Assembly (NCBI RefSeq): GCF_019200975.1
Contig: NZ_JAHTMR010000003.1
Coordinates: 465,639 to 529,638 of the forward strand
Source: Pseudomonas sp. PD9R
Lineage (GTDB): Bacteria; Pseudomonadota; Gammaproteobacteria; Pseudomonadales; Pseudomonadaceae
Length of the DNA: 64,000 bases
Reading direction: 5' to 3'
Part shown: positions 1-64,000 of the stretch, piece by piece
How positions within the stretch are numbered: the stretch's first letter is position 1
Layout: every line of letters begins with the position of its first letter
The notes under the pieces: generated by a model
Told to the model about the DNA's origin: nothing
The model's database searches: none
Seen by the model: the letters and a program-made list of their open reading frames with translations, nothing else
Position numbers and translations under genes: made by a program

Positions 1-42
1 ATCAGTCGACCCAAAGCTGACCATCGCTTTGCGCCCCTGCCG

Positions 43-870
43 TCAACCAATGATGATAGTGCCGATGGCAATCACCGCGCATGCCAGTACCTTTCGGACA
101 GTCAGTGTCTCGCCCAGGAAAAAATATCCGATCAATGCCGCGAACAACACGCTGGTTTCGCGCAATGCCGATACCGCTCCCATTGGCGCGACGGACATAG
201 CGTAGATGACGATTCCATAGGCCAGAAGTGAAACCAGTCCTCCGATGAAGGCCATCATGAAGCCGGGTCGAAAGGTCAATAAACTCTTGGCGTCGCGCAC
301 ACCGATGTACACCAACGGCATCAAGACGCCCCACAAGGCACACATCCAGACCGTGTAGGCCATCGGGGCCCCGGACAGGCGAACACCAATGCCATCTGTC
401 ACGCTATAAGCCGCAATGAAACAGCCGGTTCCCAAGGCATAGGGCAGGCTGGGAACGGCGAGCTTGCGCCCCCTGAAGGCCAGCGAAATGATCCCGCCTG
501 ACACCAGTAAAATGCCAAACATCGCGACTGCCCCGACCGTTTCCCTGGCAAAAACCGACGCGGCGAGGGTGATCAGGATAGGCGAGGAGCCCCGTGAGAT
601 AGGATAAGTTTGTCCAAGGTCCCCAACCTTGTAACTGCGCACCAGGAACAAGTTGTAGCCAACGTGCAGGACCGCCGAAAGCACTGCGTAGAACCAGCTG
701 GCTTTGGCCGGTGCCTCCAAAAACAAGGCCATGGCGACACTGACGATCGCGACCGCCACGCACATGATCGTCATCGACCAAAGTCTGTCGGCCCCCCCAC
801 GCAACGCGGCATTCCAGCTGGCATGCAAAAGTGCAGCGAAAAGTATGAGCAAGATGATGTGATAAGGCAT
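43..870 (-). CDS. EamA/DMT-family inner-membrane transporter
   Basis: A 275-residue protein made almost entirely of hydrophobic segments, about ten predicted membrane helices arranged as two EamA repeats. This is the drug/metabolite transporter superfamily, whose members export metabolites or amino acids at the inner membrane. The start at 870 is chosen because AGGATGG lies just upstream of the ATG; an in-frame TTG eight codons earlier lacks such a site. The second repeat ends with the usual pattern of a FLGE motif followed by a last helix, so the gene looks complete. The substrate cannot be told from sequence. It lies downstream of the decayed ars genes on the same strand, but a 160-base gap makes co-transcription uncertain. 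Confidence 0.85.
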   Translation of the reverse strand: MPYHIILLILFAALLHASWNAALRGGADRLWSMTIMCVAVAIVSVAMALFLEAPAKASWFYAVLSAVLHVGYNLFLVRSYKVGDLGQTYPISRGSSPILITLAASVFARETVGAVAMFGILLVSGGIISLAFRGRKLAVPSLPYALGTGCFIAAYSVTDGIGVRLSGAPMAYTVWMCALWGVLMPLVYIGVRDAKSLLTFRPGFMMAFIGGLVSLLAYGIVIYAMSVAPMGAVSALRETSVLFAALIGYFFLGETLTVRKVLACAVIAIGTIIIG

Positions 871-1030
871 GCGCCATCCTAAGCAATTGGGCACCTTGAC
901 GAAAGCGAAGTCCTCTCATCACTTAATGAGTAAATCCTCATGCTTCATCAATATTCTATTTCGGCCTTCTTCGATTCGGCCATTAGCCAATTGCGAAAGC
1001 TGACGACTGCGGTCGACCCAAAGCGGGCGC

Positions 1031-1371
1031 TCAATTGGCGAGCTCCGGGAGTCGATATACTTCATTTGGGGGACATGCCACCGCTGCCCGCTCGAAGCGC
1101 CAGTAACCGACGACATGCCACTTGCCAAGCTTGAAGCCTACTTCGGGAAAGGTACCGATGTGTTTGAAGCCCAGGCATTCGTGCAATCCGACGCTCCCGG
1201 CGTTTGGCAGGGAAATTCCGGCGTAGGCCGAGTGAAAACCCTGGCGGGCGAGGATGGGCAGCAGCGCTGCGTAGAGGTTGCGACCATGGCCGTGTCTGTA
1301 ACGATGGGGGCGTAGATGGCCTGGATTTGCGGCGCGACCTCGGGCGTTGCGATTCTGATTTCAATGGACAT
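1031..1371 (-). pseudogene. ArsN-like GNAT acetyltransferase remnant with internal deletion
   Basis: The first 28 codons read as the start of a phosphinothricin/ArsN-type N-acetyltransferase (MSIEIRIATPEVAPQIQAIY). The frame is then lost near 1294, and the C-terminal half continues in another frame with GHGRNLYAALL, an acetyl-CoA-loop-like segment, then NAGSVGLHE, LGFKHIGTF and GFKLGKWHVVGYW, all typical of this family. About 70 residues that should lie between these parts are missing. The frameshifted C-terminus runs to a stop at 1031. Such genes are often the last gene of ars operons, where they acetylate organoarsenicals such as arsinothricin, which fits the position after arsH. It cannot encode a working enzyme as it stands. 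Confidence 0.75.
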
Positions 1372-1378
1372 GACGACC

Positions 1379-2077
1379 TCAAATTGAACGCTGATTGACA
1401 CGATCCATCAGTTGTTCGGCAGTTTCCTTGCGCTCCGAGTAGCGATCTACCAGAAACGCCTGGCGGTCACGCAGCAGCACGGTGAACTTCACCAGCTCTT
1501 CCATCACGTCGACGACGCGGTCGTAAAACGGCGACGGTTTCATCCGGCCGGTGTCATCGAACTCCATATAGGCTTTGGGCACTGAGGATTGGTTGGGGAT
1601 GGTGAACATGCGCATCCAGCGTCCCAACACCCGCAGTTGATTGACCACGTTGAACGACTGGGATCCTCCGCAGACCTGCATCACTGCCAGTGTTTTGCCT
1701 TGGGTCGGGCGAACTGCGCCCAGCTCCAGAGGCATCCAGTCGATCTGCGCCTTGAACACGGCCGACATCGAACCATGCCGCTCTGGCGAGCACCAGACCT
1801 GGCCTTCCGACCACAGCACCAGATCGCGCAACTCTTGCACTTTTGGATGCTCAACCGGGACATCGTCGGGCAGTGGCAAACCCGACGGATTGAAAATACG
1901 TGCCTCGGCACCGAAGTGCTCCAGCAAGCGTGCGGCTTCCTCTACCAACAGTCGGCTAAAGGAGCGTTGGCGGGTCGATCCGTATAACAACAGGATGCGC
2001 GGTTTGTGGTTGTCCAGAGTTGACGCGTGTAGGTCTTCGAACAGGCTTGGATCGAGGTTGGGCAGGTGCTCTGACAT
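1379..2077 (-). CDS. arsH: ArsH, NADPH-dependent FMN reductase for organoarsenicals
   Basis: A 232-residue flavodoxin-like protein of normal ArsH length. The flavin-binding [14 protein letters not shown] segment is near residue 30, the [18 protein letters not shown] region near 95-115, and the [21 protein letters not shown] signature near 135-155. ArsH oxidises trivalent organoarsenicals to the less toxic pentavalent forms in the cytoplasm using NADPH. The start has a strong AAGGAGCAC Shine-Dalgarno. It follows arsC by nine bases, so the two are one operon. The gene is intact although both the pump gene and the gene after it are broken, so its role may now be confined to organic arsenic. Confidence 0.95.
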
Positions 2078-2086
2078 AAGTGCTCC

Positions 2087-2557
2087 TTAGAGAGTGCCGA
2101 TTCGATCAAGCTCACGCTTGAGCTGATCGCGGTTGAGTCGGGCGAGGGGAAGTTCGAGGAAGGCTTGGCAGCGTTGCTGGATAGTCGTCAACGTCGAGCG
2201 GAAGGCAGCGTCGATCAACGCCTCGTCACCGATCACGTAGGACGGATCTGCCAGACCCCAATGGGATTTCAGCGCCGGGCCGAAGTACACCGGACAGGTT
2301 TCGCCGGCTGCCTTGTCGCAAACCGTGATGACGATGTCTGGCGGGTTACTTGCGAAAGCGTCATTGCCTTTGCTGTGCAAGCCGTCAGTCGAGATGCCGG
2401 CCTGCTCTAATGTCGAAAGGCTGCGCGGCAATACTTGGCCCTTGGGGAAACTGCCGGCACTCACCGCCTCGAATCCTGCCGGGGCCAGGTGATTGAACAT
2501 CGCTTCGGAGAGGATGCTGCGGCAGCTGTTGGCCGTGCACATGAACAGGACTCGCAT
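2087..2557 (-). CDS. arsC: ArsC arsenate reductase (low-molecular-weight phosphatase type)
   Basis: A 156-residue protein beginning MRVLFMCTANSCRSILSEA. The CTANSCR loop is the CX5R active site of the low-molecular-weight tyrosine-phosphatase-like arsenate reductases, and ITVCDKAAGETCPVY contains the pair of resolving cysteines. These enzymes reduce arsenate to arsenite in the cytoplasm with glutaredoxin or thioredoxin as electron donor. GAAGGAGCAT precedes the ATG. The gene lies between the arsB remnant and arsH in the usual arsRBCH order. Its product arsenite would normally leave through ArsB, which is not functional here. Confidence 0.95.
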   Translation of the reverse strand: MRVLFMCTANSCRSILSEAMFNHLAPAGFEAVSAGSFPKGQVLPRSLSTLEQAGISTDGLHSKGNDAFASNPPDIVITVCDKAAGETCPVYFGPALKSHWGLADPSYVIGDEALIDAAFRSTLTTIQQRCQAFLELPLARLNRDQLKRELDRIGTL

Positions 2558-2585
2558 GGGATGCTCCTTCCGCTTCAGGCGGACA

Positions 2586-2796
2586 TCAAAGGTTCAGGCG
2601 CAGGATCAGCGCCGCGTCGTCATTGGCAAACACCGCAGACACTGCCGCGCCCAGCAGTACGCAGAACGCGAACAACCGGTAGCGGCTGCCCTTGGCCCAG
2701 CGCACCGACCGTAGCACTCCAACCAACGCCGAGGCCCTTGGGTTGCCAGATGACGAGAACGAGGGTGAAAGCGAAAACAGCAACAGCGACAAGCAT
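2586..2796 (-). pseudogene. arsB: arsB arsenite pump remnant, two internal deletions
   Basis: The first 33 codons are a clear ArsB start ([17 protein letters not shown], then [12 protein letters not shown]). The sequence then jumps, out of frame, to [18 protein letters not shown] and [12 protein letters not shown], which in intact ArsB lies about 60 residues further on. It ends at once with a LRLNL tail that resembles the natural C-terminus of the family. A pump of about 430 residues with some 11 membrane helices is thus cut to about 70 codons by two separate deletions, the first shifting the frame. It sits exactly between arsR and arsC, where arsB belongs. No efflux function is possible. Confidence 0.85.
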
Positions 2797-2813
2797 TGAA
2801 AACTCACTCGGAT

Positions 2814-3161
2814 TCAGCAGCACGCAGCTTCGCGGACGGGGCGTCCATCCATGTTTTGCAGGCGCGAAGCGTTGTCCTTGAGCCAATTGACGTTGGCCTG
2901 TGACGTCACTTGCAGGATCTCGTGAACCCAATCGGGCAGATCTGGATTTAGGCGGTAATAGACCCACTGGCCCTGACGGCGATCCAGCAACAGGCCGCTG
3001 CTGCGCAGTTGGGCGAGGTGACGGCTGATCTTCGGCTGGCTGTCGTCGAGCGCACACATCAGCTCGCAGACGCACAGCTCACCTTGATCGGCAATCAGCA
3101 GGGTGGCGCGGACGCGGGTCTCGTCAGACAGGCTCTTGAAGACCTCGGGGGGAGTAATCAT
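2814..3161 (-). CDS. arsR: ArsR/SmtB-family arsenite-responsive repressor
   Basis: A 115-residue winged-helix protein of normal ArsR length. The motif ELCVCEL near residue 28 is the cysteine-containing metal-binding signature in the DNA-binding helix (ELCVCDL in the well-studied proteins), and [18 protein letters not shown] is the recognition helix. A further Cys pair sits at the C-terminus. ArsR represses its own operon and is released when arsenite binds. It is the first gene of the ars operon, 17 bases from the arsB remnant. A probable operator lies just upstream. Confidence 0.93.
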
Positions 3162-3189
3162 ATCGCGCTCTTAACATGTGAATAATCGA

Positions 3190-3208
3190 ATATACGGATA
3201 TCCATATG
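3190..3208 (-). promoter_or_regulatory. Probable ArsR operator upstream of arsR
   Basis: An imperfect dyad of 19 bases centred on the perfect octamer GGATATCC, with AT-rich ATA/TAT flanks, lies about 30-50 bases before the arsR start. ArsR operators are AT-rich dyads of this kind placed over the promoter. The assignment rests on position and symmetry only. Confidence 0.5.
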
Positions 3209-3263
3209 TTTTGAGCAAGACGTAAATTCAATGACCATCGGCTTATGCCGATTGCGGCCTGTA

Positions 3264-3289
3264 GCGAAGGGCTGAAACCGACCCATAGC
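3264..3289. repeat. Intergenic repeat copy, GCGAAGG..CGACCCA family
   Basis: This stretch matches one at 19438-19462: both contain GCGAAGG, then CTGAAA(C/T)CGACCCA(T/C)AGC. Shorter related pieces with the core CGACCCAAAGC occur at 6-17, 1011-1029 and 4184-4233. All copies lie between genes or at gene ends. No coding function is seen. Confidence 0.5.
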
Positions 3290-3414
3290 TCACTGTTGTC
3301 TGGGCGAACGTTGACCGGACTGGCATTCCTTACAGGAATGCATTGTATAAATTTAATGAATTTTTATTATCGTCGTTTATGACCTAAGTTGATTCAAGGA
3401 CATGGAGAACCGCC

Positions 3415-4131
3415 TTGAAATCTTTACCACTCGACTCAGCTGAAAAGTTTGATAACACACGGGCCAATGAGTACGGACGACAGAGCCGTATCGCATTGGC
3501 AGGTTATGACGCCTGTCAGGACTTGGCGGCGTGCATGCTCGCGGCAAGCCTCGGCAATATGGGCTCGGCAAAAATTCTGGTCGTCGGCGCTGGCGGTACG
3601 GCGCAGGAGATCATTGCGATGGCCAGGCTTGAGCCGGGCTGGCGCTACACCGCCGTTGATCCATCTGGGCCGATGCTTGAAACCGCGAAACAGCAGTTAG
3701 CCGTAAACAACGTGCTGGAAAAAACGGACCTGCATCTTGGGCACGTAGAAGACTTGGCAGCGGAAGCGTTCTACGACGCCGCCACTTTGATCGGTGTACT
3801 CCATCATCTCGATGGGGATGATGCCAAAGGACAAATTTTACGATCCATTCGGGCTCGTCTGAAACCGGGGGCACCGCTGATTGTCGCAGGCAATCAATAT
3901 GCCTATGCCAGCCAGCCGTTACTCCTCGCTGCCTGGGGGCAACGCTGGCGGCAGCACGGAGCCAGCCCGGATGAAGTTAAAGTCAAACTTGGGAAAATTC
4001 TTCAAGGCGCTGACCCTCCACATTCTGAGGCGGCGGTTCAAAAGCTTTTGCATGACGCGGGTTTCGGAGACGCTACCCGCTTTTTCAGCAGCTTGTTCTG
4101 GGGTGCTTGGTTGACGTGTAAAACAGTCTGA
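3415..4131 (+). CDS. Class I SAM-dependent methyltransferase
   Basis: A 238-residue protein with the class I methyltransferase fold signature: motif I ILVVGAGGTAQEI near residues 51-63, an acidic AVDPSGPML at the end of the second strand, GHVEDL for the third, and LIGVLHHLDGDD as the post-motif. It should transfer a methyl group from S-adenosylmethionine, probably to a small molecule; the substrate is not evident. The only plausible start is TTG at 3415, preceded at good spacing by GGAGAACC; no in-frame ATG lies nearby. It stands alone between the ars promoter and a convergent lipoprotein gene. Confidence 0.8.
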   Translation: MKSLPLDSAEKFDNTRANEYGRQSRIALAGYDACQDLAACMLAASLGNMGSAKILVVGAGGTAQEIIAMARLEPGWRYTAVDPSGPMLETAKQQLAVNNVLEKTDLHLGHVEDLAAEAFYDAATLIGVLHHLDGDDAKGQILRSIRARLKPGAPLIVAGNQYAYASQPLLLAAWGQRWRQHGASPDEVKVKLGKILQGADPPHSEAAVQKLLHDAGFGDATRFFSSLFWGAWLTCKTV

Positions 4132-4183
4132 GCAGAGATATGAAAGGCACCGATTGGTCGATGTCGGCCTGTCGCCACAGTCA

Positions 4184-4233
4184 GCTTTGGGTCGACTGAT
4201 TCGCTTCGAGATAGGCAGACACCGACCCAAAGC
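4184..4233. repeat. Inverted pair of the GCTTTGGGTCG / CGACCCAAAGC repeat
   Basis: Perfect 11-base arms GCTTTGGGTCG (4184-4194) and CGACCCAAAGC (4223-4233) face each other across 28 bases. Both match the repeat core found at 6-17 and 1011-1029. A transcript here could form a hairpin and might end the two convergent genes, but there is no U-tract. It is more likely a paired intergenic repeat. Confidence 0.55.
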
Positions 4234-4289
4234 GGTCGCTAAGCCGAGCAACGGTACGCGAGCGAGCCCTATATCTCCTGTCAGTAGTG

Positions 4290-4697
4290 CTAAAAAAGCC
4301 TGGTGATTTCATTCAAGATCCGATCTTGGAATTGAGTGCTTGGCCTGTGGCGATAAGCCACCGCGAAAAAAGCAACTCCTTCGTAGTCACAGCGAATCGA
4401 AAAAGTCATACCTTCACGCAACCCAAAGACTGATCTGTCTCCTGCTTCAACAAAATATCTCGCTTTTGTAAGAGCCGCTCTGGCGTGCTCCAGGCAGTCA
4501 GTTTGGCTAAGTGAGTGTTGTAACCAACTAGTAGTGACACGCACAGACGACGTCTCACTGTCATCGATAGGTGGTCGATTAATGTCTTTAGTAGATGCGG
4601 CAGTGTTCTCGTCGCTGGTGCAACCGATCAGTCCCATTGAGATAACACCCAGTAAAATCCCAATACGAACTCTCGAATACTTAAGTGGTTTTCGCAT
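4290..4697 (-). CDS. Small putative lipoprotein of unknown function
   Basis: A protein of 135 residues starting MRKPLKYSRVRIGILLG. The N-terminus is a basic, hydrophobic signal ending in the lipobox LIGC at about residues 22-25, so the mature protein is probably anchored by its cysteine to a membrane. After a Ser/Thr/Asp-rich linker there is a compact region with TDCLEHARAAL and IRCDYEGVAFF, each with a Cys that could form a disulfide. I do not recognise the family. A TTG start 13 codons earlier is possible but would put extra residues before the signal. The gene is monocistronic. Confidence 0.6.
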   Translation of the reverse strand: MRKPLKYSRVRIGILLGVISMGLIGCTSDENTAASTKDINRPPIDDSETSSVRVTTSWLQHSLSQTDCLEHARAALTKARYFVEAGDRSVFGLREGMTFSIRCDYEGVAFFAVAYRHRPSTQFQDRILNEITRLF

Positions 4698-4737
4698 CGT
4701 GGGGCGGTCCTGTGACGATCTGCAATGAAATGGCAAT

Positions 4738-5055
4738 TACTAACGTAATAGCGGATTTCTGATCTTTTGCTACCTATGTTCTGTCGTTGCGATGAGAACC
4801 GACAGGATAGACCGTCTACTCTTGGCCGTTTTCTGCCCGTCGAAGGGCAGTAGACGACCCTTTGCTGCCGCTCGCGCTTTAGCTACCTAGGTCTGCTTCG
4901 CAGCGGTAGCCGTCATTTAGCTTCGCTGTTTCGGAAAGCAGCTGTGGGTCGAAATGACTCATGTTTGATTGGTACAAGCGGGCGAGGGGCGAATACTCTG
5001 AAACACTGATTCCTTGAATATCAGTTTGACCTCAATGCGAGATGAAGGGGGCGAG
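4738..5055. other. Gene-free stretch between divergent genes
   Basis: About 320 bases between the lipoprotein and the next gene. It contains a local inverted pair (CTGCCCGTCGAAGGGCAG around 4836-4853) and GTGGGTCGAAATGACTC near 4946, both resembling the scattered intergenic repeats of this window. I see no open frame with a recognisable product and no clear promoter. Confidence 0.4.
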
Positions 5056-5739
5056 ATGCCATCTAATGAAAGTATGACAATCAATTTGCAACGGCTCGAA
5101 CCGAGCCAAACGCTAGGAGCTCTGCCGGAAGGCCAGGTTCATATGTACGCTGTCCGTCACGAAAGCGCACGGCGCTGGGTAGACCTCAGTCTTCATCTCT
5201 CCGACCTCGAGGTCACTCTCAGTTGGCTTGAACTTCTCGTTCACAAGCACACTCAGCGAACGCCAGAAGCAGATGCCTTGTGGACGGCAGCGCTCACCAT
5301 GTTTTTCAAGTGTTTCAAACGCAGCGCAAGTCGGAGCAAGCTTGATGTAGCACTGATCCTCGCGAACGAGCCAGAGGAAGGTCGCGCACAGTTTGCGGTT
5401 CTCCAGTCATTGAGGGATAAGACGGTTGTGCATGATGAAAATGCGTACACGCAAGGCGCCGTGCTGGTGCCAATTGCCAACCCCGATGGACCAGTGGCAA
5501 AGGTAGGCCCACCAGTTGTGACTCTCTTTAAGGCATCAACGCTCGATGATGGGCACATCAGCAATCTACGGCTACTTACCTTGGCATCAATCACTTACGT
5601 GAGTTCTGCAATTGCAGCTGCTTCAGCAGAAGTGGAGGCTTACATGTGTTCGGCTTCACGTGCCGATCTTGTGGCTGCTGGTCCGTACCTCTATACATCA
5701 CCTTCCGTAGAAACTGTAAGCAGGCGCAGGAGCGATTGA
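5056..5739 (+). CDS. Hypothetical protein with a HEPN-like R-X5-H motif
   Basis: A 227-residue soluble protein. ATG 5056 is preferred because AAGGGGGCGAG lies directly before it; the longer frame would need a TTG at 5014. No signal peptide or membrane segment is seen. Most of the chain is predicted helical. A segment SLRDKTVVHDENAY near residues 118-131 holds Arg and His five residues apart, as in HEPN nucleases, but a single motif is weak support. I do not recognise the family. Flanking intergenic DNA is repeat-rich and the gene stands alone, so it could be a recent arrival. Confidence 0.55.
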   Translation: MPSNESMTINLQRLEPSQTLGALPEGQVHMYAVRHESARRWVDLSLHLSDLEVTLSWLELLVHKHTQRTPEADALWTAALTMFFKCFKRSASRSKLDVALILANEPEEGRAQFAVLQSLRDKTVVHDENAYTQGAVLVPIANPDGPVAKVGPPVVTLFKASTLDDGHISNLRLLTLASITYVSSAIAAASAEVEAYMCSASRADLVAAGPYLYTSPSVETVSRRRSD

Positions 5740-5906
5740 TCAAAAAAACTAGTCAAAAACGACTGGAGCGTAGCCGTTTTCTGTCCGTCACCATTGGCAG
5801 GCCCGGGGCCCCACAAGGTAGGCATTGTCTGGCCGGCATCAGGCGGCAGGGCATTTTGATCTGACGTACAGTGTCCCGCTATGACGTAGTCGAACAGGAA
5901 CAACCG

Positions 5907-7310
5907 ATGTCACAACGCCGCTCAACCTGGATTGCCCTGTTGGTGGCCGTCACGTTCTTTATGGAGAACCTCGACGCCACAGTGATCGCTACCGCGCTGC
6001 CTGACATGGCCAGGACGTTTGGTGTCGCGGCGGTCGACCTGAACATTGGTATGAGCGCCTACATGCTTGCCGTTGCGGTGTTCATCCCGATCAGCGGATG
6101 GTTGGCCGACCGGGTCGGTTCACGTTTGGTGTTCAGTTCCGCGATTGTGCTGTTCAGCCTGTCTTCATTGATGTGCGGGTTGAGTGAAAGCCTGGATACC
6201 TTCGTCGCCGCGCGCGTGCTGCAGGGAATCAGCGGAGCGATGATGGTGCCGGTGGGGCGCCTGGCGGTGCTTCGTACCACCGAGAAGAAAGACCTGGTGC
6301 GGGCGATTTCATTTATCACCTGGCCCGGTCTGGTGGCGCCAGTACTGGGGCCTCCGGTGGGCGGCTTCATCGTCACCCACGCTGCGTGGCCGTGGATTTT
6401 CTTTCTCAACCTGCCTTTGGGCGTGCTGGCGTTGATTGCCGCGCTGGCATTGATTCCAAAACGGGACGACGCCAGCTCCAGAGCGTTCGATTTCAGTGGT
6501 TTTCTGCTGGTCGGCATCGCCAGCGCCGCGTTGTTGTTTGGCGTGGAGATGCTCGGGCAAAGCCGTGCCAATCTGTTACAGGGGCTGGTGCTGAGTGGTG
6601 CCGGCGTGGTTCTCGGTGTGTTTGCCTGGCGACATATGCGCCGGCATGCGCAACCCTTGTTGGCGCTGGGTGTAACCGGTATTCGTACCTTCAGCGTCTG
6701 CCTGTGCGGCGGCTCGATGTTCCGCATCGCTATCAGCACTTTGCCGTTCCTCTTGCCGCTGATGTTTCAACTGGCCTTTGGTCTCTCTGCATTCGATTCT
6801 GGGCTGCTGGTACTGGCGGTATTTGCCGGCAATCTGGCCATGAAACCTTTCACCACCGGGGTGATGCAGCGTTGGGGATTTCGTCCGGTGCTGATGGTCA
6901 ACGGCGTCCTTGGCGTACTGGCGATCGCGGCTTGCGCGCTGCTGGATGAGCGCATGAGCCCGGCGCTGATTGTGTTCATCCTGTTCGTCGGTGGCTTGTC
7001 ACGCTCCATGCAGTTCACCGTGTTCAATACGCTGGCCTTTGCCGAGATCCCCAAGGCGCAGATGAGTGACGCTTCAACGCTGTTCAGTATGTTCTTCCAA
7101 TTGAGCATGGCGATGGGCGTGGCCATCGGCGCATTGCTGCTACGTCTTGCGATGAACGTCCGTGGCACTTCAGGGCACGCCGAGACTGTCGACTTTCAGC
7201 TGGCATTCCTGTGTGTGGCGGCGATCGCAGGCGTCGCCTTGCTGGACAACCTGCGCCTGCCGCCACAGGCGGGTGAGTCGGTGTTGCAGCGTGAACGCGT
7301 CAAGGATTAG
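5907..7310 (+). CDS. DHA2-family (EmrB/QacA) multidrug MFS efflux pump
   Basis: A 467-residue membrane protein with about 14 predicted helices. The N-terminal DATVIATALPDMARTF segment is the signature of the DHA2 drug:proton antiporters (helix 1), GWLADRVGSRLVF is the loop 2-3 motif A, and a conserved GPPVGGFI motif C lies in helix 5. Such pumps expel toxic compounds across the inner membrane using the proton gradient. The start at 5907 has AGGAA upstream; an earlier in-frame GTG at 5871 is less likely. No membrane fusion protein is next to it. The AraC-type remnant immediately downstream may once have regulated it. Confidence 0.85.
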   Translation: MSQRRSTWIALLVAVTFFMENLDATVIATALPDMARTFGVAAVDLNIGMSAYMLAVAVFIPISGWLADRVGSRLVFSSAIVLFSLSSLMCGLSESLDTFVAARVLQGISGAMMVPVGRLAVLRTTEKKDLVRAISFITWPGLVAPVLGPPVGGFIVTHAAWPWIFFLNLPLGVLALIAALALIPKRDDASSRAFDFSGFLLVGIASAALLFGVEMLGQSRANLLQGLVLSGAGVVLGVFAWRHMRRHAQPLLALGVTGIRTFSVCLCGGSMFRIAISTLPFLLPLMFQLAFGLSAFDSGLLVLAVFAGNLAMKPFTTGVMQRWGFRPVLMVNGVLGVLAIAACALLDERMSPALIVFILFVGGLSRSMQFTVFNTLAFAEIPKAQMSDASTLFSMFFQLSMAMGVAIGALLLRLAMNVRGTSGHAETVDFQLAFLCVAAIAGVALLDNLRLPPQAGESVLQRERVKD

Positions 7311-7332
7311 TCGACGCCTTACGAAGCGATAT

Positions 7333-7803
7333 GTGACCATTCACGTCACTGGCCGCACACGCGTTACATCCAGCCGAAAGTGAGCATTGTCGTTGATGCG
7401 AAGATTTTGCCAAGGTCTGTGCCCTGATCGAGCAGATGCGCGCCCTGGATGAGAAGCGTTGAGCCGGATGTCCGAATACTTGCGCAAGAACATTGCCGAT
7501 CCCGATCTCAGCCTGATCAAGGTGGCGGCCGCAACTTACCTGGCACCGACCTATTTGACGCACTGGTTGCGCAAGGAAATCGGCAAGACCTTCACTGAAC
7601 CGGTACTCGAACGCCGGATGCACGCGGCGCGCAATTACCTGCTCAATGGCACGCGATCAGTGGGGGAGGTGGCAAGGTTGTGCGGTTTCGCTGACGAGGC
7701 ATACTTCTCACGACGCTTCCGTCAGATCCGTGGCCAGCCACCCGGACAGTTCAGGCGCCGGCAACTCAACCCCGACACGCCACAATCACCTTCCAGCACG
7801 TGA
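7333..7803 (+). pseudogene. AraC-family regulator, C-terminal remnant with frameshift
   Basis: The readable part, 7459-7803, is a complete AraC-type DNA-binding domain: two helix-turn-helix units with LIKVAAATYLAPTYLTHWLRK and VGEVARLCGFADEAYFSRRF. Upstream, two other frames give pieces that fit the same protein (YIQPKVSIVVDAK, then DFAKVCALIEQMRALDEKR), ended by a stop at 7458. The ligand-binding N-terminus is missing. The short frame could in principle still make a 114-residue HTH protein, but it has no clear ribosome site, so I call it a remnant. Confidence 0.65.
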
Positions 7804-7845
7804 TCGTCTCCACTCGACGCTTCCAGAAGGTGTGAATTTTTTGAT

Positions 7846-7872
7846 GTGGCCGTTCATGGAACGGCCACTTTT
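7846..7872. terminator. Terminator between AraC remnant and phnX
   Basis: A perfect 10-base stem GTGGCCGTTC/GAACGGCCAC with a three-base loop is followed by TTTT. It lies between convergent genes and can serve both. Confidence 0.8.
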
Positions 7873-7894
7873 CGTTAAAGAGGCTTTAGGGCAT

Positions 7895-8722
7895 TCAGCA
7901 AGCTTGCGGCGTTTCTCCCCGTGCCAGGCGGGCATTGATGTCTTCGATAACTGCCGGCAAATCGACGATGGTGTCGATCAGGTAGTGGGGACGGGAGCCT
8001 TCGAACATCTTGCTGATTCGCGCCCGCTCTTCGACCAATTTGTCGGAGGGCAGGGCTTTGAATTGATCGTAGGTCAAGCCCAGCGCGTTGCCGGAACAGG
8101 TCAGCGCGACCGTCCACATCCCGGCACTGCGCCCCTCGAGAATACCGGGCCAGGTGTCGTCGACCTTCACGCAAGCGGCGACGTCGCTGATCCCAAGGGC
8201 AATCACGTTGGCCAATGCCTGGGCCGGATGCGGCCGTCCATTGGGAACCTCGTCGGTGGCGACTACGTGATCGGCGACGTAGCCATTGCGTCGTGCAAGT
8301 TCAACGACTTTTTCCATGACGACGGCCGGGTAGCCGGAACATGAACCAATTTTCAGACCCTTGTCGCGCAGTGTGTCGATAGCGTTCAGTGCACCGGGAA
8401 TCAGGGCCGAGTGCAAGGCGATCTTTTCGATTTGCAGGGGCATGAACCGTTCATAAAGGGCGGTGACATCGTCATCGGTCGGCAAACGATCAAACACCGC
8501 ACAATAACGTTCGGCGATCTGCGGTTGGTTGCATAAAGTGCGGATGTGATCCCACTTGCCCATGCCCATCGGGCCCCGGGCTTCCTCCAGTGAGACAGCG
8601 ACGCCAAACTCGGCGAATGCCTCGACGAAAATCTGCGTAGGGGCGAAGGAGCCGAAATCAACGACGGTGCCGGCCCAGTCCAGAACCACGGCTTGCAGGT
8701 GATCGGGTTGTTGATAGTTCAT
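7895..8722 (-). CDS. phnX: Phosphonoacetaldehyde hydrolase
   Basis: A 275-residue HAD-superfamily protein. [12 protein letters not shown] near residue 14 carries the nucleophilic Asp and the acid/base position. [11 protein letters not shown] near 53-63 holds the Schiff-base lysine specific to phosphonatases. GSCSGYP and [16 protein letters not shown] are the later HAD motifs. The enzyme splits phosphonoacetaldehyde into acetaldehyde and phosphate in the cytoplasm. GGAG precedes the ATG. It is the last gene of a same-strand set with a LysR regulator, a transporter and an alcohol dehydrogenase, all linked to phosphonate use. No phnW transaminase is in the window. Confidence 0.95.
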
Positions 8723-8808
8723 GTTGATTCTCCATTTTTGGATATGAGCAGGCCGTCCCTCCTGGCGTCAGGAAGTAAGCCTGTTGATCGTTTGAACGCG
8801 TTAAGGAA

Positions 8809-9681
8809 TCAGATTGCCGGTATGGGGCTTGAGTCGAACAACTCCGCGATCATCGGCCTGTTTCTGCGGATACCTAGGCAGCACAGGTGGTAGTCGATCG
8901 AGAATGGATGATTGACGAAGGTGATCGGCTTGGTGCCGGGCGTTTCGGCGTATTCGACGGCAGAAACAAAACCGATGCCGATGCCCTTGGCGATCGCGTG
9001 AACGATGGCTTCACGACTGTTCAACTGCATGACGCAGTTCAGTCCGACACCGAGTTGCTTGCAGTTTTCCTCCACCAGTTGGCGAGTGCGTGAACTTTTC
9101 TCGCGCAGGACCCATTTTTCGCTGCTGATTTGCTCGACGTGCACCTCCTTTTGCTGGGCCCAAGGGTGGTCGTCGCGCACCACGGCAATAATCGGGTAGC
9201 GGCGGTATAGCTGAGTATCAAAGCGCTGATCAAACTCGGAGAGCGCAAGAATCGCCACATCGATATCGAAGTTGAAGAGGCGATCCAGCGTCTCTTTTTC
9301 AGGAGAGAACGACGTTTCCAGTTCGATATCCGGATGCTGCTGCATCAACTCATAAGTCAGGTTCATCGCAATCGGAGGCGAGACTGCACCCAGGCGCAGC
9401 ATCCCCGTTTTGCGCTGCTTGAAACTTTGCAGAAGTTGCACGGCTTCATCCTCTTGGCCGAACAGGCCTTGGGTGATCGCGTAAAGTTTGTGACCTGCCG
9501 AACTCATCTCGATAAAGCGCCCGCGACGATGGAACAGCTCCACGCAAAACTTCTTTTCCAACGCGTTGACCTGCTCACTGACCGTCGGCTGGCCGACGCT
9601 CAGGTACTCGGCGGCGAGGGTAAAACTGCCAGTCTTCGCCACCGCATGAAAGGAACGTAACCACTTGTGGTACTGGTACAT
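8809..9681 (-). CDS. LysR regulator, aminoethylphosphonate-catabolism type
   Basis: A 290-residue LysR protein with an N-terminal winged helix (SFTLAAEYLSVGQPTVSEQV, residues about 19-38) and a substrate-binding domain. It sits between phnX and an OPA-type transporter on the same strand, the context of the LysR subfamily associated with 2-aminoethylphosphonate breakdown. It probably activates the phosphonate genes when a phosphonate intermediate is present. AGGATC lies before the ATG. Assignment to the phosphonate subfamily rests on context as well as sequence. Confidence 0.85.
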   Translation of the reverse strand: MYQYHKWLRSFHAVAKTGSFTLAAEYLSVGQPTVSEQVNALEKKFCVELFHRRGRFIEMSSAGHKLYAITQGLFGQEDEAVQLLQSFKQRKTGMLRLGAVSPPIAMNLTYELMQQHPDIELETSFSPEKETLDRLFNFDIDVAILALSEFDQRFDTQLYRRYPIIAVVRDDHPWAQQKEVHVEQISSEKWVLREKSSRTRQLVEENCKQLGVGLNCVMQLNSREAIVHAIAKGIGIGFVSAVEYAETPGTKPITFVNHPFSIDYHLCCLGIRRNRPMIAELFDSSPIPAI

Positions 9682-9736
9682 GAAAAGATCCTGTTCCTGA
9701 GTCGTCGCCTGTCATTCAAGCATCGATGTCGAGCCA

Positions 9737-11032
9737 TCAGCGCCGGATGAACAGCGCGACCGTGGCGCTGCAAAGGCAGGCCGTGGTGACCACGATAAAG
9801 ATCAAAGAGGTATTGCCCGTACTGTCGAGCATACTGCCGATCAGCGGTTCCGCCAGGCCAGCGAACAGATAGGACGAGAAGTTCATCACTCCCGTTGCCG
9901 TGCCGGCTCGTTTGGCTCCGACCAGATCCGGGCACAGCGCCCAGAAACTGGATGCAGGGCCGTATACGAAGAAACCGCACAGAAACAACGCCACCAGGCC
10001 CGTCGCGCTATGGGGTGCAAGACTCCACATCCACAGACTGGTACCTGCGCCAAGGACCATGTACAGCATGATCGCCAGGTAGCGTTTGGAGCCGAACAGT
10101 TTGTCCGATATCCAGCCATTGCTGAGGGCGCCGATGGCCATGCCAACCGGAAGGGCCACGGTGATCCACTTCGGATCGATCATGCTGTCGCCACTCTTCC
10201 AGTCGGCCCCCAGAAAGTGCACCGGCACCCAGACGATCAAGCCATAGCGAGCCGCGTTCTGAAACCCCAGCGATACGGCTGCGATGATCAGGCGGTAGTT
10301 CTTCAGAACGGCTTTGTAGCGTTGCGCAGAAGTTTCGACTTCTCCGTGTGCTACCTCGTGGTTTTTGTCCTCGGCATTGGCCACGCCAGTGTCGGCGAGG
10401 GGGTCGAAGCCAAGGTCCTGCGGACGTTCACGAGCCACCAGGTAGAAGATGATGCCGCCGGCCAGCATCAGCAGCACTGGCAAACGGAAGATCCAGCGCC
10501 ACTCCAGTTGCAGCACTTCGAGCACAACGATCGAGGTCACATAAGAAAGGACAGAGGCGCAACCCGCGGCGAACACGTAAAAGCCATACACCTTGCCGCG
10601 CTCACCGGCGCTCCACCAATTGGAAATCAGTCGACTGCCCGGTGCCCAACCCAATGCCTGGAAGTATCCATTGATTCCCCAAGGCAGGATCAGAGCAGCA
10701 AAACTACCGGCGAAGCTCGTCACCCAGTTGGCGCCGCAGGACAGCACGGCACCCAGGGTCATGATGCGTCGACCACCGAACTTGTCGGCGAGGTTGCCGT
10801 TGATGGCCTGGCCAATGGCGTAGGCCCAGAGCATGGCGGCCGATGCCCAACCAAGGTGCTCCTTGGTAAAGCCGAACTCGGCCTGGATGCCCGGAATGGC
10901 GAAACCGAACGTCTGCCGGCCGGTGTAGAAAAACAAATAACAGAACATGGCGGCCAGCAACATGCGCCACTGGGCGACTCGAAACGAGCTGGTGGCTACA
11001 GCGAGACCTGGGATGGTTTGGGCACGATTCAT
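9737..11032 (-). CDS. MFS transporter, organophosphate/phosphonate type
   Basis: A 431-residue, 12-helix major facilitator. Features typical of the GlpT/UhpT-like organophosphate group are visible: FFYTGRQTFGFAIPGI in helix 1, NGNLADKFGGRRIM in the loop after helix 2, GYFQALGWAPGSRLISNWW in helix 4-5, and a basic loop before RPQDLGFDP. It likely brings a phosphonate or phosphate ester across the inner membrane. AAGGAAAAG precedes the ATG at 11032. It is located between the alcohol dehydrogenase and LysR genes in a same-strand cluster, so the substrate is probably the phosphonate handled by those enzymes. Confidence 0.82.
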   Translation of the reverse strand: MNRAQTIPGLAVATSSFRVAQWRMLLAAMFCYLFFYTGRQTFGFAIPGIQAEFGFTKEHLGWASAAMLWAYAIGQAINGNLADKFGGRRIMTLGAVLSCGANWVTSFAGSFAALILPWGINGYFQALGWAPGSRLISNWWSAGERGKVYGFYVFAAGCASVLSYVTSIVVLEVLQLEWRWIFRLPVLLMLAGGIIFYLVARERPQDLGFDPLADTGVANAEDKNHEVAHGEVETSAQRYKAVLKNYRLIIAAVSLGFQNAARYGLIVWVPVHFLGADWKSGDSMIDPKWITVALPVGMAIGALSNGWISDKLFGSKRYLAIMLYMVLGAGTSLWMWSLAPHSATGLVALFLCGFFVYGPASSFWALCPDLVGAKRAGTATGVMNFSSYLFAGLAEPLIGSMLDSTGNTSLIFIVVTTACLCSATVALFIRR

Positions 11033-11155
11033 GATCTTTTCCTTTTTTATTGTTCGTTCCCTTCGAGGCATGTCGAAGAGTGCACCCTTTGAGGGGGCAA
11101 CAGGAAATCGTCGCGGCTCGTTACGCCGCAGGCAGTGCTTGGGGTAGTACAGGTT

Positions 11156-12247
11156 CTACGCGGCTTTCGAACCGATGAAGTTTTTGCCTCGGGCACCTTG
11201 CATGGCGAAATGGATCATCTCCTCGGCTTGCTTTTGCGTGAGCCCGTAATCGGCAAATTCCGTTTTCACATCGAGGCTGTGCAGGAACTCACGCAACTGA
11301 CCCTGGGCCTTGTGCAGGTCGTTACCGAAGATTCGCTGAAGCGTTCGGTCGCGCGCCTCGTCATGGCCCCAGGCAAGTCCCAGAACCAACGGCAGGGTGA
11401 AGGAGCAGGCGATACCGTGGGGCAGGCCATAGTGCAGGGTCATTTCGTAGGAGATGGAATGGGCCAGTGCGGTTTTGGTGTTGGAGAACGCTAACCCGGC
11501 CTTAAGTGCGGCCAATGCCATGCGCGAGCGCAGTTCCTGGTTGGACAGGTCACGACGCAGTAGGGGCAGGCATTCCAGGATGTCCGCAATAGCGGATATC
11601 GCGAAGGTGTCGGAAATCGGGTTGGCATTAATGTTCCATACCGACTCGAGCGCATGGGAGAGGGCATCCAGGCCGGTGGAGACAGTGACGCTGTCCGGCA
11701 CCGTCAGCATCAACTGCGGATCGATGATGGCAACTTTGGGCCAGGTGCAGTCCAGGTGCAGGGAGTATTTCTTGTGGCTGGCAGCATCCCAGATCGTCGC
11801 CCAGGGTGTGACTTCGCTGCCGGTACCCGCCGTGGTCGGTGCCGCGATCAGCAATTTGCTGCGCGCCGGGACGAATGGCTTGGCGCTTGCCAACAACGCT
11901 AGCAGTTCATCGAACCGACCCGATTCCGTGCCCACGATCAACGCCTTGGCGGTATCAATAGCGCTGCCTCCGCCCACGGCGATGACTGCGTGGCATTCGC
12001 CGGCTTCCTGCCAGAAGCGCTCATAAGTCCCGCGCAGTTGGGCAACGTCCGGGTTGGGTTGGACATCCTCGATCACATAAACCAGGCGGTCACCGAGCAA
12101 GTCCTGGATGCGATCCACCAAGCCCAAAGCGCGCGCTTCGGGAAAGGTGACAAGGGCCACTTTCTGGTTTTCGGTGATGGCGGCAAGTGCTTGCAGGCTG
12201 CCCCAGCCGTAACGTGTATCAACTGGGTTGTGAAATCGGGCGGTCAT
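11156..12247 (-). CDS. Phosphonate-associated iron-containing alcohol dehydrogenase
   Basis: A 363-residue group III alcohol dehydrogenase. AVGGGSAIDTAKAL is the nucleotide-binding signature, APTTAGTGSEVTPWA follows it, and the metal ligands appear in LDALSHALESV and YGLPHGIACSFTLP. It fits the family of iron alcohol dehydrogenases found with phnX. It would interconvert 2-hydroxyethylphosphonate and phosphonoacetaldehyde, or reduce the acetaldehyde that PhnX releases; the sequence cannot decide. The start at 12247 has AAAGGACC upstream and is the first gene of the phosphonate cluster. Confidence 0.85.
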   Translation of the reverse strand: MTARFHNPVDTRYGWGSLQALAAITENQKVALVTFPEARALGLVDRIQDLLGDRLVYVIEDVQPNPDVAQLRGTYERFWQEAGECHAVIAVGGGSAIDTAKALIVGTESGRFDELLALLASAKPFVPARSKLLIAAPTTAGTGSEVTPWATIWDAASHKKYSLHLDCTWPKVAIIDPQLMLTVPDSVTVSTGLDALSHALESVWNINANPISDTFAISAIADILECLPLLRRDLSNQELRSRMALAALKAGLAFSNTKTALAHSISYEMTLHYGLPHGIACSFTLPLVLGLAWGHDEARDRTLQRIFGNDLHKAQGQLREFLHSLDVKTEFADYGLTQKQAEEMIHFAMQGARGKNFIGSKAA

Positions 12248-12748
12248 GGCGGGTCCTTTTTTTTGTTTTTGGAAGTGGCCCCATGCTCGCGGTCTATCCA
12301 CAGCAGCACAAATCGATAATTCCTGGGTTTGAATCGGCTGGGCCGATAATGCAAGACGTGGATGACAACTACCCCCGGCGTTTCATCCCCGTTGGTATTG
12401 CAAGAAAACCAACGACGGCCACCGCCAGCAATGATGGCTGCCAAGGCTAGCCTTGACGTGCCTGAGCGATGAAATTAGAAGGCGAGTTTTCATCCAGACA
12501 GGTGACTTTTTTCCGATTCAACAGGCTCGGAGGGTTGATGCGTGATGGGCCTTCCACAGAATAAATAGTAGGAGGGCCTCGCATAAGTCGGCTCGACATT
12601 AGGCTTTGAGAGAGTCGAAGCACAATTTAGTAAGGTTACTGATGCCGGCCACAAGTCGATTGCCTGCCAGGTGTTGCTGACCGATATCCATCGGCTGCTA
12701 CCGGGGCATTATGGAGAGGCGCCCAACCCCGGCCGGGCGCCATTCGAC
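12248..12748. other. 500-base gene-free region with a hairpin near its end
   Basis: Holds the promoter region of the phosphonate cluster and the 3' side of the monooxygenase pseudogene. A perfect stem GGCGCCC/GGGCGCC (12718-12724 and 12735-12741) may terminate the minus-strand transcript. A plus-strand frame around 12600-12760 reads as plausible protein but has no start and no family I recognise; it may be a worn gene end. Confidence 0.4.
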
Positions 12749-14517
12749 TCAGCCAGTGTGGTGACTCTCGGCAAGGCCATAGACAGATGTGTCGATGCCT
12801 TCAAAGCGTGCTTTTAACTGCAACGCCAGATACAGCGAATAATGCCGTGACTGATGCAGGTTGCCACCGTGGAACCAGAGATTGTCCTGCTGCGTTGGCT
12901 TCCACATGTTTCGCAATTCTCCCTCGTACGGGCCAGGGTCATTGGTGGTTCCAGAACCCAGGCCCCAGCAGCGGCCGACCTTGTCAGCTACTTCCTGGGA
13001 AATCAGCTTCGCCGCCCAACCATTCATTGAACCGTAGCCCGTGGCGTAGACGATCAGGTCGGCGGGTAGCCGGCTGCCATCGTTAAGTACGACGGCATCG
13101 GCTTCGATGCGCTCGACACCCAGGCCGGGTGCGCTCTTGAGCTTGATGGTGCCGTTAGCGATCAGTTCGGACGCACCAACGTCGATGTAGTAACCAGAAC
13201 CACGTCGTACGTACTTCATGAAAAGTCCAGACTCGTCGTCACCGAAATCGAGCATGAAACCAGCCTTGGCCAAGCGCTCATAGAAGTCCTTGTCACGCTC
13301 TTTGATCGCTTCAAACACGGGTTGATGAAAGCTTGGCAGTACCTTGTAGGGAATCGAGGCGAACAACATGTCGGCCTTGTCCGTAGACAAACCCGACTCC
13401 ACGGCATCTTCTGAATAGAGCCCGCCGAAGACCAGATCCATCAGACTGTCAGACCGCACGATGTGGGTGCTGGACCGTTGCACCATGGTCACCTCGGCAC
13501 CGTTCTCCACCAGGTCGGCGCAGATATCGTGTGCCGAATTGTTCGCACCGATAACCACTGCACGCTTGCCGCTCCAGGCGTCTCCGCCGGGATGGCGACT
13601 GGAATGATGTTGCTGGCCCTTGAAAGCCTCGGCGCCCGGATAAACCGGAACATTCGGCACGCCTGACATGCCGGTGGCGAGGATCAGTTGGGTAGGCTGC
13701 AAGGTCACGCGCTGACCATCGCGTTGCACTTCAACGCGCCAGGTGCCGCTTTGCTCATCGAAATTGGCGCTCACGCATTCTGTGCGCGGCCAATAATTGA
13801 GCTCCATGACTTTGGTGTACATTTCGAGCCAGTCGCCAATCTGGTCTTTTGGGGTGAATACGGGCCAGTGATCGGGGAAGGGCAGGTAAGGCATATGGTC
13901 GTACCAGACAGGGTCGTGCAGGCACAGCGACTTGTAGCGACCCCGCCACTGATCGCCAGGACGCTCGGCCTTGTCGACGATCAGGGTTGGCACACCCATT
14001 CGCTTGAGCCGCGCAGCGAGCCCGAGCCCACCCTGACCGCCGCCTACGATCAGGCAGTAAGGTTGGGTGGTAAGACCCAGTGACGCTTCTTCATCGCGGC
14101 GGCGTTCCAGCCAGTTGCGTTTGTCGGCGTGGGCGTGACCGTGACTGGCACCCATCGGACGGCGGCGACCGCTCGGTTCTTCAAAGCCTTTGAGCTCGCG
14201 CATCGTTGTCAGCAACGTCCAGCACAGGCCGTCCTTCAGACGCACGTAGCCTTTACCCCGCGCCGTGTCGGTTTCCAGGCTGATTCAGGGCGAGTCTGGT
14301 CGAGACGAGTTTCGAGCAAATTCCGGACGGCAGGCTTACCTTCCAGGGTCACCAGGTTCCAGCTGAAAAGTAGCAAATCACGCCAGTAACATTCATCGGC
14401 AAACAGTTCGAGTACACCGTCCACATCACGTTGGACGAGTCGCTCGCCGAGGTTTTCAACCCAGGCCGTGAGCTGAGCAGTTGGCGTTTGCAGAGATGTT
14501 TCGACAGGAATGTTCAT
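12749..14517 (-). pseudogene. NTF2-FMO fusion flavin monooxygenase, broken by deletion/frameshift
   Basis: The N-terminal frame (start 14517, with GGGAGAAG before it) is an NTF2-like domain (GERLVQRDVDGVLELFADECYWRDLL). It leaves frame at about 14270-14278, and the flavoprotein continues in another frame from ARGKGYVRLKDGL. Relatives have about 25 more residues at this point. The flavin part is complete: LIVGGGQGGLGLAARLKRMG for FAD, the FMO-like region, AVVIGANNSAHDICADL for NADPH, and VYATGYGSMNGW near the end. Intact homologues of about 600 residues are FAD/NADPH monooxygenases. The flavin domain might still be made from an internal start, but the annotated product is interrupted. Confidence 0.75.
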
Positions 14518-14560
14518 GGGGCTTCTCCCGATCTTGTTGTTTTTTGTGACAACTTGCCCT

Positions 14561-14578
14561 AGAGCAAGGCTCGGGCCA
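14561..14578 (-). promoter_or_regulatory. Sigma-54 promoter of the flavin monooxygenase
   Basis: On the minus strand TGGCCCGAGCCTTGCT matches the -24/-12 consensus TGGCAC-N5-TTGC with the essential GG and GC ten bases apart. Transcription would begin near 14552, about 35 bases before the monooxygenase start codon. The divergent neighbour is a sigma-54 activator, which supports the call. Confidence 0.8.
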
Positions 14579-14640
14579 TCTTGGTGAGAGCCCTGTTGCA
14601 GAGCGGTTGCTGTAGTGCCGAACAGGTTTTGAATCGCCAC

Positions 14641-14682
14641 GCTGTCACGAATCTGGGAATGGTGAATGACAGAGTGTCACGC
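14641..14682. promoter_or_regulatory. Candidate upstream activator sites for the AcoR-like protein
   Basis: TGACAGAGTGTCA (14667-14679) is a perfect dyad, and another TGTCAC half-site occurs at 14643-14648. They lie 80-110 bases upstream of the sigma-54 promoter start, the usual distance for enhancer-type activator sites. Confidence 0.5.
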
Positions 14683-14763
14683 GGCGCAAAGAACGCTCGT
14701 TGCGGCCTTTTCATATAAGCTGCGAACAGACCCGTGTCCTAACCGTAGCGGAGAACAAGAACA

Positions 14764-16659
14764 ATGAAGCCGGCCTTGATCAACGCCCATGCACAACAAG
14801 TGCTACAAGCCGTGCAGGGCACTATTGCCAGCCACAGCCCTGCTGCTGACCTGGCCATCACACGATCCTGGTGCCGGTGCCTGGATCAGTATCAGCTCGA
14901 TCCCGCCAGCCGCCGCGCGCCTAATGTAGTTGAACACCCACGCTTGCAAGATCACCGCGCGCCACTGGAACACATCATTGGCATGGCGCACTGGCAGATG
15001 AGCAGTTTGCACCAACAACTCGGGCGTGACGGCCACGTGGTGTTACTCACCGATGCTCGCGGTGTTGCAATCGACAGTGTGTTCAACGAATCCGAACGAA
15101 CCGAGTTCCAGCGTTCCGGATTGTGGCTCGGCTCGGTGTGGAGCGAGGATTGCGAGGGTACCAATGGTGTCGGCACCTGTTTAGTTGAGCGACAGCATGT
15201 AACCATCCGTCGTGATGAACACTTCCGCGGTAAGCACGCCGGTTTGACCTGTTCGGCTAGCCCGATATTTGATGCGAGCGGAGAGTTGCTTGCCGTGCTC
15301 AACCTCTCGTCTGTGCGGGAGGAGCACAGTCTGCAGCAACACTTTCAGGCCATGGCATTGACCAACCTGTCAGCCAAGTTGATAGAGAGCTGTTTTTTCT
15401 TGGGGCATGACCCGCAGCGATACCTGCTGCGCTTCCATCCTGAGGCAGGTTTCGTGGGGCTATTGGGTGAAGGTCTCCTCAGTTTCGACGAGAATGCTCG
15501 TATCTGTTCAGTCAACCATGTTGCGCTGGATCTGTTGGGCCTTAGCCGTGACCAAGTGGTGGGGCAATCTCTGGCGATGCTGTTGGAGACACCTATCGAA
15601 CATGTGGTGAGTCAGGCCAGCGCACAGCCAGGTGTCTGTTGGCCAATGCGGTTAGTGGACGGACGTCTGTTCTACGGGCAGTTGCGAGAACCCTTACGTC
15701 AGACGCCTTTAGCCACTCCCGCAATTCCAAAAATTAACGATGAACGTGTGTGCATGGAAGATCCACGCCTGCAACGCGCCTTTGCTCGTGCGCTGCGCGT
15801 TTTGGAGCGTGATGTTCCAGTGTTTTTGCAGGGCGAAACCGGTACCGGAAAAGAAGCTTTTGCAGCGGCGCTGCATCGCGCCAGCTCTCGAGCGAGCCAA
15901 CCGTTTGTGGCGATCAATTGCGCGGCCATTCCAGAAACATTGATCGAAAGCGAGCTGTTCGGCTATCGCGGCGGCAGCTTCACCGGCGCACGCAAGGACG
16001 GGATGATCGGTAAGCTGGAACAGGCCCACGGCGGCATTCTATTTCTCGATGAGATCGCCGATATGCCACTGGCGTTACAGACTCGCCTGCTGCGCGTGCT
16101 AGAGGAACGTCAGGTAGTACCGCTAGGGGGCGCGACGGCACGTCCGCTCGACGTACGCCTGATCAGTGCCAGCCACCAGGATCTGCAGGCCTGTGTAGCC
16201 GAAGGACGCTTTCGCGAGGATCTTTTTTATCGCATTGGGGGGTTCGCCGTGCAGCTCCCGCCGCTGCGTGAACGGTCAGACAAGGGCCTTTTGCTCGACC
16301 TGCTACTGCGCGAAGAGACAACAGGTGCCCGGATTCGGCTGGAGGCGGGCGTTAGAGAACGCTTGCTAGAGCAGCCTTGGCCGGGAAATGTCCGGCAGCT
16401 GCGTACGTGTCTGCGCACATTGGTAGCGTTGGCATTGGAAGGGCGTGTCACGCTAGACGACCTGGCTGAGTTGCTGCCGACCACGCCGGCGGCAGTCGCG
16501 TTGGCCGAAAATCCGCTCGGCGCATCCGAACGGCAGACGCTGCTGACGTTGATTGAAGCGGAACACTGGCACATCGCACATGTTGCTGCCCGCCTGGGAA
16601 TCAGCCGCAATACGCTCTATCGCAAACTGCGCCATCACGGTATTTCACGACCCGGTTGA
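14764..16659 (+). CDS. AcoR-like sigma-54-dependent transcriptional activator
   Basis: A 631-residue activator. An N-terminal GAF sensor covers about residues 60-200, a PAS-like segment about 230-310, then the AAA+ domain with Walker A QGETGTGKEAF near 363, the sigma-54 contact loop in the variant form GSFTGA near 407, and Walker B GGILFLDEIADMP near 423. The last 45 residues form a Fis-type helix-turn-helix (HIAHVAARLGISRNTLYRKL). Such proteins switch on alcohol/ketone or acetoin genes through RNA polymerase with sigma-54. It is divergent from the broken monooxygenase and its sigma-54 promoter, which is the obvious target. The gene itself looks intact. Confidence 0.9.
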   Translation: MKPALINAHAQQVLQAVQGTIASHSPAADLAITRSWCRCLDQYQLDPASRRAPNVVEHPRLQDHRAPLEHIIGMAHWQMSSLHQQLGRDGHVVLLTDARGVAIDSVFNESERTEFQRSGLWLGSVWSEDCEGTNGVGTCLVERQHVTIRRDEHFRGKHAGLTCSASPIFDASGELLAVLNLSSVREEHSLQQHFQAMALTNLSAKLIESCFFLGHDPQRYLLRFHPEAGFVGLLGEGLLSFDENARICSVNHVALDLLGLSRDQVVGQSLAMLLETPIEHVVSQASAQPGVCWPMRLVDGRLFYGQLREPLRQTPLATPAIPKINDERVCMEDPRLQRAFARALRVLERDVPVFLQGETGTGKEAFAAALHRASSRASQPFVAINCAAIPETLIESELFGYRGGSFTGARKDGMIGKLEQAHGGILFLDEIADMPLALQTRLLRVLEERQVVPLGGATARPLDVRLISASHQDLQACVAEGRFREDLFYRIGGFAVQLPPLRERSDKGLLLDLLLREETTGARIRLEAGVRERLLEQPWPGNVRQLRTCLRTLVALALEGRVTLDDLAELLPTTPAAVALAENPLGASERQTLLTLIEAEHWHIAHVAARLGISRNTLYRKLRHHGISRPG

Positions 16660-16697
16660 ATGCGCAATGACCTCGCGCGGTTCCTGCCTGTTAGTCG

Positions 16698-16800
16698 TCA
16701 GGCATTAAGTACTGTTGAGAGGGTCGCGTAGAACTCGATGAGCCGCTGGGTCTTCGCAGGAAGCAGCCGTTTTTCAATCGGGGCGTAGACCGAGATGCGA
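16698..16800 (-). pseudogene. C-terminal scrap of a LysR-type regulator
   Basis: About 33 codons on the minus strand read SVYAPIEKRLLPAKTQRLIEF and end at a natural stop. This resembles the last helix of LysR effector domains. Nothing of the rest is present. The short length keeps confidence low. Confidence 0.35.
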
Positions 16801-16939
16801 CGAGATGTGCCATATCCTCCCGGTTAGAAGGGGTATAACTATCAGAACAAAAGGCGGGTCAACCGGAATAGGCCCGCCAAAGACAACACCCAGACCAGGC
16901 GCCCAGGCCTGATCGGCGCCTACGGCGCGGAGCGATGTG

Positions 16940-17746
16940 ATGAGTTCCAGAGCATGGCGATGGGCTCGCAAGAGCCTTCTTGGCTGCATTGAGCTGGCCT
17001 TGCTGGTCGTTCCACTGTGCGCCAGCGCCATGTTCAAGTGCCAAGCGAGCGACGGAGCCATCAGCTACGCCGGGCAAGCCATCGCCAGCGCCCACTGCAC
17101 TCGCGTGAATGGCATGGCGGACGCCGGTGTTGGCGCCAAGGCCACGGCCCTGCCACGAGTTGTGCGGGGCGACGACTCCGGCGCGGTGCGGATTCGGGTG
17201 TTCACCTTCATCCATAAGGGTAAGCGTCAATATGTGAGCCGGCGCCCCGAAGGGATTTCCGCACGGGTTGATGTCCTTGAACTCTATTACATCAAGGGCT
17301 GCTATCTGTGCATGGCGCCGAAGGATTTCAAGGTGACCTCACTGAGCCTCGACACCCAATCCTATCGGCGGGAGATCGAAGCCGCTTCGGGTCTTTATGG
17401 TGTCGACAGGGCGCTGATCCGCGCAGTTATACATGCCGAATCGGCGTTTCGCCCCAACGCCATTTCCGAAGCCGGCGCCCAAGGGCTGATGCAGTTGATG
17501 CCTGCCACTGCCGAGCGCTTCGCCGTCGACGATCCGTTCGACGCACGACAAAACATTCGGGGCGGCGTGCGCTACCTGGCTTGGCTGCTCAAGCGCTTCA
17601 ACGGCAACCAGATGCTAGCGCTGGCAGGTTACAACGCCGGCGAAGCGTCCGTGGTTGAGTACAACGGGGTGCCTCCCTACGCCGAGACGCAATCCTACGT
17701 CACCCTCGTGCAGTCCTTGACCGAACGCTATCGCAAACATCGCTAA
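16940..17746 (+). CDS. Exported lytic transglycosylase (SLT domain)
   Basis: A 268-residue protein with an N-terminal signal (basic start, then a hydrophobic run ending near CASA at about residue 30), a short Cys-containing DUF4124-like segment (MFKCQASDGAISYAG), and a C-terminal SLT domain. The domain shows HAESAF with the catalytic Glu, QGLMQLMPATA, NIRGGVRYLAWLL and AGYNAGE. It cuts peptidoglycan between MurNAc and GlcNAc in the periplasm. ATG 16940 directly follows an in-frame GTG; GGAG is close upstream. It is monocistronic. Confidence 0.9.
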   Translation: MSSRAWRWARKSLLGCIELALLVVPLCASAMFKCQASDGAISYAGQAIASAHCTRVNGMADAGVGAKATALPRVVRGDDSGAVRIRVFTFIHKGKRQYVSRRPEGISARVDVLELYYIKGCYLCMAPKDFKVTSLSLDTQSYRREIEAASGLYGVDRALIRAVIHAESAFRPNAISEAGAQGLMQLMPATAERFAVDDPFDARQNIRGGVRYLAWLLKRFNGNQMLALAGYNAGEASVVEYNGVPPYAETQSYVTLVQSLTERYRKHR

Positions 17747-17878
17747 TACCGTGTGGCGCATAAACCGGAGTAGACAATACGCCGGGCGGGGAATGGCTCA
17801 ACGGAATTCCACGCTCGCCGGTGTCTATCGACCCATCGCTGCCGGTGGCGACATCGAAGGCAACACAGCGTAATGAAG

Positions 17879-17897
17879 CTAGGGCGTAAAGCCCTAG
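17879..17897. terminator. Hairpin between lytic transglycosylase and lysine-rich gene
   Basis: Perfect 7-base arms CTAGGGC/GCCCTAG with a five-base loop lie between convergent genes, close to the stop of the minus-strand gene. There is no long U-tract, so termination is likely rather than certain. Confidence 0.5.
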
Positions 17898-17910
17898 CAG
17901 ATAGCAAATA

Positions 17911-18150
17911 TCACTTTTTCTTTTTCGCGGGCTTTTCTGCCTTCTCTGATTTTTTAGTCTTTTCTGGCTTGCTATCAGCTTTTTTTGCAGATTTCTTTGG
18001 TTCGGTATCTTTTTTCTTGTCTTTCTTTTCGGAAGATTTCGAAAGAGCCGACGCCGCAGCTGATTTCTTTACCGGTGATGACTTTTTGTCTTTCAATTCC
18101 TTGCTGGCTTTTGAAGACTCACCTTTGCTTTTCTTCTCGTCTTTGGCCAT
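17911..18150 (-). CDS. Small lysine-rich low-complexity protein
   Basis: A 79-residue protein made almost wholly of Lys, Ser, Ala, Glu and Asp with repeated KKS, KKD and EKAEKPAKKKK blocks; it is strongly basic and surely disordered. GAGAGGTGG lies before ATG 18150. Proteins of this composition resemble the tails of histone-H1-like nucleoid proteins, so DNA or RNA binding is possible, but there is no domain to prove it. Its base composition is more AT-rich than its neighbours because of the lysine codons. Confidence 0.65.
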   Translation of the reverse strand: MAKDEKKSKGESSKASKELKDKKSSPVKKSAAASALSKSSEKKDKKKDTEPKKSAKKADSKPEKTKKSEKAEKPAKKKK

Positions 18151-18448
18151 GTTGACCACCTCTCGGAGTATGCCGGTATAGGCACATTACCTGTGGGATT
18201 ACCCACAAGCTGATCATTAGGCGAGCGCGTCCAGCAGCGGTTCAAATTTTCTTTGATGCGTCGAGAGGGGCTTTGGCTGATGCACTGCCTTTCGGCGCCA
18301 ATATTCCCTCCCTGGGCACAACAGCCGTATCCCAGGTACAGGCGAACAGCCAACTCGAACCGCGTGTCGGTATAGACGGTGGTGCTGCAGCCAAAGCAGA
18401 TCGACCCGCAGCACCTATGGCCGGCTTGCCCGGACCGGCAGCCCTGGA
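18151..18448. other. Gene-poor stretch with a short hairpin
   Basis: TGTGGGATTACCCACA (around 18193-18208) forms a perfect 6-base stem with a four-base loop just upstream of the lysine-rich gene, possibly in its leader. Nothing else recognisable is present. Confidence 0.35.
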
Positions 18449-19279
18449 TTACTTCAGTTTCGCCAGCATGGCCACGGCGACTGCCTTGGCCGACTGTGGG
18501 TTCTGGCCGGAAATGACTTCGCGGTCTTCGATCACGTTCTCGCTCCATGGCTTGGCTTCGGAGAAGTTAGCACCGGCTGCCGTCAGGCCATCCTGCGGAA
18601 ACAGTTTCATATGGCCGCCGCCGAGGAAACCTTTGGCCTGCTCTTCTTCCGCGTCGGTGAAGGCGGTGACTTTGTAGCCCTTGTAAATCCAGTTGGCTGG
18701 CGCTGCGGGCTGTTTGCCCGATTCCAGCGCGGAGACGAAACCGTGCGCGTCCGGGATCGTCGACAACATGGCGATGGTGCCATGGCAGGTGAAGCCGGTG
18801 ACCTTGCCTTTTTCATGGAAGTTGGTCAGCAGTTGGCCCAGTTGTTTGTCCTTCAGCAGATCCTGCATCGGGATATGGCCGCCAGGCACGAATACGGCAT
18901 CGAACTTGTCGTAGCCGATTTTCTGAACCTGCGCGAAGCTGATTGCTGGCGAGCCGCTCTTCGAGGTCAGCTTCAGCGTGTCCAGCAGCGCGAGACTTTC
19001 CTGACGGGCCTTTTCATCGCCGCCCCAGAAGCTCACATCATTGGATTTCTGGTCCGCGGTTGGCGCCTTGCCGCTAGGGGTGGCAAATATGACGGTTTGA
19101 CCGGCCGCGATGAAGGTCTGCACCGGTTGCATTAATTCGTTCAGGAAGAAACCGGTTTGCATGACCTTGGCGTCTTTCAGGTCCAGTTGAGCCTGATCCG
19201 ACAGTACAACCAATACCGTGCCAGCGTTGGCATAGTTAGCGGCAGCAGTTAGCAGGGCGGCAATAATGGTTTTTTTCAC
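18449..19279 (-). CDS. Periplasmic DJ-1/PfpI-family protein
   Basis: A 276-residue protein starting with GTG after GGAG. An N-terminal signal (KKTIIAALLTAAANYANA) predicts export. The rest is a class I glutamine-amidotransferase-like fold of the DJ-1/Hsp31 kind, with AVFVPGGHIPMQDL and the nucleophile elbow GFTCHGTIAML, where the Cys-His pair is preserved. Relatives act as glyoxalases, chaperones or peptidases; the exact reaction here is not known, and an exported form is less common. It stands alone next to a LysR regulator gene on the same strand with a 259-base gap. Confidence 0.8.
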   Translation of the reverse strand: MKKTIIAALLTAAANYANAGTVLVVLSDQAQLDLKDAKVMQTGFFLNELMQPVQTFIAAGQTVIFATPSGKAPTADQKSNDVSFWGGDEKARQESLALLDTLKLTSKSGSPAISFAQVQKIGYDKFDAVFVPGGHIPMQDLLKDKQLGQLLTNFHEKGKVTGFTCHGTIAMLSTIPDAHGFVSALESGKQPAAPANWIYKGYKVTAFTDAEEEQAKGFLGGGHMKLFPQDGLTAAGANFSEAKPWSENVIEDREVISGQNPQSAKAVAVAMLAKLK

Positions 19280-19437
19280 GCGATTCTCCAGTAGGAATGG
19301 TTTGATGGCGCCATCTTATTACTAGAGCAGACGGGGATAGAGCCCATGAATTGAATTTCACTTATTACATTGAGTAATCAATAGTGAGGGCTTTCTGCAG
19401 CTGAACGGTTTGGCCACTTTGGCCGATCGCTACCTTT

Positions 19438-19462
19438 CGCGAAGGCTGAAATCGACCCACAG
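19438..19462. repeat. Intergenic repeat copy, GCGAAGG..CGACCCA family
   Basis: Second copy of the element at 3264-3289, with one base missing and two changed. It is preceded by CCTTTCGCGAAGG, a sequence also found at 22652-22664. Confidence 0.5.
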
Positions 19463-19538
19463 CCCGGATTGGCTTATCACTTCAATGCTTCGTTATTCGC
19501 CTTCCCTATCGCTCGAATTGGACCCTTGGTGCGTTCGA

Positions 19539-20426
19539 TTATTTCGTAACCGCGAAACTGAACGCCTGTTCTTGCAGGCTCGTTTTGATCAATGCAGCCA
19601 GTTGTTGAATGGCGGGTGTCGGGTCGTCGCCACCGCTGTGAAGCACATAGCCAAGGCTTGGCACAGGGGGTAAGCCAGACACAACGGTGAGATGACTCGG
19701 CAACCCAAAGCGGGTTCGCAGCGTCAGGCCCAACCCGGCGGCAACGGCTGCCCAGATACCGCCGACGCTGGGGCTGGTCAGGGCGATCCGCCAAGGTATT
19801 TGCGCGGCATCCAGCGCCTGGGTGGCGGCGCTGCGCAACACGCAAGGTGCGTCGAAGACGATCAATGGCAGCGGCGAATCATCAAGGGCCGTCAGCAATG
19901 GAGTATCGCGGGCCCCGATCCAGTGCATCTGTGTTTCGCCCAGATGCGTGGCGTAAGGCGACGGGTGCCCTGTGTCCCATGTCAGCGCCAGGTCAAGATC
20001 TGCGCTGTCGACCAGCGCTAGCAGTTCAGCATTACGGGCGATCCTGACGTCGAGATTCACCCTGGGGTACGACTGGACGAAGCGTCGCAGGATATCGCTG
20101 AGGAGATGCTCCCCAAAGTCCTCTTGAAGACCAAGGCGTATGGTCCCGGCAGTCTGGCTTTCATGCAGCGTCTGGAAAATGCTGTCGTTCAGCTCCAGCA
20201 ATCGACGGGCATGGCTGAGCAGTGTTTCTCCTGTGGGGGTCAATACCAGTCCGCGACCGGATTTAGCCAGTACCGGCGTACCGATCTGCTCTTCAAGTTT
20301 CTTCAATTGCGCGCTTACGGCAGAGGTTGACCGGCCAAGACGATCCGCCGCTTTGGCAAAGCTGTTGTACTCAACGCCGGCGACGAAGGTGCGCAATACA
20401 TCAAGATCGAAGGTTGGACGGCGCAT
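19539..20426 (-). CDS. LysR-family transcriptional regulator
   Basis: A 295-residue LysR protein: the N-terminal winged helix contains SFAKAADRLGRSTSAVSAQL (about residues 22-41), followed by a periplasmic-binding-protein-like effector domain. It is divergent from a CMD-family gene and a tautomerase gene with 109 bases between, the classic arrangement in which a LysR protein controls its neighbours. The effector is unknown. Confidence 0.85.
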   Translation of the reverse strand: MRRPTFDLDVLRTFVAGVEYNSFAKAADRLGRSTSAVSAQLKKLEEQIGTPVLAKSGRGLVLTPTGETLLSHARRLLELNDSIFQTLHESQTAGTIRLGLQEDFGEHLLSDILRRFVQSYPRVNLDVRIARNAELLALVDSADLDLALTWDTGHPSPYATHLGETQMHWIGARDTPLLTALDDSPLPLIVFDAPCVLRSAATQALDAAQIPWRIALTSPSVGGIWAAVAAGLGLTLRTRFGLPSHLTVVSGLPPVPSLGYVLHSGGDDPTPAIQQLAALIKTSLQEQAFSFAVTK

Positions 20427-20535
20427 TCAATGGTCCACTAATTTGGGATGATTGGTTCAATTAAATCTGATATTCGGAATGATCGCGAGTTGATAGTTTT
20501 TCCCTGTCAATTGGGACATCAAAGGGAAAAACATC

Positions 20536-20871
20536 ATGAATGCATCGATGGGCACGGGACGGGAACACCAGAGCCACTACCCGCAGAAGTTTGCCGAGCT
20601 GACCGACGACGTCTTGTTTGGCGACATGTGGACGCGTACGCAATTAAAGCCCCGTGAACGCAGTCTGGTCACAGTGGCCGCGCTGGTGGCGATGTACCGT
20701 CTGGAGCAACTGCCATTTCATTTGAAACGTGCACTGAATAACGGCTTGTGTGTCGATGAACTGGCCGAAGTCATCACCCATCTGGCGTTTTATTCAGGTT
20801 GGCCGACGGCCGCCTCGGCGCTGAATTTGCTCAGTGAACTACAGGCCAGCCTTGCAAAACCTCAGGAGTAA
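20536..20871 (+). CDS. Carboxymuconolactone decarboxylase-family protein
   Basis: A 111-residue, all-helical protein. LKPRERSLVTVAALVAMYR and the conserved HLKRALNNGLCVDELAEVITHLAFYSGWP are the CMD family core. The CxxC pair of the AhpD peroxidases is absent, so it belongs to the decarboxylase-like branch, whose members act on lactones or remain unassigned. It is followed after seven bases by a tautomerase gene, and the pair probably acts in one small pathway under the divergent LysR. Confidence 0.85.
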   Translation: MNASMGTGREHQSHYPQKFAELTDDVLFGDMWTRTQLKPRERSLVTVAALVAMYRLEQLPFHLKRALNNGLCVDELAEVITHLAFYSGWPTAASALNLLSELQASLAKPQE

Positions 20872-20877
20872 TCATTG

Positions 20878-21252
20878 ATGCCGTTTGCGCGAATTTCACT
20901 GCACCGGGGGAAGTCCGCCGAGTACTTACAGGCGTTGTCTCAGGGTTTGCACGACGCCTTGGTCGAGAGTTTCGAAGTGCCGAAGACAGATCGCTTCCAG
21001 GCCATTCACCAACATGAGGTCGGTGAGCTGATGTTTGATCCCCACTATCTGGGCGGGCCACGAAGCCATGACTTTGTGCTGATCGCGATTACCGCTGGCC
21101 GTCCTCGAAGTGTCGAGACGAAACAACGTTTTTACCGCGACCTGGTCGAGAGGTTGGGGCAGGAAACGGGGCTGAATGCGGAGGATGTCATGGTGGTGAT
21201 CACCACCACGGCCGGTGATGAGTGGTCATTTGGAGGAGGGCGGGGCAACTAG
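20878..21252 (+). CDS. Tautomerase-family protein, malonate-semialdehyde-decarboxylase-like
   Basis: A 124-residue protein starting Met-Pro, so removal of Met exposes the catalytic N-terminal proline of the tautomerase superfamily. DRFQAIHQHE, ITAGRPRS with the paired arginines, and the C-terminal WSFGGGRG resemble malonate semialdehyde decarboxylase and its relatives rather than the short 4-oxalocrotonate tautomerases. An in-frame TTG directly before the ATG is not used, because it would block the proline. AGGAGTAATC precedes it. Together with the CMD-family gene it may process a chlorinated or oxo-acid intermediate; this is inference. Confidence 0.8.
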   Translation: MPFARISLHRGKSAEYLQALSQGLHDALVESFEVPKTDRFQAIHQHEVGELMFDPHYLGGPRSHDFVLIAITAGRPRSVETKQRFYRDLVERLGQETGLNAEDVMVVITTTAGDEWSFGGGRGN

Positions 21253-21389
21253 CTCGGGAGAGTGCATAGCCTGCGGGCCTGCATAACGCGTCTATCAACG
21301 TCCCCCTTTACCGATTATTTACTTGTCCTCATACCTCATTTTCCAGCGAGGCTGGTTACGCTGCTAGCCATCTTAATCCGGACGAGTTT

Positions 21390-22529
21390 GTGAAACGAAT
21401 GAACCTTCAACCTCGGTACTGGCTAGCGGTGGGTGCAGTTGTGGGCAGTCTGGGTTTGATCACTGGTTGTGCGGGTGATCCGCCAGACCCGCGGATCAGA
21501 TTTACCGAGCGGGTCAATGAACATCTGGCCACCGCCTATCAACCGGCTCACAACGAAACCTCTGGCTGGGACGCAATATGGCAACTCGGTCAGCAATCGG
21601 TGGATGTGGCGTGGCTGGCACCGGCTACCCAGGCGCGCTTGCCGCTGATTATTTACTTGCCGGGCCTGGGTGAGTCGGCTTCAGGCGGAGAGGCGTGGCG
21701 CAGCGCTTGGGCACAAGCCGGTTATGCGGTGCTATCTGTTCAAGGGCACGCCTACGATAAGTCGATTTTTTCGTCGAGGCAGGCGTTGGATGGCAACTTC
21801 CGTGGAATGGCAAGCAGTTACTACACGGCCGCCGCCTTGCGCGACAGGCTGTCTACATTGCAGGAAGTCCTGACCGAAGTTCGGGCGCGGGCCGAGAAAG
21901 GAGACGCGCAACTGGCTGCCATCGACTGGAACCAGGTCGTGGTGGCCGGCTTTGATGTCGGCGCGCAGACAGCTGAGGCTCTGGCCGGCGCGCTGGAGCC
22001 TGGCGCTACGTCGGGCGTCGCGATTCAGCCTAAAGCTGTGTTGCTGCTCAGCCCTTATGTGGATGCCAACGCCCGGCGAGAAGTGTTCGCCCAAATGTCG
22101 GCGCCCGTGCTGTCGATGACCGGCCAGGAAGATGAAGATCCCTTCAACTGGGTCAGTTCTTACCGCCAGCGACAAGTGTTGGGCGAGTCGGTGACGGTGG
22201 CTGGCAGCGTTCAGCTAGAGCTGGACAAAGCGACGCACAAGACCTTGTCCGGAACCGAATTGTTTAACCGGCCATTGAAAAAGGCCGGCAAGGGCAGCGA
22301 TGCGTCCAGCGGTGCTTCCAAGGGCAGCGGGCACAAGCACGGCGCAAAATCCGCCGGTGGTGCCCATGGTCCGATGGGCGAGCCATCCCCGGATCCCCAG
22401 CAAGTTGCTGCGATTGAGGCAATTGGTGTGGCGTTTTTGGACAGTCGCATCAAACACAACTCCGCAGCCACTGAATGGTTGCACAAAGGCGCGCCAGGTT
22501 GGCTGCATGGCGCGGGGCACTTGAAGTAG
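21390..22529 (+). CDS. Putative alpha/beta-hydrolase lipoprotein
   Basis: A 379-residue protein from a GTG start (ATG at 21399 is also possible). The N-terminus is a signal with the lipobox ITGC near residue 27, so it is likely a lipoprotein. The chain shows alpha/beta hydrolase features: LPLIIYLPGLGESASGG, then VLSVQGHAYD, VVVAGFDVGAQTAEA at the nucleophile-elbow position (Asp where Ser is usual), and THKTLSGTEL near the end. The G-x-D-x-G elbow with Asp suggests either a different mechanism or a non-hydrolytic protein. A Lys/Gly/His-rich linker follows. No partner gene is adjacent. Confidence 0.6.
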   Translation: MKRMNLQPRYWLAVGAVVGSLGLITGCAGDPPDPRIRFTERVNEHLATAYQPAHNETSGWDAIWQLGQQSVDVAWLAPATQARLPLIIYLPGLGESASGGEAWRSAWAQAGYAVLSVQGHAYDKSIFSSRQALDGNFRGMASSYYTAAALRDRLSTLQEVLTEVRARAEKGDAQLAAIDWNQVVVAGFDVGAQTAEALAGALEPGATSGVAIQPKAVLLLSPYVDANARREVFAQMSAPVLSMTGQEDEDPFNWVSSYRQRQVLGESVTVAGSVQLELDKATHKTLSGTELFNRPLKKAGKGSDASSGASKGSGHKHGAKSAGGAHGPMGEPSPDPQQVAAIEAIGVAFLDSRIKHNSAATEWLHKGAPGWLHGAGHLK

Positions 22530-22712
22530 TTTGGGCAGGGCATCCGCTGTTGCCCGTGACCTGTACGGAACCGTGCGGGATGTGGTGTGAGAGGACGCCA
22601 GCTGTAAATTGTCCCTTTTTTTCCAGAGCGTCCGCACGCGGTCGATTTTTGCCTTTCGCGAAGGGGTGCAATCAATGCCGTGCCTTTTGCTAAGACCGCT
22701 CATTCAGCGCTA

Positions 22713-22746
22713 CCCCTATGGCTGGCTCTCTCGCCAGCCATAGGGG
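22713..22746. terminator. Bidirectional terminator, 14-base perfect stem
   Basis: CCCCTATGGCTGGC and its exact complement GCCAGCCATAGGGG enclose a TCTCTC loop between convergent genes. It is the strongest hairpin of the window. Confidence 0.85.
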
Positions 22747-22759
22747 GGATCACTAAGGC

Positions 22760-24379
22760 TCAAACCGTGAATCTGGACACCAAACCGTTGAGTGAAACCG
22801 CCAGACGCGACAGTTCCTGGCTGGCAGCGCTGGTTTGCGTCGCGCCGGCGGACGTCTGCGAAGCCAGCTCGCGTATGTTGGCGAGATTGCCATCCACTTC
22901 GCGAGCGACTTGCGCCTGCTGCTCGGCTGCACTGGCGATGACCAGGTTGCGTTCGTTTATCTGCGTGAATGAGCTGGCTATTTGATCGAGGGCCAGCCCC
23001 GCGGCCTGGGCAACTTCCAGTGTGCCGTGAGCGCGGCTATTGCTGTCTTGCATCGCACCCACAGCCTGAACCGTGCCTTGTTCGATGGCCTGGACCAATG
23101 ATTCAATTTCCTGGGTCGAGCGCTGGGTGCGATGGGCAAGGCTGCGCACCTCATCGGCGACCACGGCAAAACCACGACCGGCCTCACCAGCCCGGGCAGC
23201 CTCGATGGCGGCGTTTAGGGCCAACAGATTCGTTTGTTCGGCCACCGTGCGAATGACATCGACCACTTGGCTGATATCGCGCACACGACCGGCCAAATTC
23301 TCCACTTCGCCAGCGGTGGCGGTGACGCCACTGGCCAATTCGCCGATCGCCTCGACCGTGCGCATCACCTGCTGCCGACCTTGCTGCGCGGTCAGGTCGG
23401 AGGCCCGCGTGGCGTCGGCTGTGGAGACCGCGTTGCGGGCAACATCTTCCGCTGCGCTGGTCAATTCGTTGATCGCGGTCGCCGCTTGCTCGATCTCACT
23501 GTTTTGCTGGTGCAGTCCGCGGCTGGCATCTTCGGTGACAGCACTCAACTCTTCGGCAGCAGATGCCAATTGATTGGATGATTCGGCAATGGCCACGATG
23601 GTTTGGCGCAGATTGCTCTGCATGGTTGCCAATGCCGCCATCAACCGCGCGGGCTCATCGCTGCCGATAACCTCGGTGCGTGTGGTGAGGTTGCCGGTCG
23701 CCACCGTCTCGGCCAACAGCACCGATTGGCGCAGCGGCAGGACAATGCTGCGAATCAAGCCGACGGCGACGACGCATGACGACAGCGCGACGACCAGCAA
23801 CGCTCCAATAACGCCCGTGCGTGCACTGTTGAAAACGTCGACGCTGTGAGAGGCGGCACTGTGGGCACCACGGTCATTCAGATCGACCAGGTCGGCGAGT
23901 GTTTTGCTCAACACATCCGCCCGCTGGTTCATCTCGCCATTGATGTCCCGGGCCTCGTCGAGCTGATCCTTGCGCGACAAAACGAGTACTTTGGCCTGGA
24001 GCGACATATAGGCCGCTTCGGCGGTTTTGAGGCGATCGAACAGCACCTTGTCTTCATCGAGGAGAATGTTCTTTTCGTAATTATCGAGCTCTTTTTGGGT
24101 CTCGGCCTTGAGGAGGTCGATCTTGCTGTAGTTTTGCTCAAGGGTCTGCGGGTCGCGGCTGATCATCACGCGCAGGGTCAGGGCGCGGATACGTTGAACG
24201 TTTTGCGCGGCATGATTCAAACTCATCACGCTGGGCAACCAATCATCACTGATCTGTCGAGTGGCCTCACGCATGTCATCCATCTCCGACAACGCAAAGA
24301 TCCCCAACCCGGCGGTCAACAACGCAATCAGGCTGAAACCAATAGACGCACGCCAAGCAATACTAATAGTCCTTAGCAT
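22760..24379 (-). CDS. Methyl-accepting chemotaxis protein, four-helix-bundle sensor
   Basis: A 539-residue chemoreceptor. One membrane helix near residue 15, a periplasmic four-helix-bundle (4HB-MCP) domain from about 35 to 185, a second helix near 190-210, a HAMP domain ([20 protein letters not shown]), and a long cytoplasmic coiled coil with the hairpin tip [18 protein letters not shown] and [15 protein letters not shown]. It senses an unknown small molecule and controls CheA. Start at ATG 24379; an upstream frame adds 33 residues with no features. Confidence 0.92.
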
Positions 24380-24857
24380 ATTTTGTTTTTCTTCTTTAGG
24401 GTTTTGAGCCGTTAGCTCCAGCCATAGGCCTTTAATGCAGTGATGCCAGTCGCTGGAAAGTGGAGGTGTACGGGTCATGAACTTGTGTCTTTTTGTTAGT
24501 GTTCACAGCGCTCTGAATAAGGTGATCGGGCAATCACCCGCACAATGAAATGTTTGGAAGTGCGGGGATGGCGGATACAGTTCGGTATCTCTACCAACGA
24601 TTCGTTTTACGTTGATTTTGTTGTGAGTGACCACGCATTCCACGACAGTTTCTTTCCATTTCATGACAGATATCTGAATCAAGCGGCACAGCATCTCTTG
24701 ATCGCCTTTGATATCTGTGTGTCACGCTGGCCTGAAGAGAAACGGGACTATGGTCCGTTGAGAGAGTGGTCGTCGGAAGCGGGGATGTCGATGTGGTTAA
24801 CACGGACGTGGCCATGTACACACCTGGCATCACACTCAATTGAACAAGTGGGCGATG

Positions 24858-25239
24858 TCAGATGTTCATAGGCCGCTGGCAAGTCCACCGCAACGGCGCA
24901 TCAGGCGGTGGTGGAGATGGCTCGTGCGACAGGTCGGCGATTTCGAAACCCTGCGCCTTGGCATGCGCCAGGCGCACGGTGTTGACGTCACCGATGATCA
25001 CCACTGCCGCGCCCCACAGGCGAGCAGACGCGGCTGCGGCCTGGCACCAGACCGGTTTGAGCGGTGGTACGGCCGCGCACCATGTGCTGGTCGGAGCCAC
25101 AGATGTTGGTGGAGATCACCTTGAGAATGACCGCATGCTCGATTTTGAGACCACGCGGGTATTGCATTTTCGGGTAGTCGATTTTTTGTACTTCGACTTT
25201 CCCGGAGCCGAGATAAACCACGCCACGATTGCCAGACAT
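24858..25239 (-). pseudogene. fdhA remnant, glutathione-independent formaldehyde dehydrogenase
   Basis: The start (MSGNRGVVYLGSGKVEVQKI, then STNICGSDQHMVRGRTTAQ with the zinc-site CGSDQH) is clearly FdhA. It then shifts frame near 25044 and resumes with AAAASARLWGAAVVIIGDVN and RLAHAKAQGFEIADL, which in the intact 399-residue enzyme lies about 130 residues further on. The last half is missing. A short GGTCTGG sequence at the junction could have served as a microhomology. The enzyme would have oxidised formaldehyde, the by-product of the O-demethylase encoded next door. It is not functional here. Confidence 0.8.
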
Positions 25240-25395
25240 GCTTTTTTACTTGAGGAAGTTTCTGTTATGTAGCGGTGCCAATTGCTGCCTTTGGGCCTAA
25301 AACTCCTTGGAACCGAGTCTTTGGTTAGAAAATGGATCAACGCATCAGTACAAAAATGAGCACGCACACTCAGTGAATATGCGTGCGCTGTGCGT

Positions 25396-26472
25396 TCAAG
25401 AGGTGGATTGGCGAAGTTGCCCGATAATTCGGCGGGCGCGATTTGCACCGACATCGACGTGGATGTCGATCATTGGGCGCGCACCGAAACGGCACATGTT
25501 CTGGTACTGGGCTTCGATAATTACCTTGTCTTCATCGAAGGTCATTATCGTTTGCTCAACAACCTTGGCCTTGATGGCTTCGGGATCGCTTTGTGGATTG
25601 GTGGCGATAGTCCAGAAGTAGTGACTGGTGGTTTCGGTTTCTGGCGTTACCCCGTGGAATCCGCGCATATGAAAGCCACCACGATCGGGGTCATCCAGAG
25701 CATCGGTCCCCGCATCCACGGCACCGGTCCAGATACGCAGATGACTGACGTGAAATTCGATTTCCTGCCAACGGTCCACGGTGCCTTTGAAGGGGTAGGC
25801 GGCCGTGTAGGTGGGGGGTGGAACCGAGTCCGGCATATGGCGCACGACCCGCACCACGTTGCCTTCACTTTCCACACTCATCCGGGCATTCATATGGATG
25901 CTGGCGTTACCACCGATGGTGCGCAGGTGGACGTAACCCAGATGACTCAAGTCCATGAGGTTGTCGTGGATTAACTGATAAGGCGCGTTGTAGTGGTAAA
26001 CGTCGCCGTCGAACAAGTACTTGCCACTGCTGTGAACAGGGTAGGTCGGCGGCTCGCAGTTCGGCTCCGGTTGAAGCTCGCTGCCAAACCAGATCCAGAC
26101 GATCTGGTCCTGCTCGCGCACGTGGTACGCGGGCACTTTGGCCTTGCTCGGTATCTTGTCCTGGCCCGGGATTTCAACGCATTTTCCTCGTTCATCGAAC
26201 AGCAGGCCGTGGTAGCCGCAACGTATGCCAGCGGCTTCGAGCGTGCCGTTCGACAGTGGCAGCGCCCTATGGCAGCAGCGGTCTTCCAGCGCGGCGACCT
26301 CGCCGCTTGTCTTGCGAAACAGTACGACAGGCTTGTTGAGTAGCGTCCGGCCGACGGGTTTGTCCTTCAACTCCCATCCCAGGGCTGCGACGTACCACTG
26401 GTTGAGGGGGAAGCTGGGTAAGTCAGGCACCGGAATTTCTTCGGCAAGCGTTTGGAGAGTAGATGTGTTCAT
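25396..26472 (-). CDS. VanA-like Rieske oxygenase (aromatic O-demethylase alpha subunit)
   Basis: A 358-residue Rieske non-haem iron oxygenase. The [2Fe-2S] site is CCHRALPLSNG followed by RCGYHGLLFD (C-x-H and C-x2-H), near residues 73-100. The mononuclear iron site is DNLMDLSHLGYVH near 170-182. Its overall shape fits vanillate O-demethylase and related enzymes, which remove a methyl group as formaldehyde using electrons from a VanB-type reductase, encoded 32 bases upstream. GGAGAACGCC selects ATG 26472 over earlier in-frame starts. The exact methoxy-aromatic substrate is uncertain; divergence from true VanA cannot be judged by eye. Confidence 0.88.
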   Translation of the reverse strand: MNTSTLQTLAEEIPVPDLPSFPLNQWYVAALGWELKDKPVGRTLLNKPVVLFRKTSGEVAALEDRCCHRALPLSNGTLEAAGIRCGYHGLLFDERGKCVEIPGQDKIPSKAKVPAYHVREQDQIVWIWFGSELQPEPNCEPPTYPVHSSGKYLFDGDVYHYNAPYQLIHDNLMDLSHLGYVHLRTIGGNASIHMNARMSVESEGNVVRVVRHMPDSVPPPTYTAAYPFKGTVDRWQEIEFHVSHLRIWTGAVDAGTDALDDPDRGGFHMRGFHGVTPETETTSHYFWTIATNPQSDPEAIKAKVVEQTIMTFDEDKVIIEAQYQNMCRFGARPMIDIHVDVGANRARRIIGQLRQSTS

Positions 26473-26504
26473 GGCGTTCTCCATGTTGATGGTGTTGTTT
26501 GAGT

Positions 26505-27458
26505 TCACAGATCAAGAACAAGGCGTGACGATTTGGCGCGCGAGCAGCAGGGGGTAAAGCGGTCGTTTGCGGCTTGTTCGGACTCTGTCAGGAACTTGTC
26601 CCGATGTTCCGGGATGCCCTTGAGTACACGGGTTACGCAGGTGCCGCAGATGCCTTGCTCGCAAGATGACTCGATCGCTATACAGGCCTCGTCGAGCACT
26701 TCAAACACCGTACGTTCGGCAGGTATCTGAAAAACCTGTCCAGTGCTTGCCAGCTCAACTTCGAAGGGCGCATTGGCGCTTTCATCGATAGGGGCTGCGG
26801 CGAAAAACTCTTTGTGTACCTGGCTCTGCGACCAGCCAGCGTTCTGCGCAGCATTGAGGATGTAATTCATGAAACCGGCCGGCCCGCACACATAGAGATG
26901 GGTGCTAGCGTCTGGGGTTGCCAGCAAGGCCGACGCATCCAGCTTCTGTCGTTGAGCGCCGCTGTCGTCATGAAACTTTATGCGACCGGCGAATGGGGTG
27001 TGCGCAAGCATCGCCACGAACGCTGCGCGTTCACTGGATCGAAAGCAGTAGTGCAACTCGAAGTCGGCCCGTTGATGTGAAAGCTCATAGGCCATGGCCA
27101 GCATGGGCGTGATGCCGATACCACCGCCGAACAGCAGGTGTCGGTTGGCGGAGCGATCAAGCGGGAAAAGGTTGCGCGGTGTGCTGATGGTGAGCGTTTG
27201 TCCTGACCGTATCTGCTCGTGCATGGCCTTAGAGCCGCCACGGGAGCTCGGGTCCTTGAGCACGCTGATCAAGTAGCGATGGCGCTCCTTGGGATCGTTG
27301 CACAAGGAGTATTGCCGGGTGAGGCCCTCGGCAATGTGGATGTCGATGTGAGCGCCGGCCTCGAACGCCGGTAGCGCACTGCCGTCTGCTGCACATAATT
27401 CGAAACTGCAGATGCCTTCGGCTTCATCTGCTTTGCGGGTGACGTTGACTTGAAGCAT
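26505..27458 (-). CDS. VanB-like PDR-family reductase
   Basis: A 317-residue reductase with the phthalate dioxygenase reductase layout: flavin domain with RQYSLCNDP, NAD domain with HLLFGGGIGITPMLAMAYEL and LYVCGPAGFM, and a C-terminal plant-type ferredoxin with SSCEQGICGTCVTRVLKG. It passes electrons from NADH through FMN and the [2Fe-2S] cluster to the Rieske oxygenase encoded next. The gene lies first in a two-gene operon. A MarR gene is divergent. Confidence 0.9.
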   Translation of the reverse strand: MLQVNVTRKADEAEGICSFELCAADGSALPAFEAGAHIDIHIAEGLTRQYSLCNDPKERHRYLISVLKDPSSRGGSKAMHEQIRSGQTLTISTPRNLFPLDRSANRHLLFGGGIGITPMLAMAYELSHQRADFELHYCFRSSERAAFVAMLAHTPFAGRIKFHDDSGAQRQKLDASALLATPDASTHLYVCGPAGFMNYILNAAQNAGWSQSQVHKEFFAAAPIDESANAPFEVELASTGQVFQIPAERTVFEVLDEACIAIESSCEQGICGTCVTRVLKGIPEHRDKFLTESEQAANDRFTPCCSRAKSSRLVLDL

Positions 27459-27694
27459 GACCTGTCCCTCCACACTGAAGTGGCTGCTGAAAAAAGCATA
27501 AGTTAGAGCGTTAGCTGAGGACGGGTCAGCCGGTCGCTGGCACGTGGGGGACGACCCTGTGCGTAAGCGAGGCGAAGGGAATGAAATTGAAAGTGTTCAT
27601 GACCACGACCTGATAATTATTTTTATGCGGTAGGGCGACGGCCTATCATGCAGGCAATCACCCGTGACGTTCGGTAGAGAAATCCTCCGGTCAT

Positions 27695-27714
27695 TTAGTT
27701 GCGGTGTCAACTAA
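27695..27714. promoter_or_regulatory. Palindromic operator upstream of the MarR gene
   Basis: TTAGTTG-CGGTGT-CAACTAA is a perfect dyad with 7-base arms, 36 bases before the MarR start and in the region between the regulator and the divergent vanB-like gene. Its size and AT-rich arms suit a MarR dimer. The site also argues against a start at 27699. Confidence 0.65.
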
Positions 27715-27749
27715 TATTCAACGACCCGCCGATGCAAGGTGTTTGCTCA

Positions 27750-28220
27750 ATGTCCGCAGAATCCCAACTGAATCTGACTCGTTACGTCCCGGCACTCCTG
27801 AATTTTTTGTCCAATAAACTCTCTGCCGGGGCCTCACAGTGCTATCGCAAGCATTTCGGCATAGGGGTCGTCGAGTGGCGAATGCTCTCGATGCTCGCCG
27901 TGGAAAATGACATCACCGCCAATCGAATTTGTCAGACGATCGGTCTCGACAAGAGCGCGGTCAGCCGTTCACTGCAGTCCCTGGAAGTGGCAGGGCACAT
28001 TTGCAGCCAGGTTGATTCCAAGGATGCGCGGCGTTACACCGTCAGACTGACTGACAGCGGAAAAGCGTTGCATGATCGAGTGTTGAAGGTTGCACTGGAA
28101 CGAGAGCGGCGGCTGCTGAGCGGGCTCTCTGCCAAGGAAGTGGACACCCTTATCGAGTTGTTGGGGCGAATGCATGCCCAAGTCTCCAACGTGAACGATT
28201 ACGACCCGGTAGACGCTTGA
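27750..28220 (+). CDS. MarR-family regulator of the VanAB-like pair (probable)
   Basis: A 156-residue winged-helix protein: helices ITANRICQTIGLDKSAVSRSLQSLE form the DNA-reading unit and DSKDARRYTVRLTDSGKAL the wing, typical MarR features. The start is uncertain: ATG 27732 or 27750. It is divergent from the vanB-like reductase with a palindromic operator between, so it probably represses that pair and itself until an aromatic ligand binds. True vanillate regulators (VanR) are GntR-type, so the ligand may be another phenolic compound. Confidence 0.82.
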   Translation: MSAESQLNLTRYVPALLNFLSNKLSAGASQCYRKHFGIGVVEWRMLSMLAVENDITANRICQTIGLDKSAVSRSLQSLEVAGHICSQVDSKDARRYTVRLTDSGKALHDRVLKVALERERRLLSGLSAKEVDTLIELLGRMHAQVSNVNDYDPVDA

Positions 28221-28366
28221 CCCTGCGCTTGATGGATACAACTTCTGTGTGTGGTGTCGCTTCGTGACACCACACATCTTGCTGCTGAATCACCCTTGAC
28301 TACCTCGGACGCCGCCTTGCGTGCGCGCCCATCTGCGCCCCTTGGAACTCACTCGCCTGCGTTTCA

Positions 28367-28411
28367 GATATCGCGTTTGCCGATAGGTCACATCCCGACA
28401 AGCGATTAGTC
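28367..28411 (+). promoter_or_regulatory. Operator A: paired ATC-N9-GAT boxes before the HBM chemoreceptor
   Basis: Box 1 ATCGCGTTTGCCGAT (28370-28384) and box 2 ATCCCGACAAGCGAT (28392-28406) are separated by 7 bases, so their centres are 22 bases apart, two turns of DNA. A TAGTCA follows box 2. The whole region is nearly identical to operators B and C. It lies 143 bases before the chemoreceptor start. Confidence 0.8.
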
Positions 28412-28548
28412 AGCGCCGCTGTGTCACAGGCAACCTGTGCCCGTCGCTCGGTCCATCCCGCCAATTGACGCGCGCCGGTTCAAGCCGCCATTCCCGGCCG
28501 CAGGTGGTGGGTGACATTGCCAATAAAAACTAAAAGAAGGCTCGTTCG

Positions 28549-30546
28549 ATGGCTACTCACTTCATCGCCGCATCGCGGCGTGCGCCTTTCATGACGAACC
28601 ACTTCTTGGGCGATTTGCTCAGCCGGCTCAGTGTTGGCGGCAAGTTGTTGCTCGGCTTCGGTCTGGTGCTGATCTGCACGATGGGCATGGCGTTCACCGC
28701 GTGGTATTCGTTGCAGGTAACGCAGTCGAGCGCCACACAGTTACGCGTGCTGGATCGCCAGAAAGATAACCTCGCCCAAGCCCGAGTTGCAGAGAAGGAT
28801 TTCGGTTTGCAGCCGTCAATGGAGAAGGCCAGGCAAGTTGAGGAATTTCTGCGCCAGCTTCAAATCGGCTCGCCGCTTGAGCACGTGGGCGAAGACTTCG
28901 GGCGTACGCTTGCGGACTCGTCCGACGGTTACCTGAAGGCGTTTCAGGCATACGCCGAGGCGCGTCAACAGGCGTTACAGGCGAGGATGCGCATGCAAGT
29001 GCTGGCGGAAACCACGGGACACCGTTTCAGCGAAGTGTTCCTCGACCAACTGGACGGTATCAATCTGAATCTTGAGCAACACAACCTGCCCGACACGCAG
29101 TCAATGCAGCAGTTGGAGGAGGCGGCGTCGTTACGCGAGCGCTTGGCCAATCTGCGCGGCAGTGAGCTGTATTTTTCCCTGGATCCGCAGACGCGTTACC
29201 GCGACGACTGGGTCAACCGAGTCAATGAACTGGGTACTGCGTTGAGCAGCCTGAGTTCGCAACTCGACGGGGATCGTCGTCGTGCACTGGATGAGGCCAG
29301 CGCAGCGTTGACCGAATATCGTCAGGCATTTTTGGCTTATGCCGTCAGCGGTGAACAGGCCATGGCGCAGCAGGTGAGCATGTCGAACTCGGCAGAGAAA
29401 GTGACGGCGCTTTTGGAAGACGAGCGCGTCAGGGCCGCGCACTCTTATGAATCCCTCCGGCAACGCCTGGACCTGCAACTTGCCGCAATGGTGCTGCTGG
29501 CAGTGGTCCTCAGTATCGTTGCGTGCCTTGTGATCCGACGCTCGATTGTCTTGCCCCTGAAGTTGATGCTGGGCCTGGCACAACGGGTGGCCGCAGGTGA
29601 TCTGAAGGATCGTCCCGCACAGCTCGGTCGGCAGGATGAGTTAGGCCAGCTCAGCCGCGCTATCGACCTGATGTTGCAGGCGCTGCGCAGTCTTGTGGGT
29701 CGGATCGGCAGCGATGTGCAACAGCTTGACGCTGCCGCCGCCACGTTGGGCGCAATGGTGCAGCGCACAGGGCAGGGCGTGCGTGCACAGCGCGAACAAA
29801 CCGCTGAGGCGGTTGAGGCCATGCAGCATATGACCCGAGCCGCTGTACAGGTCAACCAGCAAGTCGCAGGCAGCCAGGTAACCTTGGGCGAAGCCTGCGA
29901 GCTGATCCATCAGGGGGACGATCTGGTACGTCAGGCTAGCCAAAGCTTGCAGCGGCTGTCGCGGGAAATGACCAGCAGTGCGAGTTCCATGCAACTGCTG
30001 AAAACCGAGAGCCAGGCGATTACCGGCGTGCTCGACGTGATCAGCACCATCGCCGAACAGACGAATCTACTGGCCTTGAATGCGGTCATCGAAGCCGCAC
30101 GCGCCGGTGAGCAGGGGCGCGGATTTGCTGTGGTGGCGGACGAAGTGAGGGCGCTCGCCAGTCGAACGCGAGCATCGACTGGCGAGATCGACAGCATGAT
30201 TCGACGTCTGGGCGAGGTGACTGGCGATACCGCCGCCAGTCTTTTCGACAGTCAGCGCCTGACAGATGAAGGCGTTGATCTGACCGTTCGCGCGAGTCGG
30301 GTTCTGGATGCGATTACCGAGGCCATTTCGCGTGTTGAACACACCGGGAAGAGCATTGCCCACGCCGCATCGACTCAACACGACATCGTCTGCCGGGTCG
30401 ATGCAGTCCTGGGTCAGGTTGATGGGGTGGTTGAGCAAAATGCCGAGGAGTGCGCTCGGTTGGAATTGGCTAATGGCAACTTGCAGCGTCTGAGTGTCAG
30501 CCTGGGTGAAGCGGTTGGGGCGTTTCAAAGCGACCCTGTAGTTTGA
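28549..30546 (+). CDS. Methyl-accepting chemotaxis protein with HBM (McpS-like) sensor
   Basis: A 665-residue chemoreceptor. A membrane helix near residues 30-50 is followed by a periplasmic part of about 260 residues, the size and all-helical pattern of the helical bimodular (HBM) domain known from McpS. A second membrane helix lies near 310-330, then a HAMP ([17 protein letters not shown]), and a signalling hairpin with [18 protein letters not shown] and [18 protein letters not shown] receptors bind organic acids and some aromatic compounds. AGAAGG precedes the ATG. It is the first gene of the island and is preceded by operator A, so chemotaxis is probably induced together with the catabolic genes. 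Confidence 0.9.
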
Positions 30547-30596
30547 GTATCCCTCAGTGATGGTTGTTCTTTCTTCCCAACTAAAATGGACACTGC

Positions 30597-31532
30597 ATGC
30601 GTTATCGACGTCTTGACCTGAATCTGCTGGTAGCCCTGGATGCCTTGTTGAGCGAATGCAGCGTCAGCAGGGCCGCCGAACGTTTGTGCCTGGGCCAGTC
30701 GGCAGCCAGTTCGGCGCTCGGGCGTTTGCGTGAGCATTTCAATGACCCGTTGCTGGTTCAGGTAGGACGACGTCTGGAACCCACGGCGTTGGGGCTGGAG
30801 TTGCTGCCCAAAGTGCGTCAGGCGCTGGCACTGACACGGGAGATTGTCGATGCCCCGGTCAATTTTGAACCTGCCAATTGCATTCGGCACTTCACGTTGG
30901 TGGCCTCCGACTACGTGGCTGGCGTGCTGCTGCCGGCGGTCAGTCTTGAATTGGCCCGAATCGCGCCGGGCGTGCGCTTGAGCCTGCGGGACATGCCTGT
31001 ACCGCGCGATGGTGATGTGGTCAGCGAAGCGCTCGATTATCGTCGCAGTGATTGCGTGATTGTGCCTCAGCGACGGTTGAATCCGGCTTACCCCCATCTA
31101 CCGTTAATGAGTGACCAGCTCTGTTGCATCGTCTGTGCTCAGCAACCGCAATACGCCGATGGTCTGAGCCTTACCAATTATTGCGAGGCGGAGCACGTAG
31201 TCCGCGAGTTTGCCGATGGCCGAAACCTGGCGATGGATGCCGTGCACCTGCATGAACTGGGTGTTCAACGGCGAGTGGCGGTGGCCCTTGAAAGCTTCGT
31301 GCTGATGCCCGAATTTATCGTGGGTACCGCGCGGATCGCCACCGTATTTCGCCGGCAGGCGCAGCGTTTCGCTCAGCATTACCCACTGCGAATTCACCCA
31401 ACACCGCTGGCTTTTCCCGAGGCTGTCCAGGTGATGCAATGGCATCCCTATCAAGACCATGACCCCGCCATGTTGTGGTTTCGCGGCCTCTTGCTGGAAC
31501 AGGCCGCGTTGCTTGATCAGCCGGGCAACTGA
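30597..31532 (+). CDS. NodD-like LysR regulator (first of two in the island)
   Basis: A 311-residue LysR protein of the NodD/NahR subgroup, recognisable from the start MRYRRLDLNLLVALDALL, the helix-turn-helix SVSRAAERLCLGQSAASSAL, LLVQVGRRLEPT, and the late VGTARIATVFRRQAQRFAQ. It follows the chemoreceptor by 50 bases on the same strand and may be co-transcribed with it. Proteins of this class bind ATC-N9-GAT boxes and respond to aromatic or flavonoid-like inducers. Its 3' end overlaps the convergent HbpS/GlcG gene by 16 bases. Confidence 0.88.
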   Translation: MRYRRLDLNLLVALDALLSECSVSRAAERLCLGQSAASSALGRLREHFNDPLLVQVGRRLEPTALGLELLPKVRQALALTREIVDAPVNFEPANCIRHFTLVASDYVAGVLLPAVSLELARIAPGVRLSLRDMPVPRDGDVVSEALDYRRSDCVIVPQRRLNPAYPHLPLMSDQLCCIVCAQQPQYADGLSLTNYCEAEHVVREFADGRNLAMDAVHLHELGVQRRVAVALESFVLMPEFIVGTARIATVFRRQAQRFAQHYPLRIHPTPLAFPEAVQVMQWHPYQDHDPAMLWFRGLLLEQAALLDQPGN

Positions 31533-31963
31533 TCACCGTTATCCGCCACCAACCCAACCTGTTCGATAGCCTGTAACGCACAGCGTTCGTCATTGTCCGA
31601 CGTGTCGCCGCTGATGCCGATGGCCCCGAGAAGCAGCCCCTCGGCATTGCGAATCAACACTCCGCCGGCGACAGGAATCACCTCGCCTCCAGTCAGGCTG
31701 TTGATGGCGTCGAAAAATGCCGGCATCGCTTGAGCACGCCGGGCCAGTTCACGTCCCCCAAAACCCATGCCGAGGCAGCCTCGGGCCTTTCCGGCGGCGA
31801 TTTTTGGTCGAAGAAAACTGGCGAGTTCATCGCGCAAGACGGCCAGTGGATGACCGGCGGCATCCAGCACGGCGACAGCCAAGGGTTTAATCGCCGTTTC
31901 TCGGGCGATGCGGATAGCGCTGCTGGCGATGTTGATGGCGGTCGACAGGTCGAGTTGTTGCAT
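31517..31963 (-). CDS. HbpS/GlcG-family (DUF336) haem-binding-type protein
   Basis: A 148-residue protein of the GlcG/HbpS family: AVAVLDAAGHPLAVLRDE, KIAAGKARGCLGMGFGGREL, GGEVIPVAGGVLIRN and LLGAIGISGDTSDNDERCALQAIE are the family core. Relatives bind haem or degraded cofactors, or are found with oxygenases, but the biochemical role is not settled. GAGGACC before ATG 31963 selects the start; an earlier ATG overlaps the stop of the amidohydrolase gene (ATGA). It is thus the second gene of an operon behind the amidohydrolase. Confidence 0.85.
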   Translation of the reverse strand: MQQLDLSTAINIASSAIRIARETAIKPLAVAVLDAAGHPLAVLRDELASFLRPKIAAGKARGCLGMGFGGRELARRAQAMPAFFDAINSLTGGEVIPVAGGVLIRNAEGLLLGAIGISGDTSDNDERCALQAIEQVGLVADNGDQLPG

Positions 31964-31974
31964 GGCGTTGGTCC

Positions 31975-33324
31975 TCATTGAGCCCACTTGCCCAATTGGG
32001 CAACGCGGTCGCGGGTGTAAAGGTCTGTCCATTTCAGCGAGTTGAAGTCAGACACCTGTTTTGGGTTGTAGGGGCTGCGCTCCATGGGCACGGGGCGGCC
32101 GGCCTTGTACACGGCTTTTAGGCACGAGCGGTCTTGCAGAATGCGGATGTCGTGCAACGGTGAACCGTCGAGTAACAGGAAGTCCGCTTGCTTGCCAACT
32201 TCAAGGGAACCGAGGGTCTCGCCACGCGGCATGCAGCGTGCGCCGACTGCCGTGGCGGCATACAACGCTTCTGCCGGTGTGAAGCCCAGGCGGGTGACCA
32301 ACAGTTCCAACTCACGAGCGTGCCACTCGCCGTAAGGCGTCACCGCAAAACCGCTGTCGCTGCCACAAGCGAAAGGCACGCCGGCGGCCTTGGCACGTTT
32401 GAGCACGGCCGAACCCACTTCCAGGGTGCGGGCGCAGTAGCCGGCGTAACCGGTACTGATGGCCGGATCGTGGGGCTGGCAGAAGTCCACGGTGTTTTGA
32501 GGGAAGGTCATGGTCGGCGCGAGAATGCTACCGGCTTCGAGCAAGGCTTCGATGCACGCGTCGTCCATATAAAAGGCATGAAACACCAGATCAACACCGG
32601 CGCGCGCGGCGTACATCACCGCTTCGCGGCCATAGGCGTGAGTCGCCACTTTGCAACCCAGTCGATGCGCTTCTTCGACCATTTCGTAAGTTTCTTCAGC
32701 GGTGAACGCGGCAATGATTTCGCCATTCGGGCGGCGGTGGGTGCCATCCATGGCGATCTTGATCAGGTCGACACCATCCTTGGCCTGTTTGCGGATTTCG
32801 GCCAATGCTTCGCTGCGGCTGGTGACCAGCCGCGCGGTGAAATATTCCGGCGCACCCACGCGGCTCGGGAACCAGTCGTTGAGGCTCTGCCGATTGGTAA
32901 TGACCCGGCTGCTGGCGGCAATGCGCGGGCCCTCGAACAAACCGGCGGCGATTGCATTGCGCACGGCGATGCTGAGCTGGCCGCTATCGCCCGGGCAGAC
33001 CATGCTGGTCACACCCGCGGCCAGCACATGTTGGGCGAAGAACATGCCACGCAGCGCGCGGAACTCGTCACTGGTCCAGATATCGATGTCTTCTTCGCTC
33101 TGCGCGTTACCAAAGGCCAGATGGGTATGCACATCCACCAGGCCCGGCATGACAAAGTTATCACCGGCGTCCAGAACGGTGTCTCCCGGTTGCGATTGCG
33201 GCGCCAAGGCGGTTGGGCCGACATACGACAGCAGGCCGTTTTCCACGACCAGGGTTTGCTGTTGACGGGTTTCCAGGCCAGTACCGTCGAACAAGGTCTG
33301 GCATTTCAGGTGCAGGGCGTTCAT
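31975..33324 (-). CDS. Metal-dependent amidohydrolase (imidazolonepropionase/prolidase-like)
   Basis: A 449-residue TIM-barrel amidohydrolase. Metal ligands are visible in order: GLVDVHTHLAFGNA (HxH), DLIKIAMDG with the probable carboxylated Lys, CKVATHAYGREA, DLVFHAFYMDD, and ACGSDSGFAVTP with the late Asp. No signal peptide. Members cleave amide, ester or lactone bonds of small molecules, including some mycotoxins. The position in the island suggests that it opens an amide or lactone of the substrate or an intermediate. It is divergent from the NTF2-like gene, with operator D between. Confidence 0.85.
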   Translation of the reverse strand: MNALHLKCQTLFDGTGLETRQQQTLVVENGLLSYVGPTALAPQSQPGDTVLDAGDNFVMPGLVDVHTHLAFGNAQSEEDIDIWTSDEFRALRGMFFAQHVLAAGVTSMVCPGDSGQLSIAVRNAIAAGLFEGPRIAASSRVITNRQSLNDWFPSRVGAPEYFTARLVTSRSEALAEIRKQAKDGVDLIKIAMDGTHRRPNGEIIAAFTAEETYEMVEEAHRLGCKVATHAYGREAVMYAARAGVDLVFHAFYMDDACIEALLEAGSILAPTMTFPQNTVDFCQPHDPAISTGYAGYCARTLEVGSAVLKRAKAAGVPFACGSDSGFAVTPYGEWHARELELLVTRLGFTPAEALYAATAVGARCMPRGETLGSLEVGKQADFLLLDGSPLHDIRILQDRSCLKAVYKAGRPVPMERSPYNPKQVSDFNSLKWTDLYTRDRVAQLGKWAQ

Positions 33325-33395
33325 GGCGTTTTCACTTTGCTGATTGTTATGCAAAGCGAGGCTAGGGCGCGGCCATGGACACCACCAGCCACTTG

Positions 33396-33417
33396 CATCA
33401 ATGCGCGCGTATTGATG
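33396..33417. promoter_or_regulatory. Perfect dyad CATCAAT-N8-ATTGATG upstream of the amidohydrolase
   Basis: Seven-base arms around GCGCGCGT lie 72 bases before the amidohydrolase start. It differs from the ATC-N9-GAT boxes and may be the site of another regulator, or chance. No other copy was seen. Confidence 0.4.
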
Positions 33418-33485
33418 GCGTCAATAGCGGCTGCACATCAGCAGCGGCGGGGCTTTGCGGCGAAGAGTGACCTCAAGGGGCGAGT

Positions 33486-33522
33486 ATCGCGAGTCACGAT
33501 GGCTGGCATCGCGATCGGCGAT
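33486..33522 (+). promoter_or_regulatory. Operator D: paired ATC-N9-GAT boxes before the NTF2-like gene
   Basis: Box 1 ATCGCGAGTCACGAT (33486-33500) and box 2 ATCGCGATCGGCGAT (33508-33522) again have 7 bases between. The boxes keep the architecture although the remaining bases differ from operators A-C, which argues for selection on the contact bases. It lies between the divergent amidohydrolase and NTF2-like genes, 62 bases before the latter. Confidence 0.72.
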
Positions 33523-33583
33523 TTTTTATCGGCCGGGTCGGGCGTCTATGGTGCGCGCTCGTCATCCACAGAGATCCCTTCAT

Positions 33584-33970
33584 ATGACCATCGCCACTGT
33601 AAAAGCCCAACTCCTGGCACTTGAGCAAGAACGCCGCCGGGCCCTGGTTGAGGAAGATTATTCGCGCGTCGCCGAACTGTTCGCCGATGACCTTGTGTAC
33701 GTGCACACCACCGGATTGGTGCAAGGCAAGGCGGACTACCTGGAATACGCCAAAAGCGCAGTGCAGTATCTGGACATTGAACGTGGCGAACTGCTGATTC
33801 GCTTCTACGGCGAGCGCCTGGCGATCATGACCGGTACGCAGTGCAACACCTTGCGTAAACGCGGTGGTGACCAATCGATTCGCGGTGAAGGCTTTGCCAC
33901 GCAGGTCTGGGCACTCGGTGCCGAAGGTTGGCAGATCAGCTCGTTCCATGGCACACGAGCGCCCAACTGA
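33584..33970 (+). CDS. NTF2/SnoaL-like protein
   Basis: A 128-residue protein with the cone-shaped NTF2-like fold: LEQERRRALVEEDYSRVAELFADDLVYVHTTGLVQGKADYLEY is the standard N-terminal part, and GEGFATQVWALGAEGWQISSFHGT the end. Such small proteins act as hydratases, isomerases, dehydratases or cyclases on ring compounds, or as scaffold domains. The gene is monocistronic, between operator D and a strong terminator. The start at ATG 33584 has only a weak ribosome site. Confidence 0.82.
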   Translation: MTIATVKAQLLALEQERRRALVEEDYSRVAELFADDLVYVHTTGLVQGKADYLEYAKSAVQYLDIERGELLIRFYGERLAIMTGTQCNTLRKRGGDQSIRGEGFATQVWALGAEGWQISSFHGTRAPN

Positions 33971-33990
33971 ATTCGTTTGCCCCACAACGA

Positions 33991-34025
33991 AAAACGCCGG
34001 AAACCCCAAGGCTTTCCGGCGTTTT
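33991..34025. terminator. Bidirectional terminator after the NTF2-like and hydrolase genes
   Basis: Complementary arms AAAACGCCGGAAA and TTTCCGGCGTTTT with a 9-base loop and flanking A/T runs on both sides serve the two convergent genes. Confidence 0.9.
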
Positions 34026-34045
34026 TTTATGCTTCGCGAAACCTG

Positions 34046-35203
34046 TTAAGCGGTGTGGCCACCCAGCGTTTCGGCAATCCAGTCAGCGATGTAGTGACCG
34101 GCGTTGATGCTGTTATCGAAGCTGGAATGCTGCACGCCACCTTCGCGCTCGGTGAAGATCTTCAGTTCGCGCTTAGGGCTGTTGACCAGTTGCTCGTAAG
34201 TGCGCTGAGCCCACTTCAGCGGGATTTGCGAGTCCTTTTCGCCATGGGTCACCAGGAACGGCACCTTGATGCGATCGAGTACGCCATCCAGATGCACGTT
34301 TTCGGCGATGGTCATGAACTCATCCATGTCTTTTGCCCCCCACACCCAGCACACGTGCGCCCAATAGTGCGGTACGGGGAAGCTGCCTTCTTTTTCCAGT
34401 CGACGTTTTTGCACATCGCGCCAGTCATGGTTTGCGCCCCACACCACGCCGCAAGCAAACCGTGGTTCAAACGCCACCGCACGCGGGCAGTAATAACCGC
34501 CGAGAGAGACGCCTTCCAGGCCAATACGCTTGGCATCCACGTCGCTTCGGGTTTCCAGCCAGTCGACTACGCGGCTGGCCCAATGCTCGCTGTCGAAACG
34601 GGCAATCAGGTTATGCAGGCGCAGGGCTTCACCCGTGCCGGGCTGGTCGATGATCAACGATGAGATGCCGCGTTTCGCCAGCCAGGCCGGCAGGCCGACG
34701 CGGTATTTCATTTCTTTGGTTGAATCCAGTCCGTTGACCTGCACCAGGATCGGTGCCGGACCGGTTACGCCTTCGGCGCGCACCAGCAGGCCGGAAATAT
34801 GTTTGCCCTCGTAGGGGATTTCAACGCGCTCACAATTCTCGCGTGACAACTCGATGCCGCGTTTGAAGGTCTGCAAAAAACGCTGGTACAGCTCATTCCG
34901 GCCCGGCGCGCCATGGGCCTGCAAACGTTCGCAAGTGAGGTAATAAGTGGCGGCGCGGTTGTACTTTTCGCCTGCGGACAGCAGCCGGGCATTACCTTCA
35001 TCTTCCTCAGCCAGGCCACACAGTTTGTCTGCCATCTTCGCCCAGGTTTCGCGGAACGCTTTGGTTCCCGCTGCGTCGGGCTGCTGGGCGGCTTCCTGCA
35101 AGGGCGCGCACATCTCTTCGATTTCGCCCATGCGGGCGCCCATCTCGATGGCCAGGTCGACAGAAAGATTCCACACATAATTGGTTGGAAAGTAACGGAA
35201 CAT
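34046..35203 (-). CDS. Alpha/beta hydrolase, DHPON-hydrolase-like (C-C bond type)
   Basis: A 385-residue enzyme with a helical cap domain (residues about 1-130) before the alpha/beta hydrolase core. The core shows ILVQVNGLDSTKEMKY, IDQPGTGEALRLHNL, the nucleophile elbow LEGVSLGGYYCPRA, the acid in VTHGEKDSQIP and the His in GVQHSSFDN. This arrangement resembles FrsA and 2,6-dihydroxypseudooxynicotine hydrolase, which splits a C-C bond next to a ketone. A similar retro-Claisen cleavage is plausible for the unknown substrate. It follows the NodD-like LysR gene by 59 bases and is probably co-transcribed with it. Confidence 0.85.
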   Translation of the reverse strand: MFRYFPTNYVWNLSVDLAIEMGARMGEIEEMCAPLQEAAQQPDAAGTKAFRETWAKMADKLCGLAEEDEGNARLLSAGEKYNRAATYYLTCERLQAHGAPGRNELYQRFLQTFKRGIELSRENCERVEIPYEGKHISGLLVRAEGVTGPAPILVQVNGLDSTKEMKYRVGLPAWLAKRGISSLIIDQPGTGEALRLHNLIARFDSEHWASRVVDWLETRSDVDAKRIGLEGVSLGGYYCPRAVAFEPRFACGVVWGANHDWRDVQKRRLEKEGSFPVPHYWAHVCWVWGAKDMDEFMTIAENVHLDGVLDRIKVPFLVTHGEKDSQIPLKWAQRTYEQLVNSPKRELKIFTEREGGVQHSSFDNSINAGHYIADWIAETLGGHTA

Positions 35204-35262
35204 GATGGTTGTTGTCCTTGTGATTGTCTTGACGTTCACAAAGCACGTTAAGGACGCACCGA

Positions 35263-36225
35263 CTAATTGGCCAATCGTGCCTCAGGATGGGAGGTATCGC
35301 GACCGGCGATAGAAGGGTTTTCCAGGTGCTGGATAAATTCGCTGATGCGTTCGCGCAGCCAGCGGTGCATCGGGTCGCCCTCGACGGTGCGATGCCAGAG
35401 CATGACCTCGCGCATGACAGGGATCTTCACCGGTGGATTGAGGATGCGCAGCGGCAAGTGCTGGGCGTATAGCCGTGCCAGACGCCGGTGCATGGTGGCG
35501 ATGCGATGGGTGCCTACAACCAGCTGCGGCAGTGTGTTGAAGTCGTTGGTAATGACTTCGATACGGCGGTTGAATCCGTACTGGTTCATGAACCACTCTT
35601 CGATGCTCAAGTGCCGGCTGCGACCAAAACCGACAGAAACATGCCCCATTTCCATGTACTGCTCAAGGGTCAGGCTGTCACCGACCTGGGTATTGCCGTC
35701 CCACACCACGCAGACGTGTTCCTCTTCGAACAGCAGCTTGTGGGGATGGCCGTCGATGATGTAGCGCTCAGGCACGATCATCAGGTCAACCTCACCGCGA
35801 ATCAGCAACTCACCGGAATTGTCGCCGGGGCCGAGCATCTCGAAGGTGATGTTGGGCGCTTCCTGGTGGATTTTTTGAATGACCTGGGCAAACAGCACGC
35901 TGATCAGGTAATCCGAGGTCACCAGGCGAAAGTGACGTTTGCTGGTGGTGGGGTCGAACACGGGCTTGGCAGTGATCGATGACTTGATCGTCAACAGCAC
36001 CTCACGGATGGGCGTGGCGAGCTCCCTGGCATAGGGCGTGAGTTGCATTTTTCGGCCGACCTGCACCAGCAGTTCGTCTTCGAAATAGGTACGCAGGCGT
36101 CCCAATACACCGCTGGTGGCAGACTGCGTCATGTGCAGGCGTTCGGCGGCGCGGGTGATGTTCTGTTCTTCGAGCAGCACATCGAGTGCGACCAACAGGT
36201 TCAAATCCAGGTGGTTAAAACGCAT
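35263..36225 (-). CDS. NodD-like LysR regulator (second), divergent from the dioxygenase gene
   Basis: A 320-residue LysR protein with very NodD-like features: MRFNHLDLNLLVALDVLLEE, the helix-turn-helix NITRAAERLHMTQSATSGVL, VFDPTTSKRHFRLVTSDYL, MEMGHVSVGFGRSRHLSIEEW and VVGTHRIATMHRRLARLYA. In rhizobia NodD activates nod genes from conserved boxes built of ATC-N9-GAT units when a flavonoid is present. Operator B, with that same pattern, lies between this gene and the divergent VOC gene, so it is the best candidate activator for operators A-D. It is followed by the hydrolase gene. Start ATG 36225 is chosen by homology of the N-terminus. Confidence 0.9.
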   Translation of the reverse strand: MRFNHLDLNLLVALDVLLEEQNITRAAERLHMTQSATSGVLGRLRTYFEDELLVQVGRKMQLTPYARELATPIREVLLTIKSSITAKPVFDPTTSKRHFRLVTSDYLISVLFAQVIQKIHQEAPNITFEMLGPGDNSGELLIRGEVDLMIVPERYIIDGHPHKLLFEEEHVCVVWDGNTQVGDSLTLEQYMEMGHVSVGFGRSRHLSIEEWFMNQYGFNRRIEVITNDFNTLPQLVVGTHRIATMHRRLARLYAQHLPLRILNPPVKIPVMREVMLWHRTVEGDPMHRWLRERISEFIQHLENPSIAGRDTSHPEARLAN

Positions 36226-36341
36226 CAGGCACGTCCGTTTTTTGTATTTATTTTGGCGATACATTCGGATGAATACATCAGCGCGTCAACCTCCCGCTGT
36301 TTCTTTTCCTCTCCTCAAAAACGCGCGCCCCCAGATTTTCT

Positions 36342-36387
36342 GGTATCGCGTTTTCTGATAGGTCGCATCCCGACATGCGATTAGTCA
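36342..36387 (+). promoter_or_regulatory. Operator B: paired ATC-N9-GAT boxes, LysR/VOC intergenic region
   Basis: Box 1 ATCGCGTTTTCTGAT (36345-36359) and box 2 ATCCCGACATGCGAT (36367-36381), separated by 7 bases and followed by TAGTCA. It lies 120 bases upstream of the LysR start and 143 bases upstream of the VOC start, the standard divergent position for LysR control. Confidence 0.85.
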
Positions 36388-36523
36388 GTTGCTAAACCGC
36401 CCGGCAATCTTCGTGGCAGTCGGCACCCTTGCCGACACCACCACCGGACCCCTTGCATCACTGACGGGCTTATCGAGCCTGCGGCCGCTTCGTCCGGATA
36501 CTAATTTCAATGGAGTGGTAGCC

Positions 36524-37465
36524 ATGAACATCCTTGGCCTTGATGCCCTGATCTTTGGCGTCGATGACATCCAAGCCTGTACCGATTGCCTGCGTGACTA
36601 CGGCCTGGCCCCTGTCGCTGTCGACAGTAACGGCGGGCGTTTCGAAGCACTGGACGGCACTGCCGTGATCATTCGGCGGTCGGACGACCCTGACTTGCCT
36701 GCCGCCATTGGCCCGGCACCCTCGATTCGCGAAACCGTTTATGGCGTCGCCAGCGCTGCCGACCTCGATGCCATCGCAGATGAACTGGCGCGAGATCGTC
36801 AGGTCACCCGTGACGGCAACGGCGTGTTGCACAGTGTCGACGACATGGGTTTTGCGATTGCTTTCCAGGTCACAGTCCGCAAGGCGTATAGCGCTCCGGA
36901 AGACCTGACCAACGCCGCCGGCCATGCGCCACAGCGTCCGCTTAATCAGCCCGGCATCACGCTCGAAATGAATGCCACGCCGCGCACCTTGTCGCACGTG
37001 GTGTATTTCGTCCCCGATGCGGCCAAGGCCGAAGCGTTCTATGCCGAACGCCTGGGCTTTCGAACCACAGACACCTTTATCGGCGCAGGGCCGTTCATGC
37101 GCCCGGCAGGTTCCGATGATCACCACTGCCTGTTCATGATCCAGACCCCACCACACATGAAGGGCTGCGAACACTTCACCTTCCACATGGGCAGCGGTAC
37201 CGAAGTGTTGTTGGCCGGTACGCGCTTCGAGCAAAAAGGCTGGACCAGTTTCTGGGGCCCTGGCCGCCACCTCTTTGGCTCCAACTGGTTCTGGTACTTC
37301 AACAGTCCGCTGGGCTGCCACATCGAATACGACGCGGACATGGACAAGCACGATGACGCCTGGGAGGCGCGCCGTGCGCCACTGTCGGCGGATAACTCGC
37401 AGCTGTTCCTGTTCAACTCGAAAGAAAAATGGGCACCGGGCGGCCCGCCACCCAAGCACGGCTGA
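36524..37465 (+). CDS. Two-domain VOC-fold ring-cleavage dioxygenase (putative)
   Basis: A 313-residue protein with two vicinal-oxygen-chelate modules, as in type I extradiol dioxygenases. The N-terminal module (LDALIFGVDDIQACTDCL) lacks metal ligands. The C-terminal module has LSHVVYFVPD with the first His, GCEHFTFHMGSG with the second, and LGCHIEYDADMD with the Glu, a full 2-His-1-Glu iron site. Such enzymes open catechol-type rings next to two hydroxyl groups. A reading frame extends 45 codons further upstream, but ATG 36524 fits the domain. It forms an operon with the Rieske ferredoxin gene. Confidence 0.82.
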   Translation: MNILGLDALIFGVDDIQACTDCLRDYGLAPVAVDSNGGRFEALDGTAVIIRRSDDPDLPAAIGPAPSIRETVYGVASAADLDAIADELARDRQVTRDGNGVLHSVDDMGFAIAFQVTVRKAYSAPEDLTNAAGHAPQRPLNQPGITLEMNATPRTLSHVVYFVPDAAKAEAFYAERLGFRTTDTFIGAGPFMRPAGSDDHHCLFMIQTPPHMKGCEHFTFHMGSGTEVLLAGTRFEQKGWTSFWGPGRHLFGSNWFWYFNSPLGCHIEYDADMDKHDDAWEARRAPLSADNSQLFLFNSKEKWAPGGPPPKHG

Positions 37466-37480
37466 GTGCGGGTGTTGACC

Positions 37481-37891
37481 ATGAGCCACAGCGATTTTTT
37501 TCTGTGCCGGATGGACGAGTTGGCAGAAGGGCAGGCGCGCGGTTTTGACCCGTTGCAGCGCGGCAAGGACAGTGTTTTTGCCTTGGTGCACGAGGGGCAA
37601 GTGCGGATTTATCGCAACAGCTGCCCGCATCTGGACGTGCGCCTGGAGTACCGAAAGGACCGGTTTTTGTCGGCCGACGGCCAGCTGATCGTCTGTTACG
37701 CCCACGGCGCGCAGTTTCTCCCGAGCACCGGCGAATGTGTCTACGGCCCATGTCTGGGCCAGGGCCTGGACGCGTTGCCATGGCGTCTGGAGGAGGGCTG
37801 GCTGGTGCTGGAAATGCCGAGATCTACCGCGTTATCGGGGCCGGTCGAGGTATCGCGTTTGGCGATACATCGCATCCCTACTCGCGATTAG
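37481..37891 (+). CDS. Rieske [2Fe-2S] ferredoxin-like protein
   Basis: A 136-residue protein with one Rieske domain: CPHLDVRLEY and IVCYAHGAQF supply C-x-H and C-x2-H. It lacks an oxygenase iron domain, so it is an electron carrier for a ring-modifying oxygenase. It follows the VOC gene by 15 bases. Its last codons contain operator C, so the 3' end serves both as coding sequence and as a regulator binding site. Confidence 0.85.
   Translation: MSHSDFFLCRMDELAEGQARGFDPLQRGKDSVFALVHEGQVRIYRNSCPHLDVRLEYRKDRFLSADGQLIVCYAHGAQFLPSTGECVYGPCLGQGLDALPWRLEEGWLVLEMPRSTALSGPVEVSRLAIHRIPTRD
37849..37891 (+). promoter_or_regulatory. Operator C: paired ATC-N9-GAT boxes inside the end of the Rieske gene
   Basis: Box 1 ATCGCGTTTGGCGAT (37852-37866) and box 2 ATCCCTACTCGCGAT (37874-37888), spaced by 7 bases, followed by TAGTCA at the stop codon. 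Box 1 extended by one base on each side is a perfect inverted repeat TATCGC-N5-GCGATA. It lies 91 bases before the FAD monooxygenase start, as an internal promoter for the long downstream operon. Confidence 0.82.
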
Positions 37892-37978
37892 TCAAATCCC
37901 TGCTTTGACGGGAAGCTGGACCTAACGACGTAGCGCCCGGCGCTGCATCGAATCACAAGAATAAAAAGTGAGTAAGTC

Positions 37979-39103
37979 ATGAGTGCAGTGAACAAAGTTC
38001 TGATCGTGGGTGGTGGGATTGGTGGCTTGTGTGCGGCCATCGCACTGCGGCGCAAGGGCGTTGAGGTCGACCTGATCGAGCTCAAGTCAGAGTGGACGGT
38101 TTACGGTGTCGGCATCATCCAGCAGAGCAATGTGGTTCGCGAGATGGCCAAGCTGGGCGTGCTCGATGGTTATCTCGATGCCGCGTATGCCTTTGAAGAC
38201 GTCGCCATCTATGGCCCGGCCGGTCAGCAACTGGCGCGCATCCCGGGTCAGCGTCTGGCAGGGCCTGCCTATCCGGCGAACGTTGGTATCTCCCGTTTGG
38301 CGCTGCATAAAGTGCTCAGCGAAACCGCCCTCGAACTGGGCGCCAACGTACGCCTGGGACTCAGTGTCGAATCCCTGAAGGACCTTGGCGACAGCGTTGA
38401 AGTGGTGTTCACCGATGGCAGCAGCGGGGGGTACGACCTGGTGGTGGGTGCCGACGGTTTGTTCTCCAAAGTTCGCGACCTGCTGCTTGGCGATACGTAC
38501 CAACCGAGGTTCACGGGCCAGGCGGTGTGGCGCTACAACTTCCCACGCGACCCGCACATCGATCACCTCGCCAACTACCAAAGCGCCGACGGTAATGCCG
38601 GGCTGGTGCCGTTGGCCGGTGACCTGATGTACCTGTTCCTGACTTCCCACGAACCCACCAATCCGTGGATGGACCCGGCCACTCTGGCCGAGCAAATGCG
38701 TCAGCGCCTGCAAGGGTTTACCGGCCTGATCGGCGAACTGCGTGAACAAATCACCGACAGTAGCCAGGTTGTTTACAAGCCGATGGAAGTGGTTTTCGTC
38801 GACGAGCCTTGGTATCGCGGCCGCGTTCTGTTGATCGGTGATGCGGCCCATGCCACCACGCCGCACCTCGGCCAGGGCGCCGGCATGGCGATCGAAGATG
38901 CCATCGTGCTTAGTGAGGAGCTGACCGGTGAAGGCGATATTGAGCAACAGCTCAAGCGCTTCATGGAGCGCCGTTTCGAGCGCTGCAAATACATCAGCGA
39001 AAGCTCGGTGTTGGCCGGCGACAAAGAGATGCAGCACGACCGCGACTTCGACCGCATCGGGCTGGTCAAGCAGATGCTCGCACGCACGGCCGAGCCTATC
39101 TGA
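37979..39103 (+). CDS. FAD-dependent aromatic-ring hydroxylase
   Basis: A 374-residue group A flavin monooxygenase. LIVGGGIGGLCAAIALRRKG (residues 8-27) is the FAD-binding motif, VGADGLFSKVR the DG motif and LIGDAAHATTPHLGQGAGM the GD motif. Family members hydroxylate an aromatic ring with NAD(P)H and oxygen. It likely makes the diol opened by the VOC dioxygenase. It is the first gene after operator C and heads a same-strand run of ten genes with short gaps or overlaps, reaching at least the cyclase at 50.5 kb. Confidence 0.9.
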   Translation: MSAVNKVLIVGGGIGGLCAAIALRRKGVEVDLIELKSEWTVYGVGIIQQSNVVREMAKLGVLDGYLDAAYAFEDVAIYGPAGQQLARIPGQRLAGPAYPANVGISRLALHKVLSETALELGANVRLGLSVESLKDLGDSVEVVFTDGSSGGYDLVVGADGLFSKVRDLLLGDTYQPRFTGQAVWRYNFPRDPHIDHLANYQSADGNAGLVPLAGDLMYLFLTSHEPTNPWMDPATLAEQMRQRLQGFTGLIGELREQITDSSQVVYKPMEVVFVDEPWYRGRVLLIGDAAHATTPHLGQGAGMAIEDAIVLSEELTGEGDIEQQLKRFMERRFERCKYISESSVLAGDKEMQHDRDFDRIGLVKQMLARTAEPI

Positions 39104-39152
39104 TTCAACGCATCCACAGCAGTTACCACTATAAAAACAAGAGGTTAACGCG

Positions 39153-40850
39153 ATGGTCAATTCCACGACTGCGACGCTTGCGCGTCGCCCGGTCAGCACG
39201 TCTGCACCCTTTGGTTTCAGTTTGGCGGCGGCGTTGGTGCTGTGCAGCCAGGCTGCCCATGCCTTTCAAGTGGATACCGGCAATCCGGATTTCAGCCTGC
39301 GTTGGGATAATACGGTCAAGTACAGCGCCGCATGGCGCACCCAGAACCCCAGCAGCAAACTGACTGAAGGGCAGGTGGCACTCAATCAGGACGACGGTGA
39401 TCGGGCCTTCAAAAAGGGCTTGATCTCCAACCGCACGGACATCCTTTCCGAACTGGATATGTCCTTCAAAAACGTCGGCGCGCGCCTCAGTGGCGCCGCC
39501 TGGTACGACACCGAATATCAGCAAGACAACGACAACACTGATCCGACACGCGCCAACGCCCGTTCCGTGGCCTATGACGAATTTACCGATGACACCCGCC
39601 ACTTGCACGGCGGTGACGGCGAATTGCTCGATGCGTTCGTGTACTGGAACGGCGAGTTGGGCGATCACGCCACGTCAGTGCGCGCCGGCCGCCACGGGTT
39701 GGTCTGGGGCGAGAGCCTGTTCTTCGGTGCCAACGGCATTGCCGGGGGCATGGGGCCGGTCGATGTGGTCAAGGCGCAGTCCGTCCCCAACACCCAGTTC
39801 AAGGAAATCACCCGTCCGGTCAATCAACTGTCGGGGACTTTCCAACTGACCGACGCCGTGTCGCTCGGCGCCTTTTACCAACTCGAATGGGAAGAGACGC
39901 GCCTGCCCGGTGCCGGCAGTTATTTCTCCACCAGCGACACCATCGGCGAAGGCAACGAACGCTTGATCGTGGGAGCACCTTTCCCCGCATTCCTCGGTGG
40001 CAATCCCAACAGCCCGGCGGCGTTTTTCCATGGCAATGACAAGGAAGCGAAAAGCTCAGGGCAGGGCGGTCTGCAGTTGAAATACAACGCGGAGACTGTC
40101 GAATACGGCCTTTACGCGATCCAGTACAACGACAAGACCCCCAAGCTGTATCTCAAACCTTCTACGGGTGTGCCGAACTTCAGTACCGGGCAAATCGGTG
40201 AGTACTACTGGGTGTATCCGGAAGACATCCGCGCCCTGGGCGCCAGTTTTTCCACCACCGTGGATGAATACAGTTTCGCCGGTGAAGCCTCGATGCGCTG
40301 GAACATGCCGCTGGTTTCCAACGGTCAAACCGTGTTGCCCGGTGTTGACGCTGATAACGACAACAACCCGCTTTATGCCGTCGGCCGTACCGCCCACATC
40401 AACCTCAACGTACTGGCTTCGTTCGGGCCGAACTTCATTGCCAATGAGTCGGGACTCGTCGGTGAGGTTGCCTGGAACCGTCTGCTCAGCGTCACTAAAA
40501 ACCGTGCAGCGCTTGACCCCAATGCCACCGATGACGGTCTCGGTTTCAAGGTGGTTTACACCCCGACCTACCGCCAGTTTTTCTCGGGCGTCGATATCGG
40601 CATCCCGGTCGGCCTCAGCTACTTCCCCCTGGGCAAATCCGCGGTGGTCAGCTCGTTCGGTCCGGACAACGGTGGCGATATGAACATCGGCATTACGGCC
40701 ACCTACCTGGATCGCGTGACCGCGGGCCTGACTTACACGCACTACTACGGCCCCGAGGACACCAACCTCAATGGCGCCAACGAGTTCAATTTCAAGCAAT
40801 CGCTGAAAGACCGGGACTACTTGTCTTTCTCCGTCAAGACCACGTTTTAA
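39153..40850 (+). CDS. DUF1302 outer-membrane-type protein
   Basis: A 565-residue exported protein: signal peptide ending near SQAAHA (residue about 37) and then a beta-rich chain (FSLRWDNTVKYSAAWR, SLGAFYQLEWEETR) that ends with the aromatic pattern YLSFSVKTTF, as in outer-membrane barrels. The DUF1302 family regularly occurs with DUF1329, a YCF48-like protein and an RND transporter in loci for poorly soluble substrates, and is thought to help entry across the outer membrane. AGAGGTTAAC precedes the ATG. Function is by family association. Confidence 0.85.
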   Translation: MVNSTTATLARRPVSTSAPFGFSLAAALVLCSQAAHAFQVDTGNPDFSLRWDNTVKYSAAWRTQNPSSKLTEGQVALNQDDGDRAFKKGLISNRTDILSELDMSFKNVGARLSGAAWYDTEYQQDNDNTDPTRANARSVAYDEFTDDTRHLHGGDGELLDAFVYWNGELGDHATSVRAGRHGLVWGESLFFGANGIAGGMGPVDVVKAQSVPNTQFKEITRPVNQLSGTFQLTDAVSLGAFYQLEWEETRLPGAGSYFSTSDTIGEGNERLIVGAPFPAFLGGNPNSPAAFFHGNDKEAKSSGQGGLQLKYNAETVEYGLYAIQYNDKTPKLYLKPSTGVPNFSTGQIGEYYWVYPEDIRALGASFSTTVDEYSFAGEASMRWNMPLVSNGQTVLPGVDADNDNNPLYAVGRTAHINLNVLASFGPNFIANESGLVGEVAWNRLLSVTKNRAALDPNATDDGLGFKVVYTPTYRQFFSGVDIGIPVGLSYFPLGKSAVVSSFGPDNGGDMNIGITATYLDRVTAGLTYTHYYGPEDTNLNGANEFNFKQSLKDRDYLSFSVKTTF

Positions 40851-40862
40851 GAGGACTTGCGC

Positions 40863-42251
40863 ATGACCCACAACAAAAAGACCGGAGCTTTCAAGCTCAA
40901 AGCCCTTTGCTTCGCACTGCTGGGCAGCCTGGCCGTTTGCAGTCAGATGACAGTGGCAGCGACGGCTGAAGACGCGGCGAAACTCTCGAAAAGCCTGACG
41001 CCTTTCGGTGCTGAACGTGCCGGCAACGCTGACGGTTCCATTCCCGCCTGGGACGGTGGTTACACCAAGGTCGATCCCTCCTATAAGGAAGGTGGAAAAC
41101 GCTCCGATCCGTTTGCCGCGGACAAACCGCTGTTCAGCATCACCTCGAAAAACCTTGCGCAATACGCCGGCAAGCTCAGCGATGGCACCAAGGAAATGTT
41201 CAAGCGTTTCCCGGACACCTACCGCATCGATGTTTACCCGACCCGGCGCTCGGCCGCCGCACCACAGTGGGTGTATGACAACACCCTGAAAAACGCTACC
41301 CGCGCCAAACTGGTCGACAGCAGCGCCGGTCCCGTACCGCAAGGCGCGTTTGGCGGCATCCCGTTCCCGGTGCCAAGCAATGGCGCCGAAGCCATGTGGA
41401 ACCACGTGCTGAACTGGCGAGGCACCTCGGTGGCGATGCATTTTCGTCACTACCTGATGACCGCCGATGGCAAACAGGTGATGACCACCGACGGCAAGGC
41501 CATCCAGGAAATGCCGTATTACTACCAGGATGGGTCGCCGGAAACGTTTGCCGGTGATTACTGGCTGTTCCGTCTGCTCAACGTCGGGCCACCGTTGCGT
41601 GCCGGCGAGCAGATCATGGGCCGCACCAACATCAATGGCGACCTGTCCCAGGCGCACGTTTACCTGACCGGTCAACGCCGGGTGCGCAAGCTGCCAAATG
41701 CCTGCTGCGATACCCCGACACCTGCCACTGCCGGCGTGATGTCGTTCGACGAGTTGAGCGTATTCCAGGGCCGCATGGACCGCTTCGACTGGAAGCTGGT
41801 GGGCAAGCAGGAGATGTACATCCCCTACAACACCAACAAAGTGCAAACCGCCGGCAAACCTGAGGATCTGTTCCTCGCACACCACATGAACCCTGATTAC
41901 GTGCGTTGGGAATTGCACCGGGTCTGGGTCGTGGAGGCTGACTTGGCGCCGGGTAAACGTCACCAGTTGCCGAAGGGCCGCTACTACCTCGATGAAGACA
42001 CCTGGCAAGCGATGCTGGGCGACCGCTGGGACGCCAACGGCCAACTGGCCAAGACCCTGTGGTCGTTGCCGGCAGTCATGCCGGACCTGCCCGCTCAAGC
42101 GCAATTGTCCTCGGGCTTTTATGACCTGACCTCAGGCGCCTGGTTTATCCAGAACGTCTACACCGGCTTGCCGGAGCAGTACGGCTTGGTGGATCGCTAT
42201 AAGGCTTCGGAGTTTTCGCCTGCAGCGATGGCGGGTGCCGGGGTTCGTTGA
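40863..42251 (+). CDS. DUF1329 exported protein
   Basis: A 462-residue protein with a signal peptide (KALCFALLGSLAVCSQMTVA) and the DUF1329 domain with TPFGAERAGNADGSIPAWDGG near residue 35 and the later RVRKLPNACCDTPTPATAGV and RFDWKLVGKQEMYIPYN. The fold is related to LolA/LolB-type carriers that shield hydrophobic molecules in the periplasm. It is 12 bases behind the DUF1302 gene with GAGGACTT before the ATG. It likely carries the hydrophobic substrate in the envelope; unproven. Confidence 0.85.
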   Translation: MTHNKKTGAFKLKALCFALLGSLAVCSQMTVAATAEDAAKLSKSLTPFGAERAGNADGSIPAWDGGYTKVDPSYKEGGKRSDPFAADKPLFSITSKNLAQYAGKLSDGTKEMFKRFPDTYRIDVYPTRRSAAAPQWVYDNTLKNATRAKLVDSSAGPVPQGAFGGIPFPVPSNGAEAMWNHVLNWRGTSVAMHFRHYLMTADGKQVMTTDGKAIQEMPYYYQDGSPETFAGDYWLFRLLNVGPPLRAGEQIMGRTNINGDLSQAHVYLTGQRRVRKLPNACCDTPTPATAGVMSFDELSVFQGRMDRFDWKLVGKQEMYIPYNTNKVQTAGKPEDLFLAHHMNPDYVRWELHRVWVVEADLAPGKRHQLPKGRYYLDEDTWQAMLGDRWDANGQLAKTLWSLPAVMPDLPAQAQLSSGFYDLTSGAWFIQNVYTGLPEQYGLVDRYKASEFSPAAMAGAGVR

Positions 42252-42313
42252 GTCAGGCCGGATCGTGGTTTGTGGAGCGCGATCCGGTTTTTAACGGTTT
42301 TTCGAGGTCGGTA

Positions 42314-43420
42314 ATGAACAGAATCTGTCAGGTGGTTGGTCGGCTGATGTGGCTTATGGCGTTGCCTCTGGCGATGCCATTGAGCCTGGCGCAGGCCGCG
42401 GCGGTGGGCGACGTACTGAACACCCCGGCGATGCAGGTACCGCAAGCAACCTCCGCGGTGCTGCTGGATCTGGCCCGGGCGGGTTTACGCCTGGTAGCGG
42501 TGGGGGAGCGGGGCATCGTGCTGCTTTCCGATGACAACGGCGCAAGCTGGCGTCAGGTCGCCGTGCCGGTTTCGGTCAGCCTGACGGCGGTGCAGTTCGT
42601 CAACGCCAGCACGGGGTGGGCCGTGGGGCATGGCGGTGTCGTCCTGGCCTCCCGTGACGGGGGTGAACACTGGGTCGTGCAACTGGATGGCCTTCGAGCG
42701 GCGCAACTTGAGCTGGCCGCCGCCAGGGAGCAATTGCCTGCCGCCAACGACCAGGACGCAGCCGCCGTACGTGTGCAAACAGCTGAACGTTATGTCGGGG
42801 AGGGCGCTGACAAGCCGTTTCTTGCCCTTCAGTTCGTGGATGACCAACACGGCGTGATTGTCGGGGCTTACGGCTTGGCCTTTCACACCGATGATGGCGG
42901 TTCCACCTGGCATTCGATCATGGGGCAAATCGACAACCCGATGGGCGCGCACTTGTCTGCCATCGCTCAACAGGGTGAACACTGGTTTTTGGCCGGCGAG
43001 CAGGGTTACCTCGCTCGCTCGGACGATGCCGGCAAGTCATTCACTCAGCTGGAAAGCCCCTATGCGGGCAGCTTTTTCACCCTGCAATTGCGCGATGACG
43101 GCACCTTGCTGGTGGCCGGCCTGAAGGGCAATGCGTTTTCCTCCCGCGATCTGGGCGAGAGCTTCCAGCCAGCGCCCGTGTCGATGCCGGTGTCGTTCAG
43201 CGATGCGATCCGCACCGATGACGGCCAGTTGCTGCTGGTCAATCAAACCGGTGCCTTGTTTCGCACCAACAGCCAACCCGATGCATTGCTCCAACCCTAT
43301 GGCAAACCGCTCGGCAAGCCCGTTTCCAGTGTTATTCAGGCCGCCGATGGCAGCCTGGTACTCGCGGGTTTCACTGGGTTGACGCGCCTTTCGCCGTCAA
43401 TCGTTACCGCTTCGGAGTGA
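42314..43420 (+). CDS. YCF48/HCF136-like exported beta-propeller protein
   Basis: A 368-residue protein with a signal peptide (hydrophobic run ending SLAQAAA) and repeated propeller blades with SSDDNGASWRQV-like, SRDGGEHWVVQL, TDDGGSTWHSI and SDDAGKSFTQL segments. These Asp-box/BNR repeats are the YCF48/HCF136 pattern. In this gene neighbourhood such proteins accompany RND transporters and probably help assemble envelope proteins. ATG 42314 has GAGGT before it. The next gene starts four bases after the stop. Confidence 0.85.
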   Translation: MNRICQVVGRLMWLMALPLAMPLSLAQAAAVGDVLNTPAMQVPQATSAVLLDLARAGLRLVAVGERGIVLLSDDNGASWRQVAVPVSVSLTAVQFVNASTGWAVGHGGVVLASRDGGEHWVVQLDGLRAAQLELAAAREQLPAANDQDAAAVRVQTAERYVGEGADKPFLALQFVDDQHGVIVGAYGLAFHTDDGGSTWHSIMGQIDNPMGAHLSAIAQQGEHWFLAGEQGYLARSDDAGKSFTQLESPYAGSFFTLQLRDDGTLLVAGLKGNAFSSRDLGESFQPAPVSMPVSFSDAIRTDDGQLLLVNQTGALFRTNSQPDALLQPYGKPLGKPVSSVIQAADGSLVLAGFTGLTRLSPSIVTASE

Positions 43421-43424
43421 GGTT

Positions 43425-45899
43425 ATGAAGTCTTTCGACAACGCCACGCAAAGCCTGGCGAATTTCGATCCACGCTCCGGTTCGGTGGTGGAACGCACGC
43501 TGTTCAATCACCGCCTGTGGGTGCTGCTGGTGTGTGTGCTGACAACCCTGGTATTGGGTTATCAAGCCACCCGCATCGAGCTCAATGCCAGTTTCGAAAA
43601 GATGATCCCCACACAACAGCCCTACATTGCCAACTACCTTGAGCACCAGAAACAGCTCACCGGTCTAGGCAATGCCCTGCGCATTGTGGTGGCCAACCGG
43701 CAAGGCAGCATCTACGACGCCGAGTATTTGAAAACCCTGCAGGCCATGAGCGACCAACTCTACCTGCTGCCGGGTGTCGACCGGGCTTACATGAAGTCGC
43801 TGTGGACACCCGCCACCCGTTGGGTCGCAGTGACCGAAGACGGCCTTGATGGCGGTCCGGTGATACCCGATGACTACAGCGGCACCACCGCCAACCTCGA
43901 TGCACTGCGGCGCAATGTGCAGCGCTCAAATGAACTCGGACAGCTGGTGGCGTTCGATCAGACTTCCAGCATCATTTACGTGCCGTTGTTGGCAACCACT
44001 TCTGACGGCAAGGCACTTGATTACGCGGTCCTGTCCGAGCAGTTGGAGACGCTGCGCAGCACCCATCAAAGCGCAAAAATCGACATTCACATCACCGGTT
44101 TCGCGAAAAAAGTCGGCGACCTGATTGCCGGTCTGAAACAGATTCTGCTGTTCTTTGCCGTCGCGATCCTGATCACCACCGCCGTGCTGTTTTGGTACAC
44201 CCGGTGCCTGCGCAGTACCGTGCTGGTGGTGTTGTGCTCGCTGGTCGCGGTGGTCTGGCAACTCGGTTTGCTGCCCTTGCTGGACTACCAACTGGACCCG
44301 TATTCCGTGCTGGTGCCGTTTCTGGTGTTTGCCATTGGCATGAGCCACGGCGCGCAGAAGATGAACGGCATCATGCAAGACATCGGTCGTGGCATGCACC
44401 GGGTGGTGGCTGCACGCTTCACTTTTCGTCGTTTGTTCCTCGCCGGGCTGACGGCGCTGCTGTGTGATGCCGTGGGTTTTGCGGTGCTGATGCTGATCAA
44501 GATCCAGGTCATCCAGGACCTCGCGGTGATCGCCAGCATTGGCGTCGCGGTGTTGATCTTCACCAACCTGATCCTGCTGCCGGTGTTGCTCTCGTATGTC
44601 GGCGTTTCTCCCCGTGCGGCACAACTGAGCCTCAAGAGCGAACAAGCCGAGCAATCCGGTCAGGCGCGACATGGGTTCTGGCGCTTTCTTGACCTATTCA
44701 CCCATCGTCGTTGGGCCAGCCTGTGCATCGCCATCAGCCTTGCGTTGGCGGTTGTCGGTTTTCTAGTGGGCCTGCAACTGAAAATCGGTGACCTCGACGT
44801 CGGTGCGCCGGAGCTGCGTGCGGACTCGCGCTACAACCAGGACGATGCCTTTCTGACCCGTCACTACGGTGCCAGTAGTGACCTGTTTGCGGTGATGGTG
44901 AAAACACCGGCCAGCAGTTGTGCGCGCTACGACATCCTCGCCAAGGTCGATGCCCTGGACTGGCAACTGCGCGCTTTGCCGGGTGTGGACTCGACCAACT
45001 CACTGGCGTTGCTGAACCGTCGCATGCTGGTCGGGCTCAGTGAAGGCAACCCGAAGTGGTATGAGCTACAGAACAACCAGGCGATGCTCAACATGATCAC
45101 CGCCAGTGCGCCGCGTGGGTTGTACAACGAAGACTGCAGCCTGTTGACCCTGTACGCCTACCTCACCGACCACAAGGCCGAGACGCTGACGCGCTTGGTC
45201 GACCACGTGGAAAAATTTGCCGCCGAGAACAACACCGACGAGGTGCAGTTCCTTCTGGCCGCCGGTAACGCCGGTATCGAAGCAGCAACCAACATTGTGG
45301 TCAAACAAGCCAACCGCGAGATGCTCGTCTGGGTCTACGGCGCGGTGATTGTGCTGTGCCTGATCACATTCCGCTCCTGGCGCGCGACGCTGTGCGCGGT
45401 CATTCCGCTGATGCTGACGTCCATCCTCTGTGAAGCGTTGATGGTCTGGCTGAACATGGGGGTGAAAGTCGCCACGCTGCCGGTCATCGCCTTGGGTGTC
45501 GGTATCGGTGTCGACTATGCGTTGTACGTGATGAGCATTCTGCTGGGGCATTTGCGCCAGGGGGCGAGCCTGTCCGAAGCGTATTACCGCGCGCTGGTGT
45601 CCACCGGCAAGGTGGTGATGCTGACCGGTATTACCCTGGCCATCGGCGTGGCGACCTGGACGTTCTCACCCATCAAATTCCAGGCCGACATGGGTGTCCT
45701 GCTGGCCTTCATGTTCATCTGGAACATGGTCGGTGCCTTGGTGTTGCTGCCGGCATTGGCGTACTTCCTGTTACCCGCACGCAGCGCTGCGACCGGTGCG
45801 GTTGTAGCGGTGAATGGGGTCAAGGTGGCGGGTTCTGATCCGGCGGTTGTTGCGAACGTTCACCCACTGCGCATTAAGGATCACTGCCATGGTCGCTAA
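43425..45899 (+). CDS. RND/MMPL-type transporter
   Basis: An 824-residue membrane protein with two halves, each made of one helix, a large periplasmic loop and a block of about five helices. This is the HAE3/MMPL layout of the RND superfamily. The loops at about 60-235 and 470-620 are soluble. The intramembrane patterns FAIGMSHGAQKMNG and ALGVGIGVDYALYVM hold conserved charged residues used for proton coupling. It probably moves a hydrophobic compound between membranes together with the DUF1302, DUF1329 and YCF48-like proteins. Its stop overlaps the next gene's start by 11 bases. Confidence 0.9.
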   Translation: MKSFDNATQSLANFDPRSGSVVERTLFNHRLWVLLVCVLTTLVLGYQATRIELNASFEKMIPTQQPYIANYLEHQKQLTGLGNALRIVVANRQGSIYDAEYLKTLQAMSDQLYLLPGVDRAYMKSLWTPATRWVAVTEDGLDGGPVIPDDYSGTTANLDALRRNVQRSNELGQLVAFDQTSSIIYVPLLATTSDGKALDYAVLSEQLETLRSTHQSAKIDIHITGFAKKVGDLIAGLKQILLFFAVAILITTAVLFWYTRCLRSTVLVVLCSLVAVVWQLGLLPLLDYQLDPYSVLVPFLVFAIGMSHGAQKMNGIMQDIGRGMHRVVAARFTFRRLFLAGLTALLCDAVGFAVLMLIKIQVIQDLAVIASIGVAVLIFTNLILLPVLLSYVGVSPRAAQLSLKSEQAEQSGQARHGFWRFLDLFTHRRWASLCIAISLALAVVGFLVGLQLKIGDLDVGAPELRADSRYNQDDAFLTRHYGASSDLFAVMVKTPASSCARYDILAKVDALDWQLRALPGVDSTNSLALLNRRMLVGLSEGNPKWYELQNNQAMLNMITASAPRGLYNEDCSLLTLYAYLTDHKAETLTRLVDHVEKFAAENNTDEVQFLLAAGNAGIEAATNIVVKQANREMLVWVYGAVIVLCLITFRSWRATLCAVIPLMLTSILCEALMVWLNMGVKVATLPVIALGVGIGVDYALYVMSILLGHLRQGASLSEAYYRALVSTGKVVMLTGITLAIGVATWTFSPIKFQADMGVLLAFMFIWNMVGALVLLPALAYFLLPARSAATGAVVAVNGVKVAGSDPAVVANVHPLRIKDHCHGR

Positions 45900-47139
45900 T
45901 TCCTTGATAGACAACTCCACCCGACACGCCGGATTGCCGCAATCGCTGTTGCTGCTGCTGGGAAGCTGTTTGCCGGTGCTGGGGGCCGTATTGCTGGCCC
46001 CGGTATTGCCACGGATGCAGGCGCATTTCGCCGATGTCGCTGGCAGCGCCGTGCTGGTCCCCATCGTACTGACCTTGCCGGCATTGGTGATTGCGATGCT
46101 GGCGCCGTTCGCCGGGCTGATCGCCGACAGGCTGGGGCGCAAGCCATTGCTGCTCGCCAGTATGTTGCTGTACGTCCTCTGTGGCGTGCTGCCGCTTTGG
46201 CTCGACTCGCTGCAGATGATCGTGCTCAGCCGTGCGGGCATCGGATTGGCCGAGGCGGGCATCATGACCTGCTGCACCACGCTGATGGGCGACTATTACA
46301 GCGGTGCCAAACGTGAACGCTTGTTCGCCTTGCAGATGGTCGCCACCTCGTTGTCCGCAGCGGTGTTTATCGCGCTGGGTGGGTTCCTAGGGCAAGACGA
46401 CTGGCGTACGCCGTTCGCGCTGTACGCCGTGGGTTTGATCTTCTTGCCGCTGATGGCCTGGCAGTTGTGGGAACCGCAGGCTCGCCCGCAGGCAGAGCAA
46501 GCAACGCAAGCGGTGCCCACAGGCAAATTTCCATGGCGCGCGCTCACACCCCTGTACGTGCTGGCGCTGTTGGCAGGTTTGAGCCTGTTTATCGTGCCGG
46601 TGCAGGCCGGTTACCTGCTCAATCTGCTGCAAGTGGACGCACCGGAAAAAATCGGCCTGACCATGGGCGCCAATCAACTGGGCGTTCTGGTCGGTGCACT
46701 GAGTTTTCGTTTGTTCAGCGGGAGGCGCGGGCAGCACATGTTGCTGATCGCCTATGTGCTGGCGGGCATCGGCGGATTGTTGATGGCTGATGCCTTGAGC
46801 CATGTGCAGGTCGTGGTCGCCGTGCTGATCAACGGCCTGGGCGTTGGCTTGATGCTGCCGACGCTGATCACCTGGATCATGGCGCAAGTTAATTTCCATC
46901 AACGCGGGCGGGCTGCGGGTTGTTTTACCGCCGCCATCTTCGCCGGCGAATTTATCAGCCCCCTTGCAGTGCTGGGCATGACTCATGGCGCCGCTAGGGC
47001 GCTACCGCAGGCGTTGGCCATTGTCGGCGGGCTGCAACTGTTGGTGGCGGTGTTGTGTCTGGCCGTGCCCCGGATCGCGGGACTGTTGGACGACGCGAAC
47101 ATTGTTGTCGGTGACACCACCATCGGCGACGGAAACTGA
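45889..47139 (+). CDS. MFS transporter of the catabolic operon
   Basis: A 416-residue, 12-helix major facilitator. FAGLIADRLGRKPLLLASM is the motif A between helices 2 and 3, and a related loop lies after helix 8 (FSGRRGQHMLLIAY). It should move the substrate or a ring-cleavage product across the inner membrane. TAAGGATC before ATG 45889 and the 11-base overlap with the RND gene show translational coupling. Direction of transport cannot be told. Confidence 0.85.
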   Translation: MVANSLIDNSTRHAGLPQSLLLLLGSCLPVLGAVLLAPVLPRMQAHFADVAGSAVLVPIVLTLPALVIAMLAPFAGLIADRLGRKPLLLASMLLYVLCGVLPLWLDSLQMIVLSRAGIGLAEAGIMTCCTTLMGDYYSGAKRERLFALQMVATSLSAAVFIALGGFLGQDDWRTPFALYAVGLIFLPLMAWQLWEPQARPQAEQATQAVPTGKFPWRALTPLYVLALLAGLSLFIVPVQAGYLLNLLQVDAPEKIGLTMGANQLGVLVGALSFRLFSGRRGQHMLLIAYVLAGIGGLLMADALSHVQVVVAVLINGLGVGLMLPTLITWIMAQVNFHQRGRAAGCFTAAIFAGEFISPLAVLGMTHGAARALPQALAIVGGLQLLVAVLCLAVPRIAGLLDDANIVVGDTTIGDGN

Positions 47140-47152
47140 ACGAGGATTTTCC

Positions 47153-47734
47153 ATGCAAGCGCTTCCTGAATTCAAACGAGTGGTTACCGGTCACGATCAA
47201 CAGGGTCGGGCCATCGTCGCCAGTCATGGGCCGACGCCCAATGTGTTCCCGCTGTCTTCCGTGCCGGGCACGGTGTTTCATGAACTGTGGAACAGCCGCA
47301 CCAGCCCGGCGTTACTCGACAACGCCAGTGATCCGAGCAGCAAACCGTTGCAACTCAGCCCCGGACCACAGGGCAGCGTCATTCGGGTGGTGGACATTCC
47401 TCCGGACAGCATTCAGAACCAGGTCAGCGATGAAAACGCCGCGGCGGTGTTCGCTGAAATTGGCCAGGTCCACGCGGGTACCGGGCAGGGCAGCGCCCGG
47501 CATAAATTGATGCACCGCACCGAAACCCTCGACTACGGCATCGTCACCGAGGGTGAAGTGTGGCTGGTGCTGGATGAGGAACAAGTGCACCTAAAACGTG
47601 GAGACGTGGTGGTGCAACGCGGCACCAACCATGCCTGGAGCAATCGCACCGAAGCGATGGCGCGCATGGTATTCATCCTCCTCGACGGGCGTTTCGCTGA
47701 CGAGTTGAATCGTGAACAAGGAGCATCGATATGA
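47153..47734 (+). CDS. Cupin-domain protein
   Basis: A 193-residue protein with one C-terminal cupin barrel: MHRTETLDYGIVTEGEVWLVLDEEQ is motif 1, with His and Glu metal-ligand candidates, and GDVVVQRGTNHAWSNR motif 2 with a late His. The N-terminal half is an extra beta-rich section. Similar small cupins in catabolic operons act as dioxygenases, isomerases or decarboxylation helpers. GAGG precedes the ATG; the stop overlaps the start of the FAH gene by four bases. Confidence 0.8.
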   Translation: MQALPEFKRVVTGHDQQGRAIVASHGPTPNVFPLSSVPGTVFHELWNSRTSPALLDNASDPSSKPLQLSPGPQGSVIRVVDIPPDSIQNQVSDENAAAVFAEIGQVHAGTGQGSARHKLMHRTETLDYGIVTEGEVWLVLDEEQVHLKRGDVVVQRGTNHAWSNRTEAMARMVFILLDGRFADELNREQGASI

Positions 47735-48714
47735 AACTCGCCACCCTGAAAAACGGTAGCCGAGATGGCAGGCTCGTGGTGGTTTCGCGGGACCTGGCGT
47801 GGGCAGTGGATGCCGGTTCCGTGGCGCCCACCTTGCAACAGGCGATAGAGAACTGGAGTAGCGTGGAGCCGCGTTTGCAGGCACTTGCCAGCAAACTGAA
47901 CGCTGGCGAAGCGGCGGAGGTCTTTGCCTTCGACCCGGCTCAGGCCATGGCGCCATTGCCGCGTGCTTACCAGTGGTGCGACGGCTCGGCATTCCTCAGC
48001 CATGGTGCGCTGATGCAGAAAGCGTTCAACCTTGATCCTATCGACGGCGTCGAACACACGCCGCTGATGTACCAGGGCGCCGGCGACGATTTCATGGGGG
48101 GGCGCGACGATATCGCGCTGCCAAGCGAAAGCCAGGGCATCGACTTCGAAGGCGAGTTTGTGGTGCTGGTGGATGACGTGCCCATGGGGTGCGCCGCCGA
48201 ACAGGCGCTGCAACACATCAAGCTGATTCTGCAAATCAATGACGTCAGTTTGCGCGCCCTGGCCCCACGGGAAATGCACACAGGCTTTGGATTTTTGCAG
48301 GCCAAACCCTCATCCAGCTTCGCCCCCGTGGCCATCACGCCGGACGAACTGGGTGATGCCTGGCGGGACGGGCGCGTGCATCTGCCCTTGCAGGTGCACT
48401 GGAACGGCCAATGGTTTGGTCATCCGCACGGCGGGCAGATGAATTTCAGTTTTGGCCAGTTGATCGCCCATGCCGCCCTGACTCGCAGGTTGGGTGCCGG
48501 CACGTTGATGGGTTCCGGCACGGTCTCCAATGCCGAACGCAGTGTGGGCTCCGCTTGCATCGCCGAGCGTCGAGCAATTGAAATGATCGAACAGGGTGCC
48601 GCGCAAACCGGGTTCATGCGCTTTGGTGATCGCGTGCACATGGATGTTCAGGGGCGCGACGGCCAGTCGTTGTTCGGTGCAATCGATCAACGTGTGGTTC
48701 AGGCTCAGGGCTGA
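47731..48714 (+). CDS. Fumarylacetoacetate-hydrolase-family protein
   Basis: A 327-residue enzyme of the FAH superfamily. Conserved metal ligands appear in DFEGEFVVLVDD (Glu pair and Asp), and LILQINDVSLRAL, LQVHWNGQWFG and SGTVSNAE complete the family pattern. FAH proteins hydrolyse the C-C bond of acylpyruvates formed after ring cleavage, which fits a place downstream of the VOC dioxygenase. The start overlaps the cupin stop (ATGA), indicating coupled translation. Confidence 0.88.
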   Translation: MKLATLKNGSRDGRLVVVSRDLAWAVDAGSVAPTLQQAIENWSSVEPRLQALASKLNAGEAAEVFAFDPAQAMAPLPRAYQWCDGSAFLSHGALMQKAFNLDPIDGVEHTPLMYQGAGDDFMGGRDDIALPSESQGIDFEGEFVVLVDDVPMGCAAEQALQHIKLILQINDVSLRALAPREMHTGFGFLQAKPSSSFAPVAITPDELGDAWRDGRVHLPLQVHWNGQWFGHPHGGQMNFSFGQLIAHAALTRRLGAGTLMGSGTVSNAERSVGSACIAERRAIEMIEQGAAQTGFMRFGDRVHMDVQGRDGQSLFGAIDQRVVQAQG

Positions 48715-48724
48715 GGAGTGGCAC

Positions 48725-49729
48725 ATGCGAGTATTGATTACCGGCGCCAATGGTTTTGTGGGGCGTGAATTGGTGCGATGCCTGCTGGCGCGCGGCAGCT
48801 TGCGCGGTCGCGTCATCGATTCGTTGTTGGTGCTGGATACCGACCTGCAAGGCTTGCCGGAGGACCCGCGTTTGCGCCGTCATTACGGCAGCATTACCGA
48901 TGTGGCCTTGATGCGCCGGGTGTTGGCCGACGGCATTGACGTGGTGTTCCACCTGGTCAGTATCCCCGGTGGCGCCGCCGAAGAGCAGTACGAACTGGGT
49001 TATCAGGTCAACCTGCTGGCCAGCCTGGAGTTGCTTAACCAGCTGCGCAATAAAGCGCTGCCACCGGTGCTGGTGTATGCCAGCAGCGTGGCGGTGTACG
49101 GCGCCCAGTTGCCGGCAAAAATGAACGAGCAGGCTGAACTGCGTCCGCAATTGTCTTATGGCACGCACAAAGCCATGGTCGAGAGCGCCATTATCGACCT
49201 CGGCCGGCGAGCCGAAGTGGACGGCCGCGTACTGCGCCTGCCGGGCATCGTTGCCCGCCCGCGTGAACCCAATGGCTTGCGCTCGGCCTTCATGAGCGAT
49301 TTGTTGCGCGCATTTGCCGAAGGCGATGCCTATCGTTGTCCTGTCTCTGCGCAGGCAACAGCGTGGTGGATGTCAGCGCGTTGCTGTGTGAACAACCTGA
49401 TTCACGCTGCCGAACTCGATAGCAACCAATGGGCGTCGCAACGGGTATGGCAGTTGCCGGTGCTGCATCTGTCCATTGCCCAGGTGGTGGACGCATTGGC
49501 GGCGAGTTATGGGCAGGAACGCCGCAGCCTGATCAGCCATGACCCCGATACCCAACTGGAAGCGTTGTTCGGGCGCATGCCGCCACTGAAAACCCCGCAG
49601 GCGCGCGCCGCCGGTTTCAGCCATGACGGCAATGCTGCCGCGCTGATTCGCAACGCCCTGAATCCCGCCACCCCTCGCCACTTGTCGCTCACTGGAGACA
49701 CGATTCATGTCGCAGCCAACCAAGCCTAA
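48725..49729 (+). CDS. NAD-dependent epimerase/dehydratase (SDR, DenD-like)
   Basis: A 334-residue extended short-chain dehydrogenase. LITGANGFVGRELVRCLLARG binds NAD, FHLVSIPGG follows, VYASSVAVYG supplies the serine, and YGTHKAMVE the Tyr-x3-Lys pair. The overall pattern resembles D-erythronate dehydrogenase and its relatives. GGAG lies before ATG 48725; its end overlaps the cyclase gene by 23 bases. In this operon it may oxidise or epimerise a hydroxy acid from ring cleavage. Confidence 0.85.
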   Translation: MRVLITGANGFVGRELVRCLLARGSLRGRVIDSLLVLDTDLQGLPEDPRLRRHYGSITDVALMRRVLADGIDVVFHLVSIPGGAAEEQYELGYQVNLLASLELLNQLRNKALPPVLVYASSVAVYGAQLPAKMNEQAELRPQLSYGTHKAMVESAIIDLGRRAEVDGRVLRLPGIVARPREPNGLRSAFMSDLLRAFAEGDAYRCPVSAQATAWWMSARCCVNNLIHAAELDSNQWASQRVWQLPVLHLSIAQVVDALAASYGQERRSLISHDPDTQLEALFGRMPPLKTPQARAAGFSHDGNAAALIRNALNPATPRHLSLTGDTIHVAANQA

Positions 49730-50501
49730 ACGTCGTCTTGTAGATCTCTCGGTCACCCTCGACAACAACCCCTACACGGACCCACCTCCGTTATTGCCGA
49801 AGATTGACTACATGGATCACCAGCAAGGCTGGCCCGAGATGGCGGCGATGTTCCCCGGGTTGCAACTCGATCAGATGCCGGGCAACGAATCCTGGGCGGC
49901 CGAGCGGCTGCACATCACCACTCACAGTGGAACGCACATGGATGCGCCTTGGCATTACGCCTCGACCACGGATGGCGGCGAGCCAGCGTTTGGCATCGAC
50001 GAATTGCCGCTGGAGTGGTGCCTGCAACCGGGCGTGAAGCTGGATTTCCGGCACATGGCGGACGGGCACGTGGTGACCGCCGATGAGATTGAAGCCGAGC
50101 TGACGCGAATTGGCCATGCGTTGCAGCCGCTGGACATCGTACTGATCAACACCCGGGCCGGCGCGATATTTGGTCAACCGGGTTACCTCGATGCCGGCGT
50201 CGGAATTGGCCGTGAAGCTACCTTGTATCTGCTGGAGCGCGGGGTGCGTGTCGTCGGCACCGATGCCTGGAGTTGGGACGCACCGTTCAAGTACACCCGC
50301 GAGCGTTTTGCCGCGGACGGAGATGCCTCGATTATTTGGGAGGGGCACAAAGCGGGGCGCGATATCGGTTATGGGCAGATGGAAAAGCTCGCCAATCTTG
50401 AAGCCCTGCCGGCCAGCGGGTTCGTGGTGTCGTGTTTCCCCTACAAGATCAAACATGCGTCGGCGGGGTTTGTACGCGCGGTTGCGATATTCGAAGAGTA
50501 A
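49707..50501 (+). CDS. Cyclase-family hydrolase (kynurenine formamidase-like)
   Basis: A 264-residue metal-dependent hydrolase of the cyclase family (PF04199). HSGTHMDAPWHY (residues about 72-83) is the family metal-binding motif HxGTHxDxPxH. VDLSVTLDNNPYTDPPP marks the N-terminus. Relatives are kynurenine formamidase and isatin hydrolase, which open amide or lactam bonds. It overlaps the epimerase gene by 23 bases, so the two are coupled, and is the last gene of the tightly packed part of the operon. Confidence 0.87.
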   Translation: MSQPTKPKRRLVDLSVTLDNNPYTDPPPLLPKIDYMDHQQGWPEMAAMFPGLQLDQMPGNESWAAERLHITTHSGTHMDAPWHYASTTDGGEPAFGIDELPLEWCLQPGVKLDFRHMADGHVVTADEIEAELTRIGHALQPLDIVLINTRAGAIFGQPGYLDAGVGIGREATLYLLERGVRVVGTDAWSWDAPFKYTRERFAADGDASIIWEGHKAGRDIGYGQMEKLANLEALPASGFVVSCFPYKIKHASAGFVRAVAIFEE

Positions 50502-50562
50502 GCATCCGCCGGGTAAGTGACCAGGTTGTCGTTCCTCGATTAAACACAATAAGAGAGAAAAT

Positions 50563-52218
50563 ATGCCGCTTTTGCGTTTGCCTCACGCCTTGCTGATTAG
50601 CGCACTCACACTGGGTAGCAGCCTGGCCATGGCAGCCAGTACTGACCAGACGCAACCCAATATTCTGCTGATTCTCGCCGACGACCTGGGTTATTCCGAC
50701 TTGGGAAGCTACGGTGGCGAAATCAGCACGCCAACACTCGATGCACTGGCTCACGAAGGCATGCAGTTCACCAGCATGTACGCCGCGCCAACCTGTTCGA
50801 TCACGCGCTCGATGCTGATGTCCGGCACCGACAACCACCTCGCCGGGCTTGGCACCATGGCTGAGGCATTGCAGCCTTTTCAACGGGGCAAACCGGGTTA
50901 CGAGGGGTATCTCAACCAGCGCTCTTACTCCATTGCCGAGTTACTCAAAGCGGGTGGCTACAACACCTTGATGGTAGGTAAATGGCATTTGGGACTGGAA
51001 CCTGATCAAGGACCGGATCAACGAGGATTCCAGCAGTCTTTCACTTTGCTGGAGGGCGGTGCACCGCACTTCAAACCCTCCAGTGTCGATCCGGCAAAAA
51101 TCGAGCAAGTGCACTACCGGGAAAACGGCCAAGCCGTGGAGTTACCGGAGAACTTTTATTCCTCGGACTTCTACACCGACAAGTTGATCAGCTACCTGCA
51201 AAACAGCAAAAAGGACGGCAAGCCATTTTTTGCCTACGCCGCTTTCACTTCACCTCACTGGCCATTGCAAGCCCCCAAGGCGTACCTGGAGAAGTACCAG
51301 GGGCGGTTTGATCAGGGGTATGACAGCGTACGTCTGGCGCGAATCGAGCGGATGAAGAGTCTTGGCCTAATGGCGAACGACGCCGAGCCTGCGAACCCGC
51401 TGCCGGTGAATCCAAAGCTGCCGGGATGGGCCCAGTTGAGCCCTGAGCAGCAGCGTATCGAGGCGCGAAAGATGGAAATCTACGCGGCCATGGTCGATAA
51501 CCTCGACCATAACATCGGTCGACTGATCGATTACCTGCGTCAGAGCGGGCAGTACGACAACACACTGATCGTGTTTATGTCGGATAACGGCGCGGCGGGG
51601 GAGAACCACGCCCAGTTCTATCCGCCGGGTGCGCATACCGATAATAGTTACGCCAACCTTGGGCAGAAAGGTTCACAGATCGACTATGGCTTGCGCTGGG
51701 CCGAGGTCAGTGCTGCACCGTTCCACCTGTTCAAAGGCACCACCGCAGAAGGCGGCATCAGCGTGCCGGCGATTATCCGGATGCCCAAGACCCAGCGTCG
51801 TCAGGGTGTGGAGCGTGGCATTGTCCGAGTAGATGACCTGGCACCGACCTTTCTGGAACTGGCGGGAATCGCGGTGCCCACCGAAGCGCCAACAGGCACG
51901 AGCAAACACCCGATTACCGGTAAATCAATGCTGCCGATGCTCGCCGGCAAAGGCAGCCCTCACACCAATGACAGCCTGGCCGGGGAGCTGTTCGGCAATG
52001 CTTATTACCGCGAGGGCAGCCTCAAACTGTTGGGCATGCGACCCCAGGCAGGCTTTGGCGACAACGCGCAGCCATTGCAATGGCAATTGTTCGACGTGGC
52101 GCAAGATCGTGGGGAAACCACTGACCTGGCTGCCTCCCAACCGGATACGGTACAGCGGTTGAAGGAGGCTTGGTTGAAGTATGCCGAGCAGGTGGGGGTG
52201 GTGTTTGCTGCGCATTGA
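50563..52218 (+). CDS. Arylsulfatase-family protein with altered activation motif
   Basis: A 551-residue exported sulfatase: signal peptide ending near SLAMAAS (residue about 27), then NILLILADDLGYSDLGSYGG with the calcium-binding aspartates, LMVGKWHLGLEP, FAYAAFTSPHWPLQAP and VFMSDNGAAGEN. The formylglycine motif, C-x-P-x-R in nearly all aerobic bacterial sulfatases, reads C-S-I-T-R here (Cys at about residue 79), with Ile (codon ATC) in place of Pro. The protein may be poorly or differently activated, or may have another function. It follows the cyclase by 61 bases and could remove sulfate from a conjugated substrate. Confidence 0.88.
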   Translation: MPLLRLPHALLISALTLGSSLAMAASTDQTQPNILLILADDLGYSDLGSYGGEISTPTLDALAHEGMQFTSMYAAPTCSITRSMLMSGTDNHLAGLGTMAEALQPFQRGKPGYEGYLNQRSYSIAELLKAGGYNTLMVGKWHLGLEPDQGPDQRGFQQSFTLLEGGAPHFKPSSVDPAKIEQVHYRENGQAVELPENFYSSDFYTDKLISYLQNSKKDGKPFFAYAAFTSPHWPLQAPKAYLEKYQGRFDQGYDSVRLARIERMKSLGLMANDAEPANPLPVNPKLPGWAQLSPEQQRIEARKMEIYAAMVDNLDHNIGRLIDYLRQSGQYDNTLIVFMSDNGAAGENHAQFYPPGAHTDNSYANLGQKGSQIDYGLRWAEVSAAPFHLFKGTTAEGGISVPAIIRMPKTQRRQGVERGIVRVDDLAPTFLELAGIAVPTEAPTGTSKHPITGKSMLPMLAGKGSPHTNDSLAGELFGNAYYREGSLKLLGMRPQAGFGDNAQPLQWQLFDVAQDRGETTDLAASQPDTVQRLKEAWLKYAEQVGVVFAAH

Positions 52219-52523
52219 CCTGAGCGCTTAGATGCCCGCGTGAAATTTCGAGGGAGGGCTGCCTTTATGCACTCGGTCAGATGCATGATGGCAGACACCG
52301 TACATGAACCCTTTTTGATCTGCCCATAAATAACATCTCCCAACTCATACAGAGGAATACCCACTAGGGTCTTCCACGGGGTCAATCCAGTCCCCAGTTG
52401 CTTCCATCCGATTGGGCTAAATCAAGTATCGTGAATGTTGTGTTGGTCTTTGGTAAATTCGGCCGACAAACAGACTGCTTGGCACGCAGCTTCAGATACT
52501 GAGCTTTAAATTCGGAAATCTTC
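52219..52523. other. Gene-free stretch between sulfatase and LacI genes
   Basis: About 305 bases, more AT-rich than the flanks. I see no frame with a recognisable product, no clear terminator for the sulfatase operon, and no strong palindrome. Confidence 0.4.
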
Positions 52524-53576
52524 ATGGCAAAGAAATCAATAGCATCCTCCACCGACACATCGGTGACAGCAGCCAAGAAGGGTTCCAGCCTGACCTTGAT
52601 CGATGTTGCCAAGGTGGCGGGTGTTTCGCCGATGACCGTTTCCCGGGCATTGCATCGACCGGAATTGGTTACCGAGGATACTCGCGAAAAAGTTCGTGAA
52701 GCCGTGCGTAAGACTGGATATGTACCGAACATGCTGGCCGGGGGATTGGCGAGTAATAAAAGCCGTTTGGTCGCGATTTTCCTCCCGACTATCGCGAACT
52801 CAATTTTCGCAGACACCGTGCAAGCACTGATGGACCGCCTGACCCAAGCGGGCTACCAAACTCTGCTGGGTCTTACAGGCTACTCCGCCGAGCAGGAAGA
52901 AAACCTGCTTGAAGCTGTTCTTGGTCGGCGTCCGGACGGGATTGTTTTGACTGGCACACTGCACACCGAATCCAGTCGGCTACGCATTGCTCAGGCCGGT
53001 ATTCCGGTCGTTGAGGCGTGGGACTTGAGCGAAGCGCCCCTGGATATGCTGGTCGGTTTCTCTCATGAAAAAGTGGGGGAGGAGACCGCACGGCATTTGT
53101 TGAAAAAGGGCTACAAGCGTTTCTCGGTGGTGACGATCAGTGATCCTCGCGGGCTGCGCCGTTGCAACAGCCTTATCGCGGAGTTGAAGCGCCACGGCAT
53201 CGAACAAGTGCCCATGGAAGTGTTGGCGCCGCCAGCCACGCTCGAAGTCGGCAGGGAAGGGCTTCGACGGCTGTTGGAGCAACCAGTTCGACCCGACATC
53301 GTGGTGTGCAGCTCTGACACAGTGGCACAAGGCGTTTTGGCAGAAGCCGCCAGCCGAGCGATGAATGTGCCCTCTGACCTCGCCGTCATGGGATTCGGGG
53401 ATTTGAGCAGCGCGGCACAAGTTTATCCATCGTTGTCGACCGTCAGCGTGGATGGCAAAAACATTGGTCTGCAAGTGGCTCAGGCACTGCTCGAGCGCTT
53501 TGAACAACCCAATGCCAGTCATCATCCTGTGCGAATCGATACAGGCTTCACCCTCATCGACCGCGCCAGTACCTAA
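52524..53576 (+). CDS. LacI-family repressor (GntR-type) for the sugar-acid genes
   Basis: A 350-residue LacI protein. An unstructured N-terminal extension of about 20 residues precedes the helix-turn-helix TLIDVAKVAGVSPMTVSRAL and the hinge helix NMLAGGLASNKS. The rest is a periplasmic-binding-protein-like effector domain. It resembles the gluconate and sugar-acid group. Two perfect palindromes lie just downstream in front of the transporter gene, and the dehydratase after it acts on hexarates, so the effector is probably an aldarate or a derivative. Confidence 0.88.
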   Translation: MAKKSIASSTDTSVTAAKKGSSLTLIDVAKVAGVSPMTVSRALHRPELVTEDTREKVREAVRKTGYVPNMLAGGLASNKSRLVAIFLPTIANSIFADTVQALMDRLTQAGYQTLLGLTGYSAEQEENLLEAVLGRRPDGIVLTGTLHTESSRLRIAQAGIPVVEAWDLSEAPLDMLVGFSHEKVGEETARHLLKKGYKRFSVVTISDPRGLRRCNSLIAELKRHGIEQVPMEVLAPPATLEVGREGLRRLLEQPVRPDIVVCSSDTVAQGVLAEAASRAMNVPSDLAVMGFGDLSSAAQVYPSLSTVSVDGKNIGLQVAQALLERFEQPNASHHPVRIDTGFTLIDRAST

Positions 53577-53609
53577 CCTGAAAAATCTCTTTTACCGACA
53601 AACGCACGG

Positions 53610-53637
53610 TTGAATGATTGCGCAATCAGTGTAATAT
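53610..53637 (+). promoter_or_regulatory. Promoter with LacI operator O1
   Basis: A -35 TTGAAT (53610-53615) and -10 TAATAT (53632-53637) with 16 bases between flank the palindrome TGATTGCGCAATCA (53615-53628). A repressor bound here would block polymerase directly. Confidence 0.7.
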
Positions 53638-53643
53638 CGGCTC

Positions 53644-53670
53644 AAAGGCTCTATCGACGGGGCCTTTTTT
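53644..53670 (+). terminator. Probable terminator or attenuator between O1 and O2
   Basis: AAAGGC and GCCTTTTTT form a 6-base stem with a U-tract. It can end the LacI transcript. Since it begins right at the predicted start from the O1 promoter, it may also limit that transcript. Confidence 0.55.
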
Positions 53671-53680
53671 AGCAACCCAC

Positions 53681-53696
53681 ATGATTGCGCAATCAT
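53681..53696 (+). promoter_or_regulatory. LacI operator O2
   Basis: ATGATTGCGCAATCAT is a perfect 16-base palindrome containing the O1 sequence exactly. The centres of the two sites are 67 bases apart, which would allow looping by a tetramer or two dimers. Confidence 0.72.
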
Positions 53697-53772
53697 TGCC
53701 CGATCAAGCCGCTATCAGGAGCTGCAAGGGCCACAAGGATTCATTGCTGTACTCACAATAAGGAAAATAATA

Positions 53773-55146
53773 GTGATCAACCCTACGCAAGCGGTAGCGA
53801 AGACGAACGTCCGCTATCTAATCCTCGTGATGATTTTCATCGTCACAGTTTTCAACTACGTTGACCGGGCGACGCTGTCCATTGCGGCCCCCAGCATGCG
53901 CACTGATCTTGGCTTCGATGCCATGACCATGGGCATCGCCTTCTCGGCATTCGGCTGGGCGTACACATCGATGCAACTGCCTGGCGGCATTATCCTCGAT
54001 CGATTTGGCTCTCGAGTCGTTCTCGGGATGAGCCTCATCATCTGGTCGGTTTTTACCTTTCTGCAAGGCTACGTTGACCTGTTCAGTTCGGCCTTTCTCG
54101 CGCTGTTTGTTTTGCGCTTCATGATGGGTGTTGCTGAAGCACCTGCGTTCCCCGCCAATAACCGTTTGACCGTTATGTGGTTCCCGCGCCACGAACGTGG
54201 TTTGGCCACGGCGGTGTTCCAGTCCGCTCAGTATTTTGCCCTGGCCGCCTTCACTCCCTTGATGGTCTGGCTGGTCAGCACCTGGGGTTGGCAGCACGTG
54301 TTTTGGGTGACAGGTGGCGCCGGTATCCTGATTGGTTTTATGTGGTTCCGGATGGTTCAGGAACCACGCAAAGACAAGCGTGCCAATCAGGCTGAGATCG
54401 ACTACATCGAAGCTGGAGGTGGCCTGCCAACTATCGGTGACGTGAAAACGCCATTTAGTTGGAAGCGCATGAAGGCCATCGGTGGCAATCGCATGATGGC
54501 AGGCATCTATCTTGGGCAGTTTTGCCTGACGTCGATTACCTGGTTTTTCCTGACCTGGTTCCCGACCTACCTGATCGAAGCCAAAGGCATGACCATGCTG
54601 AAAGTTGGTCTGGTCGCAGCCATTCCACCTATCGCCGGGTGCCTGGGTGGCATGATCGGCGGCGTCTGGTCGGATTGGATGCTACGCAAAGGCTTCAGCC
54701 TCACCGCAGCCCGCAAGACCCCCATCATCTGTGGCTTGTTGCTCTCCAGTAGCATCATGGTCGCGAACTACACCCAATCGATCACCTTGGTGATTCTGGT
54801 GATGTCCGTCGCCTTCTTCGCCAAAGGCGTGGGCAACCTGGGCTGGTGCATTGTCGGTGACGTGTCCCCGGCGCGGGCCATGGGGGTCAGCGGCGCTATG
54901 TTCAACTTCTGCGGCAACCTCGCCAGCATTGTTACGCCTATTGCCATCGGCGTAATGATCAACCAGTTGGGATCCTTCGATGTCGCGCTGATGTATGTCG
55001 CGGGTATGGGATTGCTCGGCGCGTTTTCCTACCTGTTTATCGTCGGGCCACTCAAGCGCCTGCAACTTGATGATTTTGAAGAACTACCGGTCAACCCTGT
55101 CGAAGGCGCTCCGGTGAACACTCAGTTTTCAAATCCACGTACCTGA
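53773..55146 (+). CDS. MFS transporter, hexarate (GudP/GarP-like) type
   Basis: A 457-residue, 12-helix carrier of the anion:cation symporter group. VTVFNYVDRATLSIAAPSM in helix 1, LPGGIILDRFGSRVVLGMSL in the helix 2-3 loop, and VAEAPAFPANNRLTVMWFP in helix 4 are typical of glucarate/galactarate carriers. It starts with GTG after AAGGAAAATAATA. It imports the substrate of the dehydratase encoded next and lies directly behind the LacI operators. Confidence 0.87.
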   Translation: MINPTQAVAKTNVRYLILVMIFIVTVFNYVDRATLSIAAPSMRTDLGFDAMTMGIAFSAFGWAYTSMQLPGGIILDRFGSRVVLGMSLIIWSVFTFLQGYVDLFSSAFLALFVLRFMMGVAEAPAFPANNRLTVMWFPRHERGLATAVFQSAQYFALAAFTPLMVWLVSTWGWQHVFWVTGGAGILIGFMWFRMVQEPRKDKRANQAEIDYIEAGGGLPTIGDVKTPFSWKRMKAIGGNRMMAGIYLGQFCLTSITWFFLTWFPTYLIEAKGMTMLKVGLVAAIPPIAGCLGGMIGGVWSDWMLRKGFSLTAARKTPIICGLLLSSSIMVANYTQSITLVILVMSVAFFAKGVGNLGWCIVGDVSPARAMGVSGAMFNFCGNLASIVTPIAIGVMINQLGSFDVALMYVAGMGLLGAFSYLFIVGPLKRLQLDDFEELPVNPVEGAPVNTQFSNPRT

Positions 55147-55183
55147 TCTCTTTCAAGACCTCATCACTGTTAAGGAGAGCTCC

Positions 55184-56344
55184 ATGCTCGCACAACAAGA
55201 ACCTATCAAATCCTCCGACGATGATCGCATTGCATGGGTTCGGGTCTCTTCGGTATTTTTGCCTCTGGCCAATCCCATAAGCGATGCCAAGGTGCTAACG
55301 GGACGGCAAAAGCCGATGACCGAGATCGCGATCCTGTTCGCGGAAATCGAAACCATCGATGGTCACCGTGGCCTTGGTTTCAGCTACTCCAAGCGTGCAG
55401 GCGGGCCGGGTCAATTCGCCCACGCAAAGGAAATCGCTCCGGCGTTGATCGGGGAAAACCCGAGTGACATTTCCAAGCTTTGGACAAAGCTGTGCTGGGC
55501 TGGCGCATCCGTAGGCCGTAGCGGCATGTCGACTCAGGCCATCGGTGCCTTCGACGTGGCGCTGTGGGATTTGAAAGCCAAGCGCGCCAACTTGTCACTG
55601 GCCCGATTGCTCGGTGCTCAACGTGATTCCGTACGCTGCTACAACACCTCAGGTGGTTTCCTTCACACGCCGCTTGATCAGTTGATGAAGAACACCGACC
55701 TGTCCCGTGAGAAGGGCATTGGTGGTATCAAACTTAAAGTCGGGCAGCCGGATTGTGCCATCGATATTGAGCGTGTGAGCACCGTGCGCAAGCACCTGGG
55801 GGACAACTTCCCTCTAATGGTTGATGCCAACCAGCAATGGGATCGCCCGACTGCGCAGCGCATGTGCCGCCAGTTCGAAGAGTACAACCTGATCTGGATT
55901 GAAGAGCCGCTGGACTGCTATGACGCCGAGGGCCACGCCGCGTTGGCACAACAATTCGATACGCCGATCGCCACGGGTGAAATGCTCACCAGCGTTGCCG
56001 AGCACGCCGAGTTTATCAAGCTGCGCGGCGCTGACTTCTTGATGCCCGATGCACCACGAGTAGGCGGTATTACCCCTTACCTGAAGGTCGCCTCAATGGC
56101 CGAGCAAGCGGGACTCATGTTGGCACCGCACTTTGCCATGGAGTTGCACGTTCACTTGGCGGCCGCATACCCCACCGAACCGTGGGTCGAACATTTCGAA
56201 TGGCTTGAGCCGCTCTTCAATGAGCGCCTGGAAACGCGCGACGGCCGCATGCTGGTTCCCACACGTCCTGGTTTGGGGCTGACACTCAGCGAGCAAGTAA
56301 AACCGTGGACCGCGCAAGAAGCCGAGGTGGGCACTCGTCCTTGA
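55184..56344 (+). CDS. L-talarate/galactarate dehydratase (enolase superfamily)
   Basis: A 386-residue mandelate-racemase-group enzyme. The general-base lysine region GIGGIKLKVGQPDC (K-x-K), metal ligands in LMVDANQQW, WIEEPLDCYD and PIATGEMLTS, and the catalytic His in LAPHFAMELHVHL are in order. GFSYSKRAGG and VGRSGMSTQAIGAFDVALWD match the characterised L-talarate/galactarate dehydratase closely. It removes water from the hexarate to give a 2-keto-3-deoxy acid. AAGGAGAG precedes the ATG. It is the last gene of the LacI-controlled operon. Confidence 0.92.
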   Translation: MLAQQEPIKSSDDDRIAWVRVSSVFLPLANPISDAKVLTGRQKPMTEIAILFAEIETIDGHRGLGFSYSKRAGGPGQFAHAKEIAPALIGENPSDISKLWTKLCWAGASVGRSGMSTQAIGAFDVALWDLKAKRANLSLARLLGAQRDSVRCYNTSGGFLHTPLDQLMKNTDLSREKGIGGIKLKVGQPDCAIDIERVSTVRKHLGDNFPLMVDANQQWDRPTAQRMCRQFEEYNLIWIEEPLDCYDAEGHAALAQQFDTPIATGEMLTSVAEHAEFIKLRGADFLMPDAPRVGGITPYLKVASMAEQAGLMLAPHFAMELHVHLAAAYPTEPWVEHFEWLEPLFNERLETRDGRMLVPTRPGLGLTLSEQVKPWTAQEAEVGTRP

Positions 56345-56356
56345 AGAACCTTTGGT

Positions 56357-56390
56357 CGCCCGGTGTGTATTGCACATCGGGCGGCCGTTT
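56357..56390 (+). terminator. Terminator after the dehydratase gene
   Basis: CGCCCG (56357-56362) pairs with CGGGCG (56378-56383), with further pairing of TGTG and CACA inside, followed shortly by GTTTTAA. Confidence 0.75.
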
Positions 56391-56685
56391 TAATCCGTAT
56401 GCTTTCGTGCTCTCAACCACCTGAAGAAACATCTGCGAAAGGGAAGCTATCCCTGCTTCTTTACATGAAAAAGGGCATGTCCAACTGAAGTGTCCTGTCT
56501 GGCAGATCGACAAAAAATACAAACCACAATTGTGGTCAAGTCAAAGACTTCCTCTTGCAACAACTCATCGCCAAGGCCGGCGAAACAGAAGAGTCATTCA
56601 AAAGTTTCGCAGTATTATTCAATACATTGTTCGCTAAACCCTCTGAAACTGGCCTCTCAAAAATAACAACAGTTAGGAGGAAGTC
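56391..56685. other. Gene-free, AT-richer stretch
   Basis: Upstream region of the secreted cupin gene, ending with TTAGGAGGAAG just before its start. I see no reading frame with a recognisable product. Confidence 0.4.
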
Positions 56686-57144
56686 ATGAAGGTACTCAAT
56701 ATCTGCGCCAGCCTGCTTGTCCTTGCGACCACGTTCGCCAGCGTCGCACACGCGGCGGACAAACCAGAAATCAAGGCAAAAGTTGCATTGCAGGAGAGCG
56801 CTTCGTGGGACGGGACGCCTTATGAGTCTTACCCCAAGGGGCAGCCGCAACTCACGATACTGGAAATAACCATACCTCCCCACACGGCATTGCCTTGGCA
56901 TCACCATCCCGTTCCGAATGCGGCCTACGTGGTGTCAGGGGAATTGACGATCGAGGACAGGCTATCGGGGACACGGCATAAGGTGGAAGCCGGGCAAGCA
57001 TTCGCTGAGTCGGTGGGCGCCAGCCATCGCGGCGTAACCGGCGATCAGGCGGCCGTCGTGATAGTGACCTATTCGGGTGTCGAGGGCATCCCTCTGTCTG
57101 TTCCCGACAAAGGCGAAAAAGCCGAATTCGAACACGTCGAATAA
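56686..57144 (+). CDS. Exported cupin protein
   Basis: A 152-residue protein with a classic signal peptide (MKVLNICASLLVLATTFAS, cleavage near AHA) and one cupin barrel. ALPWHHHPVPNAAYVVSGELTI is motif 1 with several His, and GQAFAESVGASHRGV motif 2 with a late His. It is probably a periplasmic metal-binding protein; a specific reaction is not evident. GGAGGAAGTC gives a strong ribosome site. It stands alone, convergent with the OprD gene. Confidence 0.82.
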   Translation: MKVLNICASLLVLATTFASVAHAADKPEIKAKVALQESASWDGTPYESYPKGQPQLTILEITIPPHTALPWHHHPVPNAAYVVSGELTIEDRLSGTRHKVEAGQAFAESVGASHRGVTGDQAAVVIVTYSGVEGIPLSVPDKGEKAEFEHVE

Positions 57145-57160
57145 ACTGCCAGGTGGATGC

Positions 57161-57189
57161 GCCGCAAGGCCGGTTGTGCACCTTGCGGC
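57161..57189. terminator. Hairpin between the cupin and OprD genes
   Basis: GCCGCAAGG and CCTTGCGGC form a perfect 9-base stem with an 11-base loop between convergent genes; CGTTTC follows. Confidence 0.7.
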
Positions 57190-57229
57190 CGTTTCGCCGT
57201 TTCATCGCGCCAACATGCCGCGTGCTCGA

Positions 57230-58570
57230 CTAGAACACCTTGATCGGTACATTGACGATAAGCCTGAATTCATCGAGATTGCCTTCCAGTTGATATTCAC
57301 TGGCACGGTGCGAAGAATAACTGGTGATCAGACTGATGTTCTTGAAGGTGCCCGATTGCACTGTGTAGCTGGCATTGGCGCCCACTTCATAGTGGCTTTC
57401 ACCGCGCTGCTTGAGTACCGAGTTGTAGATGCCGTTCGGGCCACCGTCGTAATGACTGCCGTCGATGCCCATGCCCTTGATGTACCAGAGCGTTGTCTTG
57501 AAACCAGGTAGACCATAGGCGACCCAATCGTTGTTGTAGAACACCCCGATCGAGCGCTCATTGGGGCCGTTGAAGAAGGACATCATGGTATTGGGCAGGC
57601 TGATGGCATTGGATTCGTAGGGATAATCAAAATACTCGTCACCCTTGATTTGTTGCAGGCCTATCTTCAGCGAGTGGTTGCGCCATTGGGGAGTGATACT
57701 TACACCGTAGGCCTGCTGGTCGATTTTTCCGCCGATTTCGCGGCCACTGGACTGGGTGTTATAGGCGTCCAGTTGCACATCTACGTTCACCGATCCCCAG
57801 TTGGTTTTCTTGCCCAGGCCCAAATATTCGCGATCCCAGATGTCGTCGAAGCGAGAGACATAGGCGCTGCTGCGCCAGCCACCGGCAGAGATATAGTCGG
57901 CCCCGGCGTAAGCGTTGAAGTCACTGGTGACCAGGGGCGAACCGTAAGTGGGAGTCAGGTCCTGGCTTCCGGCCCCAGTCCGCGGCGAGCCCTTGTCGAA
58001 GTAGCCAGACTTGATCGTTAACCCTTCGATGTCACGACTTTCCAGGGATATCCCATTGAAAGTTGAAGGCAATGTACGGGTGTCGGTGTAGGACATCATC
58101 GGTGTCCTGACTTGCTGCCTGCCAATCTTGAGCAGTGTGTCGGCGACCTTGAACTTCAGCGTCGCGATGCCGAGTTTGCTCCAGTCATCAACCACATCGC
58201 CGTCCTGGTTGACCATCAATCGATTACTGCCGCCTGCCGCCGCTGTTCGGCTGCGCTCCAGCGCCACTGCGGAAAAGGTCGAAAGATCCAGCCCAAACTT
58301 CACCGGTCCCTCAGTGAAGCCAGAGACGAAGTCGAGTCTGACGCCTTCCAGCCAGGCAGTACGGTCACGCAGCTTGCGTACACCCTCTGGTGTCTGCAGT
58401 TTGAAGTAAGTGGCTCTGTGGCCGACTTCATGTGAGTACCATTGACGGGTATTGAGCGTCAGTGAACTGTCTTCCAGAAAGCCCTGTTCCTGGGCATTGA
58501 CGGGGGAACTAGAAATAGCGGCCGCCAGCGAGCCGACCTTGAAGAGCGCCAAATTAACTTTGCGATACAT
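57230..58570 (-). CDS. OprD-family outer-membrane porin
   Basis: A 446-residue porin: signal peptide (residues about 1-26), then FLEDSSLTLNTRQWY, LKIGRQQVRTPMMSYTDTRTLP and the long barrel with a C-terminal Phe (IVNVPIKVF). These are OprD-family hallmarks; members are narrow channels for organic acids or basic amino acids. It lies downstream of the M20 hydrolase and MHS transporter genes on the same strand, with a 215-base gap, and probably admits the same N-acyl or aromatic acid. Confidence 0.93.
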   Translation of the reverse strand: MYRKVNLALFKVGSLAAAISSSPVNAQEQGFLEDSSLTLNTRQWYSHEVGHRATYFKLQTPEGVRKLRDRTAWLEGVRLDFVSGFTEGPVKFGLDLSTFSAVALERSRTAAAGGSNRLMVNQDGDVVDDWSKLGIATLKFKVADTLLKIGRQQVRTPMMSYTDTRTLPSTFNGISLESRDIEGLTIKSGYFDKGSPRTGAGSQDLTPTYGSPLVTSDFNAYAGADYISAGGWRSSAYVSRFDDIWDREYLGLGKKTNWGSVNVDVQLDAYNTQSSGREIGGKIDQQAYGVSITPQWRNHSLKIGLQQIKGDEYFDYPYESNAISLPNTMMSFFNGPNERSIGVFYNNDWVAYGLPGFKTTLWYIKGMGIDGSHYDGGPNGIYNSVLKQRGESHYEVGANASYTVQSGTFKNISLITSYSSHRASEYQLEGNLDEFRLIVNVPIKVF

Positions 58571-58785
58571 AGACTTTGCCTGTTGTTGTTTTTAGGGCAG
58601 ATAAGAAAAAAGTCGCCGAGTCATCGTTATGAATAGTTATTGCGCGGGCAGGGCGTCGCCCGACTTGTCCACCAGACCGCGGGCGGCCTGATGGTGGTCG
58701 TTCAGATAATTAGTTGCCGATTTAGCGGCTCGGGCACTTGGAAGTCATCAAACAGCAATGAAGTTGTATGCCGGAGCCTGCGGCA

Positions 58786-59958
58786 TCAGTTGAGATAATC
58801 CTTCACAAGTTTCAGCCAGCAATCGGAGCCGATGCGAATCAGCTCGTCATTGAAGTCGTAGTGCGGGTTATGCACTGAGCAGCCATGAAACTCGCCGTCG
58901 CCGTTGCCCAGGAAGAAGTAGCAGCCGGGGACCTCAGTCAACATCCACGCGAAGTCTTCTGTCGCCATGATCTTCGCAGCGTGCGGCAACAAGTGGCCGG
59001 GCTTGAATAGCGGCTCCAGGCATTGGCGAAGCATCTCCGTCTCCTCCGCCGTATTGACGAGCGCCGGCGCCAGTTGCGTGGTTTCAAGTTCGATTTCGAC
59101 GCCGAACATCTGTTCATGGCCTTGGGCGATCTCCGCCAAGCGCTGATTGATTTTGCCTTCGGTCTGCGCTGTGTCGGTACGCACGCTGATCAGCATCGAT
59201 GCGGTGTCGGGAATGATGTTGTAGACGGTGCCAGCTTCGACCATGCCAATGCTGATCACGGCGTGCTCATCAACGCTGAGATTGCGCGACTTCACTGTCT
59301 GGATCGTGTTGATCAGGCTGGCCAGCACCGGTATTGGATCGACAGCGCGCTCGGGCATTGCGCCATGACCTCCGCGACCTTTAATCAACACGCTCACGCA
59401 TTCCGAAGAGGCCATGGTGGGGCCCGCCTGTACCACAGCGGTCCCCACAGGAATTCCCGGCAAGTTGTGCAAAGCAAAGATCGCATCACAAGGGAAACGT
59501 CTGAAAAGACCGTCATCCATCATGGCCTTGGCTCCGCCCAAGCCTTCCTCGTCAGGTTGGAAAATCAGGTTGAGCGTGCCATTGAAGTCAGGCGACTGAG
59601 CCATTCGCCACGCTGCAGCCAGCAGGATAGCGGTATGGCCATCGTGGCCGCAGGCGTGCATGCGTCCCTCGATTCGGCTGGCATGGGCGAAGCGGTTTTT
59701 CTCCTGCATCGGCAGGGCGTCCATGTCGGCCCGCAGGCCCAATCGGCGAGTGCCGCTGCCTCGACGCAGTACGCCGACCACGCCATGTCCACCGATGCCG
59801 CGATGAACTTCGTAGCCCCAGTTTTCGAGCTTGCTTGCCACCAACTCGGCGGTCAGCGGGGTGTGCTCGCCCAGTTCAGGGTTCTGGTGGATTTCCCGGC
59901 GCAGCTGGATAAAGGCATCCAGGTCCAGTTCGCCGCGGGTTTGGTTCAATGCGTTCAT
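58786..59958 (-). CDS. M20-family amidohydrolase (hippurate-hydrolase-like)
   Basis: A 390-residue zinc peptidase-family enzyme. LGLRADMDALPMQEKN, MHACGHDGHTAILLAAAW, FQPDEEGLGGAKAMMDDG and ATEDFAWMLTEVPGCYFFLGNG are the M20D signature regions with the metal ligands and the catalytic Glu. Members remove acyl groups from amino acids, including benzoyl from hippurate. GGGAGTGACC before ATG 59958 selects the start, five bases after the MHS transporter stop, so the two are coupled. Specificity for hippurate is suggested only by the aromatic-acid transporter gene nearby. Confidence 0.88.
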   Translation of the reverse strand: MNALNQTRGELDLDAFIQLRREIHQNPELGEHTPLTAELVASKLENWGYEVHRGIGGHGVVGVLRRGSGTRRLGLRADMDALPMQEKNRFAHASRIEGRMHACGHDGHTAILLAAAWRMAQSPDFNGTLNLIFQPDEEGLGGAKAMMDDGLFRRFPCDAIFALHNLPGIPVGTAVVQAGPTMASSECVSVLIKGRGGHGAMPERAVDPIPVLASLINTIQTVKSRNLSVDEHAVISIGMVEAGTVYNIIPDTASMLISVRTDTAQTEGKINQRLAEIAQGHEQMFGVEIELETTQLAPALVNTAEETEMLRQCLEPLFKPGHLLPHAAKIMATEDFAWMLTEVPGCYFFLGNGDGEFHGCSVHNPHYDFNDELIRIGSDCWLKLVKDYLN

Positions 59959-59962
59959 CAGG

Positions 59963-61252
59963 TCACTCCCGACCAGGGTTTTCGGGGAATACAGCCAGGC
60001 ACGCCAAACTGATGGCGCCGCCGACAAGCAGGTACAGTGCTGGCGCCTGGGGGTTATCCAGGGCCGTTGTGAGCCACGTGGCGATCAATGGGGAGAAGCC
60101 GCCGAACAAGGTAACGCCGAAGCTGTAGCTGACTGCGGTGCCCAGCGCGCGGCGATTTTTCGGAAAGGCTTCCATGATCAGGGCGAAGAAGGCACCCGAA
60201 CCGATGCAGCCAGGCAGCACCAGAATCGCGATGACGAACATCGCCACCCACAAATTGGTGCTCAAACCGAGCAGGTAGAAGGCTGGCCACGCCAGTAGCA
60301 CGGGCAGGGTGATCGTCCAGGCCAGCAGTTTCTTGCGCAGCCCGTGGCGATCCGCAAAGCGCCCGGCCAGGGGCGTGATGACAGCCAGACAGGCACTTGC
60401 CACGCAGGCGATCGCCAAGGCGCTACGTTGCGGGTAGCCCAGGGTGACCGTCAGGTAAGCAGGCAAATAGAAAATGAACAGGTAGATGCCGATGGTGGCG
60501 CTGGCCATCAGGCCGATCGCCAGAAGGGTGTGACGCAGATCGATGTGATCGCGCAACCGACCGTCGCGTTTAGTCGGTTGGGCTTCGTGAGTTTCCGGCA
60601 GGCATCGACGGATGTACCAGCCCAGCGGTCCGATGAGCAGCCCCAACATAAAGGGGATGCGCCAGCCCCAGCTTTCAAGCTCATCTACGCTCAGCGTATT
60701 GGTGAGCAGTAAACCGAGACCGGCCCCCACCATGGCCGCGTAGCCTTGGCTGGCAGCCTGCCAACTCACATTGCGACAGCGATTGGCGGTAGCGCTGGAT
60801 TCCATCAGATACACCGACGCGGTGCCTATTTCACCTCCAGCTGAAAAACCCTGCGTGAGGCGGCCCGCCACCAGCATCAAGGTGCCGAACAAGCCGATAT
60901 CCTGATAAGAAGGCGCGAAGGCAATCATCGCTGTGCCGAAGGTCATCAAGCTGATCGTGAGGCTCAAAGCGGCTTTCCGACCACGGCGGTCGGCAAAGCG
61001 ACCAATCACGAGAGCGCCCACCGGGCGCATGAGGAAACCCACGCCAAACGTGGCCAGCGACATCAGTAGCGACGCCATTGCAGACTGTGCGGGAAAGAAG
61101 TTCTTTGCGATCACCACAGCGAAGAAGCTGTAGATCGTGAAGTCATACATTTCCAGGGCGTTGCCTAGAGCGCAGGCGACGGTGGCTTTCCTGGAACCGA
61201 TCACGGAGGGCGTCACGGCGCAAAGGAGGGGGGGCGCTTGCAGAGTAGTCAT
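59963..61252 (-). CDS. MHS-family MFS transporter
   Basis: A 429-residue, 12-helix proton symporter of the metabolite:H+ group: ACALGNALEMYDFTIYSFFAV, RPVGALVIGRFADRRGRKAAL and GRLTQGFSAGGEIGTASVYL are characteristic of carriers such as ProP, KgtP and ShiA. It should import an organic acid or betaine-like compound. Its stop is next to the start of the M20 hydrolase, so it most likely brings in that enzyme's substrate. AGGAAAAATCG precedes ATG 61252. Confidence 0.9.
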   Translation of the reverse strand: MTTLQAPPLLCAVTPSVIGSRKATVACALGNALEMYDFTIYSFFAVVIAKNFFPAQSAMASLLMSLATFGVGFLMRPVGALVIGRFADRRGRKAALSLTISLMTFGTAMIAFAPSYQDIGLFGTLMLVAGRLTQGFSAGGEIGTASVYLMESSATANRCRNVSWQAASQGYAAMVGAGLGLLLTNTLSVDELESWGWRIPFMLGLLIGPLGWYIRRCLPETHEAQPTKRDGRLRDHIDLRHTLLAIGLMASATIGIYLFIFYLPAYLTVTLGYPQRSALAIACVASACLAVITPLAGRFADRHGLRKKLLAWTITLPVLLAWPAFYLLGLSTNLWVAMFVIAILVLPGCIGSGAFFALIMEAFPKNRRALGTAVSYSFGVTLFGGFSPLIATWLTTALDNPQAPALYLLVGGAISLACLAVFPENPGRE

Positions 61253-61587
61253 CGATTTTTCCTGTGACAGTTTTGTTGTGGCCCGAATATCCGGCAAACA
61301 CTGTCACTGCGCACTTGCGCTTTTCTTCGATGATTAACCGTTAGTTAAGATGCAGGGTCGCCTCTGCGAAAGACGGCGCCAGTTCGGTGCGATATTGCCC
61401 GATTATCGATCACGCGCACTGTTTGACGACAGCGATTCAGTCGACGTGGCAAGCGTCGCAGGTGGCTGTTGTATGTTTGAACCCAAATTTCCTGCGAGTC
61501 ACGGCGTCCGGCCCCAGGAAACGGGGACAGACTTAACCGTTGGGCATATCGTTGCGTTTTTCTTAAGTTGTTTGAATCGATTGCGCA
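61253..61587. other. Promoter region of the MHS/M20 genes
   Basis: About 335 bases between the LysR gene and the transporter. No palindrome stands out and no small gene is seen; the promoter of the downstream operon should be here. Confidence 0.4.
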
Positions 61588-62511
61588 TTAGCGCGAGGTA
61601 TCGATTGATTGATTCTTTGAGAGCACGCCTTTGATCGCGTAGTAAAGGTCGCTGGCTGTCGTTGTCAGAGCGTTGCGGTCAATACAGACCAGGTAGATCG
61701 GGTATTCGGGGATGCTTTCTTCGATCTTGACCTGTATCAGATCTTCATTGAGCCCTTTGGGCAGTGTATTTTCCATTCCGGCTTCACTGAGCGTCATGAA
61801 AGCATCGGCGTGGTGCAACAGATCCAGCGCCAGCAATACCGATGAGCACTCGGTTATTCGCTGCGGCGGAGGGATCTCATTGTCTTCGAACATTTGATAG
61901 AACTGGGATGAGTGATCGTCGATGGCATCGAGGCTGATCCAGTTCGCGAATTGCAACTGACGCAGCGAGTGGGAATGGCGCAGAGGATTGTTTTTTCGAC
62001 AGACCACCAGGCCCTGCATGCGGCTCAACGCTTCCCAATCCAGGTTCAGCCTTTGTGTGTGCTGCTGCGAGGTAATGGCGAAATCCAGCGTACCGTCCCG
62101 TAGTCGCTGCAGCATGTGGTTGGGACGAAGGTCCACCAGGCGAATCCGGACACGCGGATTCTTCGTCTGGAACCCGGCAATGCATTCTCCCAGTCCTTTG
62201 AGCACTGAGGTCAGGGAAGTGACACCGATGCTGACCTCACCGACCTGCATATCCTTGATGTTTTCAGCCTCCAGTTGCAGGCGTCGCATGCTCTCGACCG
62301 TCAACTGTGCATGGCGAATGATGCGGCGACCTTCGTCGGTGAGCGACATTCCCCTGTGGGAACGCTGCAGCAGAGCCAGGCCCAGTTCGCTCTCCAGGTC
62401 CTTGATCGATCGGCTGATGGCAGACTGGGTGACATGCAGTATCTGCGAGGCTTCACTGATGCTTCCGGTTTGGTGGATGGCTACCAGTGCCCTGATTTGA
62501 TGGAATTTCAC
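61588..62511 (-). CDS. LysR-family regulator of the transporter/M20 genes (probable)
   Basis: A 307-residue LysR protein: helix-turn-helix SISEASQILHVTQSAISRSI (about residues 17-36), then SELGLALLQRSHRGMSLTDEG, and a typical effector domain. It is on the same strand as and upstream of the MHS transporter, and divergent from the AAHS transporter at the window end, so either could be its target. The ligand is unknown. Confidence 0.86.
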   Translation of the reverse strand: MKFHQIRALVAIHQTGSISEASQILHVTQSAISRSIKDLESELGLALLQRSHRGMSLTDEGRRIIRHAQLTVESMRRLQLEAENIKDMQVGEVSIGVTSLTSVLKGLGECIAGFQTKNPRVRIRLVDLRPNHMLQRLRDGTLDFAITSQQHTQRLNLDWEALSRMQGLVVCRKNNPLRHSHSLRQLQFANWISLDAIDDHSSQFYQMFEDNEIPPPQRITECSSVLLALDLLHHADAFMTLSEAGMENTLPKGLNEDLIQVKIEESIPEYPIYLVCIDRNALTTTASDLYYAIKGVLSKNQSIDTSR

Positions 62512-62657
62512 TTAACGACAGGTCCTTGCGGGGCGACGAAGGTTCAATCGCTTTCATAGTGTCATGCCTGTTACTGCCGCAACAATGCGCTAAGTGGCTG
62601 AAGCAGTTGAACACCAGGATCAGTTTTCGGTTAGCGACAACACGCCGATATCCCCTC

Positions 62658-62693
62658 TGCACAAAACGGATAGCGATATGCGCAAAGCGGATA
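62658..62693. promoter_or_regulatory. Tandem 15-base direct repeats before the AAHS transporter
   Basis: TGCACAAAACGGATA (62658-62672) and TGCGCAAAGCGGATA (62679-62693) are direct repeats offset by 21 bases, two turns of DNA. Direct repeats of this kind are bound by IclR-family activators of aromatic-acid genes. They lie about 170 bases before the transporter start. The rest of the 350-base region holds no gene. Confidence 0.6.
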
Positions 62694-62860
62694 TTGCCAC
62701 TCTCTCGATCTCAATACCCTCCATTTGCATCCTGCGTAACAGTGCTGTGCATGGCACGTAACAATGCGGCCGCCATCCGCGGAGCGTTGCCTGCACCGCT
62801 CATAGCAGCATGCTGAAACGCCCGAACGAACAATAAAAAAAACAATAAGAGACCGATGTC

Positions 62861-64000
62861 ATGCGAAAAATAGATGTACACGAGGTTATCGACAACGCAC
62901 GTTTCAACCGCTTTCACTGGACGGTGTTGTTCTGGTGCTCCCTGATCATCATCTTCGATGGCTACGACCTGGTGATCTACGGAGTGGTCTTGCCGACACT
63001 GATGAAAGAGTGGGGGCTGAGCCCGTTGGAGGCCGGGGCGCTGGGCAGTTATGCGCTGTTTGGCATGATGTTCGGGGCGCTGTTTTTCGGCCCGCTGTCG
63101 GACAAGATAGGGCGCAAAAAAACCATCACCATTTGCGTGATGCTCTTCAGCGGCTTCACCGTGCTCAACGGCTTTGCCACGAGCCCCACGACATTTGGCA
63201 TCTGCCGGTTCATTGCCGGCCTTGGCATCGGCGGCGTAATGCCCAACGTGGTGGCGCTGATGAACGAGTACGCGCCGAAGAAGATTCGCAGCACCCTGGT
63301 CGCCATCATGTTCAGCGGTTATTCGGTGGGCGGCATGCTCTCGGCGGGCCTGGGTATCGTGCTTATTCCCAGCTTCGGTTGGCAGGCGGTGTTCTACGTG
63401 GCAGGGCTGCCGTTATTGCTGCTGCCATTGATCATGTATTTCCTGCCGGAATCGGTGGGCTTCATGCTGCGTCAGGGCCGCAATGAGGAGGCGCGCAACG
63501 TACTGCAACGGGTCGACGCACGCTACGCCCCACAGTCCGGCGACATCCTGCACATGACTGAGGTGAAGGGCGTCGGCACCCCTGTACTGCAACTGTTGCG
63601 CGAAGGCCGCGCCTTGCGCACGCTGATGCTTTGGTTAGCGTTTTTCTGCTGCCTGTTGATGGTCTACGCCTTGAGTTCCTGGTTGCCGAAACTCATGGCC
63701 AACGCCGGTTACAGCCTGGGCTCAAGCTTGTCCTTTCTGCTGGTGTTGAACTTCGGCGCTATTTTCGGTGCGGTGGGTGGGGGCGTATTGGGCGACAAGC
63801 TCAACCTTCCAAGGGTGCTGGCGGTGTTCTTCGCGATTGCCGCGGTGTCGATCACCTTGCTCGGTTTCAAAAGTCCGACCCCTGTGTTGTACCTGCTGAT
63901 CGCTATTGCCGGCGCCACCACCATCGGTTCGCAAATCCTCCTGTACGCCTGTGCAGCGCAGTTCTATTCCATGTCCATTCGTTCCACTGGGCTTGGCTGG
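62861..64000 (+). CDS. AAHS-family aromatic-acid:H+ symporter (partial)
   Basis: The first 380 codons of a 12-helix carrier; the gene runs off the window. IIFDGYDLVIYGVVLPTLMKEW in helix 1 contains the DGxD motif that defines the aromatic acid:H+ symporters, and FFGPLSDKIGRKKTITICV is motif A. Relatives such as BenK and PcaK carry benzoate or 4-hydroxybenzoate. It is divergent from the LysR gene. Start ATG 62861 is chosen by family length; an overlapping ATG at 62856 is out of frame. Confidence 0.9.
   Translation, partial: MRKIDVHEVIDNARFNRFHWTVLFWCSLIIIFDGYDLVIYGVVLPTLMKEWGLSPLEAGALGSYALFGMMFGALFFGPLSDKIGRKKTITICVMLFSGFTVLNGFATSPTTFGICRFIAGLGIGGVMPNVVALMNEYAPKKIRSTLVAIMFSGYSVGGMLSAGLGIVLIPSFGWQAVFYVAGLPLLLLPLIMYFLPESVGFMLRQGRNEEARNVLQRVDARYAPQSGDILHMTEVKGVGTPVLQLLREGRALRTLMLWLAFFCCLLMVYALSSWLPKLMANAGYSLGSSLSFLLVLNFGAIFGAVGGGVLGDKLNLPRVLAVFFAIAAVSITLLGFKSPTPVLYLLIAIAGATTIGSQILLYACAAQFYSMSIRSTGLGW

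Follow-up and report, generated by a model that had tools for sequence, protein, structure and literature searches.

Chemoreceptors tied to aromatic catabolic pathways are known from Pseudomonas putida, where NahY, a receptor for naphthalene, is reportedly under the control of the LysR regulator NahR, and where PcaY, which is said to respond to aromatic acids, has a four-helix-bundle ligand domain. The locus described here differs from both in the pathway concerned, in a nod-box-like operator and in the HBM fold predicted for its receptor. Receptors linked to catabolism are in themselves familiar; the nod-box-like operator, the flavonoid-type cluster and this family of receptors look new. In domain content, which is the basis of the comparison in place of direct sequence comparison, the catabolic genes resemble the fde genes of Herbaspirillum (naringenin) and the ifc genes of Variovorax (isoflavone), having in common with them an FAD monooxygenase, a glyoxalase-type dioxygenase, an α/β-hydrolase and a cupin (PMC10799723; PMC11069340). 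The fde cluster also includes a LysR regulator, as here, whereas the portions of these two papers available to us mention no receptor for either cluster. The ATC-N9-GAT palindrome of the rhizobial nod box (PMC5596368) recurs in the operators of this locus, a likeness that concerns the palindromes and not the full 47-bp consensus; the nod box governs Nod factor genes, whereas the operators here precede catabolic genes and a receptor gene. Aeromonas sp. H1 is reported to show chemotaxis to flavonoids (PMC9561528), as is Pseudomonas nitroreducens, whose response requires CheA (PMC12442626); in rhizobia such chemotaxis is a matter of dispute (PMC7644916; PMC8129513). Our search of this literature, from which subscription papers were mostly absent, found no receptor inside a flavonoid degradation cluster and no flavonoid receptor mentioned by name.

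The window analysed is a stretch of 64,000 nucleotides from Pseudomonas sp. PD9R (contig NZ_JAHTMR010000003.1), whose relevant features are collected in Table 1. We think it probable that the receptor gene is part of a small LysR regulon, in which five operators govern a catabolic cluster of the flavonoid (fde/ifc-like) type, with activation by LysR2 and sensing of the substrate or a product. More tentative, though a serious possibility, is the wider proposal of a dedicated HBM-fold receptor family for flavonoids or for aromatic acids that flavonoids release, controlled by a NodD-like regulator through a nod-box-like operator. The locus suggests one concrete way in which bacteria might direct their swimming towards aromatic compounds of plants, probably flavonoids, and it offers a specific receptor, regulator and operator open to deletion and assay; close relatives from which only the receptor is missing could serve as natural controls. 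The layout is also that of environmental strains such as Pseudomonas sp. Leaf48 and GM21.

Table 1. Features of the receptor locus and the adjoining catabolic cluster (positions in the window)
Feature	Position	Strand	Remarks
Operator A	28369..28412	+	before receptor; two ATC-N9-GAT palindromes, 22-bp pitch
Putative promoter	28407..28436	+	-35 TAGTCA 28407-28412; -10 CAACCT 28431-28436; spacer 18
Chemoreceptor	28549..30546	+	665 aa; HBM-fold ligand domain (predicted), HAMP and MCPsignal domains
LysR1	30597..31532	+	50 bp behind receptor; probably co-transcribed with it
Amidohydrolase	31975..33324	-	faces operator E
Operator E	33485..33528	+	before DUF4440 gene, facing amidohydrolase
DUF4440 protein	33584..33970	+	behind operator E
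α/β-hydrolase (FrsA-like)	34046..35203	-	behind operator D
LysR2, NodD/NahR-like	35263..36225	-	likelier regulator of A-E
Operator D	35268..35311	-	inside LysR2 3′ end, before α/β-hydrolase
Operator B	36344..36387	+	between LysR2 and VOC dioxygenase
VOC-family ring-cleavage dioxygenase (FdeC/IfcB-like)	36524..37465	+	named by analogy with PMC11069340
Rieske ferredoxin	37481..37891	+	after dioxygenase
Operator C	37851..37894	+	over Rieske gene end, before FAD monooxygenase
FAD monooxygenase	37979..39103	+	behind operator C
DUF1302, DUF1329, Ycf48-like, RND, MFS, cupin, FAH, SDR and cyclase genes	39153..50501	+	after monooxygenase; probable continuation of the operator C unit

The sequence-only reading had described operator A as almost identical to operators B and C in front of ring-modifying genes, and both parts of this hold: over 52 nt A is 88% identical to B and 77% to C, with B leading to the VOC dioxygenase and C to the FAD monooxygenase. 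Operators D and E are two further, more diverged copies, and all five are 44-bp elements of the same two-palindrome architecture. With up to three mismatches allowed, a degenerate pattern for A, B and C finds only those three in the 6.88-Mb genome (reversed control, 0), and the bare two-palindrome pattern occurs at exactly five places, each read on both strands, which are A–E (control, 0) and all of which fall within a single 10-kb stretch. A sequence model of 28 training sites, from which A was left out while B–E were among its rows, recovers A with an E-value of 2.5e-11; the five operators top its genome list, followed by operator E read backwards (0.0096) and then by matches above 0.1. In 100 mononucleotide shuffles of the window, the number of position weight matrix (PWM) matches of at least 8 bits was 0. 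Chance repetition as the origin of the operators was rejected on the shuffles, the reversed control and the genome-wide pattern counts. Duplicated DNA was likewise rejected, as A, B and C resemble one another only in the operator and a few bases, and the leaders behind them differ by eye. Operators C and D lie over the 3′ ends of the Rieske gene and of LysR2, respectively, and their bases therefore also code for the ends of proteins.

The operator follows the catabolic genes closely across the genus. It was found in 37 of 249 genomes (taken to be the first 249 of those used for the dioxygenase search), each of which carries a dioxygenase of at least 61% identity: all 33 genomes with a dioxygenase of at least 79% have it, as do four of the ten with one of 51–64% and none of the 206 without one of at least 50%. 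Among 80 named loci found by their dioxygenase, one or more operators are present in 74, of which 73 are titled Pseudomonas and one Pantoea; the six without are all from other genera. The sites in these loci precede the dioxygenase (73), the hydrolase (70), the monooxygenase (64), LysR1 (28) and the receptor (10), to which a further receptor site in L121 should be added, assigned to LysR1 by the script though the receptor lies between. Another 25 sites have no queried gene behind them; those inspected resemble operator E, whose DUF4440 gene had not been used as a query. A receptor of the window's ligand-domain family is present in 11 of the 80 loci, and in all 11 the operator stands before it. 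Receptor and catabolic genes have one operator type in common, as expected of a NahY-type arrangement, and the operator is unique to the cluster and conserved before receptor homologues in several arrangements; the earlier suggestion that receptor and catabolic genes form one regulon is strongly supported by this, and their co-regulation is well supported. In the other 69 loci no receptor was found within the fetched flanks of up to 10 kb, and it must therefore be dispensable. In P. arsenicoxydans (L068) there was no receptor match genome-wide either. P. nitroreducens 381H has the cluster and no receptor of this ligand-domain family within 10-kb flanks; the flavonoid taxis of another strain of that species may therefore not need the receptor.

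Besides the HAMP and MCP signalling domains, the receptor has a ligand domain for which AlphaFold2, run from 11 sequences, predicts six helices (pLDDT 86). The best Foldseek match of this model is McpS of P. putida (E 3.7e-5; TM-score 0.83 over the target), on which VIA-align superposes 231 residues at 2.7 Å with a Z-score of 20.0 and an identity of only 12%; the runners-up are McpZ (16.8) and TorS (15.2), and unrelated helical bundles reach 15.2. The Pfam HBM family PF16591 scores 24.7 and 27.3 bits, below the cut-off of 29.8. The protein is thus, by its predicted structure, an HBM-fold receptor and not a Pfam HBM member: the label ‘HBM-type’ given to it by the sequence-only reading stands for the fold and not for the Pfam family, and its placing in the McpS class stands for the fold and not for the ligand, since an identity of 11–12% predicts none. 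If the receptor, co-regulated as proposed, did sense small organic acids like McpS, it would merely improve the scavenging of end products. The shared fold is that of a protein solved with malate and succinate, but the low identity speaks against a common ligand, as does a profile search with the ligand domain in which the sole match was ancestral PcpI (E 5.5e-6), PcpI of P. putida 1290 being a receptor that binds salicylate and responds to it (PMC9543091). We regard organic acids as a possible but rather unlikely answer and favour the substrate or an aromatic breakdown product. As a single query, the ligand domain had no match among PDB sequences at E-values up to 1. Searched across the phylum, it has matches in 27 of 398 genomes; those below 1e-40 are limited to the family of the source organism and the others are weaker than 1e-18 and mostly partial. 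In the receptor tree, the family is split from the other HBM receptors of its own genome with a support of 100/100, and receptors at the place between operator and LysR1 fall on several branches, some of the forks being weak.

Comparison with receptor-less relatives bears on what operator A serves. The close relatives L068, L073 and L081 retain the operator together with the 15–45 bp that follow it, and LysR1 comes next, at 55–95 bp from the operator in such loci; in other loci without a receptor the operator before LysR1 is weaker or does not reach the threshold. As the operator belongs to LysR1 in these relatives, the receptor of the window sits between the operator and LysR1, and it is probably the first gene of a receptor–LysR1 unit. 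Operator A might accordingly be the control site of LysR1, with the receptor a passenger that has no role tied to the cluster, and the variable presence of the receptor among close relatives would agree with this. We consider it improbable, because P. brassicacearum-type receptors and those of L156–L159 have an operator of their own with no LysR1 behind, and because 27 of the 36 best ligand-domain homologues in the 398 genomes have a dioxygenase gene of at least 50% identity no more than 35 kb away. The input to this last count was chosen by hand, comprising the dioxygenase rows of at least 50% and three rows of 35% picked for their nearness to receptors, with other rows of 33–40% left out; including the three gives 30 of 36. 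The Fisher test of co-location, on 27, 4, 43 and 324 genomes with the dioxygenase set at 50% or more, ignores relatedness.

That the operator accompanies the receptor itself, as co-regulation with the catabolic genes would have it, can be followed among the homologues: those with ligand domains 32–88% identical carry it, in several gene arrangements, and more distant ones do not. The 600 nt upstream of receptor homologues were scanned with a PWM trained on 145 sites of the dioxygenase, hydrolase and monooxygenase genes, and in 25 of 44 cases the score exceeded the maximum of 20,000 background windows; three more fell below p = 0.001 and 16 did not. One gene appears twice among the 44 rows, as L044 and as L158, the latter with its start mis-called and scoring low. 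The 25 positives comprise seven of the window type, three homologues at 56–57% (G332, G130 and G009), 12 of the P. brassicacearum type, one of them a fragment, and L159, L166 and L167; with nearly half from one type, they amount to about six groups. Among the negatives are homologues next to more distant dioxygenase clusters, as well as two outgroups. L161 does have an operator, at ~1.4 kb upstream of the receptor and not adjoining it. To look for a shared operator in more distant clusters, receptor upstreams were compared by 40-mers with the remainder of each locus. The scores were comparable to those of shuffled controls in L160, L163, L165, L168, L169, L170 and L171, and in L162 the comparison found only an exact repeat beside the receptor upstream; this search is a weak one, which recovered the known case L148 and placed L150 and L156 barely above controls though their operators are real by PWM. 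Receptor matches in Nitrospirillum loci (L141, L143 and L145) and in L138 arose in the full-length search only, none by ligand domain, and were not counted.

Two LysR genes of the cluster could supply the regulator. An orthologue of LysR2 (at least 67% identity) is present in all 12 genomes tested, and LysR1 is missing from four of them (G281, G039, G160 and G341), where the sole LysR1 match is the LysR2 gene at 39–40%. Because these four operator-bearing genomes have no LysR1, LysR2 is the likelier regulator of A–E, and LysR1 may share sites with it. Among solved structures, LysR2 comes closest to 9x6w and 9iib (84 of 205 residues identical in the ligand domain), which we take to be NodD, followed by 1uth and its kin, presumably DntR. 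The last six bases of the operator are TAGTCA in A, B and C, and this ending, with an xAAxxT-like element 17–18 bp on, recurs in the dioxygenase, monooxygenase and hydrolase classes and is less clear in those of LysR1 and the receptor. These elements would fit -35 and -10 boxes with the downstream palindrome abutting the -35, as in LysR activation.

For regulator binding, activation, inducer class, ligand and taxis, we infer the following course. LysR2 would most likely sit on the upstream ATC-N9-GAT palindrome and, with inducer, act at the downstream palindrome next to the -35. The receptor (with LysR1 behind it), the hydrolase, the dioxygenase–Rieske pair and the monooxygenase operon would then be switched on jointly, and the HBM-fold receptor would signal the presence of the substrate, or of an aromatic breakdown product, to the chemotaxis pathway. 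Under the more tentative proposal of a dedicated receptor family, a single plant signal would bring about its own breakdown, and the cell would follow it with a receptor produced only while the pathway is active. The report that naringenin represses many receptors and motility in Herbaspirillum counts against such a scheme (PMC4440368). That the regulator instead represses the receptor in the presence of inducer, with the effect that feeding cells no longer swim, seems very unlikely. LysR proteins can repress, as FdeR at high levels does its own promoter (PMC10799723), and naringenin represses chemotaxis genes in Herbaspirillum (PMC4440368), but operator A matches B, C and D in half-site spacing and in place relative to the likely promoter, and those three serve catabolic genes expected to be induced.

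The nature of the inducer is suggested by the cluster, which has the fde/ifc domain set of an FAD monooxygenase and a glyoxalase-type ring-cleavage dioxygenase with a hydrolase, a cupin and an FAH protein. A cluster in P. thivervalensis SC5 is said to be highly identical to naringenin genes (PMC8515041), and the present cluster occurs in P. thivervalensis DSM 13194, a link made by species and not by alignment. From the fde/ifc likeness and the SC5 report, the substrate class would probably be flavonoid-type plant aromatics. The dioxygenase is 69–70% identical in Acidovorax and Comamonadaceae loci. For the genes from 39153 onwards, membership of the operator C unit is judged probable from their common strand and close spacing.

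Other features adjoin the locus. A second chemoreceptor gene, with a four-helix-bundle ligand domain (4HB_MCP_1), lies at 22760–24478 on the minus strand, with no A–E-type operator nearby. Directly before operator A, at 25396–28220, are VanA/VanB-like genes for a Rieske oxygenase and its reductase with a divergent MarR gene, a module that adjoins the cluster in several relatives too. Receptors of the same ligand-domain family also occur, in L151 and L173, in another catabolic-looking cluster with no dioxygenase of at least 50% nearby; it encodes a pyruvate-dehydrogenase-like complex, an OprB porin and an MFS transporter, with FAH and glyoxalase-type genes in L173 as well, and a diverged operator-like element lies upstream of both receptors. 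In G183, a genome without a dioxygenase match, 350 aa of open reading frame from a receptor of the P. brassicacearum type (L154, 8037–9388) look like a relic, and the operator before them is well kept. At the place corresponding to that of the window receptor, L167 has a receptor with a ligand domain only 32% identical, beside a LysR1 of 65% and a hydrolase of 90% identity; judged by this pair of sequences, the ligand domain evolves, or is exchanged, far more quickly than the neighbouring genes.
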